Positions 1 to 64,000 of a DNA stretch of 64,000 bases are shown here, one piece after another. The notes beneath the pieces were generated by a model. The model did not search any database, was not told where the DNA came from, and saw nothing but the letters and a program-made list of their open reading frames with translations. The position numbers and the translations under genes are program-made. The stretch is from Desulfobacula toluolica Tol2 (lineage in GTDB: Bacteria; Desulfobacterota; Desulfobacteria; Desulfobacterales; Desulfobacteraceae): the NCBI RefSeq assembly GCF_000307105.1, contig NC_018645.1, forward strand, positions 1,624,578 to 1,688,577, written 5' to 3'. Numbering within the stretch: the stretch's first letter is position 1; every line of letters starts with the position of its first letter.

Positions 1-1
1 C

Positions 2-928
2 CTGATTATCATGGCTGAAAAAGATGATTATCCTGTGCTGGAAACCATTATACAAAAGCTCGATATCCCCAGGCCAATGGTCTATATTGAAGCCTTGATC
101 ATGGAGATACGGGATACGGATGACTTTATGCTGGGGGTTGAATGGATGGCCGGAATGTCTGCCGGCAGTGTTGATGGAAATGATGCCGGTGTTTATGGAG
201 CATTTACCAGTGAAAGTGCAAGCAATGGAATTTCTGCTTTGCCGACCATTACCAATAATATTCTTAATGTTCCCGGCGGTTTTGCCCTGGGAATCATGGC
301 GGAAAATATAACCATTGGCGGGATTTCCTTCCCCAATCTTGGCGCTGCTATTCGGGCCATGAAAAAAAATGAAAAAGTGCAGATTATTTCCACCCCTCAG
401 ATCATGACCACGGATAATGAGGAGGCTGAGATCAGTGTGGGTGAAAATATTCCGTATAAGACAACCAGCGGTTCAGGTGATCAAAATTATGAAAATTTTG
501 AATACAAAGACGTGGGTGTTACTCTGAAAATCACACCCCAGATAAGCCAGGGGCGTTTTGTCAGGCTGAATATTTATCAAAAGGTTGAAAAGGTTGCATC
601 AACTGAAGAAAACACCCCCACAACCTTGAAACGAACGGCTCAAACCACGGTTGTGGTAAAGGATGCAGCTACCGTTGTTATTGGAGGATTGATCGGGGAA
701 GACCTGACATCAACTGATTATAAGGTACCTTGTCTCGGGGATATTCCATTTGCTGGGAATTTGTTTAAATCAACCGGCAGGAAAGGGGTCAAGACAAATC
801 TGTATATTTTTTTGACTCCTCATATTATTGAGAATCCTGTTGAGGCGGAAACCGTGTACCGGGAAAAACATAAAGAGATTTCAAAGGTCAAGGAGAACAC
901 CATTAAATTATACAGGGATAAAAAATAG
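2..928 (+). CDS. gspD: Type II secretion secretin GspD, C-terminal part
   Basis: The 5' end lies outside the window; the frame is open from base 2 and leaves about 308 residues. GspD forms the outer-membrane channel of the type II secretion system. The visible part starts in the last periplasmic N-domain (a KLDIPRPMVYIEALIMEI-type segment) and runs through the whole secretin domain, with the conserved STPQIMTTDN stretch, the VGVTLKITPQ strand and the VPxLGDIPFAGNLF motif near the end. No S-domain for a pilotin is obvious after TPHII, only a short charged tail. gspE starts 13 bases downstream, so the two are probably one transcript. Type IV pilus PilQ is the alternative family, but the partner gspE and gspF favour T2SS. 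Confidence 0.93.
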   Translation: MIIMAEKDDYPVLETIIQKLDIPRPMVYIEALIMEIRDTDDFMLGVEWMAGMSAGSVDGNDAGVYGAFTSESASNGISALPTITNNILNVPGGFALGIMAENITIGGISFPNLGAAIRAMKKNEKVQIISTPQIMTTDNEEAEISVGENIPYKTTSGSGDQNYENFEYKDVGVTLKITPQISQGRFVRLNIYQKVEKVASTEENTPTTLKRTAQTTVVVKDAATVVIGGLIGEDLTSTDYKVPCLGDIPFAGNLFKSTGRKGVKTNLYIFLTPHIIENPVEAETVYREKHKEISKVKENTIKLYRDKK

Positions 929-941
929 CAACAGGCAGGAT

Positions 942-2654
942 ATGAAAATCGAAACGCTTTCCAATATACTGCAAAACCGGTTCGGCATACCAGAGGATAT
1001 GGTTGCGACGGCAAGAGAGTCTGCTAAAAAGCAGGGTGAATCACTTCAGGACGCTTTGATAAGAAAAAAGATTGCCCCGGAAAAATTAATTTTAAAAGCT
1101 CTTGAGTTACAATATGATATTCCTTTTCAGGAGGGGCTGGATGTGCAAAATATCCGATCCGGCTTTACCCGGATCATTCCGATTCATTTTTTTAAAAATT
1201 ATTATATCGTTCCTCTGATAAAAAACGATGAGCAAGCAGAACCGTCTGCCCTGGAACCGGTCATTGTTGTGAATGACCCCTCATCCCTGCAGGCAGTGGA
1301 TGACCTGGTTTCCATATTGAAGATTGAAAAGTATCAACTGGTGCTGTCCACCAAAGGTGAGATTCTTTCGACTATTAATAATCTTTACGATAAAAAGAGT
1401 GACAGTGCCCAGAAGATTGTGGATGATATGGAAGATGATGACAGCATCATCAATGAGATTGCTCAGACGTCGGATCTGCTGGATGATACCAGTGATGCTC
1501 CCATAATCAAGCTTGTGAATCATATGATTTCCCAATCGGTGAAAGCAAAAGCCAGTGATATTCATATTGAACCGGGCCGGGACAGTTTGAAAATTCGGTA
1601 TCGGATTGACGGCATCCTTTATGATCTGCTTGAGCCGCCAAAAAGGATACAGGCCTCCTTGATCACGCGGATTAAGGTCATGGCAGATATGGATATCGCG
1701 GAAAAACGGCTTCCCCAGGACAACCGCATTGAAGTACGCATTGGTAATAAAACCGTTGATATAAGGATTTCAACCATTCCAACCACTCTTGGCGAAAGGA
1801 TCGTCTTACGCTTGCTGGATAAATCCAGTTCTCTTTTGACCCTGTCGGAGTTTGGTATTGATCCTGACAGGCTCAGCCTTATCCGCAAACTTTCCTCCCT
1901 GCCCAATGGTATTATCCTGATGACAGGTCCGACGGGCAGTGGAAAAACAACCACCTTGTATGCCATGCTGTCAGAAATTAACAAACCGGATATTAATATT
2001 ATTACCGTGGAAGATCCGGTTGAATATAAACTTGAAGGAATTAACCAGATCCAGGTGAATCCCAAAATAGGCCTGACTTTTGCCAAAAGCCTCAGATCAA
2101 TTGTTCGGCAGGACCCGGATGTGATACTGATCGGAGAGATCCGGGATCATGAGACCTCCTCCATTGCCGTGCAATCGGCTCTTACCGGCCACCTGGTGCT
2201 GTCAACCCTTCATACCAATGATGCAGCCAGTGCCATTACCCGTCTGGTGGATATGGGGATAGAACCCTTTTTGATCACTTCGGCTGTGCGGGCTGTGATT
2301 GCCCAGCGCCTTATCCGGGTGTTGTGCCATGAGTGCAAAGAACCCTGTCGTCCTGATGCTCTGGCCCTGAAAAGCATAGGTCTGACAGAGGCAGATGTTG
2401 CTCAAAAAAATATTTTCCAGGCAAAAGGGTGCGGCAAATGTTTTCATACCGGATATAAGGGACGGATGCCGATATTTGAAATTCTTGTTATAGATAAGCA
2501 TCATAAATCTCTTATTTTAAAAACCTCTGATTCAACAAAAATAAGGGATCTTGCCCTTGAACAAAATATGACAACCCTGCTCCATGACGGTATTGAAAAA
2601 ATATTTAAAGGTATGACAACCATTGAGGAAGTGTTACGTGTTACCCAGGTGTAA
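942..2654 (+). CDS. gspE: Type II secretion ATPase GspE
   Basis: Cytoplasmic hexameric ATPase that drives pseudopilus assembly; 570 residues from the ATG at 942, chosen because GCAGGA precedes it and earlier in-frame codons lie inside gspD. An N-terminal GspE-N domain (about 1-130) is followed by the ATPase core: Walker A GPTGSGKTT at 329-337, Asp box ITVEDPVEY near 354, Walker B VILIGEIRD near 394 and His box STLHTNDAAS near 421. A CHEC...CGKC tetracysteine zinc module sits at 462/465 and 497/500, typical of GspE and PilB. All key residues are intact. The PilB family is the close alternative; the gspD neighbour argues for GspE. Confidence 0.93.
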   Translation: MKIETLSNILQNRFGIPEDMVATARESAKKQGESLQDALIRKKIAPEKLILKALELQYDIPFQEGLDVQNIRSGFTRIIPIHFFKNYYIVPLIKNDEQAEPSALEPVIVVNDPSSLQAVDDLVSILKIEKYQLVLSTKGEILSTINNLYDKKSDSAQKIVDDMEDDDSIINEIAQTSDLLDDTSDAPIIKLVNHMISQSVKAKASDIHIEPGRDSLKIRYRIDGILYDLLEPPKRIQASLITRIKVMADMDIAEKRLPQDNRIEVRIGNKTVDIRISTIPTTLGERIVLRLLDKSSSLLTLSEFGIDPDRLSLIRKLSSLPNGIILMTGPTGSGKTTTLYAMLSEINKPDINIITVEDPVEYKLEGINQIQVNPKIGLTFAKSLRSIVRQDPDVILIGEIRDHETSSIAVQSALTGHLVLSTLHTNDAASAITRLVDMGIEPFLITSAVRAVIAQRLIRVLCHECKEPCRPDALALKSIGLTEADVAQKNIFQAKGCGKCFHTGYKGRMPIFEILVIDKHHKSLILKTSDSTKIRDLALEQNMTTLLHDGIEKIFKGMTTIEEVLRVTQV

Positions 2655-3048
2655 TTTGTGTGTGCTTTTACAACTATTTGGTATCCGCGTATTTAATATC
2701 CGGACATCTATTGCCTGGGCATTCATTGTTTTGATTCTGATTCCTGCTTCTTTTGCATTTTCTATGGAAACGGCTTCTTTGAACCATGTTCCGGGCCTTA
2801 TTGGTTTTTATCAGGTCTATATCTCGCCGGTTGACGGTGATCGGTGTCCCATGGTTCCGTCCTGTTCTACCTATATAAAAAACAGCGTCAAAAAACACGG
2901 GGTTTTTATGGGATGGATAATGGGAATGGACCGGCTGGTCCGTTGCGGCAGGGATGAAGTCAAAACTTCTTCTCCGTTATGGATAAACGGGAAAAAATAT
3001 ATATACGATCCGGTTGAAAATAATGATTTTTGGTGGTCGAATAAATGA
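2623..3048 (+). CDS. YidD-family membrane protein insertion factor homologue
   Basis: A YidD-like core (YQVYISPVDGDRCPMVPSCS, then YIKNSVKKHG and a DRLVRCGRDE end) occupies roughly residues 60-115. The family is thought to assist YidC/Sec in placing inner-membrane proteins. Unlike the usual 70-80 residue YidD, this one carries an N-terminal hydrophobic segment (residues about 26-46) and is up to 141 residues long. The first ATG overlaps gspE by 32 bases; TTG at 2656 or GTG at 2662 would remove the overlap and keep the hydrophobic segment, so the start is uncertain. The next gene overlaps it by 4 bases (ATGA), implying translational coupling inside the T2SS operon. Confidence 0.8.
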   Translation: MRKCYVLPRCNLCVLLQLFGIRVFNIRTSIAWAFIVLILIPASFAFSMETASLNHVPGLIGFYQVYISPVDGDRCPMVPSCSTYIKNSVKKHGVFMGWIMGMDRLVRCGRDEVKTSSPLWINGKKYIYDPVENNDFWWSNK

Positions 3049-4223
3049 ACAGGATTTTTTCAATGATGGTTTTGATTCTTTTTTTGGCGATACTTTTATT
3101 TTCTCCGGTCAGCGGATTCCCGGCAGATGTGGTTATGGCAGATGTGGTTATGGTGGATGCCCAAAAACAGTATCAACTTGCACAGACCTTGTTTGAAGAA
3201 AAAGAGTTTTCTGCTGCTGCCCATGAATATATTCGGTTTTTTCATTTGTTTCCCCATCATGAACGGGTGGTTGAGGCCAGATATAACACTGGAGTTTCTT
3301 TTTTTAATGCGGGTCGGTTTGACGATGCTGTAAGGCATCTTGCAGCAGTGGCTGAATTGGGAACGGATTTGAAATTTGTTCCAGATAGACTAAAATCAGG
3401 TAGAACAAAATTTGATGGAACAAAATTTGATGGAACACAATCCGGCCTTGCAGTCGACGCCATGTTTAAGCTAAGTGAAGTTTATGTGGCCATGGATAAA
3501 CCCGGCATGGCCGTATCTGTTCTCCGAAACCTGGTAACGCTGACCCGGGCCGGTGACTTGGAGATAAATTTGAAATCCGGGGCAGATTTTATATCACCAT
3601 TGCCATTGGAAACAGATTTGAAACCGGTCCCCGGTGGAACACAATCTGTCTCAGAAATTGGCAGTATTGGTGACAGGGCCTGCTTTGTGCTGGGATGGCT
3701 ACTGCTTGACAAGGCAGATGTGTTAAAATCCCGGAGTGATTATCCGGTATACCCGGTCCGGGAGGCTGAAAAATATTTTTCAATGATCAGCCTTGAAGGT
3801 AAAAAAAAATACCGGATGGAAAACAGTATCGCTTCTCTTGAAAAAATAGGTCAATTAAAAAAGAAAATCCCTGCTGTGGCAGGTGCATTGTCCGTTGTCC
3901 CCGGGGGCGGGTTTTTGTATTGTGAAAGATATCAAGACGCCCTGGTCTCCTTTTTGTTGAATTCGTCTCTTATGCTGGCGGCCTATGAATCATTTGAAAA
4001 CGACAATAAGTTTCTGGGTGGAGCGATCTGTTTTGTCGAAGCCGGTTTTTATACCGGTAATATTTACGGGTCTATCACCAGCGCTCATAAATACAATCAA
4101 ACAAAACAAAAACAGTTTATTGATAGTTTGAAACAAGACTATCGTGACCATAAAAATAAAGTATCGTTTCATCCCGGTTTTGTAAAAAACGGCATGGCAT
4201 TCATGTTGAAATATAAATTTTAA
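3045..4223 (+). CDS. TPR-type envelope protein with C-terminal hydrophobic module
   Basis: 392 residues with a cleavable-looking signal sequence (about 1-25). TPR-like helices follow (QKQYQLAQTLFEEKEFSAAAHEYIRFF, then RYNTGVSFFNAGRFDDAVRHL), and a C-terminal segment (about 280-370) contains VPGGGFLYCERYQDALVSF and two hydrophobic stretches, a module seen in uncharacterised deltaproteobacterial TPR proteins. Role unknown; position suggests a link to the T2SS. Two regions (about residues 105-140 and 172-203) are low-complexity insertions made of short palindromic repeats that read as TDLK.VP-like peptides. A 15-base tandem duplication (GCAGATGTGGTTATG twice) lies just after the signal peptide. 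Confidence 0.75.
   Translation: MNRIFSMMVLILFLAILLFSPVSGFPADVVMADVVMVDAQKQYQLAQTLFEEKEFSAAAHEYIRFFHLFPHHERVVEARYNTGVSFFNAGRFDDAVRHLAAVAELGTDLKFVPDRLKSGRTKFDGTKFDGTQSGLAVDAMFKLSEVYVAMDKPGMAVSVLRNLVTLTRAGDLEINLKSGADFISPLPLETDLKPVPGGTQSVSEIGSIGDRACFVLGWLLLDKADVLKSRSDYPVYPVREAEKYFSMISLEGKKKYRMENSIASLEKIGQLKKKIPAVAGALSVVPGGGFLYCERYQDALVSFLLNSSLMLAAYESFENDNKFLGGAICFVEAGFYTGNIYGSITSAHKYNQTKQKQFIDSLKQDYRDHKNKVSFHPGFVKNGMAFMLKYKF
3360..3440. repeat. Short palindromic repeat cluster inside a gene
   Basis: A near-palindrome GGAACGGATTTGAAATTTGT plus TCC at 3360-3382 is followed by two direct copies of ACAAAATTTGATGGA (about 3404-3436). The frame of the host gene stays open. Read on the opposite strand the unit again encodes a GTNFKSVP-like peptide, the signature of a palindrome that can be tolerated in both orientations. 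Confidence 0.6.
3561..3632. repeat. Second palindromic repeat cluster in the same gene
   Basis: Units GAGATAAATTTGAAATCCGG (3561-3580) and GGAAACAGATTTGAAACCGG (3608-3627) belong to the same repeat type as the cluster at 3360. The encoded peptide contains TDLKPVPGGTQS; the reading frame is kept. Confidence 0.55.
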
Positions 4224-4225
4224 TA

Positions 4226-5443
4226 TTACCTTACCAACTGGTTCATTTCAAAAATGGGCAGACAGATAGACAGAACAATAAATCCTACCACAACTCCCAT
4301 TACCAGTATGATCAAAGGCTCCATAATGGTGGTCATGCCGATAATAGTTGTTTCGATTTCATCATCATATACCCGGGCGGTTTTTTTTAACATGGATTCA
4401 AGATTGCCGCTTTGTTCGCCCACTTTTATCATCTGCACTGCCAGGTAGGGAAAATGGGCGTTTTGACTCAATACATCCCCTAACTCACGGCCGCATTCAA
4501 CTTCTTGTTTCGCTTCCAGAATGGCATTTGCTATAATTTTATTGCCCGTAATATTTTTCACGATTTCAAGGGCATCCAGCAAAGAGACTCCGTTTTCCAG
4601 CAAAGATCCCAGGGTTCTGGTTAATCTGGCAACGGATATTTTTTGAACCAGTTCCCCTGCCACTGGAAGATTTAAGATAAATTTATCAATGGCTGTTTGA
4701 ACAGCAGATTTTTTGCTGATGATATGATAGAAAATCATCAACAACCCTATGATACCGGCAATCACCCACCACCAGTGTTTTAAAAACCGGCTGGTATTGA
4801 TCAGGATTTGTGTTGTCAATGGGAGTGACTGGTTCATCTCTTCAAAGATGGAGGTGATATTGGGAACGATAACCGTCAGAAGAAAGAACAAAACACCTAT
4901 GCCCACAAGCGTCATCAACAGAGGGTAGGCCATTGCTGATTTGATTTTTCTGTTCAGTTTGTTTTGTTTTTCATAAATATCGGCCAATCTTTCCAGAACA
5001 ATCTCCAGGGTGCCGGAGGCTTCTCCGGCCTTGACCATATTAATATAGATAACCGAAAAAATTCCAGGGTATTGCGACAGGGCTGCGGCAAAACTGCTGC
5101 CTTCCTCAATGGCATCTTTGATCCCGGATAAAATTCGTTTAAAAGATTGATTTTTTGTCTGGGGAAGCAGGGTGTTCAGTGCAGTGGTCAGTGGGAATCC
5201 GGCTGTAATAAGAGTGGCCAGTTGCCTTGTCATCATTGCAATTTCAGATGACCGGACGGGTGAATAGAAAAAAGAGAACCCTTTTTTTTGTTTTCCGGCA
5301 CGGGTCGTGATTTCTGTTATTGAGATGGGAAATATTTTCGAACTGCGTAATTTGCCTGTTGCAGCTTTGATGTTGTCTGCATTGAGTAATCCGGAAATAT
5401 TTTTTCCTTTTTTGTTTAATGCAGTGTATTCATAAACCGGCAT
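4226..5443 (-). CDS. gspF: Type II secretion inner-membrane platform protein GspF
   Basis: 405 residues, the usual GspF length. The N-terminal MPVYEYTALNKKGK opening is typical, followed by two GspF/PilC-type domains (about 68-190 and 272-395). Three membrane segments are visible near 168-190, 222-241 and 373-396. GspF is the polytopic protein that contacts GspE and the pseudopilus base. It is encoded convergently to the gspD-gspE-YidD-TPR series, with only two bases between stop codons. AAGGGA lies a few bases upstream of the ATG. The orientation is unusual: in most T2SS operons gspF directly follows gspE on the same strand. Confidence 0.92.
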   Translation of the reverse strand: MPVYEYTALNKKGKNISGLLNADNIKAATGKLRSSKIFPISITEITTRAGKQKKGFSFFYSPVRSSEIAMMTRQLATLITAGFPLTTALNTLLPQTKNQSFKRILSGIKDAIEEGSSFAAALSQYPGIFSVIYINMVKAGEASGTLEIVLERLADIYEKQNKLNRKIKSAMAYPLLMTLVGIGVLFFLLTVIVPNITSIFEEMNQSLPLTTQILINTSRFLKHWWWVIAGIIGLLMIFYHIISKKSAVQTAIDKFILNLPVAGELVQKISVARLTRTLGSLLENGVSLLDALEIVKNITGNKIIANAILEAKQEVECGRELGDVLSQNAHFPYLAVQMIKVGEQSGNLESMLKKTARVYDDEIETTIIGMTTIMEPLIILVMGVVVGFIVLSICLPIFEMNQLVR

Positions 5444-5470
5444 TGTTCAATCCCTTCGCGTATGTTATGT

Positions 5471-5531
5471 GGGGATGGATTTAAAATCTGTCATAGGTTT
5501 CGTCATCGGCGGTTGCCGGAAATCCGTTCCA
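5471..5531. repeat. Intergenic palindromic repeat of the TDFKSVP-coding type
   Basis: GGGGATGGATTTAAAATCTG (5471-5490) and CCGGAAATCCGTTCC (5517-5531, the reverse of GGAACGGATTTCCGG) lie between gspF and the next gene. They match the in-gene repeats at 3360 and 3608 in sequence and half-site structure. Confidence 0.5.
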
Positions 5532-5660
5532 GGTTCGGTTGTGTGTCCCCTGGTTGTGCATATACCATAATTTACGGCTGCCCGAAAACCCTCATTTGTA
5601 TTTATTAAATTGTTCTGATATATGAACGTGATTATGATGAAATTTTTGGTGCAATTTTGA

Positions 5661-6626
5661 ATGAATAAAAAAAAATATCCATATATATATTTTGTCATGA
5701 TCTGTATTTGCGGATATCTGTCCGTATTTGCCGGTGATGCCTTTGCCGGTGAAGAGCATAGTATTGCCGTTGTTGTTTCAAAGAAGATCAGGCCGTATAT
5801 GAATGTAATGGAAGGCATTACAAAGGGCTTGAAAGAAACAATCTCAATCCGGGTGTTTTTTCTTTCCGATTCAGATCCCCAAAATAATGAACAGGTCTTA
5901 GGCAAACTGGAAAAAGGTCAGTTTGATTTGCTTGTAGCTGTCGGACCCGAGGCGGCGAAAATGGTTTGGAGAACAGGGGGCAAATTTCAAATAAGTCCTC
6001 AAAAATTGTTCACAGCCGTTCTTGATCCCGGTAGTTTGGGAGCTGATTCCAAATTTATTTCCAAATCTTTTGAATATGCAGATTCTATAAATATTCAATC
6101 TGTCCCTATCTGTGGTATTTCCTTGAGGATTCCAGTTGATAGACAGGTTCGGGAAATTGCACAAGCATTTATCAATGTAAAAAAAATCGGGTTGCTGTTT
6201 GATGCCCGGAACAATAAAGGGTTTTATGAAACAGCCGGTTTTGCATCACAACAATATGGCATTGCCCTTATCCCGTTGCAGGTTGAAGCCATGAAGCAGA
6301 TTCCCGGGGTGCTGGCAAAAAACTGGCAAAATATTGACTGTGTCTGGATGATTCCGGACCGGACCGTGATTTCTGAAAAAATCATACAATATATTATCAG
6401 GCTTGGTATTTACCATAAAACAGGCGTGATAGGATATAATTCTTTTTTTATTCGTTCAGGTGCGGTTTTTTCTTTTGATTTTGATTATACGGCATTGGGA
6501 TTACAGACTGCCGGAAAAATCGAGGCCTATTTTAAAACCGGTGAGTGCAGCGCAGACCCGCCGGAATTCAAGACCGTCATTAACCGTAAAATGGTTGATA
6601 AAATCGGCCTTCAGGTGAGGGAGTGA
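5661..6626 (+). CDS. Periplasmic binding protein of the ABC_sub_bind type
   Basis: 321 residues with an N-terminal signal peptide (hydrophobic 7-25, cleavage near AFAGEE). The fold and motifs (SIAVVVSKKIRPYMNVMEGI, then LVAVGPEAAKMV and WMIPDRTVISEKI) fit the COG2984/ABC_sub_bind family of periplasmic solute-binding proteins. No permease or ATPase gene accompanies it. It overlaps the histidine kinase by 4 bases (GTGA), so it probably presents a ligand to, or modulates, that sensor rather than feeding a transporter; this is inference from context. The ligand cannot be read from sequence. Confidence 0.8.
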   Translation: MNKKKYPYIYFVMICICGYLSVFAGDAFAGEEHSIAVVVSKKIRPYMNVMEGITKGLKETISIRVFFLSDSDPQNNEQVLGKLEKGQFDLLVAVGPEAAKMVWRTGGKFQISPQKLFTAVLDPGSLGADSKFISKSFEYADSINIQSVPICGISLRIPVDRQVREIAQAFINVKKIGLLFDARNNKGFYETAGFASQQYGIALIPLQVEAMKQIPGVLAKNWQNIDCVWMIPDRTVISEKIIQYIIRLGIYHKTGVIGYNSFFIRSGAVFSFDFDYTALGLQTAGKIEAYFKTGECSADPPEFKTVINRKMVDKIGLQVRE

Positions 6627-8071
6627 CCATAAGAATGAACTTCAAAAGAATGAATTTCAGAAATATCGGCATACACGCAAGGGTTCTTTCAGCAGCGGTG
6701 ATTCTCATCAGTGCCTCCACCATGTCATTGGGGTATTGGGGGGTGAATATCATCAACCAGTTTGTGACATCCCGTTTCAGCCGGCAGATTGAGTTTATGA
6801 CTCAGTACCTGGCACTTAATTCGGAGCTGGGCATCCTGATCAATGAACAGGGACTTTTAAGGGATCTGGCCATAAATATGCTTGGGGAAAATGATATTGC
6901 CGGTGTAGTAATCGAGGATGGCCAGGGCCAGGAACTGGTCAGGGAACTTCGCCAGATTCCAGGACCGTTTGAAACAACCCGAAAAGGGGTTTATTTGTCT
7001 AACATCATGGAAGACAATGATACCATGGATCTTGTTGGCGGACATGGTGATGCCGACAGGATAGGCAGGGTTATAGTAACTTATTCCACAAAAGGAATTG
7101 AAGATCTGGTAACAACAATGAAACATCGGTTTTTAATGATCGCTCTGATTCTTATCATAGTATCCGGCCTGATATTTTATGTGATTTCCAGGTCTCTGGT
7201 TACTCCTGTGATATCCCTTGCAAAAATTGCCAGAAAAGTATCCATGGGCAATCATTTGATCCGGGCTTCGGAAGGAAACACACCTGAAACCATCAAGCTT
7301 GCCGATGCATTTAACGACATGCTTGATTCCATTGCGCGGGGGCGGCAAACCATTGTTCAGGCATATGAAAAAATGGCAAAACAGGAAACTCTTGCTGAGG
7401 TGGGTAAATTTTCCATGCTGATTGCCCACGAGGTGAAAAATCCTTTGGGAATTATAAAAAGTTCTCTTGAAATGCTTAAACGCGAGCTTGCCATTCCTCA
7501 GGAAAACATTGCTTTGACTTATGCGGAAGAAGAAATAGAAAGTTTAAACGATCTGATCGAAAGTTTTCTTATGTTTGCCAGACCGGCCCGGCCCAATTTT
7601 GAAAAAACGGATTTAAACCGGCTGATGTACCAGGTGGTTATGGGCTTTGAAATACAATACAATTCAACCCGGCTTGAAATAAGATCCTTTGTCCCTGAAA
7701 ACCCGTTTTATGCCAAAGCTGATTTTGATCTGCTTTCAAGGGGGATAACCAATATTATCAGGAATGCCTGCGAGGCAAACCAGGGAAGGGGCAAGGTTGA
7801 TATTTCAATTGGGTGCCAAAATAAAAAATGGCAGCTTTGGGTAAAAGATCAGGGCAAGGGGGTCCCCGAAGAAAAGCTAAAAAAAATTTTTGAACCTTTT
7901 TTTACAACAAAGGCAAAAGGGACCGGGCTAGGTCTTGCTTTTGCAGACCAGGTTGTCAAGGCCCATGGCGGAAGCATTAAGGCCGAAAACAGTCCCCACG
8001 GAGGTGCTGTGTTTTGTGTGACATTGTTTTCAAGTTTAAACGATATGGAAAATCAAGGAAGTTTGGTATAA
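6623..8071 (+). CDS. Membrane sensor histidine kinase
   Basis: 482 residues. Two membrane segments (about 18-40 and 170-189) bracket a periplasmic sensor region of roughly 125 residues. A HAMP linker (about 190-242), a HisKA dimerisation domain with the phosphoacceptor in IAHEVKNPLG (H269), and an HATPase_c domain follow, with N-box NIIRNACEAN, G1 DQGKGVP, F-box FEPFFTTK and G2 GTGLGLAFA. All catalytic boxes are intact. The GTG start overlaps the upstream gene; ATG codons at 6635 and 6650 are alternatives. The next gene begins on the base after its stop, so kinase and regulator are a cognate pair. Confidence 0.93.
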   Translation: MTIRMNFKRMNFRNIGIHARVLSAAVILISASTMSLGYWGVNIINQFVTSRFSRQIEFMTQYLALNSELGILINEQGLLRDLAINMLGENDIAGVVIEDGQGQELVRELRQIPGPFETTRKGVYLSNIMEDNDTMDLVGGHGDADRIGRVIVTYSTKGIEDLVTTMKHRFLMIALILIIVSGLIFYVISRSLVTPVISLAKIARKVSMGNHLIRASEGNTPETIKLADAFNDMLDSIARGRQTIVQAYEKMAKQETLAEVGKFSMLIAHEVKNPLGIIKSSLEMLKRELAIPQENIALTYAEEEIESLNDLIESFLMFARPARPNFEKTDLNRLMYQVVMGFEIQYNSTRLEIRSFVPENPFYAKADFDLLSRGITNIIRNACEANQGRGKVDISIGCQNKKWQLWVKDQGKGVPEEKLKKIFEPFFTTKAKGTGLGLAFADQVVKAHGGSIKAENSPHGGAVFCVTLFSSLNDMENQGSLV

Positions 8072-9433
8072 ATGGCAGACATATCCACTATACTTATTGT
8101 TGATGATGAAGCAAAAATGAGAAATCTTCTTTCCATGATGCTGGAAAGAAAAGGATATCAGATTGATCAGGCAACCGACGGGAAAGATGCTTTGAAAAAG
8201 GTGTCTGCAGGTACATATGATCTTGTGATTTCCGATATTAAAATGCCGGAAATGGATGGAAAAGAACTGATAAACCGGATGAGAGAACAGAACATTGTAA
8301 CCCCTGTTGTGTTTATCACCGCCTTTGCAACGGTTGATTCCGCCGTTGACATGATGCGGCAGGGCGCTGCAGATTATGTCACCAAACCTTTTGATGAATC
8401 CAAAATTCATATCATGGTTGAACGGGCTTTAAACCTTTCCCGCATTGTAAATGAAAATAGAGAATTAAAACAAGCACTTGAAGAAAAACAGGAAAATAGG
8501 CAGCTGATCTATGAATCAAACAGCATGGGGGGGGTTGTTGACCTGGTAAAAAATGTTGCATCTGTTGATACGGCAGTCCTGATACTGGGAGAATCGGGTA
8601 CGGGCAAGGAAATCATTGCCCGGCATATCCATTACCAAAGCCAGAGAAGCCGCAATCGGTTTGTTCCGGTGAACTGTGCTGCAATTTCTTCCAACCTGGT
8701 TGAGTCGGAATTGTTCGGATATGAAAAAGGCTCTTTTACCGGTGCTGATTCCCGGCGGAGGGGGAAGTTTGAGTATGCTACAGGAGGCACCCTTTTTCTG
8801 GATGAAATCGGGGATATGCCCCTGGATTCTCAAGGAAAGCTTTTGCGTGCCCTTCAGGAAAAAAAGTTTCAGCGGGTCGGGGGAAACCAGGAGATTCCCG
8901 TGGATGTCAGAATTATATGTGCCACAAATAGAAATCTTGAAACCATGGTTCAGCAGAATAAGTTTAGACAGGACCTTTTTTACAGGATCAATGTGTTTCC
9001 CATTTCGATTCCACCTCTGCGCCAGAGAAAAGAGGACGTGGTTCCGCTTGCCATGTACCTGATGCAAAAATTTCCTTTTGGAAAATCCCATACCATCAGC
9101 GAAGGTGCCTGCCGCAAGCTCAATGAATATCCTTGGCCCGGAAATGTGCGCGAGCTTGCAAACGTTATTGAACGCTGCCTGATTTTAACCAGGGAAACCC
9201 AAAAGATCACATCTGATACGCTTTCTTTTTTAAAACCCAATGAACCTGCGGCGGGAGGCCGGGTGATTGTCAAGCTGCCGCCGGGAGGGGTTCAGCTCAA
9301 TCATGTTCAGTTCAGCCTGGTCAAACAGGCATTACAGGCAGCCGGCAACAACCAGACAACTGCTGCAAAGCTCCTGGGGCTGAGCCGGTCAAAACTCAGG
9401 GTACTTTTGAAAAATATGGATGGTGAGCAATAA
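8072..9433 (+). CDS. NtrC-family sigma-54 response regulator
   Basis: 453 residues. The receiver domain (1-120) has D11/D12, phosphoacceptor D55, T83 and K105. The AAA+ domain has Walker A GESGTGKE at 173-180, the sigma-54 contact loop as GSFTGA at 220-225 (the Ser variant of GAFTGA), and Walker B TLFLDEIGD. A Fis-type helix-turn-helix closes the protein (NNQTTAAKLLGLSRSKLRVLL). It activates sigma-54 promoters when phosphorylated by the adjacent kinase. Targets are not shown by sequence, but a very good sigma-54-type promoter occurs at 21334 in this window. Confidence 0.95.
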   Translation: MADISTILIVDDEAKMRNLLSMMLERKGYQIDQATDGKDALKKVSAGTYDLVISDIKMPEMDGKELINRMREQNIVTPVVFITAFATVDSAVDMMRQGAADYVTKPFDESKIHIMVERALNLSRIVNENRELKQALEEKQENRQLIYESNSMGGVVDLVKNVASVDTAVLILGESGTGKEIIARHIHYQSQRSRNRFVPVNCAAISSNLVESELFGYEKGSFTGADSRRRGKFEYATGGTLFLDEIGDMPLDSQGKLLRALQEKKFQRVGGNQEIPVDVRIICATNRNLETMVQQNKFRQDLFYRINVFPISIPPLRQRKEDVVPLAMYLMQKFPFGKSHTISEGACRKLNEYPWPGNVRELANVIERCLILTRETQKITSDTLSFLKPNEPAAGGRVIVKLPPGGVQLNHVQFSLVKQALQAAGNNQTTAAKLLGLSRSKLRVLLKNMDGEQ

Positions 9434-11455
9434 ATGATATCAGATGCTTACATGAAACTGGTTATGATTGCCACGGTCGTTCTTGTATCTGTTGTTTCTC
9501 TCTTTGTTGTTTCTGTTTCTGCATCCGACACCATGCTGATGTTTGTGGGAGAAGATCTGGATGTGCTTTCCATTGCCTCGAGAAAAGAAGAATCCGCCTG
9601 GAGTGCGCCTGCCATTGCCAAGGTGATCTCCCATGATGCTTTGTCAGAGTCTGGTGCGCTTACTGTTGCCGAGGCTGTTGATGATGTGGCAGGCTTTCAT
9701 GTTGAAAAAACCAATAAAGGGTCCATTCCGTATTTAAGGGGTATACCCAATTCGGCACTGGTGCTATATGACACCGTTCCCATTGGTTCCGGGGCGGATA
9801 AATCCGATCACCTGATTGATTATGAAACCTCCCTGGCATCCATTAAACGGATCGAAATTATAAGGGGTGCGGGTTCTGTTCTGTGGGGCCCGGATGCATT
9901 TGCCGGTGTGATAAATGCCGTCCCCTTTACGGGCAGGGATTTTTCCGGGATTGAGACCGGCTTGACCCTGTCGTCTGCTGATCAGGGCAAACAGGCGTAT
10001 GTGAGATACGGGGCAAGCAAAGGGGCATGGTCCTCTTTTTTCTGTGTTTCCGCCCGGCAGGCAACAGAAGATGATACCCCCGTCAATGTTATCAGTTTCT
10101 GGAATGACGGCATTAGCCCTACACAGGCGGAAGAGCGGTTTGGAAGCAGTACACTGGATGATTCTCAATATGTTGATTTGTACGGTAACGTGTCGTTTTC
10201 AGACTGGCTGGTGATTTCTGCAAAATTGTCGGACGGTCAAAAAGCCTTTTCCGTAACCGACTGGGACCGCGAATATATTTGGGAAGAGCAAAAATTATAT
10301 GGTTCAAAAATGTTTAAACTGGAGGCGTCAAAAGATATCGGCATTGATTCGGGTATTCGGTTTGCCGTGTATTACTCGGATATCGGACTTGAAAAGACGG
10401 TTATTGACCGACAGTTTGAGCAGAACGAATATTCAGTGTTTGGTGAACTGATGTATGAACGGTCATTGTTCTCTTCAGATGCTTTGTTAACAGTGGGAAC
10501 TTCTTATAAAGAAGATCATTTTAAGGATATCCTTGTGTGGAATAGTTTTTATCCCGGATTCCTGGTGTCCGAAAATCAGGATTTTTTGCCGGACTTCTCG
10601 CAAAAGGATTATGAAAACACCCTGTTTTCAGTTTTTGGTCAGTACCGCCACAAAATAAAGGATATCGAGTTCTGGGCCGGTTTCAGGAACGATGACCATG
10701 AAAAATTTGAAGACAAAGTCAGTTTCAGCTCCGGTATTGCTTGGGAGTTATCTTCTGAACTGATGGTCAAGGCCATCTATGGTTCGGGTTATAGAACGCC
10801 GTTTGCCAAGCAGGTGGATGGAATTATGGAAAACTGCCTTGAACAGATCAAAAATATTAATCTCCAGCTGCAGTACAAACCCAATCCCAAAATCTTGTTC
10901 TCTATGACGGTTTTCAGGAACGATATTAAGGATCATGTGGTGGGGGACCGATATGAAGGGGCCGGGGTCTCTTTGCCCAACCGACAGACAATTGATGGGA
11001 TTGAATTGGAATGGGAATTTGTGGCAACTCAAACCCTGTCTTTTTCCGGGAATGCCACTTTTTTAGACAATGACGGAACTTATGAAACCTTTCTTAGTTA
11101 CGAACATATCAGTTATCCTGATTATTATCCGGTATTGCACCACAGTTATGACACCGGCTCGGATATTATGTTCAATTTTAGCGGGGTTTGGCAGATGGCA
11201 GAGCATATCAAACTGGTTTCTCAGATTGAGTATTTTTCCGGGCGAGAACTTTATTATTCCATGGATGATGAAACACGGAAGTATCCGGATGCGTGGCTGT
11301 GCAATCTGCGATTGCGGTTTGAGGATGTCAACTCCTGGGATATTGACCTGTTTGTAAACAATATTTTCAGCAGCAAGTATAAGACCTTTGATGCGGCATC
11401 AGACCATTTCAGCGAGTCCTTCAGTGCCGGAATTACCCTTAAATATAAATGGTAA
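9434..11455 (+). CDS. TonB-dependent outer-membrane receptor
   Basis: 673 residues beginning directly after the regulator stop; an ATG at 9452 is an alternative start. A signal sequence (to about residue 30) precedes a TonB-box-like DLDVLSIASR. The plug domain (about 50-165) has IPYLRGIPNSALVLYDTVPI and the RIEIIRGAGSVLWGPDAFAGVINAV signature in two pieces. The rest is a beta-barrel rich in alternating aromatic strands, ending in the terminal aromatic residue (KYKW) expected for BAM-dependent porins. Substrate unknown; iron complexes, cobalamin or glycans are possible. Linkage to the two-component system suggests ligand-controlled expression. Confidence 0.92.
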   Translation: MISDAYMKLVMIATVVLVSVVSLFVVSVSASDTMLMFVGEDLDVLSIASRKEESAWSAPAIAKVISHDALSESGALTVAEAVDDVAGFHVEKTNKGSIPYLRGIPNSALVLYDTVPIGSGADKSDHLIDYETSLASIKRIEIIRGAGSVLWGPDAFAGVINAVPFTGRDFSGIETGLTLSSADQGKQAYVRYGASKGAWSSFFCVSARQATEDDTPVNVISFWNDGISPTQAEERFGSSTLDDSQYVDLYGNVSFSDWLVISAKLSDGQKAFSVTDWDREYIWEEQKLYGSKMFKLEASKDIGIDSGIRFAVYYSDIGLEKTVIDRQFEQNEYSVFGELMYERSLFSSDALLTVGTSYKEDHFKDILVWNSFYPGFLVSENQDFLPDFSQKDYENTLFSVFGQYRHKIKDIEFWAGFRNDDHEKFEDKVSFSSGIAWELSSELMVKAIYGSGYRTPFAKQVDGIMENCLEQIKNINLQLQYKPNPKILFSMTVFRNDIKDHVVGDRYEGAGVSLPNRQTIDGIELEWEFVATQTLSFSGNATFLDNDGTYETFLSYEHISYPDYYPVLHHSYDTGSDIMFNFSGVWQMAEHIKLVSQIEYFSGRELYYSMDDETRKYPDAWLCNLRLRFEDVNSWDIDLFVNNIFSSKYKTFDAASDHFSESFSAGITLKYKW

Positions 11456-11530
11456 AGCAGGATTGTTTGTGGCATGTTGTTGTGTTGGTTTTCGTCCGAT
11501 CAATTCCGGCAATATTAAAGATGGGTTTTG

Positions 11531-11559
11531 TTGACATTATGACAATTAACGCCCATAGT
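11531..11559 (+). promoter_or_regulatory. Sigma-70-like promoter upstream of the TolC operon
   Basis: TTGACA at 11531-11536, a 17-base spacer and CATAGT at 11554-11559. It lies in the only sizeable gap before the 11601 gene. The -35 is perfect and the -10 matches 4 of 6. Confidence 0.45.
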
Positions 11560-11600
11560 GGCGAATTAATTAACTTGGAATCTATTTTGAGAGAAACACT

Positions 11601-12029
11601 GTGAAAACACCCTTGCAAGCATTTATCAACTGGTTTGACAATGTTCCTGTGTCTTTACGCAAATATCTTGCCCATATTTTCAGGATCTGCACAACCGATG
11701 ATACCTCCCATATGGCAGCACTGCCTGAGCAGTCCCTTGAAGGCTTCAGGAACTGGGCCGTAAAAACGGATTTTCCCTTGCGCATTGCCGCCAGAATGTT
11801 TTATATAAGATCGGTTTTTGATATGGTGATACTTCATTATAAGGAAATACTTGCAGGGGATGAGTTTTGTCACCTTGCATCGGAAAAAGACAATATCGTT
11901 CAGATATCTTCAAAACAATGGGAAGAAATTTTCAAGTCCTGGATAGATTTGCGCAGAAAGGAAATGGCTGATACATATATCCATTCCTGGGCTTCCGGGA
12001 TGATTAAACTGCAGATGGAGGCAAAGTGA
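11601..12029 (+). CDS. Uncharacterised protein preceding the TolC gene
   Basis: 142 residues from a GTG start; no family recognised. It is soluble-looking and helical, without a signal peptide or membrane segment, and has several Trp and His residues. Its stop overlaps the start of the TolC-family gene by 4 bases (GTGA), so it is translationally coupled to the secretion channel. Such coupling suggests an accessory or regulatory role in type I export, but no residue pattern supports a specific function. Confidence 0.7.
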   Translation: MKTPLQAFINWFDNVPVSLRKYLAHIFRICTTDDTSHMAALPEQSLEGFRNWAVKTDFPLRIAARMFYIRSVFDMVILHYKEILAGDEFCHLASEKDNIVQISSKQWEEIFKSWIDLRRKEMADTYIHSWASGMIKLQMEAK

Positions 12030-13351
12030 AATACCCTATTTTTTATAACGCTTTTATACTGGTTTTTACCCTGACCCTGTTAAATGGCATGGCATTTGCT
12101 GGACAGACCATGACCCTGGAACAATGCCTGGAAACAGGAATCAAGAACAATCCTTCCCTTAAAGCCGCAGGGCTTGGTGTGGCGGCTGCCGGCCATGACA
12201 TCAAGGCGGCCAGGGCTGATTTTCTGCCGGCCGTATCATCAGGTTATTCTTACAGCATGCTTGGCAGCATAAGTTCAAAAGGCCCTACGGAAACCGATTA
12301 TCTTGATCAGGAGAGCAGGACATTCAATATTAAGATGACCCAGATTCTCTATGCCGGATCAAGAGTTGTCAATGCTTATGGCAAAGCCAAAATTCTTGAG
12401 CAGGCAGCCCAGGCTCAGATGGACCTTGAAAAACTGGAGCTGATTTATAATATTGAAATAACTTTTTATAGAGTAATGAAAGCCCGGCAGGATGTTATTA
12501 CAGTTACCGAGTCAGTCAACAGGTTGAGTGAAAGCATCAAGTCTGCCAAAGCGTTTTTTGAAAAAGAACTCGTTCCCTATGTGGATGTCCTCCAGGCCCG
12601 AGTGGACCTGGCAGATGCAAAAGAGCAGTTGGGGATTGCAAAAAATAATTTAAATCGCGAGCGCGTAGCATTGTTTGCCTTGATGGACCTGCCGCTGGAT
12701 CCGGACATGGAATTTTCCGGCGGGCAGTATAATACTGTAACGGATGATCCTTCTTTTGAATCTTGCCTTCAGCAAGCCTTTGAAAACCGGCCGGATATCA
12801 AGAGTCTTGAATATCAGCTTGATGCTGCAAACAAAGATGCCGGGATTGCAATGGGAAAATATATGCCTATGGTCAGACTTGACATTGGGTATTACGACCA
12901 GGACAGAGATTATGACAAACCTGGCACTTCAATATCCGGGGACTATGACAGGGATCAGAGAAACCGTTACTGGTCAACCGGTATTTATGCCACCTGGGAT
13001 ATGTTTGACGGCGGCAGGTCATGGTATGAAAAAGAAAAATACAATGCACAAGCAAGCAAGATAAAATCTCTGATCAAAGAAGCAGAAAACATGATTTCCA
13101 CAGGAATCCATAAGGCGCTTTATTCCATGTCTGAAGCTCAGCAGCGCATCTCAACTTCCGGTGAAGCATTGATTGCTGCAAAAGAGTATTACGAGATGGA
13201 AGAAAAGCGCCTCAATGCAGGTCTTTCCACAGTTCCATCGCTTTTGGATGCCCAGTACCGCTTGATTCGTGCCCAGGGAAATCAGACCCGTGCTGTTTTA
13301 GATTATCAGCTGGCAAAATCGGAATTGAAATTGATGACGGCAGAAAAATAA
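12026..13351 (+). CDS. TolC-family outer-membrane channel
   Basis: 441 residues from a GTG start, with signal peptide (about 1-25, cleavage near AFAGQ). Two outer-membrane-efflux repeats follow, each opening with helical stretches such as LEQCLETGIKNNPSLKAAGLGV and, in the second half, LQQAFENRPDIKSLEYQLDAA. NAGLSTVPSLLDAQYRL near the end is typical of the family. It would supply the outer-membrane exit duct for the ABC/HlyD exporter genes downstream. The 180-base gap before the next gene contains a promoter-like element, so the channel and the exporter may be separately adjustable. Confidence 0.92.
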   Translation: MKYPIFYNAFILVFTLTLLNGMAFAGQTMTLEQCLETGIKNNPSLKAAGLGVAAAGHDIKAARADFLPAVSSGYSYSMLGSISSKGPTETDYLDQESRTFNIKMTQILYAGSRVVNAYGKAKILEQAAQAQMDLEKLELIYNIEITFYRVMKARQDVITVTESVNRLSESIKSAKAFFEKELVPYVDVLQARVDLADAKEQLGIAKNNLNRERVALFALMDLPLDPDMEFSGGQYNTVTDDPSFESCLQQAFENRPDIKSLEYQLDAANKDAGIAMGKYMPMVRLDIGYYDQDRDYDKPGTSISGDYDRDQRNRYWSTGIYATWDMFDGGRSWYEKEKYNAQASKIKSLIKEAENMISTGIHKALYSMSEAQQRISTSGEALIAAKEYYEMEEKRLNAGLSTVPSLLDAQYRLIRAQGNQTRAVLDYQLAKSELKLMTAEK

Positions 13352-13420
13352 AAAAAGCCTGGAGCTGTTAATTGAGAAACGATAAAGTCACTTCATTTAT
13401 TTGATTGCCTGTCAGTTATA

Positions 13421-13448
13421 TTGACACGATATTAATGCTGCTTATTGT
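13421..13448 (+). promoter_or_regulatory. Candidate promoter for the type I exporter operon
   Basis: TTGACA at 13421-13426, a 16-base spacer, then TATTGT at 13443-13448. It lies about 85 bases before the ATG of the small membrane protein that opens the operon. Confidence 0.4.
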
Positions 13449-13533
13449 AACGTAACGCATTGACCGTGGGCTTTATTATAATGATCCGGGTTTTAAGTTG
13501 ACGCAGAACTGATAGGTTTTTAAGGAGATAAAA

Positions 13534-13743
13534 ATGCTTGGTCCAGGACCGTTGATCGCCATTGATGTTGTGTTGCTGTATACCATTCTGGGCCCCCTGG
13601 TTTTATTTGCCATTTATGTTTTGTTTGATTCTCTTGACAGATCCGGTAAACCGGTCCGGCAGAGTCAGGATGCGATAACCGGAAAAAAAGATCCTGCCGT
13701 ATGGACAAATGATGATATTGACCTTTATATGGACCGGATCTGA
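13534..13743 (+). CDS. Small single-span membrane protein of the exporter operon
   Basis: 69 residues. A clear AAGGAG ribosome site (13521-13526) precedes the ATG. One long hydrophobic segment (about 6-32) is followed by a polar, charged cytoplasmic-type tail ending in WTNDDIDLYMDRI. No family recognised. Its stop is three bases before the GTG of the first ABC protein. The position at the head of the exporter operon and the good ribosome site argue that it is real and may be a subunit or assembly factor of the transporter. Confidence 0.7.
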   Translation: MLGPGPLIAIDVVLLYTILGPLVLFAIYVLFDSLDRSGKPVRQSQDAITGKKDPAVWTNDDIDLYMDRI

Positions 13744-13746
13744 GCT

Positions 13747-15402
13747 GTGACTGCTTTTTTTAAAAAATGGAAAAAATATTTTACCTTTGCCGCGCTTTTA
13801 AGCTGTTTTGTTAATATTCTTCAACTGACCTTTCCCTTTTATATGTTTACCATATACCGCAATGTTATAATTTCCTACAGTGGCTTTTCCCTTGCAAATA
13901 TTACGACTGCGGCCTTTTTTGCAGTCATGGTCTTAGGGCTTTTCAGCTATCTTAGATCAAGGCTTCTGGCTCTGGCTGGAAAAGATTTAAGCCTTGAGCT
14001 GAGACAGGGAATCTATTCTGGCATGATCAAAGGGTGTGTGCTGGACAATAAAAGATCATATCAAGGTGGTTTGAACGATCTTGAAGTATTGCGTAATTAT
14101 TTGTCTTCCCCATCCATTTATGCATTGTTTGATGCACCCTGGGCTCCTTTTTATCTTGCACTTATTTATTTATTTCATCCTGTACTTGGTATTATTGCCA
14201 CTTGCGGGGCTCTTGTTATGGTTGGGTTGAGCGCACTACAAGAAATACTTGTCCGTAAGAGCATGAAAGCCGCCAATATTAAAAATGCCCATAACTATCG
14301 TTTTGTGGAATCATTTATGAGAAATGCCGAGGTGATCAACGGAATGGGAATGATCAATGCCATAAGTGACAGATTTGTTCAAGGAAACAATCAGGTGCTG
14401 ATGAACCAGACAAAATCCAGTTGTCATGCAGGTACCATACAGGCTTTGATCAAGCCCATGCAGAATGTCATCCAGGTGCTGATTTATTGTGCCGGTGCCT
14501 ATTATGCAATGAAAGAGGGATTTAATGTCGGACTCATGGTGGCGGCTTCCATAATCATGGGCAGGGGGCTTGCCCCCTTAATGCAAGTCATGTCTTCCTG
14601 GCGTTTGACCACTCAGGCAAAAGAGTCGTACCAGCGCTTGAAAGGGTTTTCAGCCATGCTTGAACAGCAGGCCCAAACCATGCCCCTGCCGGTGCCAAAA
14701 GGCCATCTCAATGTGGCCGGGGCTGTTTTCAGGATTGAAGATCAGGTGCTGCTTAAAGGCGTGTTCTTTGAATTGAAACCCGGAGAGTTTTTAGGCGTTA
14801 TCGGACCCAGCGGGGCCGGGAAAACCACCTTGTGTCGCTTGCTTTTAGGTATATGGCCTTCCTTTGGCGGCAAGGTTTATCTTGATGGTAAAGATATTTT
14901 TTTCTGGAACAAGGAAGAACTCGGACAATATATAGGGTATCTGCCTCAGGAAATAGAATTGTTTCCCGGAACCGTGGAACAAAATATTGCACGGCTTGGT
15001 ATAGTGGACAGGGAACAGGTTGAAAATACCCTGGATATTTGCGGGATCAAAGATATGGTGGACAGTTTTCCCCAGGGGCTTGAAACCCAGCTGGAAGGGG
15101 AGAACGGGCTTCGTCTTTCCGGGGGCCAGAAACAAAAAATCGGCCTTGCCAGAGCAATGTATAAGAACCCAAGGTTCCTGGTTCTGGATGAACCCACCTC
15201 CAATCTGGACGAGCAGGGAGAACAACAGTTGTTAGGTGCATTAGCCTCTATGAAAAAGTACAATGGATGCACCTGTATTATGGTGACGCACAAACCGTCT
15301 CTGTTACACTCCATGGACAAGATTCTGGTGATGCGGGACGGCCAGGTTGCCATGTTCGGGTCTAAAGATGAAGTGTTTGCAAAGTTTGCGGGGGCGGCAT
15401 GA
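13747..15402 (+). CDS. Type I secretion ABC permease/ATPase, first copy
   Basis: 551 residues, PrtD/AprD-like, without an N-terminal C39 peptidase domain. The membrane half (about 1-300) has paired hydrophobic segments; the ATPase half has Walker A GPSGAGKT at 353-360, signature LSGGQ at 457-461, Walker B LVLDEP at 478-483 and switch H515 (MVTHKPS). All ATPase residues are canonical. GTG start. The reading frame overlaps the second copy by 4 bases (ATGA). It energises one-step export of unfolded proteins with C-terminal signals, together with the HlyD adaptor and the TolC channel. Confidence 0.92.
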   Translation: MTAFFKKWKKYFTFAALLSCFVNILQLTFPFYMFTIYRNVIISYSGFSLANITTAAFFAVMVLGLFSYLRSRLLALAGKDLSLELRQGIYSGMIKGCVLDNKRSYQGGLNDLEVLRNYLSSPSIYALFDAPWAPFYLALIYLFHPVLGIIATCGALVMVGLSALQEILVRKSMKAANIKNAHNYRFVESFMRNAEVINGMGMINAISDRFVQGNNQVLMNQTKSSCHAGTIQALIKPMQNVIQVLIYCAGAYYAMKEGFNVGLMVAASIIMGRGLAPLMQVMSSWRLTTQAKESYQRLKGFSAMLEQQAQTMPLPVPKGHLNVAGAVFRIEDQVLLKGVFFELKPGEFLGVIGPSGAGKTTLCRLLLGIWPSFGGKVYLDGKDIFFWNKEELGQYIGYLPQEIELFPGTVEQNIARLGIVDREQVENTLDICGIKDMVDSFPQGLETQLEGENGLRLSGGQKQKIGLARAMYKNPRFLVLDEPTSNLDEQGEQQLLGALASMKKYNGCTCIMVTHKPSLLHSMDKILVMRDGQVAMFGSKDEVFAKFAGAA

Positions 15403-17063
15403 TTTTTTTTCTGAGATCCTGTTTTAAATATTTTTTATTTGCAGGGCTGTTTTCCATGTTTATCAATACCCTGCATTTAACCTTTTCATTGTATATGCTT
15501 GCAGTTTATGACAATGTCCTTGCCAGTTACAGTTTTCCAACACTTTATACGATAACTGCGCTGGCTCTTGTGGCCTTGACAGTCCTGGGCAGCCTTGAAT
15601 TATGTCGGTCCAGGCTTCTGGTCAGGGCAGGGGTTAAGCTTGACGGCCTGTTGAGCCGGAGAGTATTAAAGGATATGCTCCGTGACCTGTGCCGTGCAGA
15701 CGGCATGCAATACACCCAGGGACTTAAAGATATCAATACCTTGCGAAACTATCTTGGAGGCAATTCCATTTTTGCTTTTTTTGATGTACCCTGGATTTTT
15801 ATTTATCTTTGGGTGATTTATCTTGTTCATCCCGTACTTGGCCTGACCGCCACTGGCGGTGCGGTAGTGATATTTATTATCGGGCTGCTGCAAAACAGCC
15901 TTACAAAAAAAAATATCGAAAAAACAGGTGCCTTGAATATTCAGGGACAGCAGTGGCTTTCCACAAGCTTTAGAACGGCACGGGAGCTTCAAAGCATGGG
16001 GATGATTGATAATGTGGCAGACGGGTTTTGCAAAATCAATGATAATGAAATTGCATTGCAGGACAAGATAGGCAAAATCGGTCATATACTGGGATCTGTC
16101 AGCCAGAGCTTCGGGGTTCTCATGCAGGTGATCATTTTTGGGGTTGGAGCCGCCCTGGTGCTGGCACACGAGGCGGCCAATCCAGGGGTGATCATTGCCG
16201 CTTCCATTATCATGGGAAGGGCTCTTGCACCGGTGAATCAGGGTATTGCAGCATGGAAGCAGACGTCCGGTGCCAGGAGTGCATATGATAATTTAAATAG
16301 ACTTTTAAAAACATCTGACAATGAAGATCCGCTGGAACTTGAGACCGTAAACGGGGAATTAAAAGTTGAAGATGTCAGCCTTGATATCGGGGAAGCCAAG
16401 GTATTGAAATCCATCTCTTTTGAATTGAAGCCCGGGGAGATCATGGGGCTTGTAGGACCCAATGGTGCAGGCAAAACCTCTTTGTGCCGGATGATTTTGG
16501 GAATGTGGGCCCCGACCCGGGGTTTGGTCACTCTGGATGGTCATGATATGTTCAAGCTGGATAATGATGCCCTTGGAAAATTTTTAGGGTATCTGCCCCA
16601 GAATGTGGAATTGTTCACCGGTACAGTGACGGAAAATATTGCCCGGATGGGTAAAGTGGATGCAGAAAAAATCATTGCGGCTGCAACAAAAGCAGGTGCC
16701 CATGATACTATTTTAAGGTTTCCCAAGGGGTATGATACCGATATCGGGGAGGCCGGCCAGAGTCTTTCCGGGGGGCAGCGGCAGCGGGTGGGGCTTGCCA
16801 GGGCACTTTACGGTAATCCGAAATTGGTAATTCTGGACGAACCCAATTCCAATCTGGATGAAGCAGGGGAACAGGCCTTGGTGGGGGCCTTAAAAAATCT
16901 TAAGGACATGGGAGTTACAACCATTATGATTACGCATAAGCCAAGTCTTTTGTATACAGTGGATAAAATTTTAGTGCTTAAAAACGGAGAACAGGCCCGG
17001 TTCGGTTATAGGGATGAGGTCTTTGGACAAATGATGGGAGATGTGAATGCAAACTATAATTAA
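15399..17063 (+). CDS. Type I secretion ABC permease/ATPase, second copy
   Basis: 554 residues with the same architecture as the first copy and alignable throughout. Walker A GPNGAGKT at 353-360, LSGGQ at 456-460, Walker B VILDEP with E481, and switch H513 (MITHKPS) are all canonical. It overlaps the preceding gene by 4 bases and the third copy by 17 bases. The conserved LVHPVLG segment in the membrane domain is shared by the first two copies as HPVLG. Divergence between copies is high enough that they are old paralogues and not a recent duplication. Confidence 0.92.
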   Translation: MIFFLRSCFKYFLFAGLFSMFINTLHLTFSLYMLAVYDNVLASYSFPTLYTITALALVALTVLGSLELCRSRLLVRAGVKLDGLLSRRVLKDMLRDLCRADGMQYTQGLKDINTLRNYLGGNSIFAFFDVPWIFIYLWVIYLVHPVLGLTATGGAVVIFIIGLLQNSLTKKNIEKTGALNIQGQQWLSTSFRTARELQSMGMIDNVADGFCKINDNEIALQDKIGKIGHILGSVSQSFGVLMQVIIFGVGAALVLAHEAANPGVIIAASIIMGRALAPVNQGIAAWKQTSGARSAYDNLNRLLKTSDNEDPLELETVNGELKVEDVSLDIGEAKVLKSISFELKPGEIMGLVGPNGAGKTSLCRMILGMWAPTRGLVTLDGHDMFKLDNDALGKFLGYLPQNVELFTGTVTENIARMGKVDAEKIIAAATKAGAHDTILRFPKGYDTDIGEAGQSLSGGQRQRVGLARALYGNPKLVILDEPNSNLDEAGEQALVGALKNLKDMGVTTIMITHKPSLLYTVDKILVLKNGEQARFGYRDEVFGQMMGDVNANYN

Positions 17064-18717
17064 ATCCTGGTTTAAATATTTTATTTTTGTGGGGTTTTTC
17101 GGGGTGTGTATCAACCTGATCTACCTTGCCATGCCCGTTTACATGATGGTCGTGTATGACCGGGTTTTATTCAGCTTCAGCCGGGCCACGTTGTATACAT
17201 TGAGTGTGGGGGTGTTGATCAGCCTGATTGGTATGGGCCTGATGGATTATTTGCGCATGCGGATACTGGGACAGGCTGGAAACAACCTGGTTCAAAAAAT
17301 GATGCCCTTTGTGGTTAAAAGTATGCAGGCTGATGCAGCAGGGACTAACGGTCATGATTATAACCGAGGGTTGTATGACCTTGAATTGTTAAAGGATGCC
17401 GTTGTCCACGGCCATATTTTTTATATTCTTGATTTGCCCTGGGTGTTGATCTATCTTGGCGTCCTTTATATCATGCATCCGCTGGTCGGAGGCGTTGCCT
17501 TTGCCGGGGTTTTCCTGGTAACACTTTTTCAGATTTTGCTAAGGAAGCTTGAAAACAAACGGTATATTGTTGCTGATGTGGCATTTCAGGCAAATGCCGA
17601 TTTTGCCGGAACCTGCCTGCAGCATGCCGGGATTGTTTCCGGGATGGGGATGCTGCCGGCTGTCATGGAGACATACCGGGACAGATACCGGAAAATTTTG
17701 GTTGAAAGGTCCGGAGCGGATGCATCTCAAGCATTTGCAGGGGCAGTCCTGCGTTTGCTTCATATTATTTCTCTGGCAGCGGTATTCGGAGTGGGAGCCT
17801 TTGTCTTTTTCAGAGATGAGATTACAGTTGGGGTTATTTTTGCAAGTGTTATAATACTTGCACGGCTTTTTTATCCGTTTGAACGAAGCCTGTCAGATAT
17901 GAAAATTTCCATTGAGGCTATGGCAGCATACAAAAGGTTAAAGCAGTTTGTGGATACCAGGGAACAAAAAAAGAAACTTTCTTTGCCTTCACCGGCTGGG
18001 AAATTTGATGCTCAGGCCATTACCATGGCATTAAACGGCAGGACAATTTTACACAATATATCATTTGCTCTGGAACCAGGAGAAACATTGGGTGTTTTGG
18101 GGCCCTCATCTTCTGGAAAAACATCCCTGTGCAAGGTTTTGCTGGGGATCTGGCCGGCATTGGCAGGCAAAGTACGGCTGGACGGGGCTGAGATTGCCCA
18201 TTGGCCACGGGATGAATTTGGAACATATGTGGGATATATGCCCCAGGAACCGGAATTGTTTCCGGCAAGTGTGGCCCAAAATATTTCAAGGCTCCAGAAA
18301 GTGGATTCGGAAAAAGTTGTGAAAGCGGCTCAAAAGGCCGGGGTTCACCAAATGATTTTAAAACTTCCTCAAGGGTATGATACAAAAATTGACCAGACCG
18401 GGAAAAATCTTGCTGCCGGGCAGAGGCAGTTGATTTCCATGGCCAGGGCTTTGTATGATGATCCTAAATTTGTGGTTTTGGATGAACCTCATACCCATCT
18501 GGATGATCTGGGGCTCAGGATGCTGTTCGCTGCTTTGAACAATTTGAAGCAGGAAAAAATTACAACCATCGTAGTCACGGACAGGCCCAATTTGTTAGTG
18601 ATCATGGATAAGCTTTTAGTGATTAAAGAAGGCCAGGTGGCCATGTATGGACCTGGTAAGGAAGTCTTAAATAAGCTTGCCAACAAACAACAGCCCCAGC
18701 AGGCAGCAGGAGTATAG
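17047..18717 (+). CDS. Type I secretion ABC permease/ATPase, third copy, degenerate signature
   Basis: 556 residues, collinear with the two upstream paralogues. Walker A is intact as GPSSSGKT (352-359) and the catalytic Glu is present (VVLDEP, E480). However, the ABC signature reads LAAGQ (455-459) instead of LSGGQ, and the switch His is replaced by Asp (VVTDRPN, D512 where the others have THKPS). These are the changes seen in the degenerate half of asymmetric ABC exporters. It probably binds ATP but hydrolyses poorly, and would pair with one of the active copies. The ORF is full length with no frameshift, so the changes look selected and not decay. Confidence 0.9.
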   Translation: MQTIIKSWFKYFIFVGFFGVCINLIYLAMPVYMMVVYDRVLFSFSRATLYTLSVGVLISLIGMGLMDYLRMRILGQAGNNLVQKMMPFVVKSMQADAAGTNGHDYNRGLYDLELLKDAVVHGHIFYILDLPWVLIYLGVLYIMHPLVGGVAFAGVFLVTLFQILLRKLENKRYIVADVAFQANADFAGTCLQHAGIVSGMGMLPAVMETYRDRYRKILVERSGADASQAFAGAVLRLLHIISLAAVFGVGAFVFFRDEITVGVIFASVIILARLFYPFERSLSDMKISIEAMAAYKRLKQFVDTREQKKKLSLPSPAGKFDAQAITMALNGRTILHNISFALEPGETLGVLGPSSSGKTSLCKVLLGIWPALAGKVRLDGAEIAHWPRDEFGTYVGYMPQEPELFPASVAQNISRLQKVDSEKVVKAAQKAGVHQMILKLPQGYDTKIDQTGKNLAAGQRQLISMARALYDDPKFVVLDEPHTHLDDLGLRMLFAALNNLKQEKITTIVVTDRPNLLVIMDKLLVIKEGQVAMYGPGKEVLNKLANKQQPQQAAGV

Positions 18718-18719
18718 AT

Positions 18720-20030
18720 ATGGAAGAATTAAATAAAATATTAAATACAAATCCCTTAAAATATATTATTGCCGGGTTATTTGTTATTGCCCTGTTTTTT
18801 GGGGGAATTACTGTGTGGTCTGTATATTTTCCCTTCCAGGGTGCGGTCATTGCCTCGGGGGTGGTCAAGGTGTCAGGAGAAAGAAAAGTGGTTCAGCACC
18901 TTGAGGGTGGAATCATTGAGAAAATTTTTATAAAGGAAGGGGACACGGTCAAGGAAGGGGATGTTCTTATTGAGTTGAAAGGTTCCCAGGTCAGTTCAAA
19001 TGTAGATCTTCTCCGGGGGCGGCTGAGGGCTAAGCAGGCAGAGGCGGCAAGGCTCCGGGCGGAAGCGGGCATGAAATCAAAGATTGTCTGGCCCAAAGAG
19101 TTTGATAAATTAAAAACCAACCCGGAGATTGTTGAGAATATAGCTACGGAAACAGATATTTTCACGTCCAGGCGCTCTGACATACAGGGAAAGATAGAAC
19201 TGCACCATTCACAGATAAAGCAGCTGGAAAATCGTATCGAAGGAGCCAGGGAAGAACTTGGCAGCCAGGTGGAAATCATCGAGAACCTGGAAGAAGATTT
19301 AAAGAGCAAACGGCCCTTGTTAAAGGAAAAATATATGGGAAAAACCAATATCCTTGAACTTGAAAGAAGCCTGTCTACTTATAAGGGACAAAAAGGCAAG
19401 CTTAACCAGGATATTGCACAGTTTCTTCAGATGATTGAGGAACTCAAGCTTCGGATTGTGGACATAGAGAACCAGTACAGGGAACAGGCCGTGTCAAAGC
19501 TGGGGGATGTGACTGATGTGATATTTGAAATAAAAGAACAGATCAAACCTCAGCTGGATGCCAAGGAGCGTTTGGAAATACGGGCACCTGTGAGCGGGGT
19601 GGTCATTAACATGCAGGTACATTCCGAAGACAGCGGTGTGATCCGGCCAGGTATGCCCCTGCTTGAAATAGTGCCGGAAGACTTGAAAATGATTATTTCG
19701 ACACAGGTCCGGCCCCAGGATATTATCAGTGTGAAAAAGGGGCAGGATACCAAGGTGCAGTTGGCTGCGTTTCAACGAAAATCCACGCCTCCCATAAAAG
19801 GCAGGGTGACCTATGTGTCCCCGGATTTAATGAGCCAACAGACGGCTCAGGGTACCATGTCCTATTATGAAGCCCATGTGGAAGTGGATAAAAACGATTT
19901 AAAAGCCAAAAATGCCTATTTGTCACCCGGCATGCCCGTGGCCTGTTATATTACAACCGATCAGCGCACCGTGATCAGCTATCTTTTAGGGCCCCTGCTT
20001 AAAAATGTTGACATGGCCATGCGGGAGTAA
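18720..20030 (+). CDS. HlyD/AprE-family periplasmic adaptor
   Basis: 436 residues starting two bases after the third ABC gene, with an AGGAG ribosome site. A cytoplasmic N-tail is followed by one membrane segment (about 14-36) and a lipoyl-like half motif (VVQHLEGGIIEKIFIKEGDTVKEGDVLI, 58-85). A long coiled-coil hairpin (about 90-270), the second lipoyl half (RAPVSGVVINMQVHSEDSGV) and a beta-barrel with membrane-proximal domain complete it. It bridges the ABC proteins and the TolC channel. The domain order is exactly that of PrtE/AprE adaptors. Confidence 0.93.
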   Translation: MEELNKILNTNPLKYIIAGLFVIALFFGGITVWSVYFPFQGAVIASGVVKVSGERKVVQHLEGGIIEKIFIKEGDTVKEGDVLIELKGSQVSSNVDLLRGRLRAKQAEAARLRAEAGMKSKIVWPKEFDKLKTNPEIVENIATETDIFTSRRSDIQGKIELHHSQIKQLENRIEGAREELGSQVEIIENLEEDLKSKRPLLKEKYMGKTNILELERSLSTYKGQKGKLNQDIAQFLQMIEELKLRIVDIENQYREQAVSKLGDVTDVIFEIKEQIKPQLDAKERLEIRAPVSGVVINMQVHSEDSGVIRPGMPLLEIVPEDLKMIISTQVRPQDIISVKKGQDTKVQLAAFQRKSTPPIKGRVTYVSPDLMSQQTAQGTMSYYEAHVEVDKNDLKAKNAYLSPGMPVACYITTDQRTVISYLLGPLLKNVDMAMRE

Positions 20031-20036
20031 TAGATC

Positions 20037-21149
20037 GTGGCAAAAATAACACATATTTTTAAGACCTATTTTCCAGAAACCAACGGGGGCCTGGAAGAGG
20101 CTATCCGGCAGTATGGAAGCCATGCCGCAAAGAACGGGTTTGATGTTGAAGTTGTCTCTGTGGGGCCAAAAACCTATACCGTTAACGCACCCGACGGAAT
20201 AAAAACAAAATTTTACAAAAAAACCTTTGACGTTTTTTCAAATCCGTTCAGTTTTGTTTTTGCCCGCTCATTTAAAAAAATAGTTGAAGATACAGACATT
20301 CTTCACTTTCATTTCCCCTGGCCCACGGCAGAACTTCTGGTACTTTTTTATAATATAAAGAAACCTGCTCTGGTGACATTCCACTGTGATATTCACAAGA
20401 TCAAGCCTTTAAAAAGACTTTACCTGCCATTTGTGAAACAATATCTAAAAAAAATAGATAAAATCTGCATTTCAAGCAAGGTTCTTTTAAAGACCACCCC
20501 CTACCTTGCCCAATTCAGGGATAAAATAGAAGAGGTCTCTTATTTTATAAACGAAAAACGATTTTCCAATCTCCCTGATCCAGACCCGGAAATTATTGAG
20601 TTCACACAAAAAATTAAAAATTATGCATTGTTTGTCGGGGTTTTAAGGTGGTATAAAGGGCTTGACATCCTTCTGGATGCTGCAAAAAAAATTGAAGATG
20701 ATATTGTTATTGTGGGCAAAGGAGATCTTTATGACAGGCTTTATTCCAGAATAAAAAATGAAAATCTGAAAAATGTTCATTTGCTGGGATTCCAGAACGA
20801 CAATAATCTGAAGTTTTTAATTGAAAAATCAGGGCTTATCGTTCTGCCGTCTATCGCACCTGCCGAGGCATTCGGCCAGATCCTTCTTGAGGGACTTTAT
20901 TTTTCAAAACCCCTGGTTTCGACGGAGCTTGGTACCGGCACAAGTCTTGTGAACCGGCACAACTATACGGGCTTTGTGGTTAAACCCGGTAGTGGTGTCT
21001 CCCTGGCCGGTGCAATGAATAAACTCTTAACCGATGATGTTTGTTCTAAAAAGTTCTCGAAAAATGCCTATCACCACTATCTGGACAATTTTACGGCCAC
21101 AGCCCAAGGGGATAAATATATTCGGATCTATAGATCCTTTCTTCAGTAG
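20037..21149 (+). CDS. GT4-type glycosyltransferase in the exporter operon
   Basis: 370 residues from a GTG start six bases after the HlyD gene. GT-B fold, GT4 family: an N-terminal THIFKTYFPETNGGLEEAIRQ acceptor loop, LFVGVLRWYKGLDILLDAA at the start of the nucleotide-sugar domain, and the E-x7-E-type motif EAFGQILLEG near 285. It is cytosolic and uses a nucleotide sugar; the donor cannot be told. Its place at the end of the type I exporter operon suggests that the exported protein, or a linked glycan, is its target. Confidence 0.85.
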   Translation: MAKITHIFKTYFPETNGGLEEAIRQYGSHAAKNGFDVEVVSVGPKTYTVNAPDGIKTKFYKKTFDVFSNPFSFVFARSFKKIVEDTDILHFHFPWPTAELLVLFYNIKKPALVTFHCDIHKIKPLKRLYLPFVKQYLKKIDKICISSKVLLKTTPYLAQFRDKIEEVSYFINEKRFSNLPDPDPEIIEFTQKIKNYALFVGVLRWYKGLDILLDAAKKIEDDIVIVGKGDLYDRLYSRIKNENLKNVHLLGFQNDNNLKFLIEKSGLIVLPSIAPAEAFGQILLEGLYFSKPLVSTELGTGTSLVNRHNYTGFVVKPGSGVSLAGAMNKLLTDDVCSKKFSKNAYHHYLDNFTATAQGDKYIRIYRSFLQ

Positions 21150-21164
21150 ATCTCTTCTTCAGTC

Positions 21165-21191
21165 CTGACCAATTTGGGACAGATCTGACCA
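21165..21191. promoter_or_regulatory. Direct repeat, possible activator site
   Basis: CTGACCA at 21165-21171 and again at 21185-21191, 20 bases apart (two helical turns) and about 165-195 bases upstream of the expected start of the sigma-54-type promoter at 21334. Spacing and position fit an enhancer for an NtrC-type activator; this is inference. Confidence 0.3.
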
Positions 21192-21333
21192 GGCTTGAAA
21201 TGTTGACATGCACCGATTTTTTTAAAAATTAGGGTTTGGCAAAAAAAGCAGGAAGGCTGTGCCAATCCATGGGCGATCTCCACAGCTAATTTGCTGTTTG
21301 CCTCCAGAGTTTTTAAAGCGTAATCTCATGGTG

Positions 21334-21349
21334 TGGCACATATTTTGCT
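21334..21349 (+). promoter_or_regulatory. Sigma-54 promoter
   Basis: TGGCAC at 21334-21339, five bases, then TTGCT at 21345-21349; GG and GC are exactly 10 bases apart, matching the -24/-12 consensus. Transcription would start near 21359-21360, leaving only about six bases before the ATG at 21366. Confidence 0.65.
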
Positions 21350-21365
21350 TTTTTATTCTATTATT

Positions 21366-22700
21366 ATGAAAAAACAGATTAAATTATATACGATTATTTT
21401 GGCAATGGTCTTTTTGGGTGTCCATGGCGCTTCACTGGCAGAATCCTCTGAAAATAAAGAGACTTTTTTGGATGTGATCAACCAGATAAGAACCGCACCC
21501 TTTTCCTACGCCCTTTCTCTGGGGTATGATTCAGAGTTTTTAGTCAAGAGTGGAATACTGCCTGAAACCCAGTTTGAACCATATGCAGCCGATGATTTTT
21601 TAACCGCCATAGCTGCTGACGACAATGGGCTTATGACCGGGGAGGAGACTCTGGCAAGTAAAAAAAAGCCTGTCCATCTTTTAACGGCGGAAACAGGGGG
21701 AGTGGTATCTTTTTTAAATTTCATGTCGCTGGATACTGCTTTTAAAATCGTTATAGATTATCTTTTCAGAAAAGAGCTTGACACCAATAAGTTCCATCAT
21801 ATCCTATCCAATGCTTATTCCTATGCCGGTATTGCCATATCACCGGGCAGGGTGGGAGGTCTGGGGAATGCATGGTTTGTTGCCATTCGCCTTGGGTCTT
21901 CCGAGTTAGTATCTGAAATGCAGATGTTAAATCTGATCAACCAGGTACGATCTGATCCGTGGAAAATATTGGATTATTCTGAGTTGAATTCGGCAGAGGT
22001 CTTTAATGAAAACCAAAGTGTTCTTTATTTGTTTACCAACAATTACCAGCCTCTTTTTTTTGATGCTTCCTTAAGGGCAGCTTCCGGGGCGCATTCTTTT
22101 TATGTGTTCCACGGAGCTTATCCTGAGCCTTCGGGAGATACGCCTCTTGAAAGGGCTGCTTTTCACGGTTATGAAGGTGGTTTTGTTCAAGAATCCGCCT
22201 TGATTGTTAACTTTTTAAAAGAGGAGGAGGGTGGTGCCTCTGTGGATACACTCTTTTCATCTCTGATACGTAATGAACTAAAAATATGGCCCCTGGGTTC
22301 CGCTGTATTTTTAAAAGATTTTCAGGATGCAGGATCCAGCATATCTTTCGGGGTTGGAGCTGATATTGATGTCTCCGTCCTTTCTTTTGTTGCCGGCAAA
22401 AAGATCAGTGATAATGAACAAATTTCAAGAATATATGGAGTCCTTTTTTCGGATAATGATGGGAACGGTCTTTATTCGCCGGGAGAGGAACTTATTCAAC
22501 AGACTGTCAAGGTTTATGCTGAAGAGATGCAAGCGGTTAAAAATGTTATTACCGATAATGCTGGTCATTTTTCCATGACACTGGACTCCAATAAACAATA
22601 TAGTTTTAAAGCAACAATAGAAGATGTCCCGGTCACCCAGGAAATTTTTATCACTTCTGATCAATTTGTTAAATTGGTTTACTCTCCCCCTTCTCTTTAA
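21366..22700 (+). CDS. Secreted CAP-domain protein with two diverged CAP repeats
   Basis: 444 residues from ATG 21366, chosen because it gives a clean signal peptide (MKKQIKLYTIILAMVFLGV, cleavage near SLAES). Two CAP/SCP-like halves are visible: FLDVINQIRTAPFSYALSLGY with the rest to about residue 190, and MLNLINQVRSDPWKILDY to about 345. A C-terminal SdrD-B/CNA-B-like beta domain begins at IYGVLFSDNDGNGLYSPGEE, with calcium-binding-looking DNDGNG. CAP proteins are extracellular; functions range from lipid binding to proteolysis. The gene is alone between the exporter operon and the glycan locus, behind a sigma-54-type promoter. Confidence 0.8.
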   Translation: MKKQIKLYTIILAMVFLGVHGASLAESSENKETFLDVINQIRTAPFSYALSLGYDSEFLVKSGILPETQFEPYAADDFLTAIAADDNGLMTGEETLASKKKPVHLLTAETGGVVSFLNFMSLDTAFKIVIDYLFRKELDTNKFHHILSNAYSYAGIAISPGRVGGLGNAWFVAIRLGSSELVSEMQMLNLINQVRSDPWKILDYSELNSAEVFNENQSVLYLFTNNYQPLFFDASLRAASGAHSFYVFHGAYPEPSGDTPLERAAFHGYEGGFVQESALIVNFLKEEEGGASVDTLFSSLIRNELKIWPLGSAVFLKDFQDAGSSISFGVGADIDVSVLSFVAGKKISDNEQISRIYGVLFSDNDGNGLYSPGEELIQQTVKVYAEEMQAVKNVITDNAGHFSMTLDSNKQYSFKATIEDVPVTQEIFITSDQFVKLVYSPPSL

Positions 22701-22814
22701 ACAGTCTCTCCCCCCTCCCCGATTTGTTAGCAAAAACTTGCGTAGCAAAGGAATGTTTGATAAGTAGATGCATTCTTTGGTATGCAACGATTTTATCTAT
22801 GAATTGAGAAAAAA

Positions 22815-23780
22815 ATGAAAAGGGCAATTATATTTGGAGTTTCAGGGCAGGATGGGGCTTTTTTAGCTCAATTATTACTGGGAAAAAATTATCGGGTGAT
22901 TGGTGTCTCCCGGACTATGCGCACAGATTCTTTCCATAATCTTGAGCTTTTAAATATCCGTAACAAGATAGAACTGGTTTCATCTTCAATTCATGACTTT
23001 AGAAGTGTTTTTACGATTATGAACAGATATAAACCGGATGAAGTCTACAACCTTGCCGGGCAAAGTTCTGTTGCCCGCTCCTTTGATGAACCATTTGAAA
23101 CATTCGAAAGTATCAGCGTTGCCAACCTGAATCTTCTTGAAGTGATTCGAATTTTAAAACTTCCTGTAAGGCTGTATAACGCAGGCTCAGGGGATTGTTT
23201 TGGCAATATGGACGGGCAAACAGCCTGTGAAGAAACACCGTTTCGACCCCAAAGTCCCTATGGGGTTGCTAAATCTGCTGCATATTTCCAGGTTGCCAAT
23301 TATCGAAAGGCCTATGATATTTTTGCATGCACAGGTATTTTGTTTAATCATGAATCCTATCTGAGACCAGAAGAGTTTGTTACTCAAAAAATTGTGAAGG
23401 CAGCTTGTCTGATTGCCAAGGGCCAGGCAGATGAATTGCTGCTGGGTAATATCTCGATTGAGCGGGATTGGGGGTGGGCACCCGAGTATGTAACCGCCAT
23501 GTGGATGATGCTTCAAACAAAAAAAGCGGATGATTATATTATTGCCACAGGTATTACATTGAGTTTGAAAGAGTTTATTGCTGTGGTTTTTGATTATCTT
23601 GATTTGAATTGGAAAAAATATGTTAAAACAGATGATCAATTTTTACGGCCCACTGATATACAGACAATTCGTGCAAATCCTGGAAAAGCTGAGAAAAAAC
23701 TCAACTGGAAAGCCAGGTATAATGGTTATGATGTAGCCAGAATGATGGTTGATGCTGAATTGAAGTACCAAAAAAAATAA
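22815..23780 (+). CDS. GDP-mannose 4,6-dehydratase paralogue (extended SDR)
   Basis: 321 residues of the extended short-chain dehydrogenase fold: NAD(P) motif GVSGQDGAFLAQLL (8-21), and Y149-xxx-K153 in SPYGVAKSAAY. It follows the GDP-mannose dehydratase family closely (NHESYLRPEEFVTQKI, DWGWAPEYVTAMW). The catalytic TSE triad position is altered: the sequence reads GSGDCFG where Gmd has STSELFG, so Thr becomes Ser and Glu becomes Asp. The substrate may be GDP-mannose or another NDP-sugar. It lies immediately before the canonical gmd. Confidence 0.8.
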   Translation: MKRAIIFGVSGQDGAFLAQLLLGKNYRVIGVSRTMRTDSFHNLELLNIRNKIELVSSSIHDFRSVFTIMNRYKPDEVYNLAGQSSVARSFDEPFETFESISVANLNLLEVIRILKLPVRLYNAGSGDCFGNMDGQTACEETPFRPQSPYGVAKSAAYFQVANYRKAYDIFACTGILFNHESYLRPEEFVTQKIVKAACLIAKGQADELLLGNISIERDWGWAPEYVTAMWMMLQTKKADDYIIATGITLSLKEFIAVVFDYLDLNWKKYVKTDDQFLRPTDIQTIRANPGKAEKKLNWKARYNGYDVARMMVDAELKYQKK

Positions 23781-23808
23781 TCAAATTGTAATCCCTATAG
23801 GAATATAG

Positions 23809-24936
23809 ATGAAAAAAGCATTAATAACCGGTATCACCGGACAGGATGGGGCGTATCTTACCGAGTTTCTGATTAATAAGGACTATGAAGTTCATGGAAT
23901 AAAAAGGCGGTCCTCCTCATTTAACACCCATCGAATCGATCATCTTTATCAGGAACAGCATGTGAAAGACAGGAATCTTATCCTCCATTACGGGGATATG
24001 ACAGATTCTTCAAATCTGATCCGGATTGTTCAAAAGGTTCAGCCCGATGAGGTTTATAATTTGGCTGCCCAGTCCCATGTGGCGGTTTCCTTTGAAGCAC
24101 CTGAATATACGGCTGATACAGATGCTCTCGGAACACTGCGCCTGCTTGAGGCTATTAAAACCCTTAACCTTCATAAAACCTGCCGGTTTTACCAGGCTTC
24201 CACCTCTGAGTTATTCGGCAAGGTACAGGAATTTCCCCAGACGGAGAAGACACCATTTCACCCCAGATCACCCTATGCAGTTGCAAAAATGTATGCTTAC
24301 TGGATTGTGGTGAACTACAGGGAAGCCTATGGCATGTATGCGTGCAACGGGATATTATTCAACCATGAATCACACTTGAGAGGGGAAACCTTTGTAACCC
24401 GGAAAATTACCAGGGCACTGGCCCGGATTGTTCTGGGTTTAAAAGACTGCGTTTATCTTGGTAATCTTGATGCCAAAAGAGATTGGGGGCATGCAAAGGA
24501 CTATGTTGAGATGCAGTGGCTCATGCTTCAGCAGGAAATCCCGGATGATTTTGTTATTGCAACCGGAATTCAGCATTCAGTAAGACAATTTGTTGAAATT
24601 GCCGCAAAAGAACTTGGTATTACCTTGGGATGGGAAGGAAGCGGAGTTGAGGAAAAAGGCATTGTTGATACGGTGGTACCTGACAAAACAAAGTTTCATG
24701 GCAAGCAACTCAAACCGGGAGACGTGATTGTTCAAATCGACCCGCGCTATTTTCGTCCTGCCGAGGTTGAAACCCTTCTGGGCGACTCTTCAAAGGCCAA
24801 CAAAGAACTTGGCTGGAAACCGCAGATTTCCTTTCAAGAACTGGTCAGAGAAATGGTTTGCTATGACATGGAAGAAGCAAAACGGGATGCCTTCTGTAAA
24901 CAAGAGGGGTTTAGGGTTTGGGATTTTCACGAATAA
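23809..24936 (+). CDS. gmd: GDP-mannose 4,6-dehydratase
   Basis: 375 residues, the family's normal length. It converts GDP-mannose to GDP-4-keto-6-deoxymannose, the precursor of GDP-fucose, GDP-rhamnose and GDP-perosamine. NADP motif [14 protein letters not shown] (8-21), [13 protein letters not shown], catalytic T132, E134, Y156 and K160, and [14 protein letters not shown] near the C-terminus are all as in characterised enzymes. AGGA ribosome site. The next gene starts one base after its stop. No reductase or aminotransferase that finishes the sugar is recognised with certainty; the paralogue upstream or the epimerase at 58512 could act later. Confidence 0.95.
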
Positions 24937-24937
24937 G

Positions 24938-25714
24938 ATGTCAACACTAAAGATCTCATACATTATTGAAATAACCAAACGTGATTTTGCAGAACGTTTT
25001 GCAGGATCGGTTCTCGGGTCCCTATGGGCGATCATCTGGCCCATGGTAAATCTTTTTATTTATATTGTCATTTTTGGTAAGGTCATGGGGGCACGTCTTC
25101 CGGGAACATCGGATATGAACGCCTATGGTGTGTATCTTGCCACGGGCCTGATACCCTGGACTGCTTTCGCTGCAACCATAAATCGATGTACATCAGTGTT
25201 TTTAGATAAAAAACATATTATTACCAAGGTGAACACATCCTTTTCTTCTCTGCTTTTACATATCCATTTGTCGGAAACCATCACCTATATTATCTCCATG
25301 CTGGTTTTCTTTATTATCCTGGCGTTTCAGGGATATGAGTTCCATAGATCTTTGCTGCTTTTGCCATTTCTCTATTATCTTCAACAATTGCTGGCCCTGG
25401 GTATTGGATTGTTTGCCGCTGTATTAAATGTTTTTATTCGTGATGTGCGTGAAATAACAGGCGTGATTCTTCAGCTTTGGTTCTGGTTTACGCCAATTGT
25501 TTATATTTCAAACATCCTTCCGCAATTTGTACAAAAATTGATTGCCTATAATCCGGCATATATAATTATTGAGTCCTATCACAGGATTTTTGTGTTTAAT
25601 GAGTATCCTTCTTTTAAAAGCCTTATGCTTCTAACTATTATGACACATTTTATATTGTTTTTTTCTTTTTTGATGCTGCGGTATCTGGAAAAAGACATCC
25701 GGGATTTTTTATAA
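24938..25714 (+). CDS. ABC-2 glycan exporter permease (Wzm-like)
   Basis: 258 residues from ATG 24938; an upstream in-frame extension would run through gmd and is rejected. Six hydrophobic segments and the ABC-2 motif region are visible (RFAGSVLGSLWAIIWPMVNLFIYIVIFGKV; FTPIVYISNILP). It is the membrane half of an O-antigen or capsule type ATP-driven polysaccharide exporter, whose ATPase is the Wzt-like protein at 27026. A membrane microprotein and a glycosyltransferase gene lie between the two subunits. Confidence 0.9.
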   Translation: MSTLKISYIIEITKRDFAERFAGSVLGSLWAIIWPMVNLFIYIVIFGKVMGARLPGTSDMNAYGVYLATGLIPWTAFAATINRCTSVFLDKKHIITKVNTSFSSLLLHIHLSETITYIISMLVFFIILAFQGYEFHRSLLLLPFLYYLQQLLALGIGLFAAVLNVFIRDVREITGVILQLWFWFTPIVYISNILPQFVQKLIAYNPAYIIIESYHRIFVFNEYPSFKSLMLLTIMTHFILFFSFLMLRYLEKDIRDFL

Positions 25715-25890
25715 TGGATTTGCTTTTTCTTGTGTGCTGGACGTCTGTATTTCTGCTGGGGACTTTTTTGACTTGGAAGCGGTTTGTCAGCCGTTTCAGG
25801 ATCTATTTTTTAATGCTGCTGAATCTATTTTTTCTTGCCGGTCTTTTCGGTTTTTATCCACTGGTGACGGGGATGTCTGGTAAATTTTGA
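25714..25890 (+). CDS. 58-residue two-span membrane microprotein
   Basis: A short ORF whose ATG overlaps the permease stop by one base (TAATG) and whose TGA overlaps the TTG start of the next gene (TTGA). Two hydrophobic stretches (about 2-20 and 31-52) are separated by a basic loop (WKRFVSRFR). Being locked on both sides by stop/start overlaps indicates translational coupling and a real gene. No family recognised. It may be an accessory to the Wzm/Wzt exporter. Confidence 0.6.
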   Translation: MDLLFLVCWTSVFLLGTFLTWKRFVSRFRIYFLMLLNLFFLAGLFGFYPLVTGMSGKF

Positions 25891-27029
25891 AAATTTTAGT
25901 CAATGCAATACCGATGACCGGTGTTTTGACCGGTGTTGCCAGATATCTGCGCAATTTGTATAGGGCTATGTGCCTGATGGATAAGGCTGATATCTATTAT
26001 TTTAATGGTAGAATTCAGACAGTATCCATGCCTCTTCCGGCAAATTCAACTCGACGGCAGCAAACCACCTGCTCAGTGCGGTATCTTCCTGATCCCATTG
26101 TCTTTGGTTTGCGGGCAGCTTGCTGGTTAAAATATGAATACTACCTTAACCGAATATGTAAAAGTGAAGAGCCTTTTTTTGATGTCTATCATGAAACCGC
26201 TTTTACGCCGGCAAAATTGACGCATGTTCCCACGGTTTATTCTATTTACGACTTGTCTTTGCGTCGATACAGGGAAACACATCCAAAGGACAGGGTATGG
26301 CTTTTTGAATATTTCATAAAGACACGGTTGCGCTACGCCAGCCATATTCTGACCATTTCCGAGTTCATTCGGCAAGAGATCATTGATGAGTTTAACCTGC
26401 CCCCATCCATGGTAACAGCAGTTCCGCTGGCGCCAGACCCCTTGTTTGTTCCCTGTAGTGATGATATCGTATCAATGGTCAGACATAAATATAACCTGCC
26501 CAAGTCTTATCTGCTTTTTGTAAGTTCCCTGGAACCCAGAAAAAATATTGATCTTTTAATCAAAGCCCTTATGATTGCCCGTACAGATATCCCCCTTGTC
26601 CTGGTTGGCTGGCAGGGGTGGGGGGAAAAACGCTGGCTTGAAAAAATCGAGGGTCAAAGTCTGGCAAATAAAATTTATATCACAGGCCATATTCCGGATT
26701 ATGATTTGCGAGCCGTTTATTCGGGGGCACAAGCTCTGGTTTATCCCAGCCTTTACGAGGGGTTTGGGCTTCCTATTGTTGAGGCAATGGCATGCCATTG
26801 TCCTGTTATCTGTTCCGATACCGCCAGCATGCCAGAGGTTGCAGGCGAAGCCGCCATTTTAATTGATCCTGCCAGAAGTGATGAACTTGCCCATGCAATT
26901 GAAACCATTGTCCATGACAGCGAAATAAGGTATAAGCTTGTGAAAAAAGGGGGTGATCAGGCAGCCAGATTTACCTGGAATGATACGGCCATACAAACTT
27001 TTGAGGTGTTTAATACGGTTCTAAAATGA
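25887..27029 (+). CDS. GT4-type glycosyltransferase
   Basis: 380 residues, TTG start overlapping the microprotein. GT-B fold: GVLTGVARYLRNLYRAM acceptor loop, LFVSSLEPRKNIDLLIKAL at the donor domain and the E-x7-E motif EGFGLPIVEAMACHCPVI near 291, followed by a CSDTASMPEVAGEAA segment typical of mannosyl- and rhamnosyl-transferases such as WbpY/WbaZ. It probably adds a sugar to the growing polymer in the cytosol. It overlaps the Wzt gene by 4 bases. Confidence 0.9.
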   Translation: MKILVNAIPMTGVLTGVARYLRNLYRAMCLMDKADIYYFNGRIQTVSMPLPANSTRRQQTTCSVRYLPDPIVFGLRAACWLKYEYYLNRICKSEEPFFDVYHETAFTPAKLTHVPTVYSIYDLSLRRYRETHPKDRVWLFEYFIKTRLRYASHILTISEFIRQEIIDEFNLPPSMVTAVPLAPDPLFVPCSDDIVSMVRHKYNLPKSYLLFVSSLEPRKNIDLLIKALMIARTDIPLVLVGWQGWGEKRWLEKIEGQSLANKIYITGHIPDYDLRAVYSGAQALVYPSLYEGFGLPIVEAMACHCPVICSDTASMPEVAGEAAILIDPARSDELAHAIETIVHDSEIRYKLVKKGGDQAARFTWNDTAIQTFEVFNTVLK

Positions 27030-28231
27030 TTGTTGTTAAAAATATTTCAAAGACCTTTAAACTTTATAGGCAACCTTCTGATAGATTGAAGGAAATTGTA
27101 TTAAGGCGTTGTTATCACAAAGAATTTCCAGCAGTAAGCGATGTTAGTTTCCAGGTTCAAAATGGTGAGACCCTTGGAATAGTAGGGGAAAATGGTGCGG
27201 GCAAATCAACGATTTTAAAGCTGTTGACAGGGATTCTTATCCCAGATTCAGGGTCTATCCATATCACCGGTAAAATCACAGGTCTTTTAGAGCTTGGAAC
27301 AGGGTTTAATGCTGAATTTTCCGGCATCGACAATATTATTCACAATGCGACTTATCTTGGGCTTTCAAGACCTGAAATCAATGAAAAACTGGATATGATC
27401 ATTGAATTTACAGAGCTTGGCGAATTTATTCACGAACCCATAAAGACATATTCTTCGGGTATGGTCATGCGGTTGGCATTTTCTGTTGCCATTCATGCAG
27501 AACCCGAAGCCTTTGTTGTGGATGAAGCGTTATCTGTTGGGGATGCTTATTTTCAGCAAAAATGCATAAAAAAAATAAGGGAGTTCAAAGAAAACGGGGG
27601 ATCCATTGTGTTTGTTTCCCATGATATGAATTCTGTAAAAGTCTTGTGTGACAAGGCAATTTTGCTGAATAAAGGTTGTGTGGTTGAATATGGTGTACCT
27701 GAAGCCATTATAAATTCTTATAATTTTCTTATTGCACAACGATCTTGTGGGCAGGAGATTAAATATAGGGAGAAACAGACGTCTTCAGGATATGGAAATC
27801 ACAAGGTGATGATTGAACAAGTTGATTTGCTTGATGAAAACAATAATAGATCTGAAGTTCTCATGAGCGGCCATTCTGCCAATATTAAGGTTCGCCTTAA
27901 AGGACATGAGGCAATGGATGACCTGACGCTGGGGATTGTCATACGGGACAGGTTCGGACAGGACATATACGGAACCAACTCCTATTATATGAAAAAGCAG
28001 ATCAGTATTCAACCGGGCCAGATTCTTATTGTGACCTATGCATTTGAAGCATTTAATCTTGGACCCGGCAAATATTCCATCACTTTGGCAATCCACAAAG
28101 GTGCAGATCATATTGACGAATGTGTTCACTGGATAGATGGATGTGCTGTATTTGAGATGGTGGCAGGGGATAACTATTTTTTTACAGGTTTAGTAAGACT
28201 GACACCTGATTTGAAGGTAACAAAGGAATAA
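27026..28231 (+). CDS. ABC glycan exporter ATPase with carbohydrate-binding tail (Wzt-like)
   Basis: 401 residues. The ATPase domain has Walker A GENGAGKST, a TagH/Wzt-type signature TYSSGMVMRLAF, Walker B AFVVDEALSVGD and H-loop FVSHDM. A C-terminal extension (about 245-395) is the Wzt_C beta-sandwich that in E. coli O8/O9a systems binds the finished, end-capped glycan. Presence of Wzt_C implies that export is coupled to a chain-end modification, which fits the methyltransferase four bases downstream. Confidence 0.92.
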   Translation: MIVVKNISKTFKLYRQPSDRLKEIVLRRCYHKEFPAVSDVSFQVQNGETLGIVGENGAGKSTILKLLTGILIPDSGSIHITGKITGLLELGTGFNAEFSGIDNIIHNATYLGLSRPEINEKLDMIIEFTELGEFIHEPIKTYSSGMVMRLAFSVAIHAEPEAFVVDEALSVGDAYFQQKCIKKIREFKENGGSIVFVSHDMNSVKVLCDKAILLNKGCVVEYGVPEAIINSYNFLIAQRSCGQEIKYREKQTSSGYGNHKVMIEQVDLLDENNNRSEVLMSGHSANIKVRLKGHEAMDDLTLGIVIRDRFGQDIYGTNSYYMKKQISIQPGQILIVTYAFEAFNLGPGKYSITLAIHKGADHIDECVHWIDGCAVFEMVAGDNYFFTGLVRLTPDLKVTKE

Positions 28232-28235
28232 AATT

Positions 28236-29666
28236 ATGATTGAAATTGATACGCCCGGGGTTGATATAGATAAAATAAAGGCCTGCATCCAAGAAGAACT
28301 GGAACAGTATAAAACAGTCAATGGGGGGAGATCTTTTAAATCCATTCCCTGTCCGTCTGATTTTAAATCGGCAGAGCAATGGCGTATTGATGATTGTGTC
28401 AGCAAAGAAACCCTTTTGCAATTCCACGGGCCGGAATTTATAAACAAGGCATATATTTCAATACTTCACAGAAAACCTGATTTCCAGGGGAAGGCCATCT
28501 ATCTTGATAAATTGCAGAATGGTCAGCTTACTAAAATCGAAATTCTGGGCAGGCTCAGGTATTCCAGAGAGGGACGTCTTAAAAAAGTTTATATAAAAAA
28601 TCTTTTGTTTCCCTTTCTACTTAAAACTTTTTTCAAAATCCCCGCATTGGGTTGGGGCTTGAGAATTATGGCAGGAATTTTCAATCTGCCTATAATTTTG
28701 ATGAATATACAGAGAATTGAAAATACGTCGATTGCCCACTACAGTCTTATGGAAGAGAAGGATAAAAATACTCGAACGCTGATTTTAAAATTAGATGAGG
28801 ATATTCAAAGCCTTAAGACCGACAGCATCCAGGCCCGATCTGACCTGGCAAAGGAAGTCTCCTTGGTTAAAACAGATTTATTAAAACAGATAAAAGATAA
28901 CACAATAACGCTTCTGGATATGCAGCGCAGAATTCAAACCCATTTGGAAGAGGCCAGAAAAAGATTTCCTGAACCGATTTCAAATGACCAGCTTGTACAT
29001 GTGGTCAAAGAAGAGGACCACCTTTTTGATGCAATGTATCTGAGTTTTGAAGACCGGTTCCGGGGCACGGAAAATGATATCAAAGAGCGGGTGAAGGTTT
29101 ATCTTCCCTATGTGCAAAAAGCGTGTGAAAATACAAAGGATAAGTCACTTCTGGATGTGGGTTGCGGTCGGGGGGAGTGGCTTAAGCTTTTAAAGGAGAA
29201 CAATATTGCAGCCGCAGGCCTTGATCTGAACGGTGTTATGGTGGAAAAATGCCGGGATGCTGATCTGGATGTTGTCCAATCCGACTTGCTGGCATATCTT
29301 AGAAACTTAAAAGCCGATACGCTTTCTGTGATCACAGGGTTTCATATTGTAGAACATTTGCCCTTTAATACTATGATTTCTTTGTTTGATGAATCTTTGA
29401 GGGTTTTAAAACCAGGTGGCATGGTTGTTTTTGAAACCCCCAATCCTGAAAACCTGATGGTGGGTGCATGTGATTTTTATACGGATCCATCACACAAAAA
29501 TCCCATTCCGCCCCATACGCTTTCCTATCTGGTTGAAGCCAGGGGATTTGTAAATATTGAAATAGTGAGACTTCACCCCAATAATGCCATTCAGATTGAA
29601 GATCCGTTTTTAAATTACTATTTTACAATTGGGCAGGATTACGCTGTTATTGGATTTAAAGAATGA
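28236..29666 (+). CDS. DUF4214-coiled-coil-methyltransferase, WbdD-like chain terminator
   Basis: 476 residues. Order: helical N-terminus with a TDFKSVP-type repeat insertion (residues 30-45), a DUF4214-like segment (about 63-115, FINKAYISILHRKPDFQGKA), an amphipathic/hydrophobic stretch (123-158), a coiled coil (about 165-260), then a class I SAM methyltransferase (LDVGCGRGEWLKLL near 304, GFHIVEHLPF, LKPGGMVVFETPNPEN). The methyltransferase type and gene position match O-antigen chain terminators, where the coiled coil sets chain length. No kinase domain is present, unlike WbdD of E. coli O9a. Chain-end methylation recognised by Wzt_C is the likely role. Confidence 0.8.
   Translation: MIEIDTPGVDIDKIKACIQEELEQYKTVNGGRSFKSIPCPSDFKSAEQWRIDDCVSKETLLQFHGPEFINKAYISILHRKPDFQGKAIYLDKLQNGQLTKIEILGRLRYSREGRLKKVYIKNLLFPFLLKTFFKIPALGWGLRIMAGIFNLPIILMNIQRIENTSIAHYSLMEEKDKNTRTLILKLDEDIQSLKTDSIQARSDLAKEVSLVKTDLLKQIKDNTITLLDMQRRIQTHLEEARKRFPEPISNDQLVHVVKEEDHLFDAMYLSFEDRFRGTENDIKERVKVYLPYVQKACENTKDKSLLDVGCGRGEWLKLLKENNIAAAGLDLNGVMVEKCRDADLDVVQSDLLAYLRNLKADTLSVITGFHIVEHLPFNTMISLFDESLRVLKPGGMVVFETPNPENLMVGACDFYTDPSHKNPIPPHTLSYLVEARGFVNIEIVRLHPNNAIQIEDPFLNYYFTIGQDYAVIGFKE
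28325..28371. repeat. Palindromic repeat unit in the methyltransferase gene
   Basis: GGGAGATCTTTTAAATCCAT followed by a TTTTAAATCGG half-site. The encoded peptide SFKSIP...SDFKS resembles the repeats at 3360, 3608 and 5471. The unit sits between the N-terminal helix and the DUF4214 segment; the frame is kept. Confidence 0.4.
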
Positions 29667-30766
29667 AAATATGTGTTGCAGTTGGTTCCCTGCTGGAAAA
29701 TGATGCCATCGGAAATGATGTCGCCCATCAATTGTCTGTCCTGAATACCAATAATATTTCAGCTTTTGTCTATACAGATCAGGTAAAAAGGGCCGGGACG
29801 GCGCAATATGTCCTGGACATGGTCGCTTTGTCTGATCTTATTGATGACCCTGATAATATATTGATTTATCACCATGGCGGGTGCTGGGGCAATGGTCAGA
29901 ATATTCTTGAAAAAGCAAGATGCCGGATTTTTCTTAAATATCACAACATCACCCCCCCTGAATTTTTCAAGCCCTATACCCGGTTTTTTAAAAAATATTC
30001 CAACCATGAAAAATTTTGTAGAAAGGGCATTGAGCAAACCAACAAAATTCTTCGTTTGAACAAAGTCAGCCGGTTTTTATGTGATTCTTGTTTTAATGCA
30101 AAGGATTTTCTAAACTGCGGTATTGATGATTCCAAAATTAAGATTGTGCCGCCTTTTCATAAGTTAGATGATTTTAAAAACGTTGAAATAAATCCGGATC
30201 TTTGTCAAAAATTAGATGATGGAAAAATAAATGTTTTGTTTGTCGGCCGCCTGGTGCCAAACAAAGGTCACAAACATTTGATCCGGGTGATTGCAGATTA
30301 TACAAAAATGTACAACTCAGATATCCGGTTGATCATTGTGGGGGGAATTGATCCGAATCTTCGCTTGTATCTGGATGAACTTAATACCTTAATTAAAAAA
30401 AATAAATTGCAGGAGATTGTTCATATAAAAGGTTCTGTGACCTTTGAAGAACTCCACACCTATTATAAGGCCTGCCATATTTTTTTACTCATGTCAGGCC
30501 ATGAAGGATTTTGCCTGCCGGTGTTAGAAGCCCAGTTTCATTCCCTGCCCATTGTTGCCCTAAATACCAGTGCCGTCCCGGAGACCATGGGGGAAAACCA
30601 GATTGTATTTGATGAGCCGGATGGTCAAAAATTTGCCGCAGCAATCCATGTTTTGTATCATAATTCCGATTTCCGGGAGTATATTGCAAATGAAGGCAAA
30701 AAAAATATCGAGCGGTTTTCAAATAAAACAATAGAAGACAAATTTTTAAAAGCCGTGCTTGATTAA
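29663..30766 (+). CDS. GT4-type glycosyltransferase
   Basis: 367 residues, overlapping the methyltransferase gene by 4 bases. LIYHHGGCWGNGQNILEKAR and FLKYHNITPPEFF are typical of the GT4 subgroup that also forms the first module of the triple enzyme at 34161. The donor domain has NVLFVGRLVPNKGHKHLIRVI and the motif EGFCLPVLEAQFHSLPIV. Cytosolic, donor unknown. Its 3' end overlaps the convergent SGNH gene by 21 bases. Confidence 0.88.
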   Translation: MKICVAVGSLLENDAIGNDVAHQLSVLNTNNISAFVYTDQVKRAGTAQYVLDMVALSDLIDDPDNILIYHHGGCWGNGQNILEKARCRIFLKYHNITPPEFFKPYTRFFKKYSNHEKFCRKGIEQTNKILRLNKVSRFLCDSCFNAKDFLNCGIDDSKIKIVPPFHKLDDFKNVEINPDLCQKLDDGKINVLFVGRLVPNKGHKHLIRVIADYTKMYNSDIRLIIVGGIDPNLRLYLDELNTLIKKNKLQEIVHIKGSVTFEELHTYYKACHIFLLMSGHEGFCLPVLEAQFHSLPIVALNTSAVPETMGENQIVFDEPDGQKFAAAIHVLYHNSDFREYIANEGKKNIERFSNKTIEDKFLKAVLD

Positions 30767-31723
30767 AATATGGGTCTTTAAATCCCGGATCATCTGTTCT
30801 GTCCGAAGCTGTCTTCCCGTTTCAGTCAAATGAAAATAGGTATTAAAATACAGTGACGGTTCATACATATAATCATAGGGATTGCCCACATAGCGCCACC
30901 CTCTGCGTCTTACTTCCATCACAATATTGTCATAAAACCACTTTTCTCCTGGATTTGTGTAATAGCTTTCATGCTTCATTAGCGTGCTGGGCATAAAGAT
31001 CACACTGACATTTAATTTTTTACAATACAGGATAAATTCACTGATAAACTGCCAGCCAATTGCATCTGGGTCAAAGGTTTCAGAATATTTTTTAGGCTTG
31101 AGCTGCTGGGAGTGTATTTCCTTGAACATGGCCCAGGTTTTAAATTTTAGATTTGTATTGATCTGATCTCCGTGGCTATCGATTTGATGGGCCCCGTATA
31201 AGCCGGTATCTATTTTTTCCCCGCCTTGATATAAAAAACCTCGGAGTAGTCTTTTTAAGTCCATGTAAAGCACCATGTTTATTTGTTCTTTCAGGCTCAT
31301 TTTCCAGAAAAACCCTGGGTCCCTTGAAAATATATAATCAACCGTCTGTGCACTCGGGGTTCCATCATAGGAATACATTGGATACTCCAGGGGCATGAGA
31401 ATAATGTCGCCTGGATGGACCACTTTTTTAGCCGTTTCCAGGGTGTAGGGCAGGTCGATGCCTGCATTGACACCGTAATTTAAGACCGGCATGTGGAATG
31501 CCCGGGCAATTTTTTGACTGTCCACACCAAATAAAATATTGGAACCTGCCAGAAGGATGATTTTTTCCCCCATAATTCTTTCTGAAATAAGTTGTTTTTT
31601 TTCATAGACATCATAAATCCATTGGGACATTTGTGTGGGATTATTTACCTGGACAGCAATGAGTAAAGCCCAGAACAAAAAAGCTGAAACCAGGGAAAAA
31701 ATAAAAACCGTTAAAAATCTCAA
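30746..31723 (-). CDS. SGNH-type membrane-anchored acyltransferase partner (AlgJ/AlgX-like)
   Basis: 325 residues from a TTG start with AAGGA just upstream. An N-terminal membrane anchor (about 4-24) is followed by an SGNH-like domain: the Ser motif appears as AGSNILFGVDS (about 59-69) and a FNTYFHLTETGR segment near the end could supply the catalytic His. Proteins of this type transfer acyl groups on the periplasmic side to polysaccharides, receiving them from an MBOAT protein, here encoded just upstream in the same orientation with 8 bases between. Substrate unknown; the surrounding glycan genes suggest the exported polymer. Confidence 0.65.
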   Translation of the reverse strand: MRFLTVFIFSLVSAFLFWALLIAVQVNNPTQMSQWIYDVYEKKQLISERIMGEKIILLAGSNILFGVDSQKIARAFHMPVLNYGVNAGIDLPYTLETAKKVVHPGDIILMPLEYPMYSYDGTPSAQTVDYIFSRDPGFFWKMSLKEQINMVLYMDLKRLLRGFLYQGGEKIDTGLYGAHQIDSHGDQINTNLKFKTWAMFKEIHSQQLKPKKYSETFDPDAIGWQFISEFILYCKKLNVSVIFMPSTLMKHESYYTNPGEKWFYDNIVMEVRRRGWRYVGNPYDYMYEPSLYFNTYFHLTETGRQLRTEQMIRDLKTHILIKHGF

Positions 31724-31731
31724 ATCAATCC

Positions 31732-33120
31732 TTAAAAATTAAAATATACAAAGGTTTGTGCCGGGGATGCGACCATTGATTTTAAGGCAACAAACAATAA
31801 AATCCCTGCGACAAATCCATGCTTCAAAGATACTTTGGGTTCATCATTCATAGATGTGATAAACGCCATTGAATTCGGAAAAAACCAAATAACCATCAAC
31901 CCACAAAAAAGCAAAAATTCCCTGGACGTCAAACACGCATATACCCCCCATTTAGTGAATTTTAAACCCTCAACAGAAAAAGCGCGAAAATCAAAAAGTG
32001 CCCCATAGTATTGGAGGGCCATTTCAAAGGTCTGGGCTCTGAATAAAACCCATAAAAGCGTCACCACCAAAAAGGTAAGGAGTATGGAAAACTGTTTTTG
32101 CAGTCTTAATCCCTGGGGAAACAATTTGTTTTTAAGATGAAGAACAGCTAAAAACAGGCCATGGAGGAACCCCCACAGTAAAAAAGTCAATCCAGCCCCA
32201 TGCCAGATCCCGCAGATAGTCATGGTGATGACCAGGTTGTACAACTGCCTGGGAAGGCAGACCCGACTGCCGCCCAATGTAAAATAAACGTGTTCTTTTA
32301 AAAAGACAGATAAAGTGATGTGCCATTTTTTCCAAAATTCAATTAAATTTTGTGCCTTGTAGGGTGAATCGAAATTTATGGGAAGTTTTATACCTAGAAG
32401 AAATGCCAGGCCCAGGGCCATATCAGCATACCCGCTAAAATCAAAATAAATTTGAAACGAGTAGGCAAAAATGCCCATCCAGGCATCATAGTTTGATAAC
32501 AGGGTACTTACATTTAAAAAGGATTGATTGACTATAGATGTCATATTATCCGCAAACACAACCTTTTTAAACAGGCCGGTGCAAAATAAAAAAATCCCTG
32601 CATTAAAATAGACTTCATTGAATTGGGCCCAGGAAGGTTTTTTGATCTGAGAAATAAGGTCGTTATAGTGAACAATGGGGCCGGCTATGAGTTGGGGGAA
32701 GAAAAACACAAAAAACAGATACTCTTTAAAATAAGTTAGCGTGATTTTTTGTCTAAACATATCCACTTGAAAGGCGATTTGCTGAAATGTATAAAACGAA
32801 ATGGCAAGGGGCAACACAAGAGAATAATGGCTTATTTGCAAAAAGTTAGTGTACTTATAGTAGATCAGCGGAAGTAAATTAAGCAGAATGACGGCGGCAA
32901 GTATTTTTTTTTTATGCTTTTCCGGGATGTTTTTGGCATAGCCATAATTTAGTGCCACTGATGTGAATAAAATGATCAGATGTTCCAGTTCCGACTGCAT
33001 ATAAAATATAATGGAAGCCGCTATCAAAAACCATACACGAAACCGGATGTCTAACAATCGAAACAAAAGGACAGTCGGTATTAAAAATATAAACATAAAC
33101 TCATATGAATTAAATAACAT
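31732..33120 (-). CDS. MBOAT-family O-acyltransferase (AlgI-like)
   Basis: 462 residues with about ten hydrophobic segments. The family signature includes FPQLIAGPIVHYNDLI, FDFSGYADMALGLAFLLG, FWKKWHITLSVFLKEHVYF and the catalytic His in GIWHGAGLTFLLWG. These membrane enzymes move acetyl or other acyl groups across the inner membrane to an SGNH partner for glycan O-acylation. The start codon is ATG. It forms a two-gene unit with the SGNH protein. Confidence 0.92.
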   Translation of the reverse strand: MLFNSYEFMFIFLIPTVLLFRLLDIRFRVWFLIAASIIFYMQSELEHLIILFTSVALNYGYAKNIPEKHKKKILAAVILLNLLPLIYYKYTNFLQISHYSLVLPLAISFYTFQQIAFQVDMFRQKITLTYFKEYLFFVFFFPQLIAGPIVHYNDLISQIKKPSWAQFNEVYFNAGIFLFCTGLFKKVVFADNMTSIVNQSFLNVSTLLSNYDAWMGIFAYSFQIYFDFSGYADMALGLAFLLGIKLPINFDSPYKAQNLIEFWKKWHITLSVFLKEHVYFTLGGSRVCLPRQLYNLVITMTICGIWHGAGLTFLLWGFLHGLFLAVLHLKNKLFPQGLRLQKQFSILLTFLVVTLLWVLFRAQTFEMALQYYGALFDFRAFSVEGLKFTKWGVYACLTSREFLLFCGLMVIWFFPNSMAFITSMNDEPKVSLKHGFVAGILLFVALKSMVASPAQTFVYFNF

Positions 33121-33213
33121 TACTCAGCTTTCCGGGTTAGTTTTGTTCACGATTTAAAATTGCAACTGACTGAAATAATTAAAACAGGCCCAGGTGAGCC
33201 CAGGTTTCGCTTT

Positions 33214-34041
33214 CTACAATTTGCGAAAGAAACAAATGATGGATGTCCATTGGACTCTGCCGTCATTCAGGATAATATGATGCCGTATTCTATGTACATC
33301 TCCATCAAGGTGCATCATGATGGGATCCATCAGATATTCCAATGAGGGCAACTCGTAATTCATTTCATGTACCAGTTGAAGTTGTGGGCTGGCATTGATA
33401 ATATATTTTTCAAGCAGTTCCTTTGTGAAAAATTCAGGATGATCCTTGCAATTGGGGGTCAGTATAAACTCAGTTGCAACAGCAACAATACCGTTTTTCT
33501 TTGTCACCCGTGCCATTTCCTTCATGGATTCCTTTGCTTTTTTGTGCCCGCCAAAGTGTTCAATGGACGACAAAGACCATACAAAATCAAAGGTTTTGTT
33601 ATCAAATTTGAGATCTGTGCCGTTCATATTCAGCAATTGGAGTTTTGATTTATCATAGCCTCTGTCGCAGAACTCATCTGAGTTTTCAAGAATAGAAGGA
33701 TTCGCTTCGTTTCCCCCTATGGCATTGTTTGTCCAATTCTCATTGCCGTACAAATCAGTGCCGGTTACCTCGGCGATATGATCCGCCAGATAATACAAAA
33801 TCGGTTCATGTCCTGCGCCAACACCAAGGCCTTTGGCCTTTGCATCAATTGCTCCCAGGGTATGCAGGCCCCAGATGCATTGCGTCCATTCCCAGCCTTT
33901 TCTATATGCATATTCCTTGGATTCACTAAAGCAATGCTTGTCCACAGAGTAGGATTCAAGTTCTCGATGTATTTTCATCCATTCCGGATTGTCCCATTTG
34001 TTTGGGTTTGTCATCTCATTTAATCTGTGCAAATCCATCAT
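33214..34041 (-). CDS. Class I SAM-dependent methyltransferase
   Basis: 275 residues from ATG 34041, selected for the AAAGGAGAG ribosome site just upstream; a longer TTG form is less likely. Methyltransferase_11-like core: motif I GLGVGAGHEPILYYLAD, acidic TGTDLYG, motif IV DFVWSLSSIEHFGG and post-motif MARVTKKNGIVAVATEF. The N-terminal part (MDLHRLNEMTNPNKWDNPEWMKIHREL) is typical of FkbM/glycan-locus methyltransferases of unknown specificity. It is divergent from the triple glycosyltransferase. Confidence 0.8.
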   Translation of the reverse strand: MMDLHRLNEMTNPNKWDNPEWMKIHRELESYSVDKHCFSESKEYAYRKGWEWTQCIWGLHTLGAIDAKAKGLGVGAGHEPILYYLADHIAEVTGTDLYGNENWTNNAIGGNEANPSILENSDEFCDRGYDKSKLQLLNMNGTDLKFDNKTFDFVWSLSSIEHFGGHKKAKESMKEMARVTKKNGIVAVATEFILTPNCKDHPEFFTKELLEKYIINASPQLQLVHEMNYELPSLEYLMDPIMMHLDGDVHRIRHHIILNDGRVQWTSIICFFRKL

Positions 34042-34160
34042 TTTTATCTCTCCTTTTTTCAATGCCGATTAAAATGGTAAAGACTAACAATTATTGTTGA
34101 ATAGCATCTCATTTTCATATATGGAAGTGCCAACAGATAATTATTTTCTATTTTTAAAGA

Positions 34161-37100
34161 GTGAAACACAAGATAAAAATAAAAATTATGGAAAAAATAG
34201 CGATACATCAATTTCATTCAGGCTCTGCCTATGGTGATGCCGTAACCAATTCAATGTTTTTAATCCGCAGATTGCTTTTAAAGTTTGGGTTTGATTCAAA
34301 AATATATGTGGAGCGGATTGCCCCGGAATTAAAAAAAGAACTGTTCTCTTATAAAAAACTGAAATTAAAAAAAAGTGATATCATTTTGATTCATCACTCC
34401 ATGGGGCATGACCTTGGAAAGTGGGTGATGGGTCTTGCCGGGAGAAAAATCCTTGTGTACCACAACATTACCCCGGCTCATTTTTTTTCTGATAATTATC
34501 GTTTTAAACACTATGCCACCCTTGGCAGAAAGCAGTTGAAATTATTTCTTCCCCTCATGGAGTCTATCATATGTGTTTCAAAATTCAATGCAGATGAACT
34601 GCGAGGTTTTGGCTACAAGGATGTGAAAGAAATTCCCCTTTTGGTAGACATCGATAGGATTCAAGCCCGGAAATGGGATGACTCAATTGTGGCAGAATCC
34701 GCCGGGATTTATACTGTTTTGTTTGTGGGGCGGATCGCTCCCAATAAATGCCAGGAGGATCTTGTCATCATTGCCCGATATTTAAAGACAATGTTAAGCC
34801 GTCCTTTTCAGCTGATACTTGTCGGTGGTTATTCTAAAATAGACGCCTATTATCGGAAATTGTCCGCCCGGATCAAGGCAGCCGGCGTGGAAGATTGTGT
34901 CAGATTTACAGGAAAAATTTCTGATGCCAAGCTGTATGCATGGTACAGAACAGCAGATCTGTTTTTGAGTATGAGTGAACATGAAGGGTTTGGCGTTCCC
35001 TTAATTGAAGCCATGGCATTTGATGTTCCTGTTGTGGCATATAAATGCAGTAATATCCCTTATACCATGGGAGGGGCAGGGGTATTAATTACCCAAAAAG
35101 ACCACTTTTCCATTGCCGCCTTTATAAAAATTCTTTCCAGTGATCGACCCATGAAAAGGGCCCTGATCAGGCAGCAGAAAAAACAGGTGGCCAAATTTAC
35201 CAACCAGCAATTGTCAAAACAATTATACGCATTTTTAAAAGAACAGAACATTGATGTTCCAAATCCTGATGTCGATTTTGGAACTAATTTAAACTCTGCT
35301 CCCCTTCACTGTCAGGTCGAAGGCCCTTTTGAAACTTCCTACAGCCTTGCCCTTGTAAACAGGGAGATGGCTCTGGCATTGGATCGTAATAAACCGGGGA
35401 GTGTAACTCTCTTTGCCACTGAAGGTCCCGGTGATTATACCCCTAATATAGAGGCTGTCAGATCCTTTGCCGGTGTTGAAAATCTTTGGAAAAAGGGGTG
35501 TAAGGCCAGCCGGGCAGATGTTGTGATTCGTAACCTTTATCCGCCAAGGGTAGCGGATATGGATGGTCAGATTAATTTTCTTTATTTTGCATGGGAAGAG
35601 TCAGGGCTTCCCTTTGAATGGGTAGAGCAATTTAATCAACATCTGGACGGCATGCCCGTGGTTTCAAATTTTGTTAAAAAAATTCTCATTGATAATGGCG
35701 TTTATCTGCCTGTTCAGGCAGTGGGGGATGGGGTAGACCATATTTGCAAGAGTATAACAACCTATTCGTTAAGCGTAGAAACAAAATATAAATTTTTACA
35801 TATTTCTTCATGTTTTCCCAGAAAAGGTATTGATCTTTTGTTATCCGCCTTTGCCAGGACGTTTACGGTAAAAGATGACACAAGTCTTGTGATTAAAACC
35901 TTTCCTAATATTCACAATACCATTGAAGAAAAAGTAAAGTGTCTTAAAAAGAGATTCCCGGATTGTCCTCCCATTGAGATTATTAATAAAGACCTTGCCC
36001 TGTCACAAATTGCAAGTCTTTATCAGCAATGCCATGCTCTTGTGGCGCCCTCCCGGGGGGAAGGGTTCGGCCTGCCCATGGCTGAAGCTATGCTGTATGG
36101 GCTGCCGGTTATTACAACCGCCTATGGCGGGCAGTCTGAATTTTGTACAAAAGAGACCAGCTGGCTGATTGATTTTTCATTTAAGATAGCCAAAACACAT
36201 ATGGGGCTTTTCAATTCTGTGTGGATGGAACCGGATGTGAATCATCTTGGACGCTTGATGCATGAGGTGCGCTTTGCAACCCAAGCTCAGCTTAAATTAA
36301 AACTTGATGCTGCAAAAGCATTGATCAAAGATCAATTTACCTGGGACCAGTGTGCCGGCAGGTTAAAAAAATTTGTGCAGAAAATAGACAATATTCCCCC
36401 GCTTTTCCAAAAAAGAATACGCCTTGGCTGGGTATCCTCCTGGAATACAAAATGCGGCATTGCAACCTATTCAAAATTTCTCATTGATGGATTGTCCAAA
36501 GATGATTTTGATATCACCCTGTTCGCTTCCAAGGCCGAGGCAACCCTTGTGCCGGATGCGCAAGTTTCATCGGATGCAAATGTTTTACGCTGCTGGACTG
36601 ATTGTGCCGGCGGGGTTAAAGCGCTTCTGGCAGCCATGGCCAAGGAAAAGCCGGATGCCCTGGTTCTTCAGTTCAACTTTGCCTTTTTTAGTTCAGGTCA
36701 TCTTGGAAAGATTATTCAGTTTGCAAATGACCAGGGGATTGTTCTGATCATTATGTTTCATTCCACAAAGGATGTGAAAGTCGGCAGGTGGGAAGCATCC
36801 CTTGAACCTGTCACATCTTTGCTTGAAACGGTTGATCGTCTTCTGGTCCATAGTGTGGAAGATCTGAACCTGTTTAAATCCAGGGGGGTATATAAAAACA
36901 CCGCTATTTTCCCCCATGGGGTTTTGAACCGGTTGCCGGTTTCTACTGTATCCAGAGGCAAATTTATTATTGCCAGCTACGGTTTTATGCTGCCCCATAA
37001 AGGTTTGGAGCAATTAATTGAATCCTTTGTGATGCTGAGAAAGAATCGGCCGGATCTGCAGTTGTTGATGGTAAATGCATTGTATCCCAACCGGGTATCG

Positions 37101-37523
37101 AATGAGACAAAACTTCGGTGTGAGAATTTAATAAAAGCAAATCAGCTTCAGGGATCGGTTACCATGGTAACTGATTTTCTCAGAGATGAAGACAGCTTTG
37201 CCTTGCTCGATACAGCATCCATGATTGTATTTCCTTACCAGGCAACGGCTGAATCATCAAGCGCTGCTGTCCGATACGGTCTTGCAACCCATTGTCCTTG
37301 TGCGTGTACCCCCCTTGAAATTTTTTCTGATGTTAAGGGTATTGTTCATACGCTGCCGGGAACATCGCCTGAGGATATTGCCGCTGGTATTGAAAGATTA
37401 CTTTGTGATCCAGACCGCTTGAAAAGTAAGCAGACGCTTCAGGAAAGGTGGCTTTCAGCCAATTCCTGGGATGTTTTGGGCAAGCGGCTCGGGGGGATGA
37501 TAAGAGGTCTGGTTTTTTCTTAA
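34161..37523 (+). CDS. Triple-module GT4 glycosyltransferase
   Basis: 1120 residues, apparently three GT-B units in one chain. Module 1 (about 10-370) ends with SMSEHEGFGVPLIEAMAFDVPVV. Module 2 (about 385-745) carries APSRGEGFGLPMAEAMLYGLPVI. Module 3 (about 755-1120) starts RLGWVSSWNTKCGIATYSKF and has an altered donor motif (FPYQATAESSSAAVRYGLA), a form common in this module type. A linker near residue 372 contains FGTNLNSAP, resembling the window's repeat peptide. GTG start at 34161; ATG at 34188 is an alternative. Such fusions build two- or three-sugar repeat units. It immediately precedes the giant DUF4214 gene. Confidence 0.85.
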   Translation: MKHKIKIKIMEKIAIHQFHSGSAYGDAVTNSMFLIRRLLLKFGFDSKIYVERIAPELKKELFSYKKLKLKKSDIILIHHSMGHDLGKWVMGLAGRKILVYHNITPAHFFSDNYRFKHYATLGRKQLKLFLPLMESIICVSKFNADELRGFGYKDVKEIPLLVDIDRIQARKWDDSIVAESAGIYTVLFVGRIAPNKCQEDLVIIARYLKTMLSRPFQLILVGGYSKIDAYYRKLSARIKAAGVEDCVRFTGKISDAKLYAWYRTADLFLSMSEHEGFGVPLIEAMAFDVPVVAYKCSNIPYTMGGAGVLITQKDHFSIAAFIKILSSDRPMKRALIRQQKKQVAKFTNQQLSKQLYAFLKEQNIDVPNPDVDFGTNLNSAPLHCQVEGPFETSYSLALVNREMALALDRNKPGSVTLFATEGPGDYTPNIEAVRSFAGVENLWKKGCKASRADVVIRNLYPPRVADMDGQINFLYFAWEESGLPFEWVEQFNQHLDGMPVVSNFVKKILIDNGVYLPVQAVGDGVDHICKSITTYSLSVETKYKFLHISSCFPRKGIDLLLSAFARTFTVKDDTSLVIKTFPNIHNTIEEKVKCLKKRFPDCPPIEIINKDLALSQIASLYQQCHALVAPSRGEGFGLPMAEAMLYGLPVITTAYGGQSEFCTKETSWLIDFSFKIAKTHMGLFNSVWMEPDVNHLGRLMHEVRFATQAQLKLKLDAAKALIKDQFTWDQCAGRLKKFVQKIDNIPPLFQKRIRLGWVSSWNTKCGIATYSKFLIDGLSKDDFDITLFASKAEATLVPDAQVSSDANVLRCWTDCAGGVKALLAAMAKEKPDALVLQFNFAFFSSGHLGKIIQFANDQGIVLIIMFHSTKDVKVGRWEASLEPVTSLLETVDRLLVHSVEDLNLFKSRGVYKNTAIFPHGVLNRLPVSTVSRGKFIIASYGFMLPHKGLEQLIESFVMLRKNRPDLQLLMVNALYPNRVSNETKLRCENLIKANQLQGSVTMVTDFLRDEDSFALLDTASMIVFPYQATAESSSAAVRYGLATHCPCACTPLEIFSDVKGIVHTLPGTSPEDIAAGIERLLCDPDRLKSKQTLQERWLSANSWDVLGKRLGGMIRGLVFS

Positions 37524-37849
37524 AATAGCAAACACGGCTTCATCCGGTATTTTGCTGTGTCCAAGGTTAAATTAAACCATATCTGTATAAATATGGCCAA
37601 ATATTATAATTTTTTGTTCCGAGACCATTGGCCGGTTAAATTGTTTTGGTAAACCATTGGTGCTGGCAGATACCCGCTGGGCCGGAAGAATACAGCATAA
37701 TTCGGATTTGCCCGGCGCAGTTAAACTTGTAGAAAAGTTGACATTGGTATCTTATTTGCATATGTTGAATCGAGAATGAAATTGTGAGTATTATCTGTGC
37801 CATTTTTATGGTGGCGCAATTATTAATTTATTGTTAAGGAGAATAAAGA
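37524..37849. other. 326-base intergenic region before the giant gene
   Basis: AT-rich leader of the giant DUF4214 gene. It contains the sigma-70-like promoter described separately and an AAGGAG ribosome site (37836-37841) eight bases before the ATG. The predicted 5' leader is about 75 bases. No strong terminator for the upstream glycosyltransferase gene is seen. Confidence 0.6.
37738..37766 (+). promoter_or_regulatory. Sigma-70-type promoter of the giant DUF4214 gene
   Basis: TTGACA at 37738-37743, a 17-base spacer and TATGTT at 37761-37766. Perfect -35 and ideal spacing; about 80 bases before the start codon. Confidence 0.55.
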
Positions 37850-40800
37850 ATGGCAGTAACAAGAGAAGAAGTTGCAGAGCTTTTCGCGGCTACATTTAAT
37901 AGAGCGCCACTTTCCGAGGGACTTGACTATTGGACAAGCAGTGATTTTACCATTGAGATGGTTGCCAATAGCTTTTTTGACCAAGCTGAAGCTCAGGCTA
38001 TTTATACTAACGACGGCGATCCAATCTCGAGTGAAGAGTTTGTGATCAGAATTTTTGACAATCTTTTTAACCGTCTTCCGGCAGTGGCAGGACTTGAATA
38101 CTGGACCAATGCCCTGGATAGCGACGCTGTTTCCCAGGGTGAAATGATTTTGGCTGTAAAAAATGGCGCAACAGGAGACGATGCGCTTATCCTTGCCAAC
38201 AAGACCGAAGTTGGTCTTTATCATGCTGACCAGGGCGCAACAGGCACTGATTTTTCCCTTGCAAATATCGACGCCACTGATGCCAGCGTGGCATCTGCAA
38301 TGGCTGCCGTTGATGCCACGATAACAGAACGTTTAACGCTCACGCAACGTGCCGACAAATCCACCGGTACTGATGGTGATGACGTGTTCGTGGCGCCGGT
38401 TACTCAGAACGAAATCGGTTCTGGTGAGCTGGCTAACACCTTTGAAACCGGCGACGTACTGAGCGGCGGACAAGGGGCTGATGTTCTGCGTGCAGACCTC
38501 ATCGCCACGGGTACTATCCAGGATAACTTTAACGGTGCAGCGATCTCTGCTACGACCACTGGTATCGAAGCGGTTTACCTGACGGCCATCACACCGCAGA
38601 TCGATACTGCTAACAACACCACTTGGGCCTCTACAATTGATGCAGGCAGAATGGCAGATGTTGAGCAGTGGTGGACTGATGAAAGCCGCGCTGACGTCCA
38701 GATCGAAGACATCCGCACCCGTCCCCAGGACACTGTCTTTGGTATGGAGCTGACGGATCCTAACGTAAGCTACAGTGCATTTTTCAACCCGCTGTTCCTT
38801 GACGGTGATATGAGTGCTGAATCTGCGCTGACACTGATCGTTCAGGAAATCACCGATGGCCAGGCACCGTCTGTTACTGAACTGGAAAATATCACTGTTA
38901 GAGAAATAAACTTTTCTCTGGGCGGTACTGACTACACCCTGGATACCGAAGACATCCGTGCTGCCAACACCTGGGCTGATCTGGAAACCGCTATCGCTGC
39001 TGAACTGGTCGAGCAGGGTCTGGCCACACTGTCTGTCTCTCACACTGGCAACGGTGTGTTTGAAATTAACGATAGCGAAGGCACGGCTTTCGCAGTTGAA
39101 GATGGTGAAGCCCTGATCCTGGGTGTGGCCTCTGATATCGATACACGTAACCGTCTAGAAGTAGGTCGTCTGGAAACTGAAGGCCAGACCTCCAGCACCC
39201 TGATTCTGGATGGCGCTGGTTCCGGTTCCCAGGGCGGCGCTGTGAACATCGCGGCCGCTTCTGGTGATCGTGGTGTTGAAGTCATGGATGTTCAGGTGGG
39301 TCGCGACAGCCACATCTCATCCCTGGCTTCTGAAAACAACCCACGTAATGTAGCTTCTGGTTTCGAGATGGAGCAGATGCTGGAAGAAGTCAACGTTACG
39401 CACACAGACGCCGGCACGGGTACTCTGCAGATCGGTACTCGTACTGTTGATGCACAGGGTGTTTCCACCACTACGGATGACCGTTTGAACACCGATGGCC
39501 TGACTGACGTGCGTATATTTGATGCTTCCGGCTTTGATGCTGCATTGAAAGTCGGTGCTGCTCTGACCGGTAACGCCTTCGACAAATACCTGGCGGATGC
39601 CGATGACACTGTTCAGTTCAGCTACCTGCTGGGCGATGCCGGTTCCAACCTGAACCTGGCTGTGAACAACGTGCTTGCGGGTGATGTTGACTTTGCCCTG
39701 GAAATCGTTGGTGGTGATGGTGATGATCGTATCAACCTTTCTGGTCTGGCCGATAAGCATCAGACTGCTGTTGACGGTGAGCTGAGTGATAACACCCTGG
39801 AGGTCAATACTTCCACCGGGTTTGCTGCAACACAAAATGGTTTTGACGTTGCTGTTGCTGCTGGGACTGACCTGAATGCTGCTGAAACCTCTTTTGACGA
39901 TGTTTCCAATATCGACACGGTTGTTATTGGTGCTAACACCGTCAACGTTGGCGCTCAGGCAAATGTTGCTGCAGCACAGGCTGCTGCTATAGCTCCTGCT
40001 GCTAATGCAAACTTTGCTGATACAACTCACGATATCTCCGCAGGTGGCTTTGGTGACGTCGACAACTTTGTGATTGCAACCAACACCACTGTTGACTATA
40101 CCATTGGTGGAGTCGCTTTTACTACAAACATCAATGGCATCACTGACACTCGCCTGATCAACCTGGATGCCACCACGCAGACCGCTGAAGTTTCTGGTAA
40201 AAATCAGACTCTGGGAGCAGGTAACAGCGATAACAACCAGGCCTTTGGCACAATTCGCCTGTCCAATACTACCGGCAGCGAACTGGATCTGGCCCTGAGC
40301 AACACAGCTCGTGCTACTGGTAGGCTGACTGTTAACGCGCTGACCATCGACGGTAATACCAGCGAGGTTCGCACGCTGAACCTGGACTCTGCGGGCACAC
40401 GTCAGACCAGCAATACCGTTGCTGCCCTGAACGGTAACCTGGTGAATACCTTCAACCTGGAAGGGTCTCAGGATCTGCGCATCACCAACTTGGCTTCTGC
40501 AGCTAACTCTATTGCTGCCATCGCTGCAGATATTGACAGCCTGGACGTTGATGCCAGCACGCTGGAAGGTGATCTCTACCTGGGTGTTACTGGTGCAGTC
40601 GTAACCGCTATTGACGGCGCTATGGGTACCAACCGTACCGTTGAACTTATCGGTACTGAAGGCACAGCAGATATTCTGAATATCCGTGATGGTGTAACAA
40701 CCACCAATGCAACAACAATCTCAGAATTTGAGACTATTCGCTTTGGAGACGGCGGCACAGGTATTGCTGCTTCCCCATCTATCACCGTCGCAACAAATTT

Positions 40801-42196
40801 TAATGCGACCAACGTAGCCGATGTTGATCTATACGATCTGATTGATAGCACCGTTGCTATTTCATTGACAAATTTGCGTGCTACCGAGAATGTGCAGATC
40901 AACTCAGTTGATACAAATGGCTCAACTGTTAATGGTGATGTAACGCTTGCTGCTGCAAATCCGACTACTGGAAGCGCGGTTAATGTTGATTTTGTTTCAG
41001 ATACTGTAGCAGGTGCCGTTGATGCCAGCTTCTGGGGTGTTGGCGGTAACAACCTTAACGTTCAGGATTTCGCTGCAATTAACCTCGATATGGGGGGATC
41101 AACTGTTGACAGCTATGATTACAACTTTGAGCTGAATCTTATGGCTAACCCCACAAGCGGTCTTGTTAATGCCCGTACGCTGGAAATCACCGGTGGTGCA
41201 GGTGTTGGCGTGTTTCAGGACACTTTGACCCTGGGTCTGCTGGATACAGCACTGACCCTCGTTGATTTCTCTAACTACAATGGTTCTTTTACGACACAAG
41301 GTTGGGATAGCCTTAAGGGTACCAATGCGACTGTTGCTGTCAATGAATTTGATTTTATCTTTGATGTTGGTGGAGACAATACTGTAATTGCCATTCCAGC
41401 TGCAGCAGCACCTGCTTCTGTTGATACGGCTGAGATTATTACTGTTGATCTCACCCTCGGTGGTGGTATTGTAGGTGCTGGAGCCCTGGCGGCGGGTGAT
41501 TCAATCACCATTAACTTCGCTGGTGGCGAATATGTATTTAACAACACTACAGGTGCTGCGATTGCAGAGGCTTCACTTGATGAGGCCATCGTTGCCGACG
41601 CTGGGAACCACCCGGATGCATTCAGCATTGTTGCCGGCGCTGGTAATGCGTTGACACTTACAGCGGCTATCCCCGGCGACATGCCCGCAGCAGTTATTAC
41701 CTCATTGCAGGGTGGTGTTGCCGGTGTTACTGATGCAGCAGTTACTGCTGCTGTAGTTGTGGCTACAGCTGGTGATGTGGTTGGTACAAATGTTACCGGT
41801 TTTGATCTTGTAACCGCAGCTTCGGAGTACATTACAGCGTTTGATTTCAATACTGATGCAGATGCATTCGGTACTATCTGGCAGATTAATAATTTCATGG
41901 CGTTCGAAGCTGGTGAAAATATTGATCTTAGTAATCAGTCTATCATTGACCTGCGTGACCTTGGTGTTGACAGCGCGGCAGATATCAGCGTTCAAGCTGG
42001 TGATGCCTACTTGGCTGGATTGACAGCGGCTGAAATTGCAGTTTACGATGCTGCACAAGGTTTAGGTTTCTCAGCGGCCAATTTTGTTGCAGGTAACGCA
42101 GTTGTTACCTCTAACGAAGGTTTGAACTACACCATCCTTCTTACTGGTGTCGATTCTGCTGATCTGGTTAATGAAAACTTCTCCGGCATCGCTTAA
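37850..42196 (+). CDS. Giant DUF4214 secreted surface protein (S-layer/adhesin-like type I substrate)
   Basis: 1448 residues, acidic, Ala/Thr/Asp/Asn-rich, almost without Cys, no Sec signal. The N-terminus has two DUF4214 units (ELFAATFNRAPLSEGLDYW, about 8-48; IFDNLFNRLPAVAGLEYW, about 66-105). GTDGDDVFVAP near 174 resembles the glycine-aspartate motif of type I substrates. The remainder is beta-rich repetitive sequence, and the tail ends LNYTILLTGVDSADLVNENFSGIA, a hydrophobic end as expected for ABC-exported proteins. From about residue 160 (base 38330) the codons become GC- and CTG-rich; by hand count 38341-38400 is 36/60 G+C against 19/60 at 20221-20280. Likely exported by the 13.7-20 kb system; inference. 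Confidence 0.8.
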   Translation: MAVTREEVAELFAATFNRAPLSEGLDYWTSSDFTIEMVANSFFDQAEAQAIYTNDGDPISSEEFVIRIFDNLFNRLPAVAGLEYWTNALDSDAVSQGEMILAVKNGATGDDALILANKTEVGLYHADQGATGTDFSLANIDATDASVASAMAAVDATITERLTLTQRADKSTGTDGDDVFVAPVTQNEIGSGELANTFETGDVLSGGQGADVLRADLIATGTIQDNFNGAAISATTTGIEAVYLTAITPQIDTANNTTWASTIDAGRMADVEQWWTDESRADVQIEDIRTRPQDTVFGMELTDPNVSYSAFFNPLFLDGDMSAESALTLIVQEITDGQAPSVTELENITVREINFSLGGTDYTLDTEDIRAANTWADLETAIAAELVEQGLATLSVSHTGNGVFEINDSEGTAFAVEDGEALILGVASDIDTRNRLEVGRLETEGQTSSTLILDGAGSGSQGGAVNIAAASGDRGVEVMDVQVGRDSHISSLASENNPRNVASGFEMEQMLEEVNVTHTDAGTGTLQIGTRTVDAQGVSTTTDDRLNTDGLTDVRIFDASGFDAALKVGAALTGNAFDKYLADADDTVQFSYLLGDAGSNLNLAVNNVLAGDVDFALEIVGGDGDDRINLSGLADKHQTAVDGELSDNTLEVNTSTGFAATQNGFDVAVAAGTDLNAAETSFDDVSNIDTVVIGANTVNVGAQANVAAAQAAAIAPAANANFADTTHDISAGGFGDVDNFVIATNTTVDYTIGGVAFTTNINGITDTRLINLDATTQTAEVSGKNQTLGAGNSDNNQAFGTIRLSNTTGSELDLALSNTARATGRLTVNALTIDGNTSEVRTLNLDSAGTRQTSNTVAALNGNLVNTFNLEGSQDLRITNLASAANSIAAIAADIDSLDVDASTLEGDLYLGVTGAVVTAIDGAMGTNRTVELIGTEGTADILNIRDGVTTTNATTISEFETIRFGDGGTGIAASPSITVATNFNATNVADVDLYDLIDSTVAISLTNLRATENVQINSVDTNGSTVNGDVTLAAANPTTGSAVNVDFVSDTVAGAVDASFWGVGGNNLNVQDFAAINLDMGGSTVDSYDYNFELNLMANPTSGLVNARTLEITGGAGVGVFQDTLTLGLLDTALTLVDFSNYNGSFTTQGWDSLKGTNATVAVNEFDFIFDVGGDNTVIAIPAAAAPASVDTAEIITVDLTLGGGIVGAGALAAGDSITINFAGGEYVFNNTTGAAIAEASLDEAIVADAGNHPDAFSIVAGAGNALTLTAAIPGDMPAAVITSLQGGVAGVTDAAVTAAVVVATAGDVVGTNVTGFDLVTAASEYITAFDFNTDADAFGTIWQINNFMAFEAGENIDLSNQSIIDLRDLGVDSAADISVQAGDAYLAGLTAAEIAVYDAAQGLGFSAANFVAGNAVVTSNEGLNYTILLTGVDSADLVNENFSGIA

Positions 42197-42220
42197 TTGT
42201 CAGTTTGAAGATGTAGCATG

Positions 42221-42262
42221 AAAAAAGGCCACCCGCCACCCTTTGGTGGGTGGCCTTTTTTT
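42221..42262 (+). terminator. Rho-independent terminator of the giant gene
   Basis: AAAAAAGGCCACCC ... GGGTGGCCTTTTTTT: eight GC-rich pairs extended by A/T pairs, with further CCACC/GGTGG pairing possible inside the loop and a seven-T tail. It lies 25 bases after the stop codon. Confidence 0.9.
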
Positions 42263-42265
42263 AAA

Positions 42266-42521
42266 GTGCGCCCGCTTAGGAGTGTGGTGCGTATGCACCA
42301 TCCATCAGGCTGTGGTGCCCATATGGAGACAGTAACTACTTACTATTTGACATGCACTTTGTAGTTCGGCAGCCTGTCTCTCAAAGCCTGGACTAATCAG
42401 CTATATGCATTAGTTTCATCGTTTTCAACATTTTTTGTGAACCGCCGTGTACAGAACAAGTACGCACGGTGGTGTGGGAGGACGGCAGGGATGATGACAA
42501 CACCCCTGCCTCCGACTCGAT
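42266..42521 (+). mobile_element. Remnant of a group II (IIC-like) intron
   Basis: Starts with GTGCG (42266-42270), the group II 5' consensus, three bases after the terminator T-run. Near the 3' end is a domain V-like hairpin: ACCGCCGTG (42441-42449) pairs with CACGGTGGT (42465-42473), TAC with GTA, leaving a two-base CG bulge on the 3' side. A domain VI-like stem GGCAGGG/CCCTGCC (42484-42490, 42504-42510) follows, and the element ends ...CTCGAT. Only about 256 bases remain, so most of domain I and the reverse transcriptase are gone. Group IIC introns characteristically insert just after terminator hairpins, which is where this sits. Confidence 0.6.
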
Positions 42522-42564
42522 CCCGTTACTCTTATACAGCACATCTTTTCTCTCTGGAGTCACT

Positions 42565-43371
42565 ATGTTTAAACAGCTAATCCCCTTAAATGCCGAAACA
42601 CACCGTGACCTGCTTTTTTCACCTAACCAATCCTTCGATTTTGCGAGGGAACAGGTTATGTTGCCGCTGGTTGCCTCAGAACTGAACAAGGTTGCGCGTG
42701 AAATGGCTATTGTTTTTCCGCTGGAGGGTGGCGTTCCCCAGGCACTGGTCGGCGTTGATGCGGGGCATAACCTGTACATTAATCAATCCGGTTATTGGTT
42801 AGGGCGTTATATCCCAGCGCAATTGCGTCGGTATCCCTTTGCCTTAACAGAAGTCGACGCGACCTCTGAACAATTGGCAGAACACGGGCGCCGTTTTGCC
42901 CTGCAGGTGGATATAGCTTCTGCCCACCTCAATCAAACCGGTGGCCAACGGTTGTTCGAGGAAAATGGGCATCCGACAAAACTGCTCAAAAAGGTGCAGC
43001 GCATTCTAATGCACATACGGGCCGATAATGAACGCACGGTCGCCATGGTTGCTGAACTGGAGAGCCTTGATCTGCTTGTGCCCCAGTATCTTAAGATCAA
43101 CCCTGATTCCGGCAACCCCAGGGTCATCAGCGGATTTCGATTGGTTGATACCCAGGCTTTTGCTAAACTAACACCAGATCAACTGGGAGGCCTGCACACT
43201 AGTGGCTCACTCGCCTTGATCTACGCTCACTTCATTTCCCTTAGCAACCTCGAAGACGGTTGTCTTGCTAAGCAGGCAGCTAATAGGGGAACACAAACGG
43301 TTGAAAAGGATGAAATTGACTTGGAAAAAATCTTCGGTAGCTTCAACGATACCTTAAAATTCGACTTTTAA
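42565..43371 (+). CDS. SapC-family protein
   Basis: 268 residues from ATG 42565, with CTGGAG upstream. It belongs to the SapC family (named from the S-layer locus of Campylobacter fetus): an N-terminal MFKQLIPLNAETHRDL, the hallmark GRYIPAQLRRYPFAL, GQRLFEENGHPTKLLKK and a C-terminal LGGLHTSGSLALIYAHFISLSNL. No signal peptide or membrane segment. The biochemical function of the family is not established; members occur beside secreted surface proteins and TonB receptors. GC-rich codon use matches the giant gene's body. A decayed relative lies at about 45.9-46.3 kb. Confidence 0.85.
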   Translation: MFKQLIPLNAETHRDLLFSPNQSFDFAREQVMLPLVASELNKVAREMAIVFPLEGGVPQALVGVDAGHNLYINQSGYWLGRYIPAQLRRYPFALTEVDATSEQLAEHGRRFALQVDIASAHLNQTGGQRLFEENGHPTKLLKKVQRILMHIRADNERTVAMVAELESLDLLVPQYLKINPDSGNPRVISGFRLVDTQAFAKLTPDQLGGLHTSGSLALIYAHFISLSNLEDGCLAKQAANRGTQTVEKDEIDLEKIFGSFNDTLKFDF

Positions 43372-43485
43372 CCCCCAAGCCTGACCTCATATACTTGGCA
43401 TCACGCTCACGATGCCGATGATGACGGCTTTTTTGCCTTAAAACACTCAACTGAGTATGTATAACCTAAGGAGATACCCCCCAAC

Positions 43486-43719
43486 ATGACCAACAAGACT
43501 GATAAAGCCCAGACCACAGCCACACCGGGTCAGACCCTCACCATCGATGGTGTTGATTACAACGCAGCGGATCTGTCTGAGAATGCCAAAAATCAGATCA
43601 TGAACCTGCGTGTGACCGATCAGGAGATTGCCAGCCTGCAGCAGAAGCTGGCCATTGCACAGACTGCTCGTGTGGCCTATGCCAATGCCCTCAAGGCTGA
43701 ACTGCCTGCGGCCAAGTAA
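43486..43719 (+). CDS. Small conserved protein downstream of sapC-like gene
   Basis: 77 residues with an AAGGAG ribosome site. The central LTIDGVDYNAADLSENAKNQIMNLRVTDQEIASLQQKLAIAQTAR-like pattern (a short beta hairpin then an amphipathic helix) recalls the DUF6447-type small proteins; family naming is tentative. No membrane segment. It is in the same GC-rich block as the SapC gene and ends it: bases after 43730 return to the AT-rich local style. It probably works with the giant protein or SapC. Confidence 0.65.
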   Translation: MTNKTDKAQTTATPGQTLTIDGVDYNAADLSENAKNQIMNLRVTDQEIASLQQKLAIAQTARVAYANALKAELPAAK

Positions 43720-44312
43720 AGGGAAAATGGGAAAGAAAAAAAATGGTGGGATGTTTCTACGGAAATGTCCTTTTATAAAAAATAAAAAAAAGGAAATTGA
43801 TCTATTTGTCAACACAACGATAAATAGATCAGAGTCCTTATAAACGAAAGGCCCTCATCACTTCTGTGGTGCGGTGTCTCTCGTATTTGTTCGTCCTGCC
43901 TGAAATCAGTGCCTCTATCTCCTTTAAGTTTAAGTGTCAATGGCAGATCTGCCTGGATGAAAGTTTTCTGGCCTTGTACTTTGGAATCCACATAAATTAC
44001 CTCTACGGTTGTATTGAATTCTTCCAGCATGCCAGACACTTCAGCAGAAAACTGCTCCACCTGGCCCTCAGACACAGAACCGGATATATTCTATCTGGGT
44101 GGCGGTGTTGTGATTACGTATCAAATGTTTAAACAGACTTTCTAAAATGAAAAACAATAAAGACCCTTGACTTTTTAAATTATATTTTTTATAGTATGAC
44201 CTGTCTTTGATAAACAAATGCGCTGAATTAACATTAGCCATTTGACTTCAAAACGGCATTGAAGGCCCCTTGTTAACGGGGAGATATCCATGGTGTCAGG
44301 AAGGGCAAAACA
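43720..44312. other. Gap with hairpin and possible gene debris
   Basis: No convincing gene. An inverted repeat GATCTATTT/AAATAGATC (43799-43807, 43822-43830) with a 14-base loop lies near the junction back to AT-rich DNA. A minus-strand open frame of 88 codons (43809-44075) begins plausibly (MSEGQVEQFSAEVSGMLEEF) but has no ribosome site and ends in sequence resembling the window's TDFR repeat; it may be a remnant. A promoter for the next gene is at 44167. Confidence 0.5.
44167..44195 (+). promoter_or_regulatory. Sigma-70-like promoter of the DUF4143 ATPase gene
   Basis: TTGACT at 44167-44172, 17 bases, TATAGT at 44190-44195. Five of six matches in each box. Confidence 0.5.
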
Positions 44313-45653
44313 ATGAAACGCTTACAGGAAACCACATTACTCTCTTGGAAAGATTCCGGTCGGCGGAAACCATTGATTATCAGAGGTGCTCGTCAGGTTG
44401 GAAAAACATGGCTGGTTGAAAATGTTCTGGCCGGGGAATTTGAAAACTTTGTTAAAATAGACCTGGAAAAAAGAAGAGATCTTCACGTTTACTTTTCGGG
44501 CACACTGGAACCCGAAACAATCCTTGGGTACCTGGAACTATCAGCGGGAAGAATAATTCCCGGTAAAACCCTTGTCTTTTTTGATGAAATCCAGGCATGT
44601 CCACGGGCCATCATGGCACTGCGCTATTTTTACGAACAAATGCCCGAGCTCCATGTGGTTGCGGCAGGCTCCCTTCTGGAATTTGCTTTTGGGGAAATTT
44701 CCATTCCCGTGGGACGCCTCCAATACCTGAACCTTTACCCCATGACCTTTTACGAATATCTTAGGGCCCTGGGCAAAGCCCCCATGGCCGCCCATGTGAT
44801 GAAAAACCAGGCCGGGGTTGCTCCGCATATCCAGCAGATGATTCTGGCTGAATTGAAAAATTATTTTTTTGTGGGGGGGATGCCGGAGTGTGTTCAAGCC
44901 TGGTATGACACCAGCTCCATGCTCGAAGCCTTTAAGGTACAATCGGAAATCCTGGATTCATATCGGGATGATTTTTCCAAATATACCCCCCGGGTGGACA
45001 CTAATTGCCTGGATGCGGTATTTTTAAACTTGGCCCAGACCGTGGGAGAACAGATAAAATATACTCGCTTAAACCAGGGCCACACCAGCCCTACTAACCG
45101 GAAAGCCTTTGATCTCTTGGTGAAAGCTCGGCTCGTACAAAAAATCCCGGCTGCCAGCCCATCCGGCCTGCCCCTTGGGGCCACTGCCAATCAGAAAAAA
45201 TTTAAAACAGCCATGTTGGACATCGGGTTACTCCAACGACTGTGCCAGGTCCCTGTGGAAATGGAACTTAAACAGAAAGATCTCCTTGCCATGTACCGGG
45301 GAAAACTGGCAGAGCAATTTGTGGCCCAGGAATTGCTGGCTTTGCAGGATACATCGCTCTATTATTGGGCCAGAGAAGTCAAGGGCAGTAATGCAGAAGT
45401 GGATTTTCTCATTGTGTGTAACGGAAGCATCTACCCAGTTGAAGTCAAATCCGGTGCCAGTGGCAGTTTAAAAAGCCTTCATCTCATGCTGAAGACATTT
45501 CCAGACTGCCCCGGAGGAATCGTTCTTTACAGCGGTGATTACAAAGAATTGCCTGATCAGAAACTTACGTTTTTGCCCCTTTACAATGTGTCTTCCCTCT
45601 GTGGGCTTAACCCAATCAGTGAAAGGATAAGCGGCAGCCTTCCGGCATTTTAA
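44313..45653 (+). CDS. AAA+ ATPase with DUF4143 (AAA_14 type)
   Basis: 446 residues. Walker A GARQVGKT at 25-32, Walker B TLVFFDEIQACPRA near 88, arginine-bearing sensor region GSLLEFAF. The DUF4143 nuclease-like C-terminal domain has YYWAREVKGSNAEVDFLI and PVEVKSG, the D-ExK arrangement of the restriction-endonuclease fold. Such proteins are common mobile-region genes of unsettled function. A GGAAGG ribosome site is present. It is free-standing, with its own promoter and terminator. Confidence 0.9.
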   Translation: MKRLQETTLLSWKDSGRRKPLIIRGARQVGKTWLVENVLAGEFENFVKIDLEKRRDLHVYFSGTLEPETILGYLELSAGRIIPGKTLVFFDEIQACPRAIMALRYFYEQMPELHVVAAGSLLEFAFGEISIPVGRLQYLNLYPMTFYEYLRALGKAPMAAHVMKNQAGVAPHIQQMILAELKNYFFVGGMPECVQAWYDTSSMLEAFKVQSEILDSYRDDFSKYTPRVDTNCLDAVFLNLAQTVGEQIKYTRLNQGHTSPTNRKAFDLLVKARLVQKIPAASPSGLPLGATANQKKFKTAMLDIGLLQRLCQVPVEMELKQKDLLAMYRGKLAEQFVAQELLALQDTSLYYWAREVKGSNAEVDFLIVCNGSIYPVEVKSGASGSLKSLHLMLKTFPDCPGGIVLYSGDYKELPDQKLTFLPLYNVSSLCGLNPISERISGSLPAF

Positions 45654-45747
45654 GAGAAGCTTGTAACGTTCTGCCTCTGAAACTACTGTGGTTTTTCGCT
45701 CTCTATCCATTACGTCACTTAAAGTTAGGTGCTGAATCAAAATTAAT

Positions 45748-45779
45748 CCTCGGTTCAGAAATGGACTGAGGTTTTTTTT
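45748..45779 (+). terminator. Rho-independent terminator after the ATPase gene
   Basis: CCTCGGT/ACTGAGG stem (one G-T pair) with a ten-base loop and eight T residues. Confidence 0.7.
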
Positions 45780-45919
45780 ACTGAATGGGATAGGGTATGG
45801 GGAATTGAAGCCTTATTATTATACTAGTTATATGATAAATGAAAAATTCATATTTGGCTGATAACTATAATTAAAATAAGGTGTTATATATCATGCTTAA
45901 AAAAAAATTAGGCTCTGTC

Positions 45920-46295
45920 TTCCCCAAGCCCTGCTTTTCCTTGAATCCGATAAAAATGCTTTTGTAGATGAGAAGGGAAACTGGAAAGTTCCTTAAACCG
46001 ATATCCCCAAAATTGTGCGGCCACCTGTAAAGAAAACTATTTTTTCCAATGTACCTGCTCATTTCAGACAGTATCCGTTCACGCTGCCTGAAATCCAGGA
46101 TCAGGCATAAAAAGGCTTTAACGGCTTGAAAGGTGTTGACATGGAAAAACTTCTTGCCATGGATTATAAGAGCATTGCAGGCTATGTGAAAAATGGTATC
46201 ATGGGAATGGTTTATGATCATAACCATTCATGGTCTAATTGTTCAAAACTCCCAGCACTCGCAGCAAAAATAGGAACATTAAACAGATCTGATTT
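45920..46295 (+). pseudogene. Decayed SapC-family gene
   Basis: One frame, interrupted by TAA at 45994 and TAA at 46108, reads LLFLESDKNAFVDEKGNWKV, then SNVPAHFRQYPFTLPEIQ and GVDMEKLLAMDYKSIAGYVK followed by NGIMGMVYDHNHSWSN. These match the intact SapC protein at 42565 (YIPAQLRRYPFALTEVD; FRLVDTQAFAKLTPDQLGGL; SGSLALIYAHFISLSN) in order, with an internal deletion between the middle and C-terminal parts. The AT-rich codons are of local type, so this looks like a native copy, unlike the imported one. Confidence 0.75.
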
Positions 46296-46415
46296 CAAAA
46301 ACAATAAACACGACTGCCCTCATTTAAATTTTATTTTCAATAAGGACAGATATCTCTGGAATATAAATGAAAACTCTTCAAACCGGTGCAAAGGGTTTAA
46401 TTCAAAGGATTATTC

Positions 46416-46519
46416 ATGATTGAAAAGAATACGACCTCATCGGGTATAATTGAGCTCCACATTGCCATATTTAATCGGGCACCTAATTCAGCCGGTTTGG
46501 CATATTGGATAGCGGTGGA
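46416..46519 (+). pseudogene. 5' fragment of a DUF4214 protein gene
   Basis: ATG at 46416 with AAAGGA eight bases upstream. It reads MIEKNTTSSGIIELHIAIFN and then RAPNSAGLAYWIAVD, aligning with the giant protein's ELFAATFNRAPLSEGLDYW. The frame is cut by the end of an IS3-family element at 46520. The rest of the DUF4214 unit is found on the other side of the element at 51471. Confidence 0.8.
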
Positions 46520-46567
46520 TGTCAAGCAAGATGTCGCCTTTTTCTAAAACACTTTGTTAATATTCCC

Positions 46568-46634
46568 GCAAAATCCCCTCATGACCTCCGACGGATAATT
46601 TGAGGATCCATTCTCGCCCATGAGGGATTTTTGC
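46568..46634. terminator. Long hairpin downstream of IS3 OrfB
   Basis: GCAAAATCCCCTCATG (46568-46583) and CATGAGGGATTTTTGC (46619-46634) form a near-perfect inverted repeat just past the OrfB stop, probably ending the transposase transcript or shielding against read-through. Confidence 0.55.
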
Positions 46635-46658
46635 TAATGCTATACCCATTTCTGACAT

Positions 46659-47546
46659 CTATGCAGCCCTCTTTGCCGTATCAGTGGATTGTTTTACCTT
46701 CTTAAATCTTTTTAAAACAACCTCTGTAAAGGGTTTCCAGTTCCTTGTTTTTTTTGACCATCTTTCAGGATGTTTCGTTTTAGCCTTCTGATACACATGA
46801 TGACGATTTTTAAGGATTTGTATATCCCTGCCGTTGTGTCGATCTTCCGGAGTGACATAATTAATGCCGCTATGCAGATGCTCCTTATTATACCAATGAA
46901 TAAAACGATTTGCCCATTCTCTGGCATCAAATAGATTTTCAAATGGTTTGTCCGGATATTCCGGTCGATATTTTAATGTCCTGAACAATGACTCTGAGTA
47001 TGGATTATCATTGCTGATACTGGGTCTGCTGAATGAGGGAATAACTCCCAAATCCTGAAGCTTTGCCAGCATGGTGGCAGATTTCATGGGAGATCCATTA
47101 TCAGAATGCAAGGTGACTTGTTCTTCTGAAATTTTTTCTTGATTGCAGGCATCCGTTATAAGTTCAGCTGCCAAATCACCGGATTCATATTCATAAACTT
47201 GACATGCCACGGCTTTTCGGCTGTATAAATCCATCACCATATATAGGTAAAAGAACCTGCCCCTTACTGTTGACGGCAAATACGTTATGTCCCAGCTCCA
47301 CAACTGGTTCGGGGCATTTGCAATCAATGGATCAGGACTGTGCCTTTTTGCGGGAAGACTGGATTGACGGTGTTTATTCATTTTTAAGTCCCTAAGAATT
47401 CTGTACATGGTTGATTCAGAACCCAGATAAATTCCCTGGTCAGCAAGTCTTGGTACGATCTGATTTGGATTGGACTCAGCAAATTCAGGCGACTCTAATA
47501 CATTGGCTATCCGGGTCTTTTCATCATCAGACAATTTGTTACCAGG
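46659..47546 (-). pseudogene. IS3 transposase OrfB, 3' part with DDE domain
   Basis: The catalytic integrase core is complete: WDITYL (first D), HSDNGSPM (second D), and NPYSESLFRTLKY (E). Upstream is NPNQIVPRLADQGIYLGSES, typical of this IS3 subgroup. The open frame runs to the IS21 junction at 47547; the missing N-terminal helix-turn-helix part lies at 50747-50932. The gene is therefore disrupted although each half is otherwise undamaged, showing a recent event. Confidence 0.85.
47541..47546. repeat. Left target-site duplication of the IS21-family element
   Basis: ACCAGG at 47541-47546, directly repeated at 50747-50752 on the far side of the element. Confidence 0.85.
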
Positions 47547-47679
47547 TGATCAACGACAAATATTTTTTTCCTTCAACGACAATTAAAATTCCCGTTTCTC
47601 ATTCCTTTATAACCTGCTGATTTTATATTTTTTTTCATTATTAACTTGATATTTTTTGTAACATTGATAATATCCCTCA

Positions 47680-47873
47680 CGCCGGTCTGGAGGATAGGGC
47701 AACTGCTGGGAAGCAACCCGAGCGCCGTGACTGGTGACGAAGACATGGGGGGCAGTATGCTGTCCAATGTATTCTGCCCTTCCCCCCATGTTTTTGTCCT
47801 TCATGCGTTAAATCCCCGCGCCTTAGCGCGGAACAAATACCCCGTAGGGCCGCCGGAGGCATATTGTTTTTCT
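47680..47873. other. GC-rich structured segment in the IS21-family element
   Basis: No gene recognised. ACATGGGGGG (47744-47753) and CCCCCCATGT (47784-47793) form a perfect ten-pair stem with inner GGCAG/CTGCC pairing; CGCCTTAGCGCG and a GGCCGCCGG-rich tract follow. Base composition is clearly higher in G+C than in the flanking IS DNA. It may be a structured RNA, a terminator for the minus-strand passenger genes, or captured DNA. Confidence 0.4.
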
Positions 47874-48053
47874 TCATTTTTCTGCTTGATACTTGAAACC
47901 CGCTTTAATCAATATATCCTCCAAAATTATCCCAACCTCACCTCTTTTTTTGAGCTCATCAAGCATCCACCGCTGGATGCGGGCATTCACATGAACACGC
48001 TTTAGATGTGACGGCAATTTCGGTTTTGGTTTTCCTCTATATCCTCCACGCAT
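47874..48053 (-). CDS. Small basic passenger protein of the IS21-family element
   Basis: 59 residues beginning MRGGYRGKPKPKLPSHLKR, with HVNARIQRWMLDELKKRG and ILEDILIKAGF after it. A perfect AAGGAG lies six bases before the ATG. Basic N-terminus followed by a beta-strand and two helices could suit a ribbon-helix-helix DNA binder, but no family is certain. A good ribosome site and its location inside a mobile element suggest a regulator of transposition. Confidence 0.55.
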   Translation of the reverse strand: MRGGYRGKPKPKLPSHLKRVHVNARIQRWMLDELKKRGEVGIILEDILIKAGFKYQAEK

Positions 48054-48183
48054 ACCATCTCCTTTTTAAATAAAAAAACCCGAAAGCCTTGCCATTCAAA
48101 GATTATAGATAACCGTACAACGCTTTACAAAAAAAATATGTGATTTTCGCATAAAAAAATGGCCGTTTATTATTCATCTGTTT

Positions 48184-48417
48184 TTAAACAGGATTATTAT
48201 AAAAACCGGTTCTGCCATGTGTTAGGCCATGTCGTGATAATATACGCCCAATAGTTCTCACAGAAGGTATTGGCTGGATATTCTCATTCTCCATTTCCTC
48301 CCTTATAACCCTGGCGCCACAGTGCAGGCCTCTATTGTATAAATGCAGCCGTATCATTTTGACAATTTCTACGAGTTCTTCCCTGGTATATGCTGTTTCC
48401 ATATCGTGTTCGAACAT
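48184..48417 (-). CDS. Integrase-like fragment following istB
   Basis: 77 residues whose start overlaps the istB stop by one base. LHLYNRGLHCGARVIREEME and SVRTIGRILSRHGLTHGRTG resemble the region just before the DDE core of integrase-type transposases; the catalytic core itself is absent and the frame stops soon after. It may be a truncated third transposase gene or a retained short protein; translational coupling to istB supports expression. Confidence 0.55.
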   Translation of the reverse strand: MFEHDMETAYTREELVEIVKMIRLHLYNRGLHCGARVIREEMENENIQPIPSVRTIGRILSRHGLTHGRTGFYNNPV

Positions 48418-49166
48418 TATCTTGCCTCCTTTTTGGCCTGCTCCATGCGATAGCTCTCAACATTCAATTCAAAGATAATGCTGTGATGAACAAGCCTGTC
48501 GATAGCCGCAGCCGTCGTCATCGGATCTTTAAAAATCTGTTCCCACTTGGAAAAGGGAAGATTGCTGGTGATCATCAGACTGCCTTGCTCATACCGGTCT
48601 GCCAGGAAGGTGAACAGCACCTCCATCTCTTCCCGGCTTTGCTGGACATATCCGATATCATCGATAATCACGGCATCAAACCTGGAGAGGCTTTTGAGCT
48701 TTTTTGTCAACTCAAGCTCCCTTTTGGCGATCAGCAGCTCCTGAACAAGCTGGCTGCATGAGATGAAAAGGACCTGCTTTCCTTTTGCAATCAATTCATG
48801 GCCAATGGCACACAACAGATGGGTTTTCCCGCTTCCCGGATTCCCAAAGGCCAAAATATTTTCAGATCGGCTTAAAAAAGAGCCGTCGATCAGTACATTC
48901 AAATGATTAGCGACCTTTATGGGAAGGCGTTTTTTATCAAAATTTTCAAAGGTCTTTGACGGTGGCAGCTTGGATGCCCTCAGGTTCCGTGCTATCCGGT
49001 TTTGCCACCGCACTTCACATTCAAGATTCAGCAGCTGTAAAAGATACTGTTCATACCCCCATGACTCCGCCCGGGCCTGATCTGCCATTTCTTCATAGCT
49101 GCGGCGCATGGTCGGCATGTGGAGACTCTTGAGATGGTTCATGATCTGGTCATGATCACTCATCAT
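48417..49166 (-). CDS. istB: IS21-family transposition helper ATPase IstB
   Basis: 249 residues of the DnaA/IstB AAA+ type. Walker A GNPGSGKTHLL near 112, Walker B AVIIDDIGYVQQ near 170, and SNLPFSKWEQIFKD, a hallmark of the family. It assembles on DNA and directs IstA to targets. It overlaps istA by 4 bases. All motifs intact. Confidence 0.95.
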   Translation of the reverse strand: MMSDHDQIMNHLKSLHMPTMRRSYEEMADQARAESWGYEQYLLQLLNLECEVRWQNRIARNLRASKLPPSKTFENFDKKRLPIKVANHLNVLIDGSFLSRSENILAFGNPGSGKTHLLCAIGHELIAKGKQVLFISCSQLVQELLIAKRELELTKKLKSLSRFDAVIIDDIGYVQQSREEMEVLFTFLADRYEQGSLMITSNLPFSKWEQIFKDPMTTAAAIDRLVHHSIIFELNVESYRMEQAKKEAR

Positions 49167-50641
49167 GCTGCCACCTCCTTGAGAAGTTTGTCATAAAGGG
49201 TTAAATCAACTGCCGGAATATGGATATCATCTGGTCCGGCAACAGGGGCATTGGATTCCATAAGGCGCTGAACAGCATCTTTGCTGATTTCATGGCTTTC
49301 GTTTATTAAAACCGTCAAAGCACTGTCTACAGCCACTTCACTGTCTTTTGCGGCAAGGTATAGAATCTTCAAATATCTTGAGGCAGCGCTTTGAACAGTA
49401 TAGCGTTCTTTTAAATAGTCATAGGCAATCCGGAAACGGCTGGTGGGAAACATGGCATCACGATAGCGGTAGTTTTCAAACGCCCTCGGCTTTTTGACCA
49501 GGCTGTCAATGATATGCCGGTAATTGATTTTGTGCTTCCCCTCACCCCGTAACCGTGGCAAGGTGTCGATCTTTTTCTGTCCGTACCAGATTTCCAGACA
49601 TTCCATGTAAAGACGAACCTGTATTTTTTCTCCTATGAGCCTGCTGTTCACTGAGTAGACATTGTGATTGACTCGTATGGTACTGCTGGGACCGACTTTT
49701 AAATCCAGTTTTTTACATGAGTCGATCCGGCGTTTGGGGAGCCGATGCAGGAGTTCCACTTCTTCTGCAAGGCGGCCTTTTCGGCCGGCATTCAGTTGCC
49801 CAAACAACCTGGACAGAAAACTCTCATACTCTTCCCGGTCTTTAAAATCCCGGTGACCTCTCAATAACAGGGCTTGTTCAACGGCTTTTTTGAACCGGTA
49901 ATTGCGCTGCTCCACATCACCATTTTCATTGGGGCTGGACGGGTTCGTTTTAGAAGGAGTCAGACCGTAATGGTCGACAAGATCCTGATATCTGCGGGTG
50001 AACTCTTCCGGGTGGGTCTCCTTGTTGACAGCGGCAGCCAAGCGATCTGTGCGGTGATGATACGGTACACCGCCCAATTCCCATAAAGCATTTTGCAGGC
50101 CCTGGCTCAGGCTTTCAAAACTCTCGGAGAAACATATGGTACCGGTTTCCCAGTTGGAATAGGTTAAAACAAAATGATAAATCATGTGATCAAAAGGAAC
50201 GCCGGATATGGTGATGCCCAGCTCATCCATATGGGTGAAGTCAGACTGGCATAATTCGCCCGGCTTATGAATTTGAGCGAAGAAAATTTCTTTACCCGGT
50301 CCTTCTGTTGCCCTCCAATGTTTTATCCTCCGTTGCAAGGTCCTCAACTGCCCATCGGCAAATCGGCTTGGCTGGTTTCTTTGAAGATCCTCAAAAATGG
50401 TTTTGGCTTCCAACCCCGGATTTATTGATAACATTCCTTTGATACCATCCCATACGTCTTCAAACGGGTCCTTACGTGTTCTCCAGTTATGCTCCTGTTT
50501 AAGTTCGCTTGGCAATTTGCCCATTTTACGGTACTTTCGAGCCGTTTTTTCATCCATACCTGCTTTCATTGCTGCTATCCCGAAATTTTTTTCAGTTTGA
50601 ATCAACTTGAATAACCTCCTCACTTGCTGGTCCGTTACCAT
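49163..50641 (-). CDS. istA: IS21-family transposase IstA
   Basis: 492 residues from ATG 50641, selected because GAAAGGAG precedes it; a start 18 bases further upstream is possible. N-terminal helix-turn-helix (VRRLFKLIQTEKNFGIAAMKAGM), DDE core with QSDFTHMDELG, the conserved HHRTDRLAAAV and NENGDVEQRNYRFK, then the C-terminal beta-barrel (LKVGPSSTIRVNHNVYSV). All catalytic acidic residues are present, so the element may be active. Confidence 0.95.
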   Translation of the reverse strand: MVTDQQVRRLFKLIQTEKNFGIAAMKAGMDEKTARKYRKMGKLPSELKQEHNWRTRKDPFEDVWDGIKGMLSINPGLEAKTIFEDLQRNQPSRFADGQLRTLQRRIKHWRATEGPGKEIFFAQIHKPGELCQSDFTHMDELGITISGVPFDHMIYHFVLTYSNWETGTICFSESFESLSQGLQNALWELGGVPYHHRTDRLAAAVNKETHPEEFTRRYQDLVDHYGLTPSKTNPSSPNENGDVEQRNYRFKKAVEQALLLRGHRDFKDREEYESFLSRLFGQLNAGRKGRLAEEVELLHRLPKRRIDSCKKLDLKVGPSSTIRVNHNVYSVNSRLIGEKIQVRLYMECLEIWYGQKKIDTLPRLRGEGKHKINYRHIIDSLVKKPRAFENYRYRDAMFPTSRFRIAYDYLKERYTVQSAASRYLKILYLAAKDSEVAVDSALTVLINESHEISKDAVQRLMESNAPVAGPDDIHIPAVDLTLYDKLLKEVAA

Positions 50642-50746
50642 CCAAATCTCTCCTTTCATAAGATTTGGCGGCTTTTACCATTTTTTTGATTTATATTTCA
50701 GGAATTTTAATTGTCGTTCGGCGGGTATTATATATGACGCTGATCA

Positions 50747-50932
50747 ACCAGGGTCGGCTCGGGAGCCTTTTCGGCTGTCCAATAGGCCATTTTTGCTCCA
50801 CCGCTGAAGGGTTCGAATGGTCAGTCCCAATAATTGGGCTGCCTTGCTTTTTCGTGCCCCTGATTTACAGGCCTCTGAAATCAATTTCAACACAGTTTTT
50901 TTGTCTTCTTGACTGATCAATCGTCCTCTGAC
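50747..50932 (-). pseudogene. IS3 transposase OrfB, 5' part
   Basis: Reads LISQEDKKTVLKLISEACKS and AAQLLGLTIRTLQRWSKNGL, ending SRKGSRADPG at the IS21 junction; it continues as NKLSDDEKT at 47546. It overlaps OrfA in another frame. A run of nine T (50953-50961; A9 on the coding strand) in OrfA is a likely slippery site for the OrfAB frameshift. Confidence 0.8.
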
Positions 50933-51414
50933 TCCCCCCAGATTTCCTGGGCTTTTTTTTTAAGAACCAGCAAGGCTGCTGTTTCTGCCAGAGCTTTGTC
51001 TTTACGGGACAGGTCTTTTTTTAGAGCAGCGATTTCTTTTTTAAGATTTTTGTACTCTTCAATTTGTTCTTTATTCGCCTTCGGGATTATTGCTGATATG
51101 GCATCTTTTTTCCACTGGTCCAAATTATGGATAAAAATACCATTTTTGCGGCACCAGGCAGTGCGTTCGTCAGCAGTCATGGAACCTGTTTTAATTATTG
51201 CTGAAATACGTTCTTCGGCTGTCCAGTCTTTGGGGCGTTTTTCTTTTGATTTCAATTTTATGCTTCCGTTTTGTTTGTATTCTCTTAACCATTTACCGAT
51301 TGTAGACCGGCCAACACCTAATTCTTTTGCAATTTCATGGTGGGGTTTGTTTCCCTGTAACACCTTTTTTAACACAGCTTCTTTTAATTGAATAGAATAT
51401 CCCATATTTATCAC
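50917..51414 (-). CDS. IS3 transposase OrfA
   Basis: 165 residues. Helix-turn-helix (KPHHEIAKELGVGRSTIGKWLREY), a second DNA-binding part and a leucine-zipper-like coiled coil near the C-terminus (EEYKNLKKEIAALKKDLSRK). The A9 run near codon 153 would shift ribosomes into OrfB. Intact. Confidence 0.88.
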   Translation of the reverse strand: MINMGYSIQLKEAVLKKVLQGNKPHHEIAKELGVGRSTIGKWLREYKQNGSIKLKSKEKRPKDWTAEERISAIIKTGSMTADERTAWCRKNGIFIHNLDQWKKDAISAIIPKANKEQIEEYKNLKKEIAALKKDLSRKDKALAETAALLVLKKKAQEIWGESEDD

Positions 51415-51470
51415 CTCAATGCCCCAAATTTAATTTTTAATTGAGGCGACATCTATCCTGACACAGGGGG

Positions 51471-51554
51471 ATAGACACCATTGATCAAGGTGGTTGGCGT
51501 ATTGAAGATGTTGCCACTTTTTTTTTGATCAAGCAGAAACCATTGAAAAATATC
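51471..51554 (+). pseudogene. Middle fragment of the interrupted DUF4214 gene
   Basis: Reads IDTIDQGGWRIEDVATFFFD and QAETIEKY, the second half of a DUF4214 unit (giant protein: DFTIEMVANSFFDQAEAQAIY). It directly follows the IS3 right end and is cut again by a solitary copy of that end. Confidence 0.75.
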
Positions 51555-51613
51555 CACCTCAATGCCTCGAATTTAATTTTTAATTGAGGCGACATCTATC
51601 CTGACACAGGGGG
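51555..51613. repeat. Solitary copy of the IS3-element end
   Basis: About 59 bases (CACCTCAATGCC ... CTGACACAGGGGG) repeat the sequence at 51412-51470 with only a few changes. No transposase is attached, so it is a leftover from another insertion or a rearrangement. Confidence 0.75.
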
Positions 51614-51632
51614 TGTCAATTCAATCGTCTAG

Positions 51633-51782
51633 TGGTTTGTTTATGACCAGGATACATATATAGTGGAAGATATGAGCCAAAATATCGATGGCATCTTTGT
51701 CGATGGTATTGATTTGATCCTCCAATTGCAAGGTGTTATTGCGCTGGACGGCGAACTAAACAACATTGTTCTCTTTAGTTAA
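51633..51782 (+). pseudogene. 3' end of a DUF4214/type I secreted protein gene
   Basis: 49 codons and a stop: WFVYDQDTYIVEDMSQNIDG, then IFVDGIDLILQLQGVIALDG and a hydrophobic end LNNIVLFS. This looks like the terminal export-signal region of repeat-rich type I substrates. With the fragments at 46416 and 51471 it gives the start, middle and end of one lost surface protein. Confidence 0.6.
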
Positions 51783-51806
51783 AACCTGGGAGCCAAAATC
51801 GGGGGA

Positions 51807-53168
51807 TCAATTATCAGCATTTTCAGATAATAGTTGTGCAATATATTCTTCTGCCTCTTCCATATGAAAATCACTACTTGTCGCAAGTCTGATAATATTT
51901 TTTGCCCAATCCATAAAATTTTCATTGTTTGTTGACGTTCCAAGTCCAGAATTAGCAAACAAAATACCGATTTCAGTTTTTTTCGTTAACATAGCGGCAT
52001 CTGCCGGGTCGCCGGTTGCAGCTTTAGCACCATTGATGACCGCCATAATTGCCTGGTCACGCCTAAGCGCTCCTTGGTCAAGCGCTCCTACCCAATAGGC
52101 AAGTCCTTCTGCTGTTGGAGTACGGCTTAAGGTATTCTGGAAAATTGTGGTGATAAATTGACTATTGCTGGACCCTTCAGGAAATTTGTCTTTCGTTTCC
52201 GGTTGGTCAAAAAAGGATTGTGTCACCTGATCGATAGTGAATAAGCTGGTTTCAATCGCATCAACCCAATACATTAAACCACCATAAGCGGGTGCTCTCT
52301 CAAAGGTTGCTACAAAAATTTCAGTAACAAGACGTTGACTCGCCTCGGAGAAAAGCATTTCATCATCAAAGCCGTCACAGTCCTGGTCAATACCGTCTCC
52401 TCTGATTTCATAGGCCACGGGGTGGATACTTGCGTTATAATCATTGCAATCGGTATGGTCTGTTACATATCCTGATGGCTGAGTCGTTGACTCTGTTGAA
52501 TTATTCGGGTTGCCATAGCCATCACCATCATGATCCCGGTAGTAAGTTGCACTGCCCCCATATAATGCTGCGACACCATTTATGTCATCTTGCTGCGGAA
52601 TGGTAATATCTCCGGCATATGTCCTCATAATGCTCACAGGTCCGCTATCTTCATGGTACAAGCCAAGGGCATGTCCTAACTCATGCACCGCAACACGCCT
52701 GAAGTCGTTCACAGAATACTTCCAGGAAGTTGAATATACATTCCAGGATTCATTGGAATTAAAAACAATATCAGTCTCGCTGATTGTAGAGCCAACAGTC
52801 CAGATCGTACAGACGGCAAGGGTAGCCGCGCCCCAATCGTCTCCGCAAAGTGTGGAGGAAAAGCTTACTCCATTCCTATCGTCATCTGGATCGCAGGGGT
52901 CAGAATATGTCCCGGGGACAATATAAAATTGAAATATGGTAGCAACGTTCCATTCGTACATAGCCCCCTCAAAAGAATCATTCCATAATCCGTTTTGGCC
53001 CGGGATGTCCACGTAAAAAGTAGTGGTGGGTTGAGGCCATTTAGTGTTTCCTAATTGATAAGCATAAGTCGTTGATACGCAGATAAAGACCACAAGTGAT
53101 AATAGACAAGCCAAAAGAGGTTTGTTTTTAAGTGCTTTTATTGGGCAAAAATTAGAAATTTTACTCAT
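51807..53168 (-). CDS. Matrixin-like metalloprotease with MopE and DUF4214 modules
   Basis: 453 residues. Signal peptide (about 16-37). Metzincin zinc site HELGHALGLYH (H162, E163, H166, H172) followed by the Met-turn SIM. A MopE-type calcium/copper motif (DCNDYNASIHPVAYEI and DGIDQDCDG, about 240-272), then two DUF4214 units (ATFERAPAYGGLMYW; NTLSRTPTAEGLAYW, about 285-420). The DUF4214 pair is C-terminal here but N-terminal in the giant protein. A Sec signal together with modules of type I substrates is notable. It overlaps the upstream gene by 4 bases. Confidence 0.88.
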   Translation of the reverse strand: MSKISNFCPIKALKNKPLLACLLSLVVFICVSTTYAYQLGNTKWPQPTTTFYVDIPGQNGLWNDSFEGAMYEWNVATIFQFYIVPGTYSDPCDPDDDRNGVSFSSTLCGDDWGAATLAVCTIWTVGSTISETDIVFNSNESWNVYSTSWKYSVNDFRRVAVHELGHALGLYHEDSGPVSIMRTYAGDITIPQQDDINGVAALYGGSATYYRDHDGDGYGNPNNSTESTTQPSGYVTDHTDCNDYNASIHPVAYEIRGDGIDQDCDGFDDEMLFSEASQRLVTEIFVATFERAPAYGGLMYWVDAIETSLFTIDQVTQSFFDQPETKDKFPEGSSNSQFITTIFQNTLSRTPTAEGLAYWVGALDQGALRRDQAIMAVINGAKAATGDPADAAMLTKKTEIGILFANSGLGTSTNNENFMDWAKNIIRLATSSDFHMEEAEEYIAQLLSENADN

Positions 53169-53797
53169 TGATCCATATCCATTTTTTCACGCAGAATATT
53201 TTTGAATTCTTCTGCAGTCAAGCCTTTATTATCATTGTCCTTTAGTGCGAACTTAATGCCTCTTGCTGCCCCTTTGCTGAGCAATGGGGCAGTTTCTTCC
53301 TGGCTTGGGCTCATTTGTTCTAAGGCGTTATCTTTCATAACCTCTGTGACAGGTTGCTCATTGCTGGTCATTACCCTGTCCATGCCTGTGTCATCAGATT
53401 GCACCAGAAAATGGCCCTGGCTCCAGCCATACAATGGATGTACTTGTGATCTTTTCAATGATTCAACAAAGTAAATGCCATGCTCCCCCACTTGTGGAAT
53501 CTTCATATCTCTGACATCCATGGTCACATCACCAACCGTACCACCCAGGAAGCTTAATGTAATGGTGCTACTTGAATATTCCCCTTTAATAATATCTTGT
53601 ATTTCAAACGTCACATACGTATGGATACGGTTTTGGCTATTTTCTTCGGCCTCAAGGGTTAATACCGTGCCTTCAAAAACAAACTGACACTGCTGGAGCA
53701 TTTCGTCCATGGTGACTTGACGTACACTTGCTGCATGCCCATAAGAAATAGAAATTAAAAACAGATATGCCCACATTGATAGTGTTTTAAGGTGCAT
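53165..53797 (-). CDS. Secreted partner of the matrixin protease
   Basis: 210 residues with signal peptide (about 1-22, cleavage near HAASV). The domain containing CQFVFEGTVLTLEAEENSQN, IQDIIKGEYSSSTITLSFLG and VGEHGIYFVESL is a small beta domain often encoded beside matrixin-like proteases. The C-terminal part (about 185-207) resembles a single EF-hand-like helix pair (DNDNKGLTAEEFKNIL). It could be a propeptide-like inhibitor or substrate anchor; no direct evidence. Confidence 0.7.
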   Translation of the reverse strand: MHLKTLSMWAYLFLISISYGHAASVRQVTMDEMLQQCQFVFEGTVLTLEAEENSQNRIHTYVTFEIQDIIKGEYSSSTITLSFLGGTVGDVTMDVRDMKIPQVGEHGIYFVESLKRSQVHPLYGWSQGHFLVQSDDTGMDRVMTSNEQPVTEVMKDNALEQMSPSQEETAPLLSKGAARGIKFALKDNDNKGLTAEEFKNILREKMDMDQ

Positions 53798-53847
53798 AAT
53801 TTTTCTCCTTGAATAAAAAAAATAGAATAGCCTTTATGGCTAACCGG

Positions 53848-55281
53848 CTATTGTCCGACCTGTGGTTTTCCGTTAAAACCAATTGATTGAGCCATTAATT
53901 TTTTATAAATTTTTTGTGATTCCAGTATAAGGTCCCGGGGCAAAGACTCATTTATCGGATGGTAAGATTTTGAGAAAAAAATAGTTTCTGTATAGGGGGC
54001 CAAGTCGATTTTTTCAGAGATTTTACCCCAAACAAATGCTGTATCCTCACACAGGCTCTCATAACTTAAAAAAACAGCCTGGGATGGTAGATTTTCCATC
54101 AAGTAGGAATAGGTGTTCATCCAGAGTAAAAGCCAATAGCTTAAATTTTGCGTATCCTTTCTGTCATCACTTTTGCCGTCCTTTTTTCCATCAAACAAGA
54201 ACGGACGATGATCAGCTCCGAACTCATGATGGGCCAGCCATGCCATGTATTGTTTTGTAAAGGGATCTTCTGAATGTTTTTGCATGAATCTTTTATGCTG
54301 CTTCAGAAGTGAAAATGCCTGCTGTAAAGGGTCCCGGAACGGGATGATAATCAAAGCATTGGGAAATGCTTTGATTATGGAATTCAAACGGAGAATATTA
54401 TTATTATTCTTGGATAAATAGCAGTTGTCAGTATCGTTTTTTAAAATGAGGCCGATAAAAGAGTTGAATTTATCTAAGATCTTCAGGTCAGCTGTCATGG
54501 GAATCAAACAGTCCTGGCGGATATAATCAGAACCGCAAAATGTACGCCAGAAAACTTCTTCCAGAGCCTCGGGGCTATCATAGTCGATCTCCAAACCGTC
54601 TCCGTGTGCTCTCTCCTGCATCCCGGTATTTTGTCGGGAAAAATGGGAGATACTGCGCCACATATTCGGCGCAAGAATAAATGGCATGTCTCTGTATGTT
54701 AGAGACGTAAATTTGCCATTCTCATACAATTTACGCAGGAGAATCGTTGTTCCTGCACGTGCCAGTCCCGCCACAAAAACATGTTTTTTACCCGATACAT
54801 CATGGACCCGTGAGGAATACAGCAGGTTTTCAATATCAAACAGGGCTTCTCCCAGAAAAAAATTTCCCAATGCGATCTGATGGAGAAGTTTTGAACTGGT
54901 TCCATAGTTTCCTCTGGATTTTCGGAATACAAACAGGGCAAATAAAAGGGCGATAATGGTGCTGGCCCCCCCCCCTCTAATGGATGAGGCCAGTTTAATG
55001 AATTGTCCTTCAAAAAAAAACAGGGAGATGGCTGAAAAGACAATAAAAGGGGAAAAAGCCAGGCTCAGAACGCCAAATGTCAAGAGGGACTTTAAGAATA
55101 ACTGCAGTGAATAGCGGGGAAGGACTTTTTCTTTCCAGCGATCAGAGATATGAGGTGAACGTATGATATTAACTATCTTGATCGCAATAATTTGAAGGCC
55201 CTCTATATGACTCAATACCCTTAAGCATATAAATATTCCTACAAAACAAACCGAACTGAATGATAAGAGAAACCAATCCAT
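53848..55281 (-). CDS. Membrane-linked sulfotransferase-family protein
   Basis: 477 residues. Two or three N-terminal membrane segments (about 3-22, 62-88, 100-120) are followed by a sulfotransferase fold: 5'-PAPS loop FVAGLARAGTTILLRKLYEN (near 173-192), IIPFRDPLQQAFSLL as the 3'-phosphate motif, and a C-terminal VFLSYESLCED. Likely transfers sulfate from PAPS to a carbohydrate or lipid. It lies in a minus-strand run with an arylsulfotransferase-like protein and the AYIGPG small protein. Confidence 0.8.
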   Translation of the reverse strand: MDWFLLSFSSVCFVGIFICLRVLSHIEGLQIIAIKIVNIIRSPHISDRWKEKVLPRYSLQLFLKSLLTFGVLSLAFSPFIVFSAISLFFFEGQFIKLASSIRGGGASTIIALLFALFVFRKSRGNYGTSSKLLHQIALGNFFLGEALFDIENLLYSSRVHDVSGKKHVFVAGLARAGTTILLRKLYENGKFTSLTYRDMPFILAPNMWRSISHFSRQNTGMQERAHGDGLEIDYDSPEALEEVFWRTFCGSDYIRQDCLIPMTADLKILDKFNSFIGLILKNDTDNCYLSKNNNNILRLNSIIKAFPNALIIIPFRDPLQQAFSLLKQHKRFMQKHSEDPFTKQYMAWLAHHEFGADHRPFLFDGKKDGKSDDRKDTQNLSYWLLLWMNTYSYLMENLPSQAVFLSYESLCEDTAFVWGKISEKIDLAPYTETIFFSKSYHPINESLPRDLILESQKIYKKLMAQSIGFNGKPQVGQ

Positions 55282-55299
55282 TTGTTTTTACTCCGGCGG

Positions 55300-55518
55300 C
55301 TATCGGATGGGATTTTTTTTAGCTGATTTTTTAATCTTTTTCAGCAATCTTTTAAAAGGATACCAGAGCAACGCAAATACAGCAATGCATATTGATCCCA
55401 AAATCCCCAAAATCACACCCAGAGTCCCCGTTGCAAGGCCGGGACCGATATATGCCATACCACAGACCGGATTCAGCACTACTATAACGGTCAATAAGAC
55501 TGTTGCCATTAATCGCAT
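55300..55518 (-). CDS. AYIGPG-type small membrane protein
   Basis: 72 residues from ATG 55518 (GGAAGGA upstream; overlaps the previous stop). Two hydrophobic segments, the first signal-like, then the motif MAYIGPGLATGTLGVILGIL and a basic tail (KRLLKKIKKSAKK). This short protein type recurs beside arylsulfotransferase and sulfotransferase genes; function unknown. Confidence 0.75.
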   Translation of the reverse strand: MRLMATVLLTVIVVLNPVCGMAYIGPGLATGTLGVILGILGSICIAVFALLWYPFKRLLKKIKKSAKKNPIR

Positions 55519-56828
55519 GTTAAATTGTCCTTCCATTTTAAATTGATCTCTTTTCCTGAAATATACCGTGTCCAATGAACCGCCCCCACCGTATCGGATG
55601 ATACTGCGTTCACATATTCCCATCTAACTTTATTTTCAGAAATGCGCATTATTCGGCTTTTATCACTTTCTTCGATGTAAGCATCACCGTTTGCCAATAT
55701 CTTTAAACGCCCGGATGATCCGGTTGCTATTTTTTGCTCTGCCATTACCTGGGAATAGGGCAGGGCAATACTACCATCTATAGCGTCAAACACATAAATA
55801 TTTGACATGCCTTCTTCAACAAAAACCTGGCTGTTGTCCTGTTTCCGGATGATATCATTGCCCAGAATGCTGTATCTGCCGTCATCAAGCTGATTAATGT
55901 CATGCTGATTCAGCCATGGGCCTGTCTTAAGCCATCTGACTTTACCGGTTTGGGGCTGGACCAAAAGGACTGTAGACAAATGCCGGATGCTCAGTGCAAT
56001 ATCTCCGATTTTGGCCCCATTAAATTCTTTGAGTATGGGCTGGGCATCGTTTAAGTGTATTCGATCCGTCTCGAATTTTCCGACGCCGTAAATTAAAGCG
56101 CGATATCCGTTTTTTAATAAAATATCCGTGATTGAGTACTCTTCTTTGATTTTTCCATCCAGTGAAACAATTGCAAACCCGTCGTCTCTTATTGGCAATA
56201 CAGTCACTGGAATTTGATGCTCCATTACAATGGGAACCACAAGGTTTCCATTATGATCCAATTCAATGGAGTGGTGAAAGTGACGATCATTCACCCAGAC
56301 TATATTTCCACATGCAGTGATCCTCACCATGGGCCCTTCTCCACTGATAAAAATCAATCCGCCGTCTTCTAATAGAAGCGGATGCTGAGCACGATACTCT
56401 TTGATTGTATTGGTGCCAATATTCTCAACTTTTGATTCCTTAAAAATCTCAGTTAACGGAGGCACCCAGGTGTGTAAAACCTCATTGTCGGCAATGGAAA
56501 ATAGCTCTACAATAACCTGGTGATCTTTTTTACTATACCTTGAAATTAGTAGATATCCGTTATCATGGAATGTTGTATCCCGTAATTGGAAACCTGCAAA
56601 ATCAAACTGCGTGGGACGCTCCTGAAGATCAAGTATGATTTTTTCTTTTACGGATTTAGGCGGGCCATCTTTAAACGTAAGGTAGGCATGCACCTCTCCA
56701 TAAACAGCAGCCATTTGTTTCCAGGGAAATATTTTATAATTTCCGGCAGCAACTCCCCAGCCAAAAAAGCCGAGGGATAGTAAATATAATAAAGCGATTA
56801 TGCTAAAGATTTTTCCCTTGTTAAACAT
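55509..56828 (-). CDS. Arylsulfotransferase-like beta-propeller protein
   Basis: 439 residues with one N-terminal membrane segment (about 8-28), otherwise periplasmic. Repeated beta-blade strings (GGLIFISGEGPMVRITACGN; WLNQHDINQLDDGRYSILGN; ANGDAYIEESDKSRIMRISE) and a final HWTRYISGKEINLKW fit the ASST family, including its HDINQLDDG signature. Whether it moves sulfate or only shares the fold is unclear. It starts the minus-strand cluster that also encodes the sulfotransferase. Confidence 0.78.
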   Translation of the reverse strand: MFNKGKIFSIIALLYLLSLGFFGWGVAAGNYKIFPWKQMAAVYGEVHAYLTFKDGPPKSVKEKIILDLQERPTQFDFAGFQLRDTTFHDNGYLLISRYSKKDHQVIVELFSIADNEVLHTWVPPLTEIFKESKVENIGTNTIKEYRAQHPLLLEDGGLIFISGEGPMVRITACGNIVWVNDRHFHHSIELDHNGNLVVPIVMEHQIPVTVLPIRDDGFAIVSLDGKIKEEYSITDILLKNGYRALIYGVGKFETDRIHLNDAQPILKEFNGAKIGDIALSIRHLSTVLLVQPQTGKVRWLKTGPWLNQHDINQLDDGRYSILGNDIIRKQDNSQVFVEEGMSNIYVFDAIDGSIALPYSQVMAEQKIATGSSGRLKILANGDAYIEESDKSRIMRISENKVRWEYVNAVSSDTVGAVHWTRYISGKEINLKWKDNLTCD

Positions 56829-57121
56829 CCTATCCCTTCCTTTGTCCGGATCTTAGATATTATTTTTTGTAAAGAGTTGATTAATCCCATCAGAGCAAGA
56901 TCATTGAATTTATAGGATTGTTTTATAATGGTGTCTCCTTTTAAAAAAATAAATTGGTTTCCATTTTGGAACCCCCTGTGATATATCACAACATCTTCCT
57001 GATTCGCAAGGTGAATAACCTTAACGGTGATCAAAAAACAAACATGAGAGCGATCACGATAATCCATGGACATGTATTCACGATAAATCAAGGTGCTGAT
57101 GAACTTACCTGAACTTACCAA
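56798..57121 (-). CDS. Hypothetical protein upstream of the sulfation cluster
   Basis: Open frame of 107 codons from a TTG, overlapping the next gene by 31 bases; no ribosome site and no recognised domain. Middle part HVCFLITVKVIHLANQEDVV is beta-rich and the C-terminus basic. It could be a short real protein or chance. Confidence 0.3.
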   Translation of the reverse strand: MVSSGKFISTLIYREYMSMDYRDRSHVCFLITVKVIHLANQEDVVIYHRGFQNGNQFIFLKGDTIIKQSYKFNDLALMGLINSLQKIISKIRTKEGIGCLTREKSLA

Positions 57122-57133
57122 TTCAAATCAAAT

Positions 57134-57345
57134 TCATCCGATGATTTTACGAACTTTTTTCAATGTTCTGTTCAAATAATGTTCCATTTTTCCAGGGCGG
57201 GCATGATTGTTCCAATTCTGTCTTTCCGCAATGATTCGCTGATAGATTTCAGTCTGGGGAAATCCTCTGTGATAAAGCGCTAAATCATATGCAAAATCAG
57301 TGGCAGACTCATTGCCTTTGTCGTAATGCTACCGGGCAAGGTTGT
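57134..57345 (-). pseudogene. Remnant resembling a primase/replication protein C-terminus
   Basis: Minus-strand frame reads NESATDFAYDLALYHRGFPQ and then IYQRIIAERQNWNNHARPGK followed by YLNRTLKKVRKII and a stop. This pattern (S.SDFA..., [E]RxxWxNHxxx, R TV.KA) recalls the tail of mobile-element primase-like proteins. No start or upstream domain remains. Assignment is from pattern memory only. Confidence 0.35.
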
Positions 57346-57483
57346 TTTTATGACCCCCCCCCAGGGCAATGGCATTCGCTTTGATTGTAACAAAAATTTT
57401 TCTTTTCAAGTCTGTAGTATAACAGCATGGATTTGTTAACTTAACCAACAAATCCAATATTTTTAATTTTTTGTGCTTAACTT

Positions 57484-57735
57484 TTGAATAGACCTCCAAT
57501 ACAGTACAATTCTATGAAAGATATTAGCGCATTACCCAAGACCACATTTAGCGGACGTAGGTTTAACCGAAAGCAACTGGAACAGGTACAGGAAACGGTT
57601 GAGATGTTTAAAAATCTCAGTCGTAAGGAGTTGGCTTTGACTATATGCGAACATCTTGATTGGAAAAACCCCAATGGTAAACTTAAAATCAACTCCGCCT
57701 TAACTTTGTTGGAAAAATTGGAATCCTATGACGTC
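57484..57735 (+). pseudogene. N-terminal remnant of a transposase-like gene
   Basis: TFSGRRFNRKQLEQVQETVE and LSRKELALTICEHLDWKNPN resemble the N-terminal DUF4338-like region of certain IS4-group transposases. The sequence changes partner abruptly near 57735. Confidence 0.55.
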
Positions 57736-57739
57736 GTAA

Positions 57740-58382
57740 CTCCGATCTCAAGGGCCGACTGAAGAAATACGATAAAGTTTTGGAAAAAACAGGTCGGTTG
57801 AAGCAAAAATATTCCAAAGCTTCCAAGCTCTATAAAATAGATATTTCCAAAGACGACAAAAGTGGTAATGCAGTAAAACTCAGTTGGACCCGCAAAGCCG
57901 AGCCATATACAAAGGATGGATTTCCCGGAGTATATTGCCTTAGAACGAGTCACAAGGATCTGGATGAAAATACGCTTTGGCGAACCTATACAATGTTGAC
58001 GGATCTGGAATCTGTTTTTCGTTCATTAAAATCTGAACTGGGAATGAGGCCTGTTTTTCATCAGGTGACAGAACGTATAACAGGTCATCTTTTTATAAGC
58101 GTCTTGGCCTATCATTTGGTTCATTGTATCCGATACCGGCTTAAAAAGGTCGATATTGACACTGGTTGGTCTGGATTGAGAGAACAGCTGGCAGGCCAAA
58201 ATAGAACCACCGTTTCAATGCGCTGTAAAAATGATGATATCGTGCATGTTAGAAAGAGTAGCCGCCCCGAACCAAGGCAACAGGAAATTTATTCTGCCTT
58301 GGGGATCAGTTTTCATCCGGGAGAAACGGTTAAAAGAGTAATCAATAAAAGTAGTGCCATAACGAACAAATTAAAAATATAA
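57740..58382 (+). pseudogene. C-terminal remnant of an IS1634-type transposase
   Basis: About 213 codons without a start: LKKYDKVLEKTGRLKQKYSK, FPGVYCLRTSHKDLDENTLW, TDLESVFRSLKSELGMRPVF (the Y-x2-R-x3-E-like region) and HLFISVLAYHLVHCIRYRLK. It retains the last catalytic Glu region but lacks the first two Asp. It is joined to an unrelated transposase start at about 57735. Confidence 0.75.
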
Positions 58383-58511
58383 TAAGCTGTAATTATAGCC
58401 GATTTTAACATTAGGTCGAAAAGATGGGTTAAGTTCGAAAGTTGAGTTATATGTTTTGCCGATTTTTAATTGAAATGGTATGAAGAGTCAAGTAAATTCC
58501 AAGGATAGGGA

Positions 58512-59519
58512 ATGTGTATGAACAAGGGAATGATGAAAACAATATTAGTGACAGGGGCGTTGGGGTTTATCGGGCAGGCAGTATGTAAAAGAGTTGCAAA
58601 AAACTATCGGGTCGTGGCATTTGACCGGAATGAGTCTTCTTTTTTTTATTCAAATTATCTGTCTGTAAAAGCAGATATTACGGATGACAACTTGATAACC
58701 CAATTATGTGATACACACCGTTTTGATGCAGTGATTCATTGTGCCGGGATCGCCCACCAGAAAGCCTGGGAAGTTGACGCTAATTCCTACCGGGAAATAA
58801 ACAGCAGGGCTGTTGAAAAATTGGCCCTGGCTGCCTCAAGATCAAACCCGGAAGTTTATTTTATATTTCTTTCATCCATATCGGTTTATGGAGAAGAAAA
58901 TAACGGGGATGTGATCTTTGAAGAAAGTTCTTGTAAACCTACGAGCGATTATGCATTCAGCAAACTTGATGCGGAAAACCATTTGATTGACTTGTTCAAT
59001 AAAGGCGTCATGAAAAAAGTAGATTTGCTTCGGTTGTCTCCTGTCTATGACCGCAACAACAGTTTTAATATTGATAAAAGAATTTTTGCGCCTGGAAAAC
59101 TGGCCTATGTTCTAATAGGTAATGGTCAACAGAAAATGTCGGCACTGGCAAGGGGGAACCTTGTTGATTTTATTCAATATAGACTTGATTCATTGAATGG
59201 CCGGAACAATGACGGTCATATTTTTTGCAATACATATAATGTGTCGGATAAAATGCCTTATACGTTTAAGCAGATTATTACTATATTTTACCAATCTTCA
59301 TACAGACCCACCCGTTTTGTTATCAGGGTTCCTCTTTTTTTTATTAAAGTGACCACAAAGTGTGCTGCTTATGTGATGAGAAAAAGAAAGGCATGGTTCA
59401 TTGCAGCATACAAAAAAATTAGTCTCAACTTGGTTTTTGATAATAAAAAAATGTTAAAAACCGGTTTTGAACCTGAACATGATCTGTCAACTGTGTTTTT
59501 GGATCAACCGGATATTTGA
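58512..59519 (+). CDS. NAD-dependent epimerase/dehydratase
   Basis: 335 residues from ATG 58512 (AAGGA six bases upstream; ATG codons at 58530 and 58533 are alternatives). Extended SDR: nucleotide motif VTGALGFIGQAVCKRV, VIHCAGIAHQKAWEVD, catalytic Ser in FLSSISVYGEE and Y-xxx-K in DYAFSKLDAE. It resembles UDP-glucose 4-epimerase-like and WbpV-like enzymes of O-antigen loci (UDP-QuiNAc/FucNAc 4-reductases). Substrate not determinable. Isolated from the glycan locus by the IS-rich region. Confidence 0.85.
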   Translation: MCMNKGMMKTILVTGALGFIGQAVCKRVAKNYRVVAFDRNESSFFYSNYLSVKADITDDNLITQLCDTHRFDAVIHCAGIAHQKAWEVDANSYREINSRAVEKLALAASRSNPEVYFIFLSSISVYGEENNGDVIFEESSCKPTSDYAFSKLDAENHLIDLFNKGVMKKVDLLRLSPVYDRNNSFNIDKRIFAPGKLAYVLIGNGQQKMSALARGNLVDFIQYRLDSLNGRNNDGHIFCNTYNVSDKMPYTFKQIITIFYQSSYRPTRFVIRVPLFFIKVTTKCAAYVMRKRKAWFIAAYKKISLNLVFDNKKMLKTGFEPEHDLSTVFLDQPDI

Positions 59520-59769
59520 TAAAAAAGCATCATTTGCTTATCAATGAACCTTTTTTTGAGTTTCAGACCTCGTTAAAATAACACATTTTAAGTATGATTT
59601 TTCTCAACTAACGGCCATAGCGGATCAAGCTGACACAACAAAAAATGAAAGAGATCTGATTCCAACAAGTTAGAAGTTCTTTCATATAAAAAGGCCATGT
59701 CAGATTGACTTTGGTATTTGATTTTGAGATTATTCGTTAAATAAAAATTTTTAATATCAGGATAAATTT
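59520..59769. other. 250-base gap between epimerase and transglycosylase genes
   Basis: AT-rich. GATAAAAAAGC/GCTTATC just after the epimerase stop followed by a T-run could be a weak terminator. No ORF or promoter of note. Confidence 0.4.
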
Positions 59770-60876
59770 ATGCAATACAAATATTTATGTAACGCAATTT
59801 TTATATCCATTGTATGTTTTTTATCCCCTTTGATCTGTTTGGGAACAGAACAGGTCAAGTATCAAAATCTTCAACAGAATGTTCCTTCATTAATGGAAAG
59901 CATAAGGTTTAAAAATGATATTCACTATTGTGATATTAAAATTCCGTTGGATCATCAAGAAATAAAAGAAAGCCTTGAAAAAGAACTGCTGTTGGCTTTG
60001 TGGGACAGGCCCCAGGTGATTCTCTGGATTAAACGGTCTGCAAGGTATTTCCCCCATGTTGAACACATTTTAAAACAACATGGATTGCCCCTTGATTTTA
60101 AATATGTTCCGGTCATTGAAAGTGCATTAAGACCTCATGCCGGTTCTTCAAAAGGTGCGGTGGGATATTGGCAGTTTTTAAAGTCTACAGGAAGAAGATA
60201 TGGTCTCAGGATTGATTCTAAAGTAGATGAACGAAGAAATATATTTAAATCAACTCATGCGGCCTGTAAATATATAAAGGCGTTAAATTTGCAATTCGGA
60301 TCATACCTGCTTGCTCTGAGTGCATATAATATGGGCGAGTATGGTTTGGAAGGTGAAATTGAACTTCAAAAAAACAATAACTATTTTTCATTATATCTTC
60401 CCTTGGAAACTCAAAGATATGTTTTTAAACTTATTAGTGCTAAATTGATTCTTGAAAATCAGGAACGATACGGTTTTTATTTGAAAAAATCAGATTTATA
60501 TCCTGTTTTTACCTTTGATAAAGTCAATTTTAAATCGGATTTTAAAATGCCCATTGCCCTAATTGCCCGAGCTGCCGCCATATCCTTTAAAGCGGTTAAA
60601 GATTATAATCCCGAATTACGTGGACACTTCCTTGGTAAAGGAGATATTCAAATTTTGATACCAAAAGGAAAGGCAAAAGGATTTAAGGAACGGTTTACAA
60701 CTAATTATAAAAACTGGGAAAAAACATATAAAACAAAATTTCACATTGTTAAGCAAGGAGAAAGTCTGATCGGAATTGCTAAAGCGTATAAGATATCGTT
60801 GTTTTCACTGTTAAGATTAAATGATCTTTCTGCAAACGTTATGATTCATCCAGGCGACAGATTGACGATTGAATGA
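59770..60876 (+). CDS. MltD-like lytic murein transglycosylase with LysM
   Basis: 368 residues. Signal peptide (about 1-25). SLT domain (about 85-235) with catalytic Glu in YVPVIESAL (E117), GAVGYWQFLKSTGRRYGL and ALSAYNMGEYGL; C-terminal LysM peptidoglycan-binding repeat (about 323-367, FHIVKQGESLIGIAKAYKIS). It cleaves the glycan strand of peptidoglycan, forming 1,6-anhydro ends, in the periplasm. E. coli MltD has two LysM repeats and is longer. Confidence 0.93.
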   Translation: MQYKYLCNAIFISIVCFLSPLICLGTEQVKYQNLQQNVPSLMESIRFKNDIHYCDIKIPLDHQEIKESLEKELLLALWDRPQVILWIKRSARYFPHVEHILKQHGLPLDFKYVPVIESALRPHAGSSKGAVGYWQFLKSTGRRYGLRIDSKVDERRNIFKSTHAACKYIKALNLQFGSYLLALSAYNMGEYGLEGEIELQKNNNYFSLYLPLETQRYVFKLISAKLILENQERYGFYLKKSDLYPVFTFDKVNFKSDFKMPIALIARAAAISFKAVKDYNPELRGHFLGKGDIQILIPKGKAKGFKERFTTNYKNWEKTYKTKFHIVKQGESLIGIAKAYKISLFSLLRLNDLSANVMIHPGDRLTIE

Positions 60877-60878
60877 AA

Positions 60879-61037
60879 TTATGATGTGGTGGTGTCGGCT
60901 GTATTTTCTTTTTTAGGTTTTTGCTGCTTTTTAAAGCAGGTTTTATCTTCTCTTATGATGGCACAGAGCTTTGGATTATGCAATTCTCTGCAGGTTGCGT
61001 GATTATAGAGCGGGCATTCCGGGTATTGTTTAGACAT
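60879..61037 (-). CDS. 52-residue cysteine-containing protein
   Basis: AAGGA precedes the ATG. The sequence has four cysteines (C8, C16, C25, C34) in MSKQYPECPLYNHATCRELH and NPKLCAIIREDKTC, then a Lys-rich tail. The C-x7-C-x8-C-x8-C spacing may bind a metal. No family name known. Convergent with the transglycosylase gene. Confidence 0.6.
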   Translation of the reverse strand: MSKQYPECPLYNHATCRELHNPKLCAIIREDKTCFKKQQKPKKENTADTTTS

Positions 61038-61179
61038 GTTTAATCCTTTTTAATGGTATCCCCAAAGAATGGGTTATATATACCTTAATTTTCATTGCCT
61101 TTCAACCCATTTTCCATGAAGCACCGGTTGGACACGCATGGATTGCGAAAGATAAAAAAAGAAAATCCCTCAGTGATCC

Positions 61180-62169
61180 CTATTGTGTTAAGGATTCTTC
61201 TTCAATTTTCATGAAACCGGATGAATCAATATTGATAGGCTGTTTGGGTTTGATGTGGGTTTGTGTTTTTTTTGTTGGATTTTGAGGTGAAAAAGATGAC
61301 GGAAGCAGGTCAAGACTTTTTTGTATCCGGGCTATATTGCTAATGAGTTCCCGGTTCAAGGTATTTACTTGTTCGTCTGTTTTTTTCATATGAGTGTTTA
61401 AATCCGTCTTCAATTGAATTAGTTTTTTATCCAGCTGTGCTTGAGAAATCGTCTCCCGGTCTAATCTTTTATATTTTTTATCCAGAAGACTTAAATTCAT
61501 TCGAAGTTCATCGATTTGCTGCTCAGAATCTGAAAGTTTTAACAGTTCAGCATCAAATTTTTCTTTGAACAGGGCTATTTCTTCTTTTATTTGTCGCGCA
61601 GCTTTATCAAACAGATCTTGATTTTTTGTTATGGCAGAAAGGTTTTCTTTGTTGACTCTTTCAAGGGTCTGAAGAGTCATTTTATCTTGATTTGCGTTAT
61701 TGGAAACACGTTTTTCAAGTTTAATAAACTGATTTTGAATGGTTTTATTGTCAGCTTTTCCGCTGACTAATTTCGCAATACTGCCTTCAATTGAAACCGT
61801 TTTATTGTTAAGTTCAGGCAGTTTGTTATCAAGATCATATCTGTTTCTTGCTATTTTTATATCAAGCGCATTTAATCTTTCTTCTAATTGTTGTGAAATT
61901 TTGTCAACCTGGTTTTGTTTGGTCTGATCAACATCCACAACTCGTTCTTTCATATCAAGGTAGGCAAATATGATAATGGCACTGATAAGACATGGAATAA
62001 TGATGGAAATGATCGTCACCCTGTTGGAAAGTTTCTCGATTTTCAAGGTGTTGATTTCTTCGTGATGTGTTGATGCAGGAATTTGTCCGCCCGTGTGTTT
62101 GGGAAGTTCCTCCTCATCGTCAAAATTCAGGTTATCAGGTCTGAAATCTTTTAAATTCATTGAACCCAT
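61180..62169 (-). CDS. Coiled-coil inner-membrane protein
   Basis: 329 residues. Acidic cytoplasmic N-tail, one membrane segment (about 52-70), then a periplasmic coiled coil over most of 75-290, and a Pro/Thr-rich tail. No enzyme motif. Possibly structural. It lies 48 bases downstream of the guaA stop on the same strand and may share its transcript. Confidence 0.75.
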   Translation of the reverse strand: MGSMNLKDFRPDNLNFDDEEELPKHTGGQIPASTHHEEINTLKIEKLSNRVTIISIIIPCLISAIIIFAYLDMKERVVDVDQTKQNQVDKISQQLEERLNALDIKIARNRYDLDNKLPELNNKTVSIEGSIAKLVSGKADNKTIQNQFIKLEKRVSNNANQDKMTLQTLERVNKENLSAITKNQDLFDKAARQIKEEIALFKEKFDAELLKLSDSEQQIDELRMNLSLLDKKYKRLDRETISQAQLDKKLIQLKTDLNTHMKKTDEQVNTLNRELISNIARIQKSLDLLPSSFSPQNPTKKTQTHIKPKQPINIDSSGFMKIEEESLTQ

Positions 62170-62217
62170 TATTATATTTTTTTTGGCAACTTGATTGCAA
62201 TGGCCGTTACTGGTATT

Positions 62218-63747
62218 TTATTCCCATTCAATTGTTCCGGGAGGTTTTGATGTTATATCAAAAACAACCCTGTTAATATTTTCAACTTCATTGATAATCC
62301 TGTTGGAAATTTTACCCAAAAGATCATGGGGCAATTTTGCCCAGTCAGCCGTCATGGCATCATTGCTGGTGACAGCTCTGATAGCAATGCAATTTGCAAA
62401 GGTTCTTTTGTCTCCCATTACTCCCACGCTTTTTATTGGCAGCAGAACTGCAAAAGATTGCCATAATTTTCTGTAAAGCCCGGCTTCTTTGATTTCTTCA
62501 AGTAAAATGGCATCGGCCTCTCTTAGAATTTCAAGTCGAGAAGCAGTGATTTCTCCCATGATCCTTATGGCAAGACCAGGCCCTGGAAAGGGTTGACGCC
62601 ATACAAGATCCTCATTGATGCCAAGCTCTGAACCTAATTTTCTGACTTCATCTTTGAACAGCAGTTGCAAAGGTTCAATTAATTTGAGTTTCATTTTTTC
62701 CGGCAGACCACCGACATTATGATGAGATTTGATGATGGATGTGGGACCGCCAAAGGCTGATTTGGATTCAATAATGTCAGGATACAAAGTTCCCTGACCG
62801 AGAAACTCTGCTCCGTCTATCTTGTTGGCTTGGGCGTCAAATACATCTATAAATAGATTTCCTATGATTTTGCGTTTCTTTTCAGGATCGGTTACGCCTT
62901 CTAATGCAGTTAGAAATTTTTCTTTTGCATTTACAAATTTGATGTTCAGATCAAGTCCGGCTGTCAGGTTTTTTTCAAGCCCCTCTTTTTCACCTTTTCG
63001 TAAGAGTCCATTGTCCACAAAGATGCAAAACAAATTCTTGCCGATTGCTTTATGAATAAGGGTTGCAGCAACGGATGAATCCACACCGCCTGAAAGCCCC
63101 ATGATCACTTTTTTGTCTCCAACAGCTTCTTTAATCTGGGAAATGGCACCATCGCAAAATGATTTCATATTCCAGTTTTCCCGGCACTTGCAGACATCAA
63201 ATAAAAAATGACGGATCATGAGGGTTCCGTTTTTAGAGTGTTCCACCTCAGGATGAAATTGAAGACCGTAAAAGTTTTTTTCATGATTTGCAATGGCTGC
63301 GATAGCCGTATTTTGAGTTGAAGCGGTAATAACAAAATTTTTTGGCAGTTTAATGGCGGAATCGCCATGGCTCATCCAGCATTGGAAGCCTGTTTCCATG
63401 TCTTTGAATAAAGGGGCAGGCTCTTTTATATCAAGGCTTGCAAAGCCATATTCCCGTTTTGTTGCTTTTTTGATTTTACCGCCGAGCGTATGTACCATAA
63501 AATGCATCCCATAGCAGATGCCAAGGATGGGGATTTCAAGATCAAAAATGGATTTATCAATTTTAGGACTGTCTTGTTCATATATGCTTGAAGGGCCTCC
63601 GGAAAGAATAATGCCTTGGGGATTAAGTTCCTTTATTCTGGCAACTGAAATATCTGACGGCTCTACCTGGCAATAAACGTTATTTTCTCGAACTCTTCTT
63701 GCGATAAGCTGGTTGAATTGAGAACCAAAATCAATAACAATGATCAT
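62218..63747 (-). CDS. guaA: GMP synthase (glutamine-hydrolysing)
   Basis: 509 residues. Class I glutamine amidotransferase domain with C78 (GICYGMHFM), His/Glu in LQFHPEVEHS; ATP-pyrophosphatase P-loop GLSGGVDSSVAA; C-terminal dimerisation domain ending in the invariant DITSKPPGTIEWE. It makes GMP from XMP, ATP and glutamine. Start ATG 63747 with TAGGA upstream. No guaB is visible inside the window. Confidence 0.97.
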   Translation of the reverse strand: MIIVIDFGSQFNQLIARRVRENNVYCQVEPSDISVARIKELNPQGIILSGGPSSIYEQDSPKIDKSIFDLEIPILGICYGMHFMVHTLGGKIKKATKREYGFASLDIKEPAPLFKDMETGFQCWMSHGDSAIKLPKNFVITASTQNTAIAAIANHEKNFYGLQFHPEVEHSKNGTLMIRHFLFDVCKCRENWNMKSFCDGAISQIKEAVGDKKVIMGLSGGVDSSVAATLIHKAIGKNLFCIFVDNGLLRKGEKEGLEKNLTAGLDLNIKFVNAKEKFLTALEGVTDPEKKRKIIGNLFIDVFDAQANKIDGAEFLGQGTLYPDIIESKSAFGGPTSIIKSHHNVGGLPEKMKLKLIEPLQLLFKDEVRKLGSELGINEDLVWRQPFPGPGLAIRIMGEITASRLEILREADAILLEEIKEAGLYRKLWQSFAVLLPIKSVGVMGDKRTFANCIAIRAVTSNDAMTADWAKLPHDLLGKISNRIINEVENINRVVFDITSKPPGTIEWE

Positions 63748-64000
63748 ATAAATTTTCCTATAATAATATTTTCTAAAACATTATATTTCCTATAATACCG
63801 ATAAAAAAGCAAGTTGTTTTTATCCGGAGGTTGCCAATTTACACTTAATGTGATTAACTGCCACGGGCAGACTTGGTATTTCACCTTAAGCTTTGCCGCA
63901 ACAAAATATGAAGGTCTTTATTTGGATTTTTCAAAATTTTCATATAAAAGAGAGATCTGTGATAAAGTCTGTTATGTTTGAAAGATAAATTTAGGAGCAT
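63748..64000. other. Region upstream of guaA
   Basis: AT-rich. TATAAT-like sequences on the minus strand near 63770-63785 may be the guaA promoter. No gene recognised up to the window end. Confidence 0.4.

Follow-up and report, generated by a model that had tools for sequence, protein, structure and literature searches.

The surface-layer protein RsaA of Caulobacter crescentus is described as a helical N-terminal LPS anchor with an outer lattice domain, residues 1-249 binding O-antigen (PMC6978808), and it leaves the cell by type I export (PMC7821379). Sugar genes next to the sap locus of Campylobacter fetus are tied to LPS synthesis and Sap binding, and a conserved sapCDEF set is accompanied by several sapA or sapB copies and by recombinant sapAB forms (PMC4943207); according to a 1995 title cited in the same paper, divergent homologs have an LPS-binding domain in their conserved N terminus. 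For the Halomonas DUF4214 protein Halo4214, the Caulobacter S-layer protein served as the template in modelling residues 16-104, and the authors propose a lipase-like C-terminal part (PMC11970703). These summaries follow the available excerpts of the papers.

We analysed a window of 64,000 nucleotides from the genome of Desulfobacula toluolica Tol2, in which a giant gene (37850-42196, + strand) encodes 1448 residues. Judged by description, the locus resembles that of C. fetus in its logic of sap genes, sugar genes, and recombinant forms. The recombination described in the C. fetus excerpt took place within one species, whereas in the window the giant protein's body has its origin well beyond the order and SapC was exchanged along with it. 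With RsaA the locus has type I genes in common and may share a helical N-terminal anchor, the fold match of the head being weak; the excerpts on RsaA describe no role for SapC or DUF6447. The idea of an N-terminal DUF4214 anchor is already in print for Halo4214, to which we likened the head by description; unlike the window, that protein has a suggested lipase-like part, and no head/body swap is described in the excerpt. Our preferred interpretation, at a probability of roughly 85%, is that a segment carrying body, SapC, and DUF6447 was imported and recombined at the head/body boundary, and that the native SapC decayed; the product would then work as an anchor head with an outer coat.

Type I secretion genes, an S-layer-type feature, are present in the locus (12026-20030, + strand) and encode an outer-membrane OEP protein, three consecutive ABC proteins, and HlyD (Pfam matches for OEP, the third ABC protein, and HlyD); the sapDEF genes of C. 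fetus are type I secretion genes as well. One ABC gene is the norm in type I systems, and three in a row are unusual. The order of the three ABC genes (13747-18717) is kept in G306 and G154, two genomes of the same family and another genus; HlyD and sugar genes belong to the conserved run as well, at a comparable level of divergence. Identity to the G306 counterparts is 70-76% for the ABC trio and HlyD (HlyD 79% to G020), and the OEP gene has no counterpart in the G306 and G154 stretches. Overall, the ABC and HlyD genes show 69-76% identity to relatives, much like the 70-75% of the head.

The head (residues 1-160; 37850-38329, + strand) is largely helical and matches DUF4214 (Pfam PF13946) with 41.9 bits against a curated cut-off of 23.2. 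Together with its upstream region it forms a block (37550-38315, + strand), comprising about the first 157 codons and about 300 bp 5' of the start codon, whose DNA is 75.3% identical to the corresponding site of G306; the match to G154 covers 37564-38235 at 72.1%. Alignable in both genomes is a promoter-like TTGACA-17-TATGTT (37738-37766, + strand), a consensus match only, in a region where such sites are no more numerous than in shuffles. The segment between this site and the start codon, with a hairpin at 37796-37818, is alignable there too, hairpins in the region being no commoner than in shuffled sequence. Any head match was found in 19 of 389 genomes of the order (own genome counted), and the best protein matches outside the own genome were to G306 (75%), G154 (70%), and G259 of another family (59%). 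In a tree of 21 chosen rows, 13 of them from the 43 head matches in the order and several on long branches, the window clustered with G306 and G154 (support 92/99), and a grouping with the Halomonas head, itself a long branch, was disfavoured (P = 0.012). By sequence, the head lineage is that of the same family as the host.

The whole gene, head included, might instead have been imported already fused, together with SapC and DUF6447, from a relative not yet sampled, in the same family or a close genus. Such an arrival would suit the proximity of transposase genes, the 300 bp of upstream sequence that travels with the head, and the absence of a DUF4214 match in the other 25 searched genomes of the genus, several of which are incomplete. 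However, the head has diverged from G306 (75%) as much as the resident secretion genes have, as inheritance in place predicts, and this history merely moves the same fusion one step earlier. We regard it as unlikely.

The DNA match to G306 ends at 38315, and similarity begins at 38387 for Halomonas (L019) and at 38393 for Nitrosomonas (L016); therefore, together with the alignments, the breakpoint between family-inherited and imported sequence is placed within 38316-38386 (+ strand). Change-point scans of synonymous codons found a break near codon 140-170 when codons 1-920 were scanned and one near codon 930 when the whole gene was, each gain exceeding that of every one of 200 shuffles, for which the scan used a coarser step size than for the gene itself. 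The motif F-x-A-P-x-x-Q-N lies just 3' of the join in all seven aligned rows and is absent from G259, which was outside that alignment and read separately; it may be a marker of the joint. We give almost no credence to an assembly error that joined two genes: nothing was found in its favor, the genome is a single 5.2-Mb contig, the frame is open through the join, and relatives of the body elsewhere also come with SapC and DUF6447 genes (each in 5/7 carriers, window counted). What the data establish is the chimera itself, the interval in which it breaks, the distinct ancestries of its parts, and a leftover of the native SapC.

Composition supports the break without being decisive. The first-pass annotation had described a head in local style and a switch, just after the DUF4214 units, to GC-rich, CTG-biased codons from about 38330 to 43719. 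The position of the switch agrees with the breakpoint interval and the first codon break, and "local" here means the family, as the 25 further genomes of the genus that were searched showed no DUF4214; the start of the atypical composition held, but the CTG-rich style ends near 40640. Its hand counts of G+C (36/60 at 38341-38400 and 19/60 at 20221-20280) were exact, and 21 of 1066 60-mers tiled across the window have a G+C of 36 or more. GC content is 0.469 in the head (37850-38329), 0.530 in 38330-40640, 0.469 in 40641-42196, and 0.493 in SapC, compared with 0.425 for the whole window. The share of CTG among Leu codons is 1/12 in the head (residues 1-160), 53/64 in codons 161-920, 11/38 in codons 921-1448, 12/36 in the imported SapC, and 5/7 in the DUF6447 gene; the background, taken from 166 ORFs of at least 200 aa in 15 stretches of the genome, is 0.27. 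SapC and the final third of the giant gene are atypical, yet without CTG richness. The second codon break near residue 930, together with stretches at about residues 660-780 and 1200-1320 in which relatives have little in common, suggests that the body itself may be a mosaic.

Selection for high expression, rather than origin, could in principle shape such codon use, because surface-layer proteins are frequently very abundant and the body prefers GGT and CGT throughout and ATC and AAC in its first part. Nevertheless, CTG makes up only 0.17 of Leu codons in the ribosomal/EF-Tu/RNA-polymerase region (35 ORFs), compared with 83% in codons 161-920, so the CTG bias is not the host's expression bias, and expression would leave the homology pattern unexplained; we consider this account very improbable. 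Composition was rejected as proof of import, because G306 and G154, whose bodies differ from that of the window and are GC- and CTG-rich too, show a similar head/body contrast. The codon-usage check proposed in the first-pass annotation therefore found breaks that are insufficient alone.

The evidence for import comes from the relatives of the body (residues 163-1448; 38336-42193, + strand; CTG-rich until about 40640 and less so beyond). Among the 389 genomes of the order, besides the own genome, only G198 has a match, weak and partial (38% over 170 aa). Long relatives outside the order occur in a Nitrosomonas metagenome-assembled genome (MAG), Halomonas, Thiohalocapsa, and Lamprocystis (4/7 loci of the alignment), the remaining three loci matching only the first ~220 query residues or a 51-residue piece, and a plasmid search added Sulfitobacter plasmids. 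Identity to Nitrosomonas per 60-residue bin is 23-34% in the three bins of residues 1-180 and 55-81% in residues 181-660; a further match is 68% identical over the first 506 residues, and the best overall identity of the body is 51%. The EF-Tu of the host is 75-76% identical to those of Acetoanaerobium, Neisseria, and Klebsiella alike, and therefore parts of this surface protein are as alike as EF-Tu. The equal EF-Tu distances fit a host lineage that is neither beta- nor gammaproteobacterial and, without proving it, a host phylum other than that of the body relatives; plasmid sequences gave only distant matches for EF-Tu, HlyD, and the IS21 transposase. In a tree of 12 chosen rows, the window's body joined Halomonas (support 85/87) and next Nitrosomonas (98/98). 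Because the body is rare in the families of both carriers (the MAG itself only, among 125 genomes, for Nitrosomonas; 3/201 genomes, with the known carrier alone strong, for Halomonas), the donor is unsampled.

The imported SapC-family gene (42565-43371, + strand; start taken as the ATG at 42565 within a longer open frame) matches Pfam SapC (PF07277) with 211.7 bits against a cut-off of 28.9 (E value = 1.3e-62; model positions 1-218 of 220). Its tree (14 chosen rows, leaving out a SapC-like match with three stops in G013) groups it with Halomonas (97/95) and next with Nitrosomonas and Lamprocystis (98/96), and forcing it into the native SapC clade was rejected (AU test, P = 1.6e-6). As a query it found only itself in the own genome and nothing in the genome-contig collection. 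The neighboring 77-aa DUF6447-like gene (43486-43719, + strand) scores 23.7 bits against DUF6447 (Pfam PF20045), below the cut-off of 27; its product is 78% identical over 59 aa to a Halomonas protein (L019; DNA, 74.6% over 169 bp) and 47-53% identical to DUF6447-annotated proteins in L011, L012, and L014, and had no match in the G306 and G154 stretches. Within the stretches compared, five of the seven body carriers have SapC, one of them (L017) in a divergent copy. The four stretches that carry native-type SapC (L031, L032, G306, and G154) all lacked DUF6447. These patterns indicate that SapC and DUF6447 came in with the body.

The family's own SapC is still visible 2.4 kb beyond the imported one as a fragmented pseudogene with internal stops (45802-46273, + strand; DNA and tblastn pieces), of which three DNA pieces match the SapC gene of G306, together with its 5' edge, at 78%, 87%, and 78% identity. 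It adjoins the truncated start of another DUF4214-like protein (46416-46547, + strand), seen in translation and in short DUF4214-head matches (52% over 29 aa to the window's head). Could the body instead be ancestral in the order, lost elsewhere, with the codon break a domain effect? The similar contrast in G306 and G154 and the partial match in G198 would agree with this, but the other 387 of 389 genomes have no match, body and SapC cluster with Halomonas and Nitrosomonas away from the native SapC clade, and a native SapC persists as a pseudogene; ancestry within the order is thus extremely improbable.

The proposal of a body swap by recombination that brought SapC and a 77-aa partner along is in this way borne out by matches, trees, and the native SapC pseudogene. 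Compared separately, the head points to the family, the body to the Nitrosomonas MAG and Halomonas, and SapC and the 77-aa protein to Halomonas, so that the halves and SapC do not share best matches in the same close relatives; the phylogenies agree, with the head beside G306 and G154, and body and SapC beside Halomonas and Nitrosomonas. The suggested gammaproteobacterial origin is plausible, but with 51% as the best overall body identity it is unproven.

Heads and bodies are combined differently elsewhere. In G306 and G154 this head type is joined to another body, with low similarity just after the join, and in G259, whose frame runs 456 residues, to a third. Conversely, the window's body type is preceded by a DUF4214 head in the window itself, in Halomonas, and in Sulfitobacter (Pfam scan on L011, to which L012 is 88% identical), whereas the heads before it in Nitrosomonas, Thiohalocapsa, and Lamprocystis (L016, L017, and L018) gave no Pfam DUF4214 match. 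Sulfitobacter plasmids L011 and L012 carry the window's body type with no SapC found nearby, and L014 has type I genes, a methyltransferase, glycosyltransferases, a DUF4214 giant, SapC, and DUF6447 in that order; these plasmids differ in their alphaproteobacterial heads, and L014 matches only the first ~290 residues. Tentatively, and at slightly less than even odds, we propose that a body-SapC-DUF6447 unit moves in general between distant groups, probably phyla, and is grafted onto resident anchor heads. If so, heads would track the host lineage, bodies would not, and SapC would be a body-specific partner.

The head model gave the RsaA N-terminal domain as its best VIA-align row, a weak fold match, and Foldseek returned no E value under 1 for it. 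When head, body, and SapC were searched by sequence against the PDB, none had a usable match, and no sequence match to RsaA was found; the SapC structure model was poor (pLDDT 66.8) and its fold search uninformative. The head is probably an RsaA-like LPS anchor, given this fold match.

We envisage that incoming DNA encoding SapC, DUF6447, and the body of an S-layer-like protein secreted by a type I system would have recombined where head and body meet in the resident giant gene. The control sequence ahead of the gene and the DUF4214 head would have stayed those of the host, which acquired another body and the genes that go with it, and the native SapC would have decayed after replacement. The giant protein would then exit via the resident type I system, with the head attaching to LPS or O-antigen that the host makes through the neighboring sugar genes, as the fold may suggest, and the body forming an exchangeable outer coat toward phages and the environment. 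Co-inheritance further suggests that it is the body, and neither the head nor the exporter, with which SapC and DUF6447 work. New relative to known cases are the graft distance and the paired SapC replacement: within-species recombined surface-layer genes are known, whereas here the graft has a source well beyond the order, the host's control region and anchor head persist, and the displaced SapC was left as a fossil. In the portions of the literature searched, largely outside subscription journals, no description of such a head/body swap and no function of SapC or DUF6447 was found; a role as partners of the body is testable. Such a natural swap hints at which part of the coat must match the host and which part does which job.

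Several smaller features complete the picture of the locus. The giant protein contains no Cys and 8 Lys (1447 residues counted), which we count with the type I genes as features of export, lacks the GGxGxD calcium-repeat arrays of RTX proteins (two such motifs in the body), and has no Pfam match except DUF4214 at an E value of 0.1 or better; NCBIfam gave no match for six proteins at 0.01. A terminator-like hairpin lies 3' of the giant gene (42235-42254, + strand), from a consensus scan in which the number in the region was not above shuffles. In G306 and G154 (L089-L095), further large proteins without match in the window follow the giant gene (e.g., 1092 aa in G306) and are possibly more coat proteins. 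DUF4214 also occurs in the window in a matrixin-like protease (51807-53168, - strand; 48% to the head over 130 aa) and, fused to a methyltransferase, in the sugar-gene cluster (28236-29666, + strand; Pfam). The transposase genes (46659-51414, minus strand) were identified by reading, with istA backed by a separate search, and an IS21-type istA/istB pair appears inserted in another element. No relative of the giant protein was found in viral contigs by its alignment, and a phage search gave one matching record, to the head only: a region of EBPR siphovirus 2 gp15 (L115, 3915-5198), annotated as a protease, shares 37% identity with the head across 129 residues, and this phage perhaps uses the same surface-binding module.
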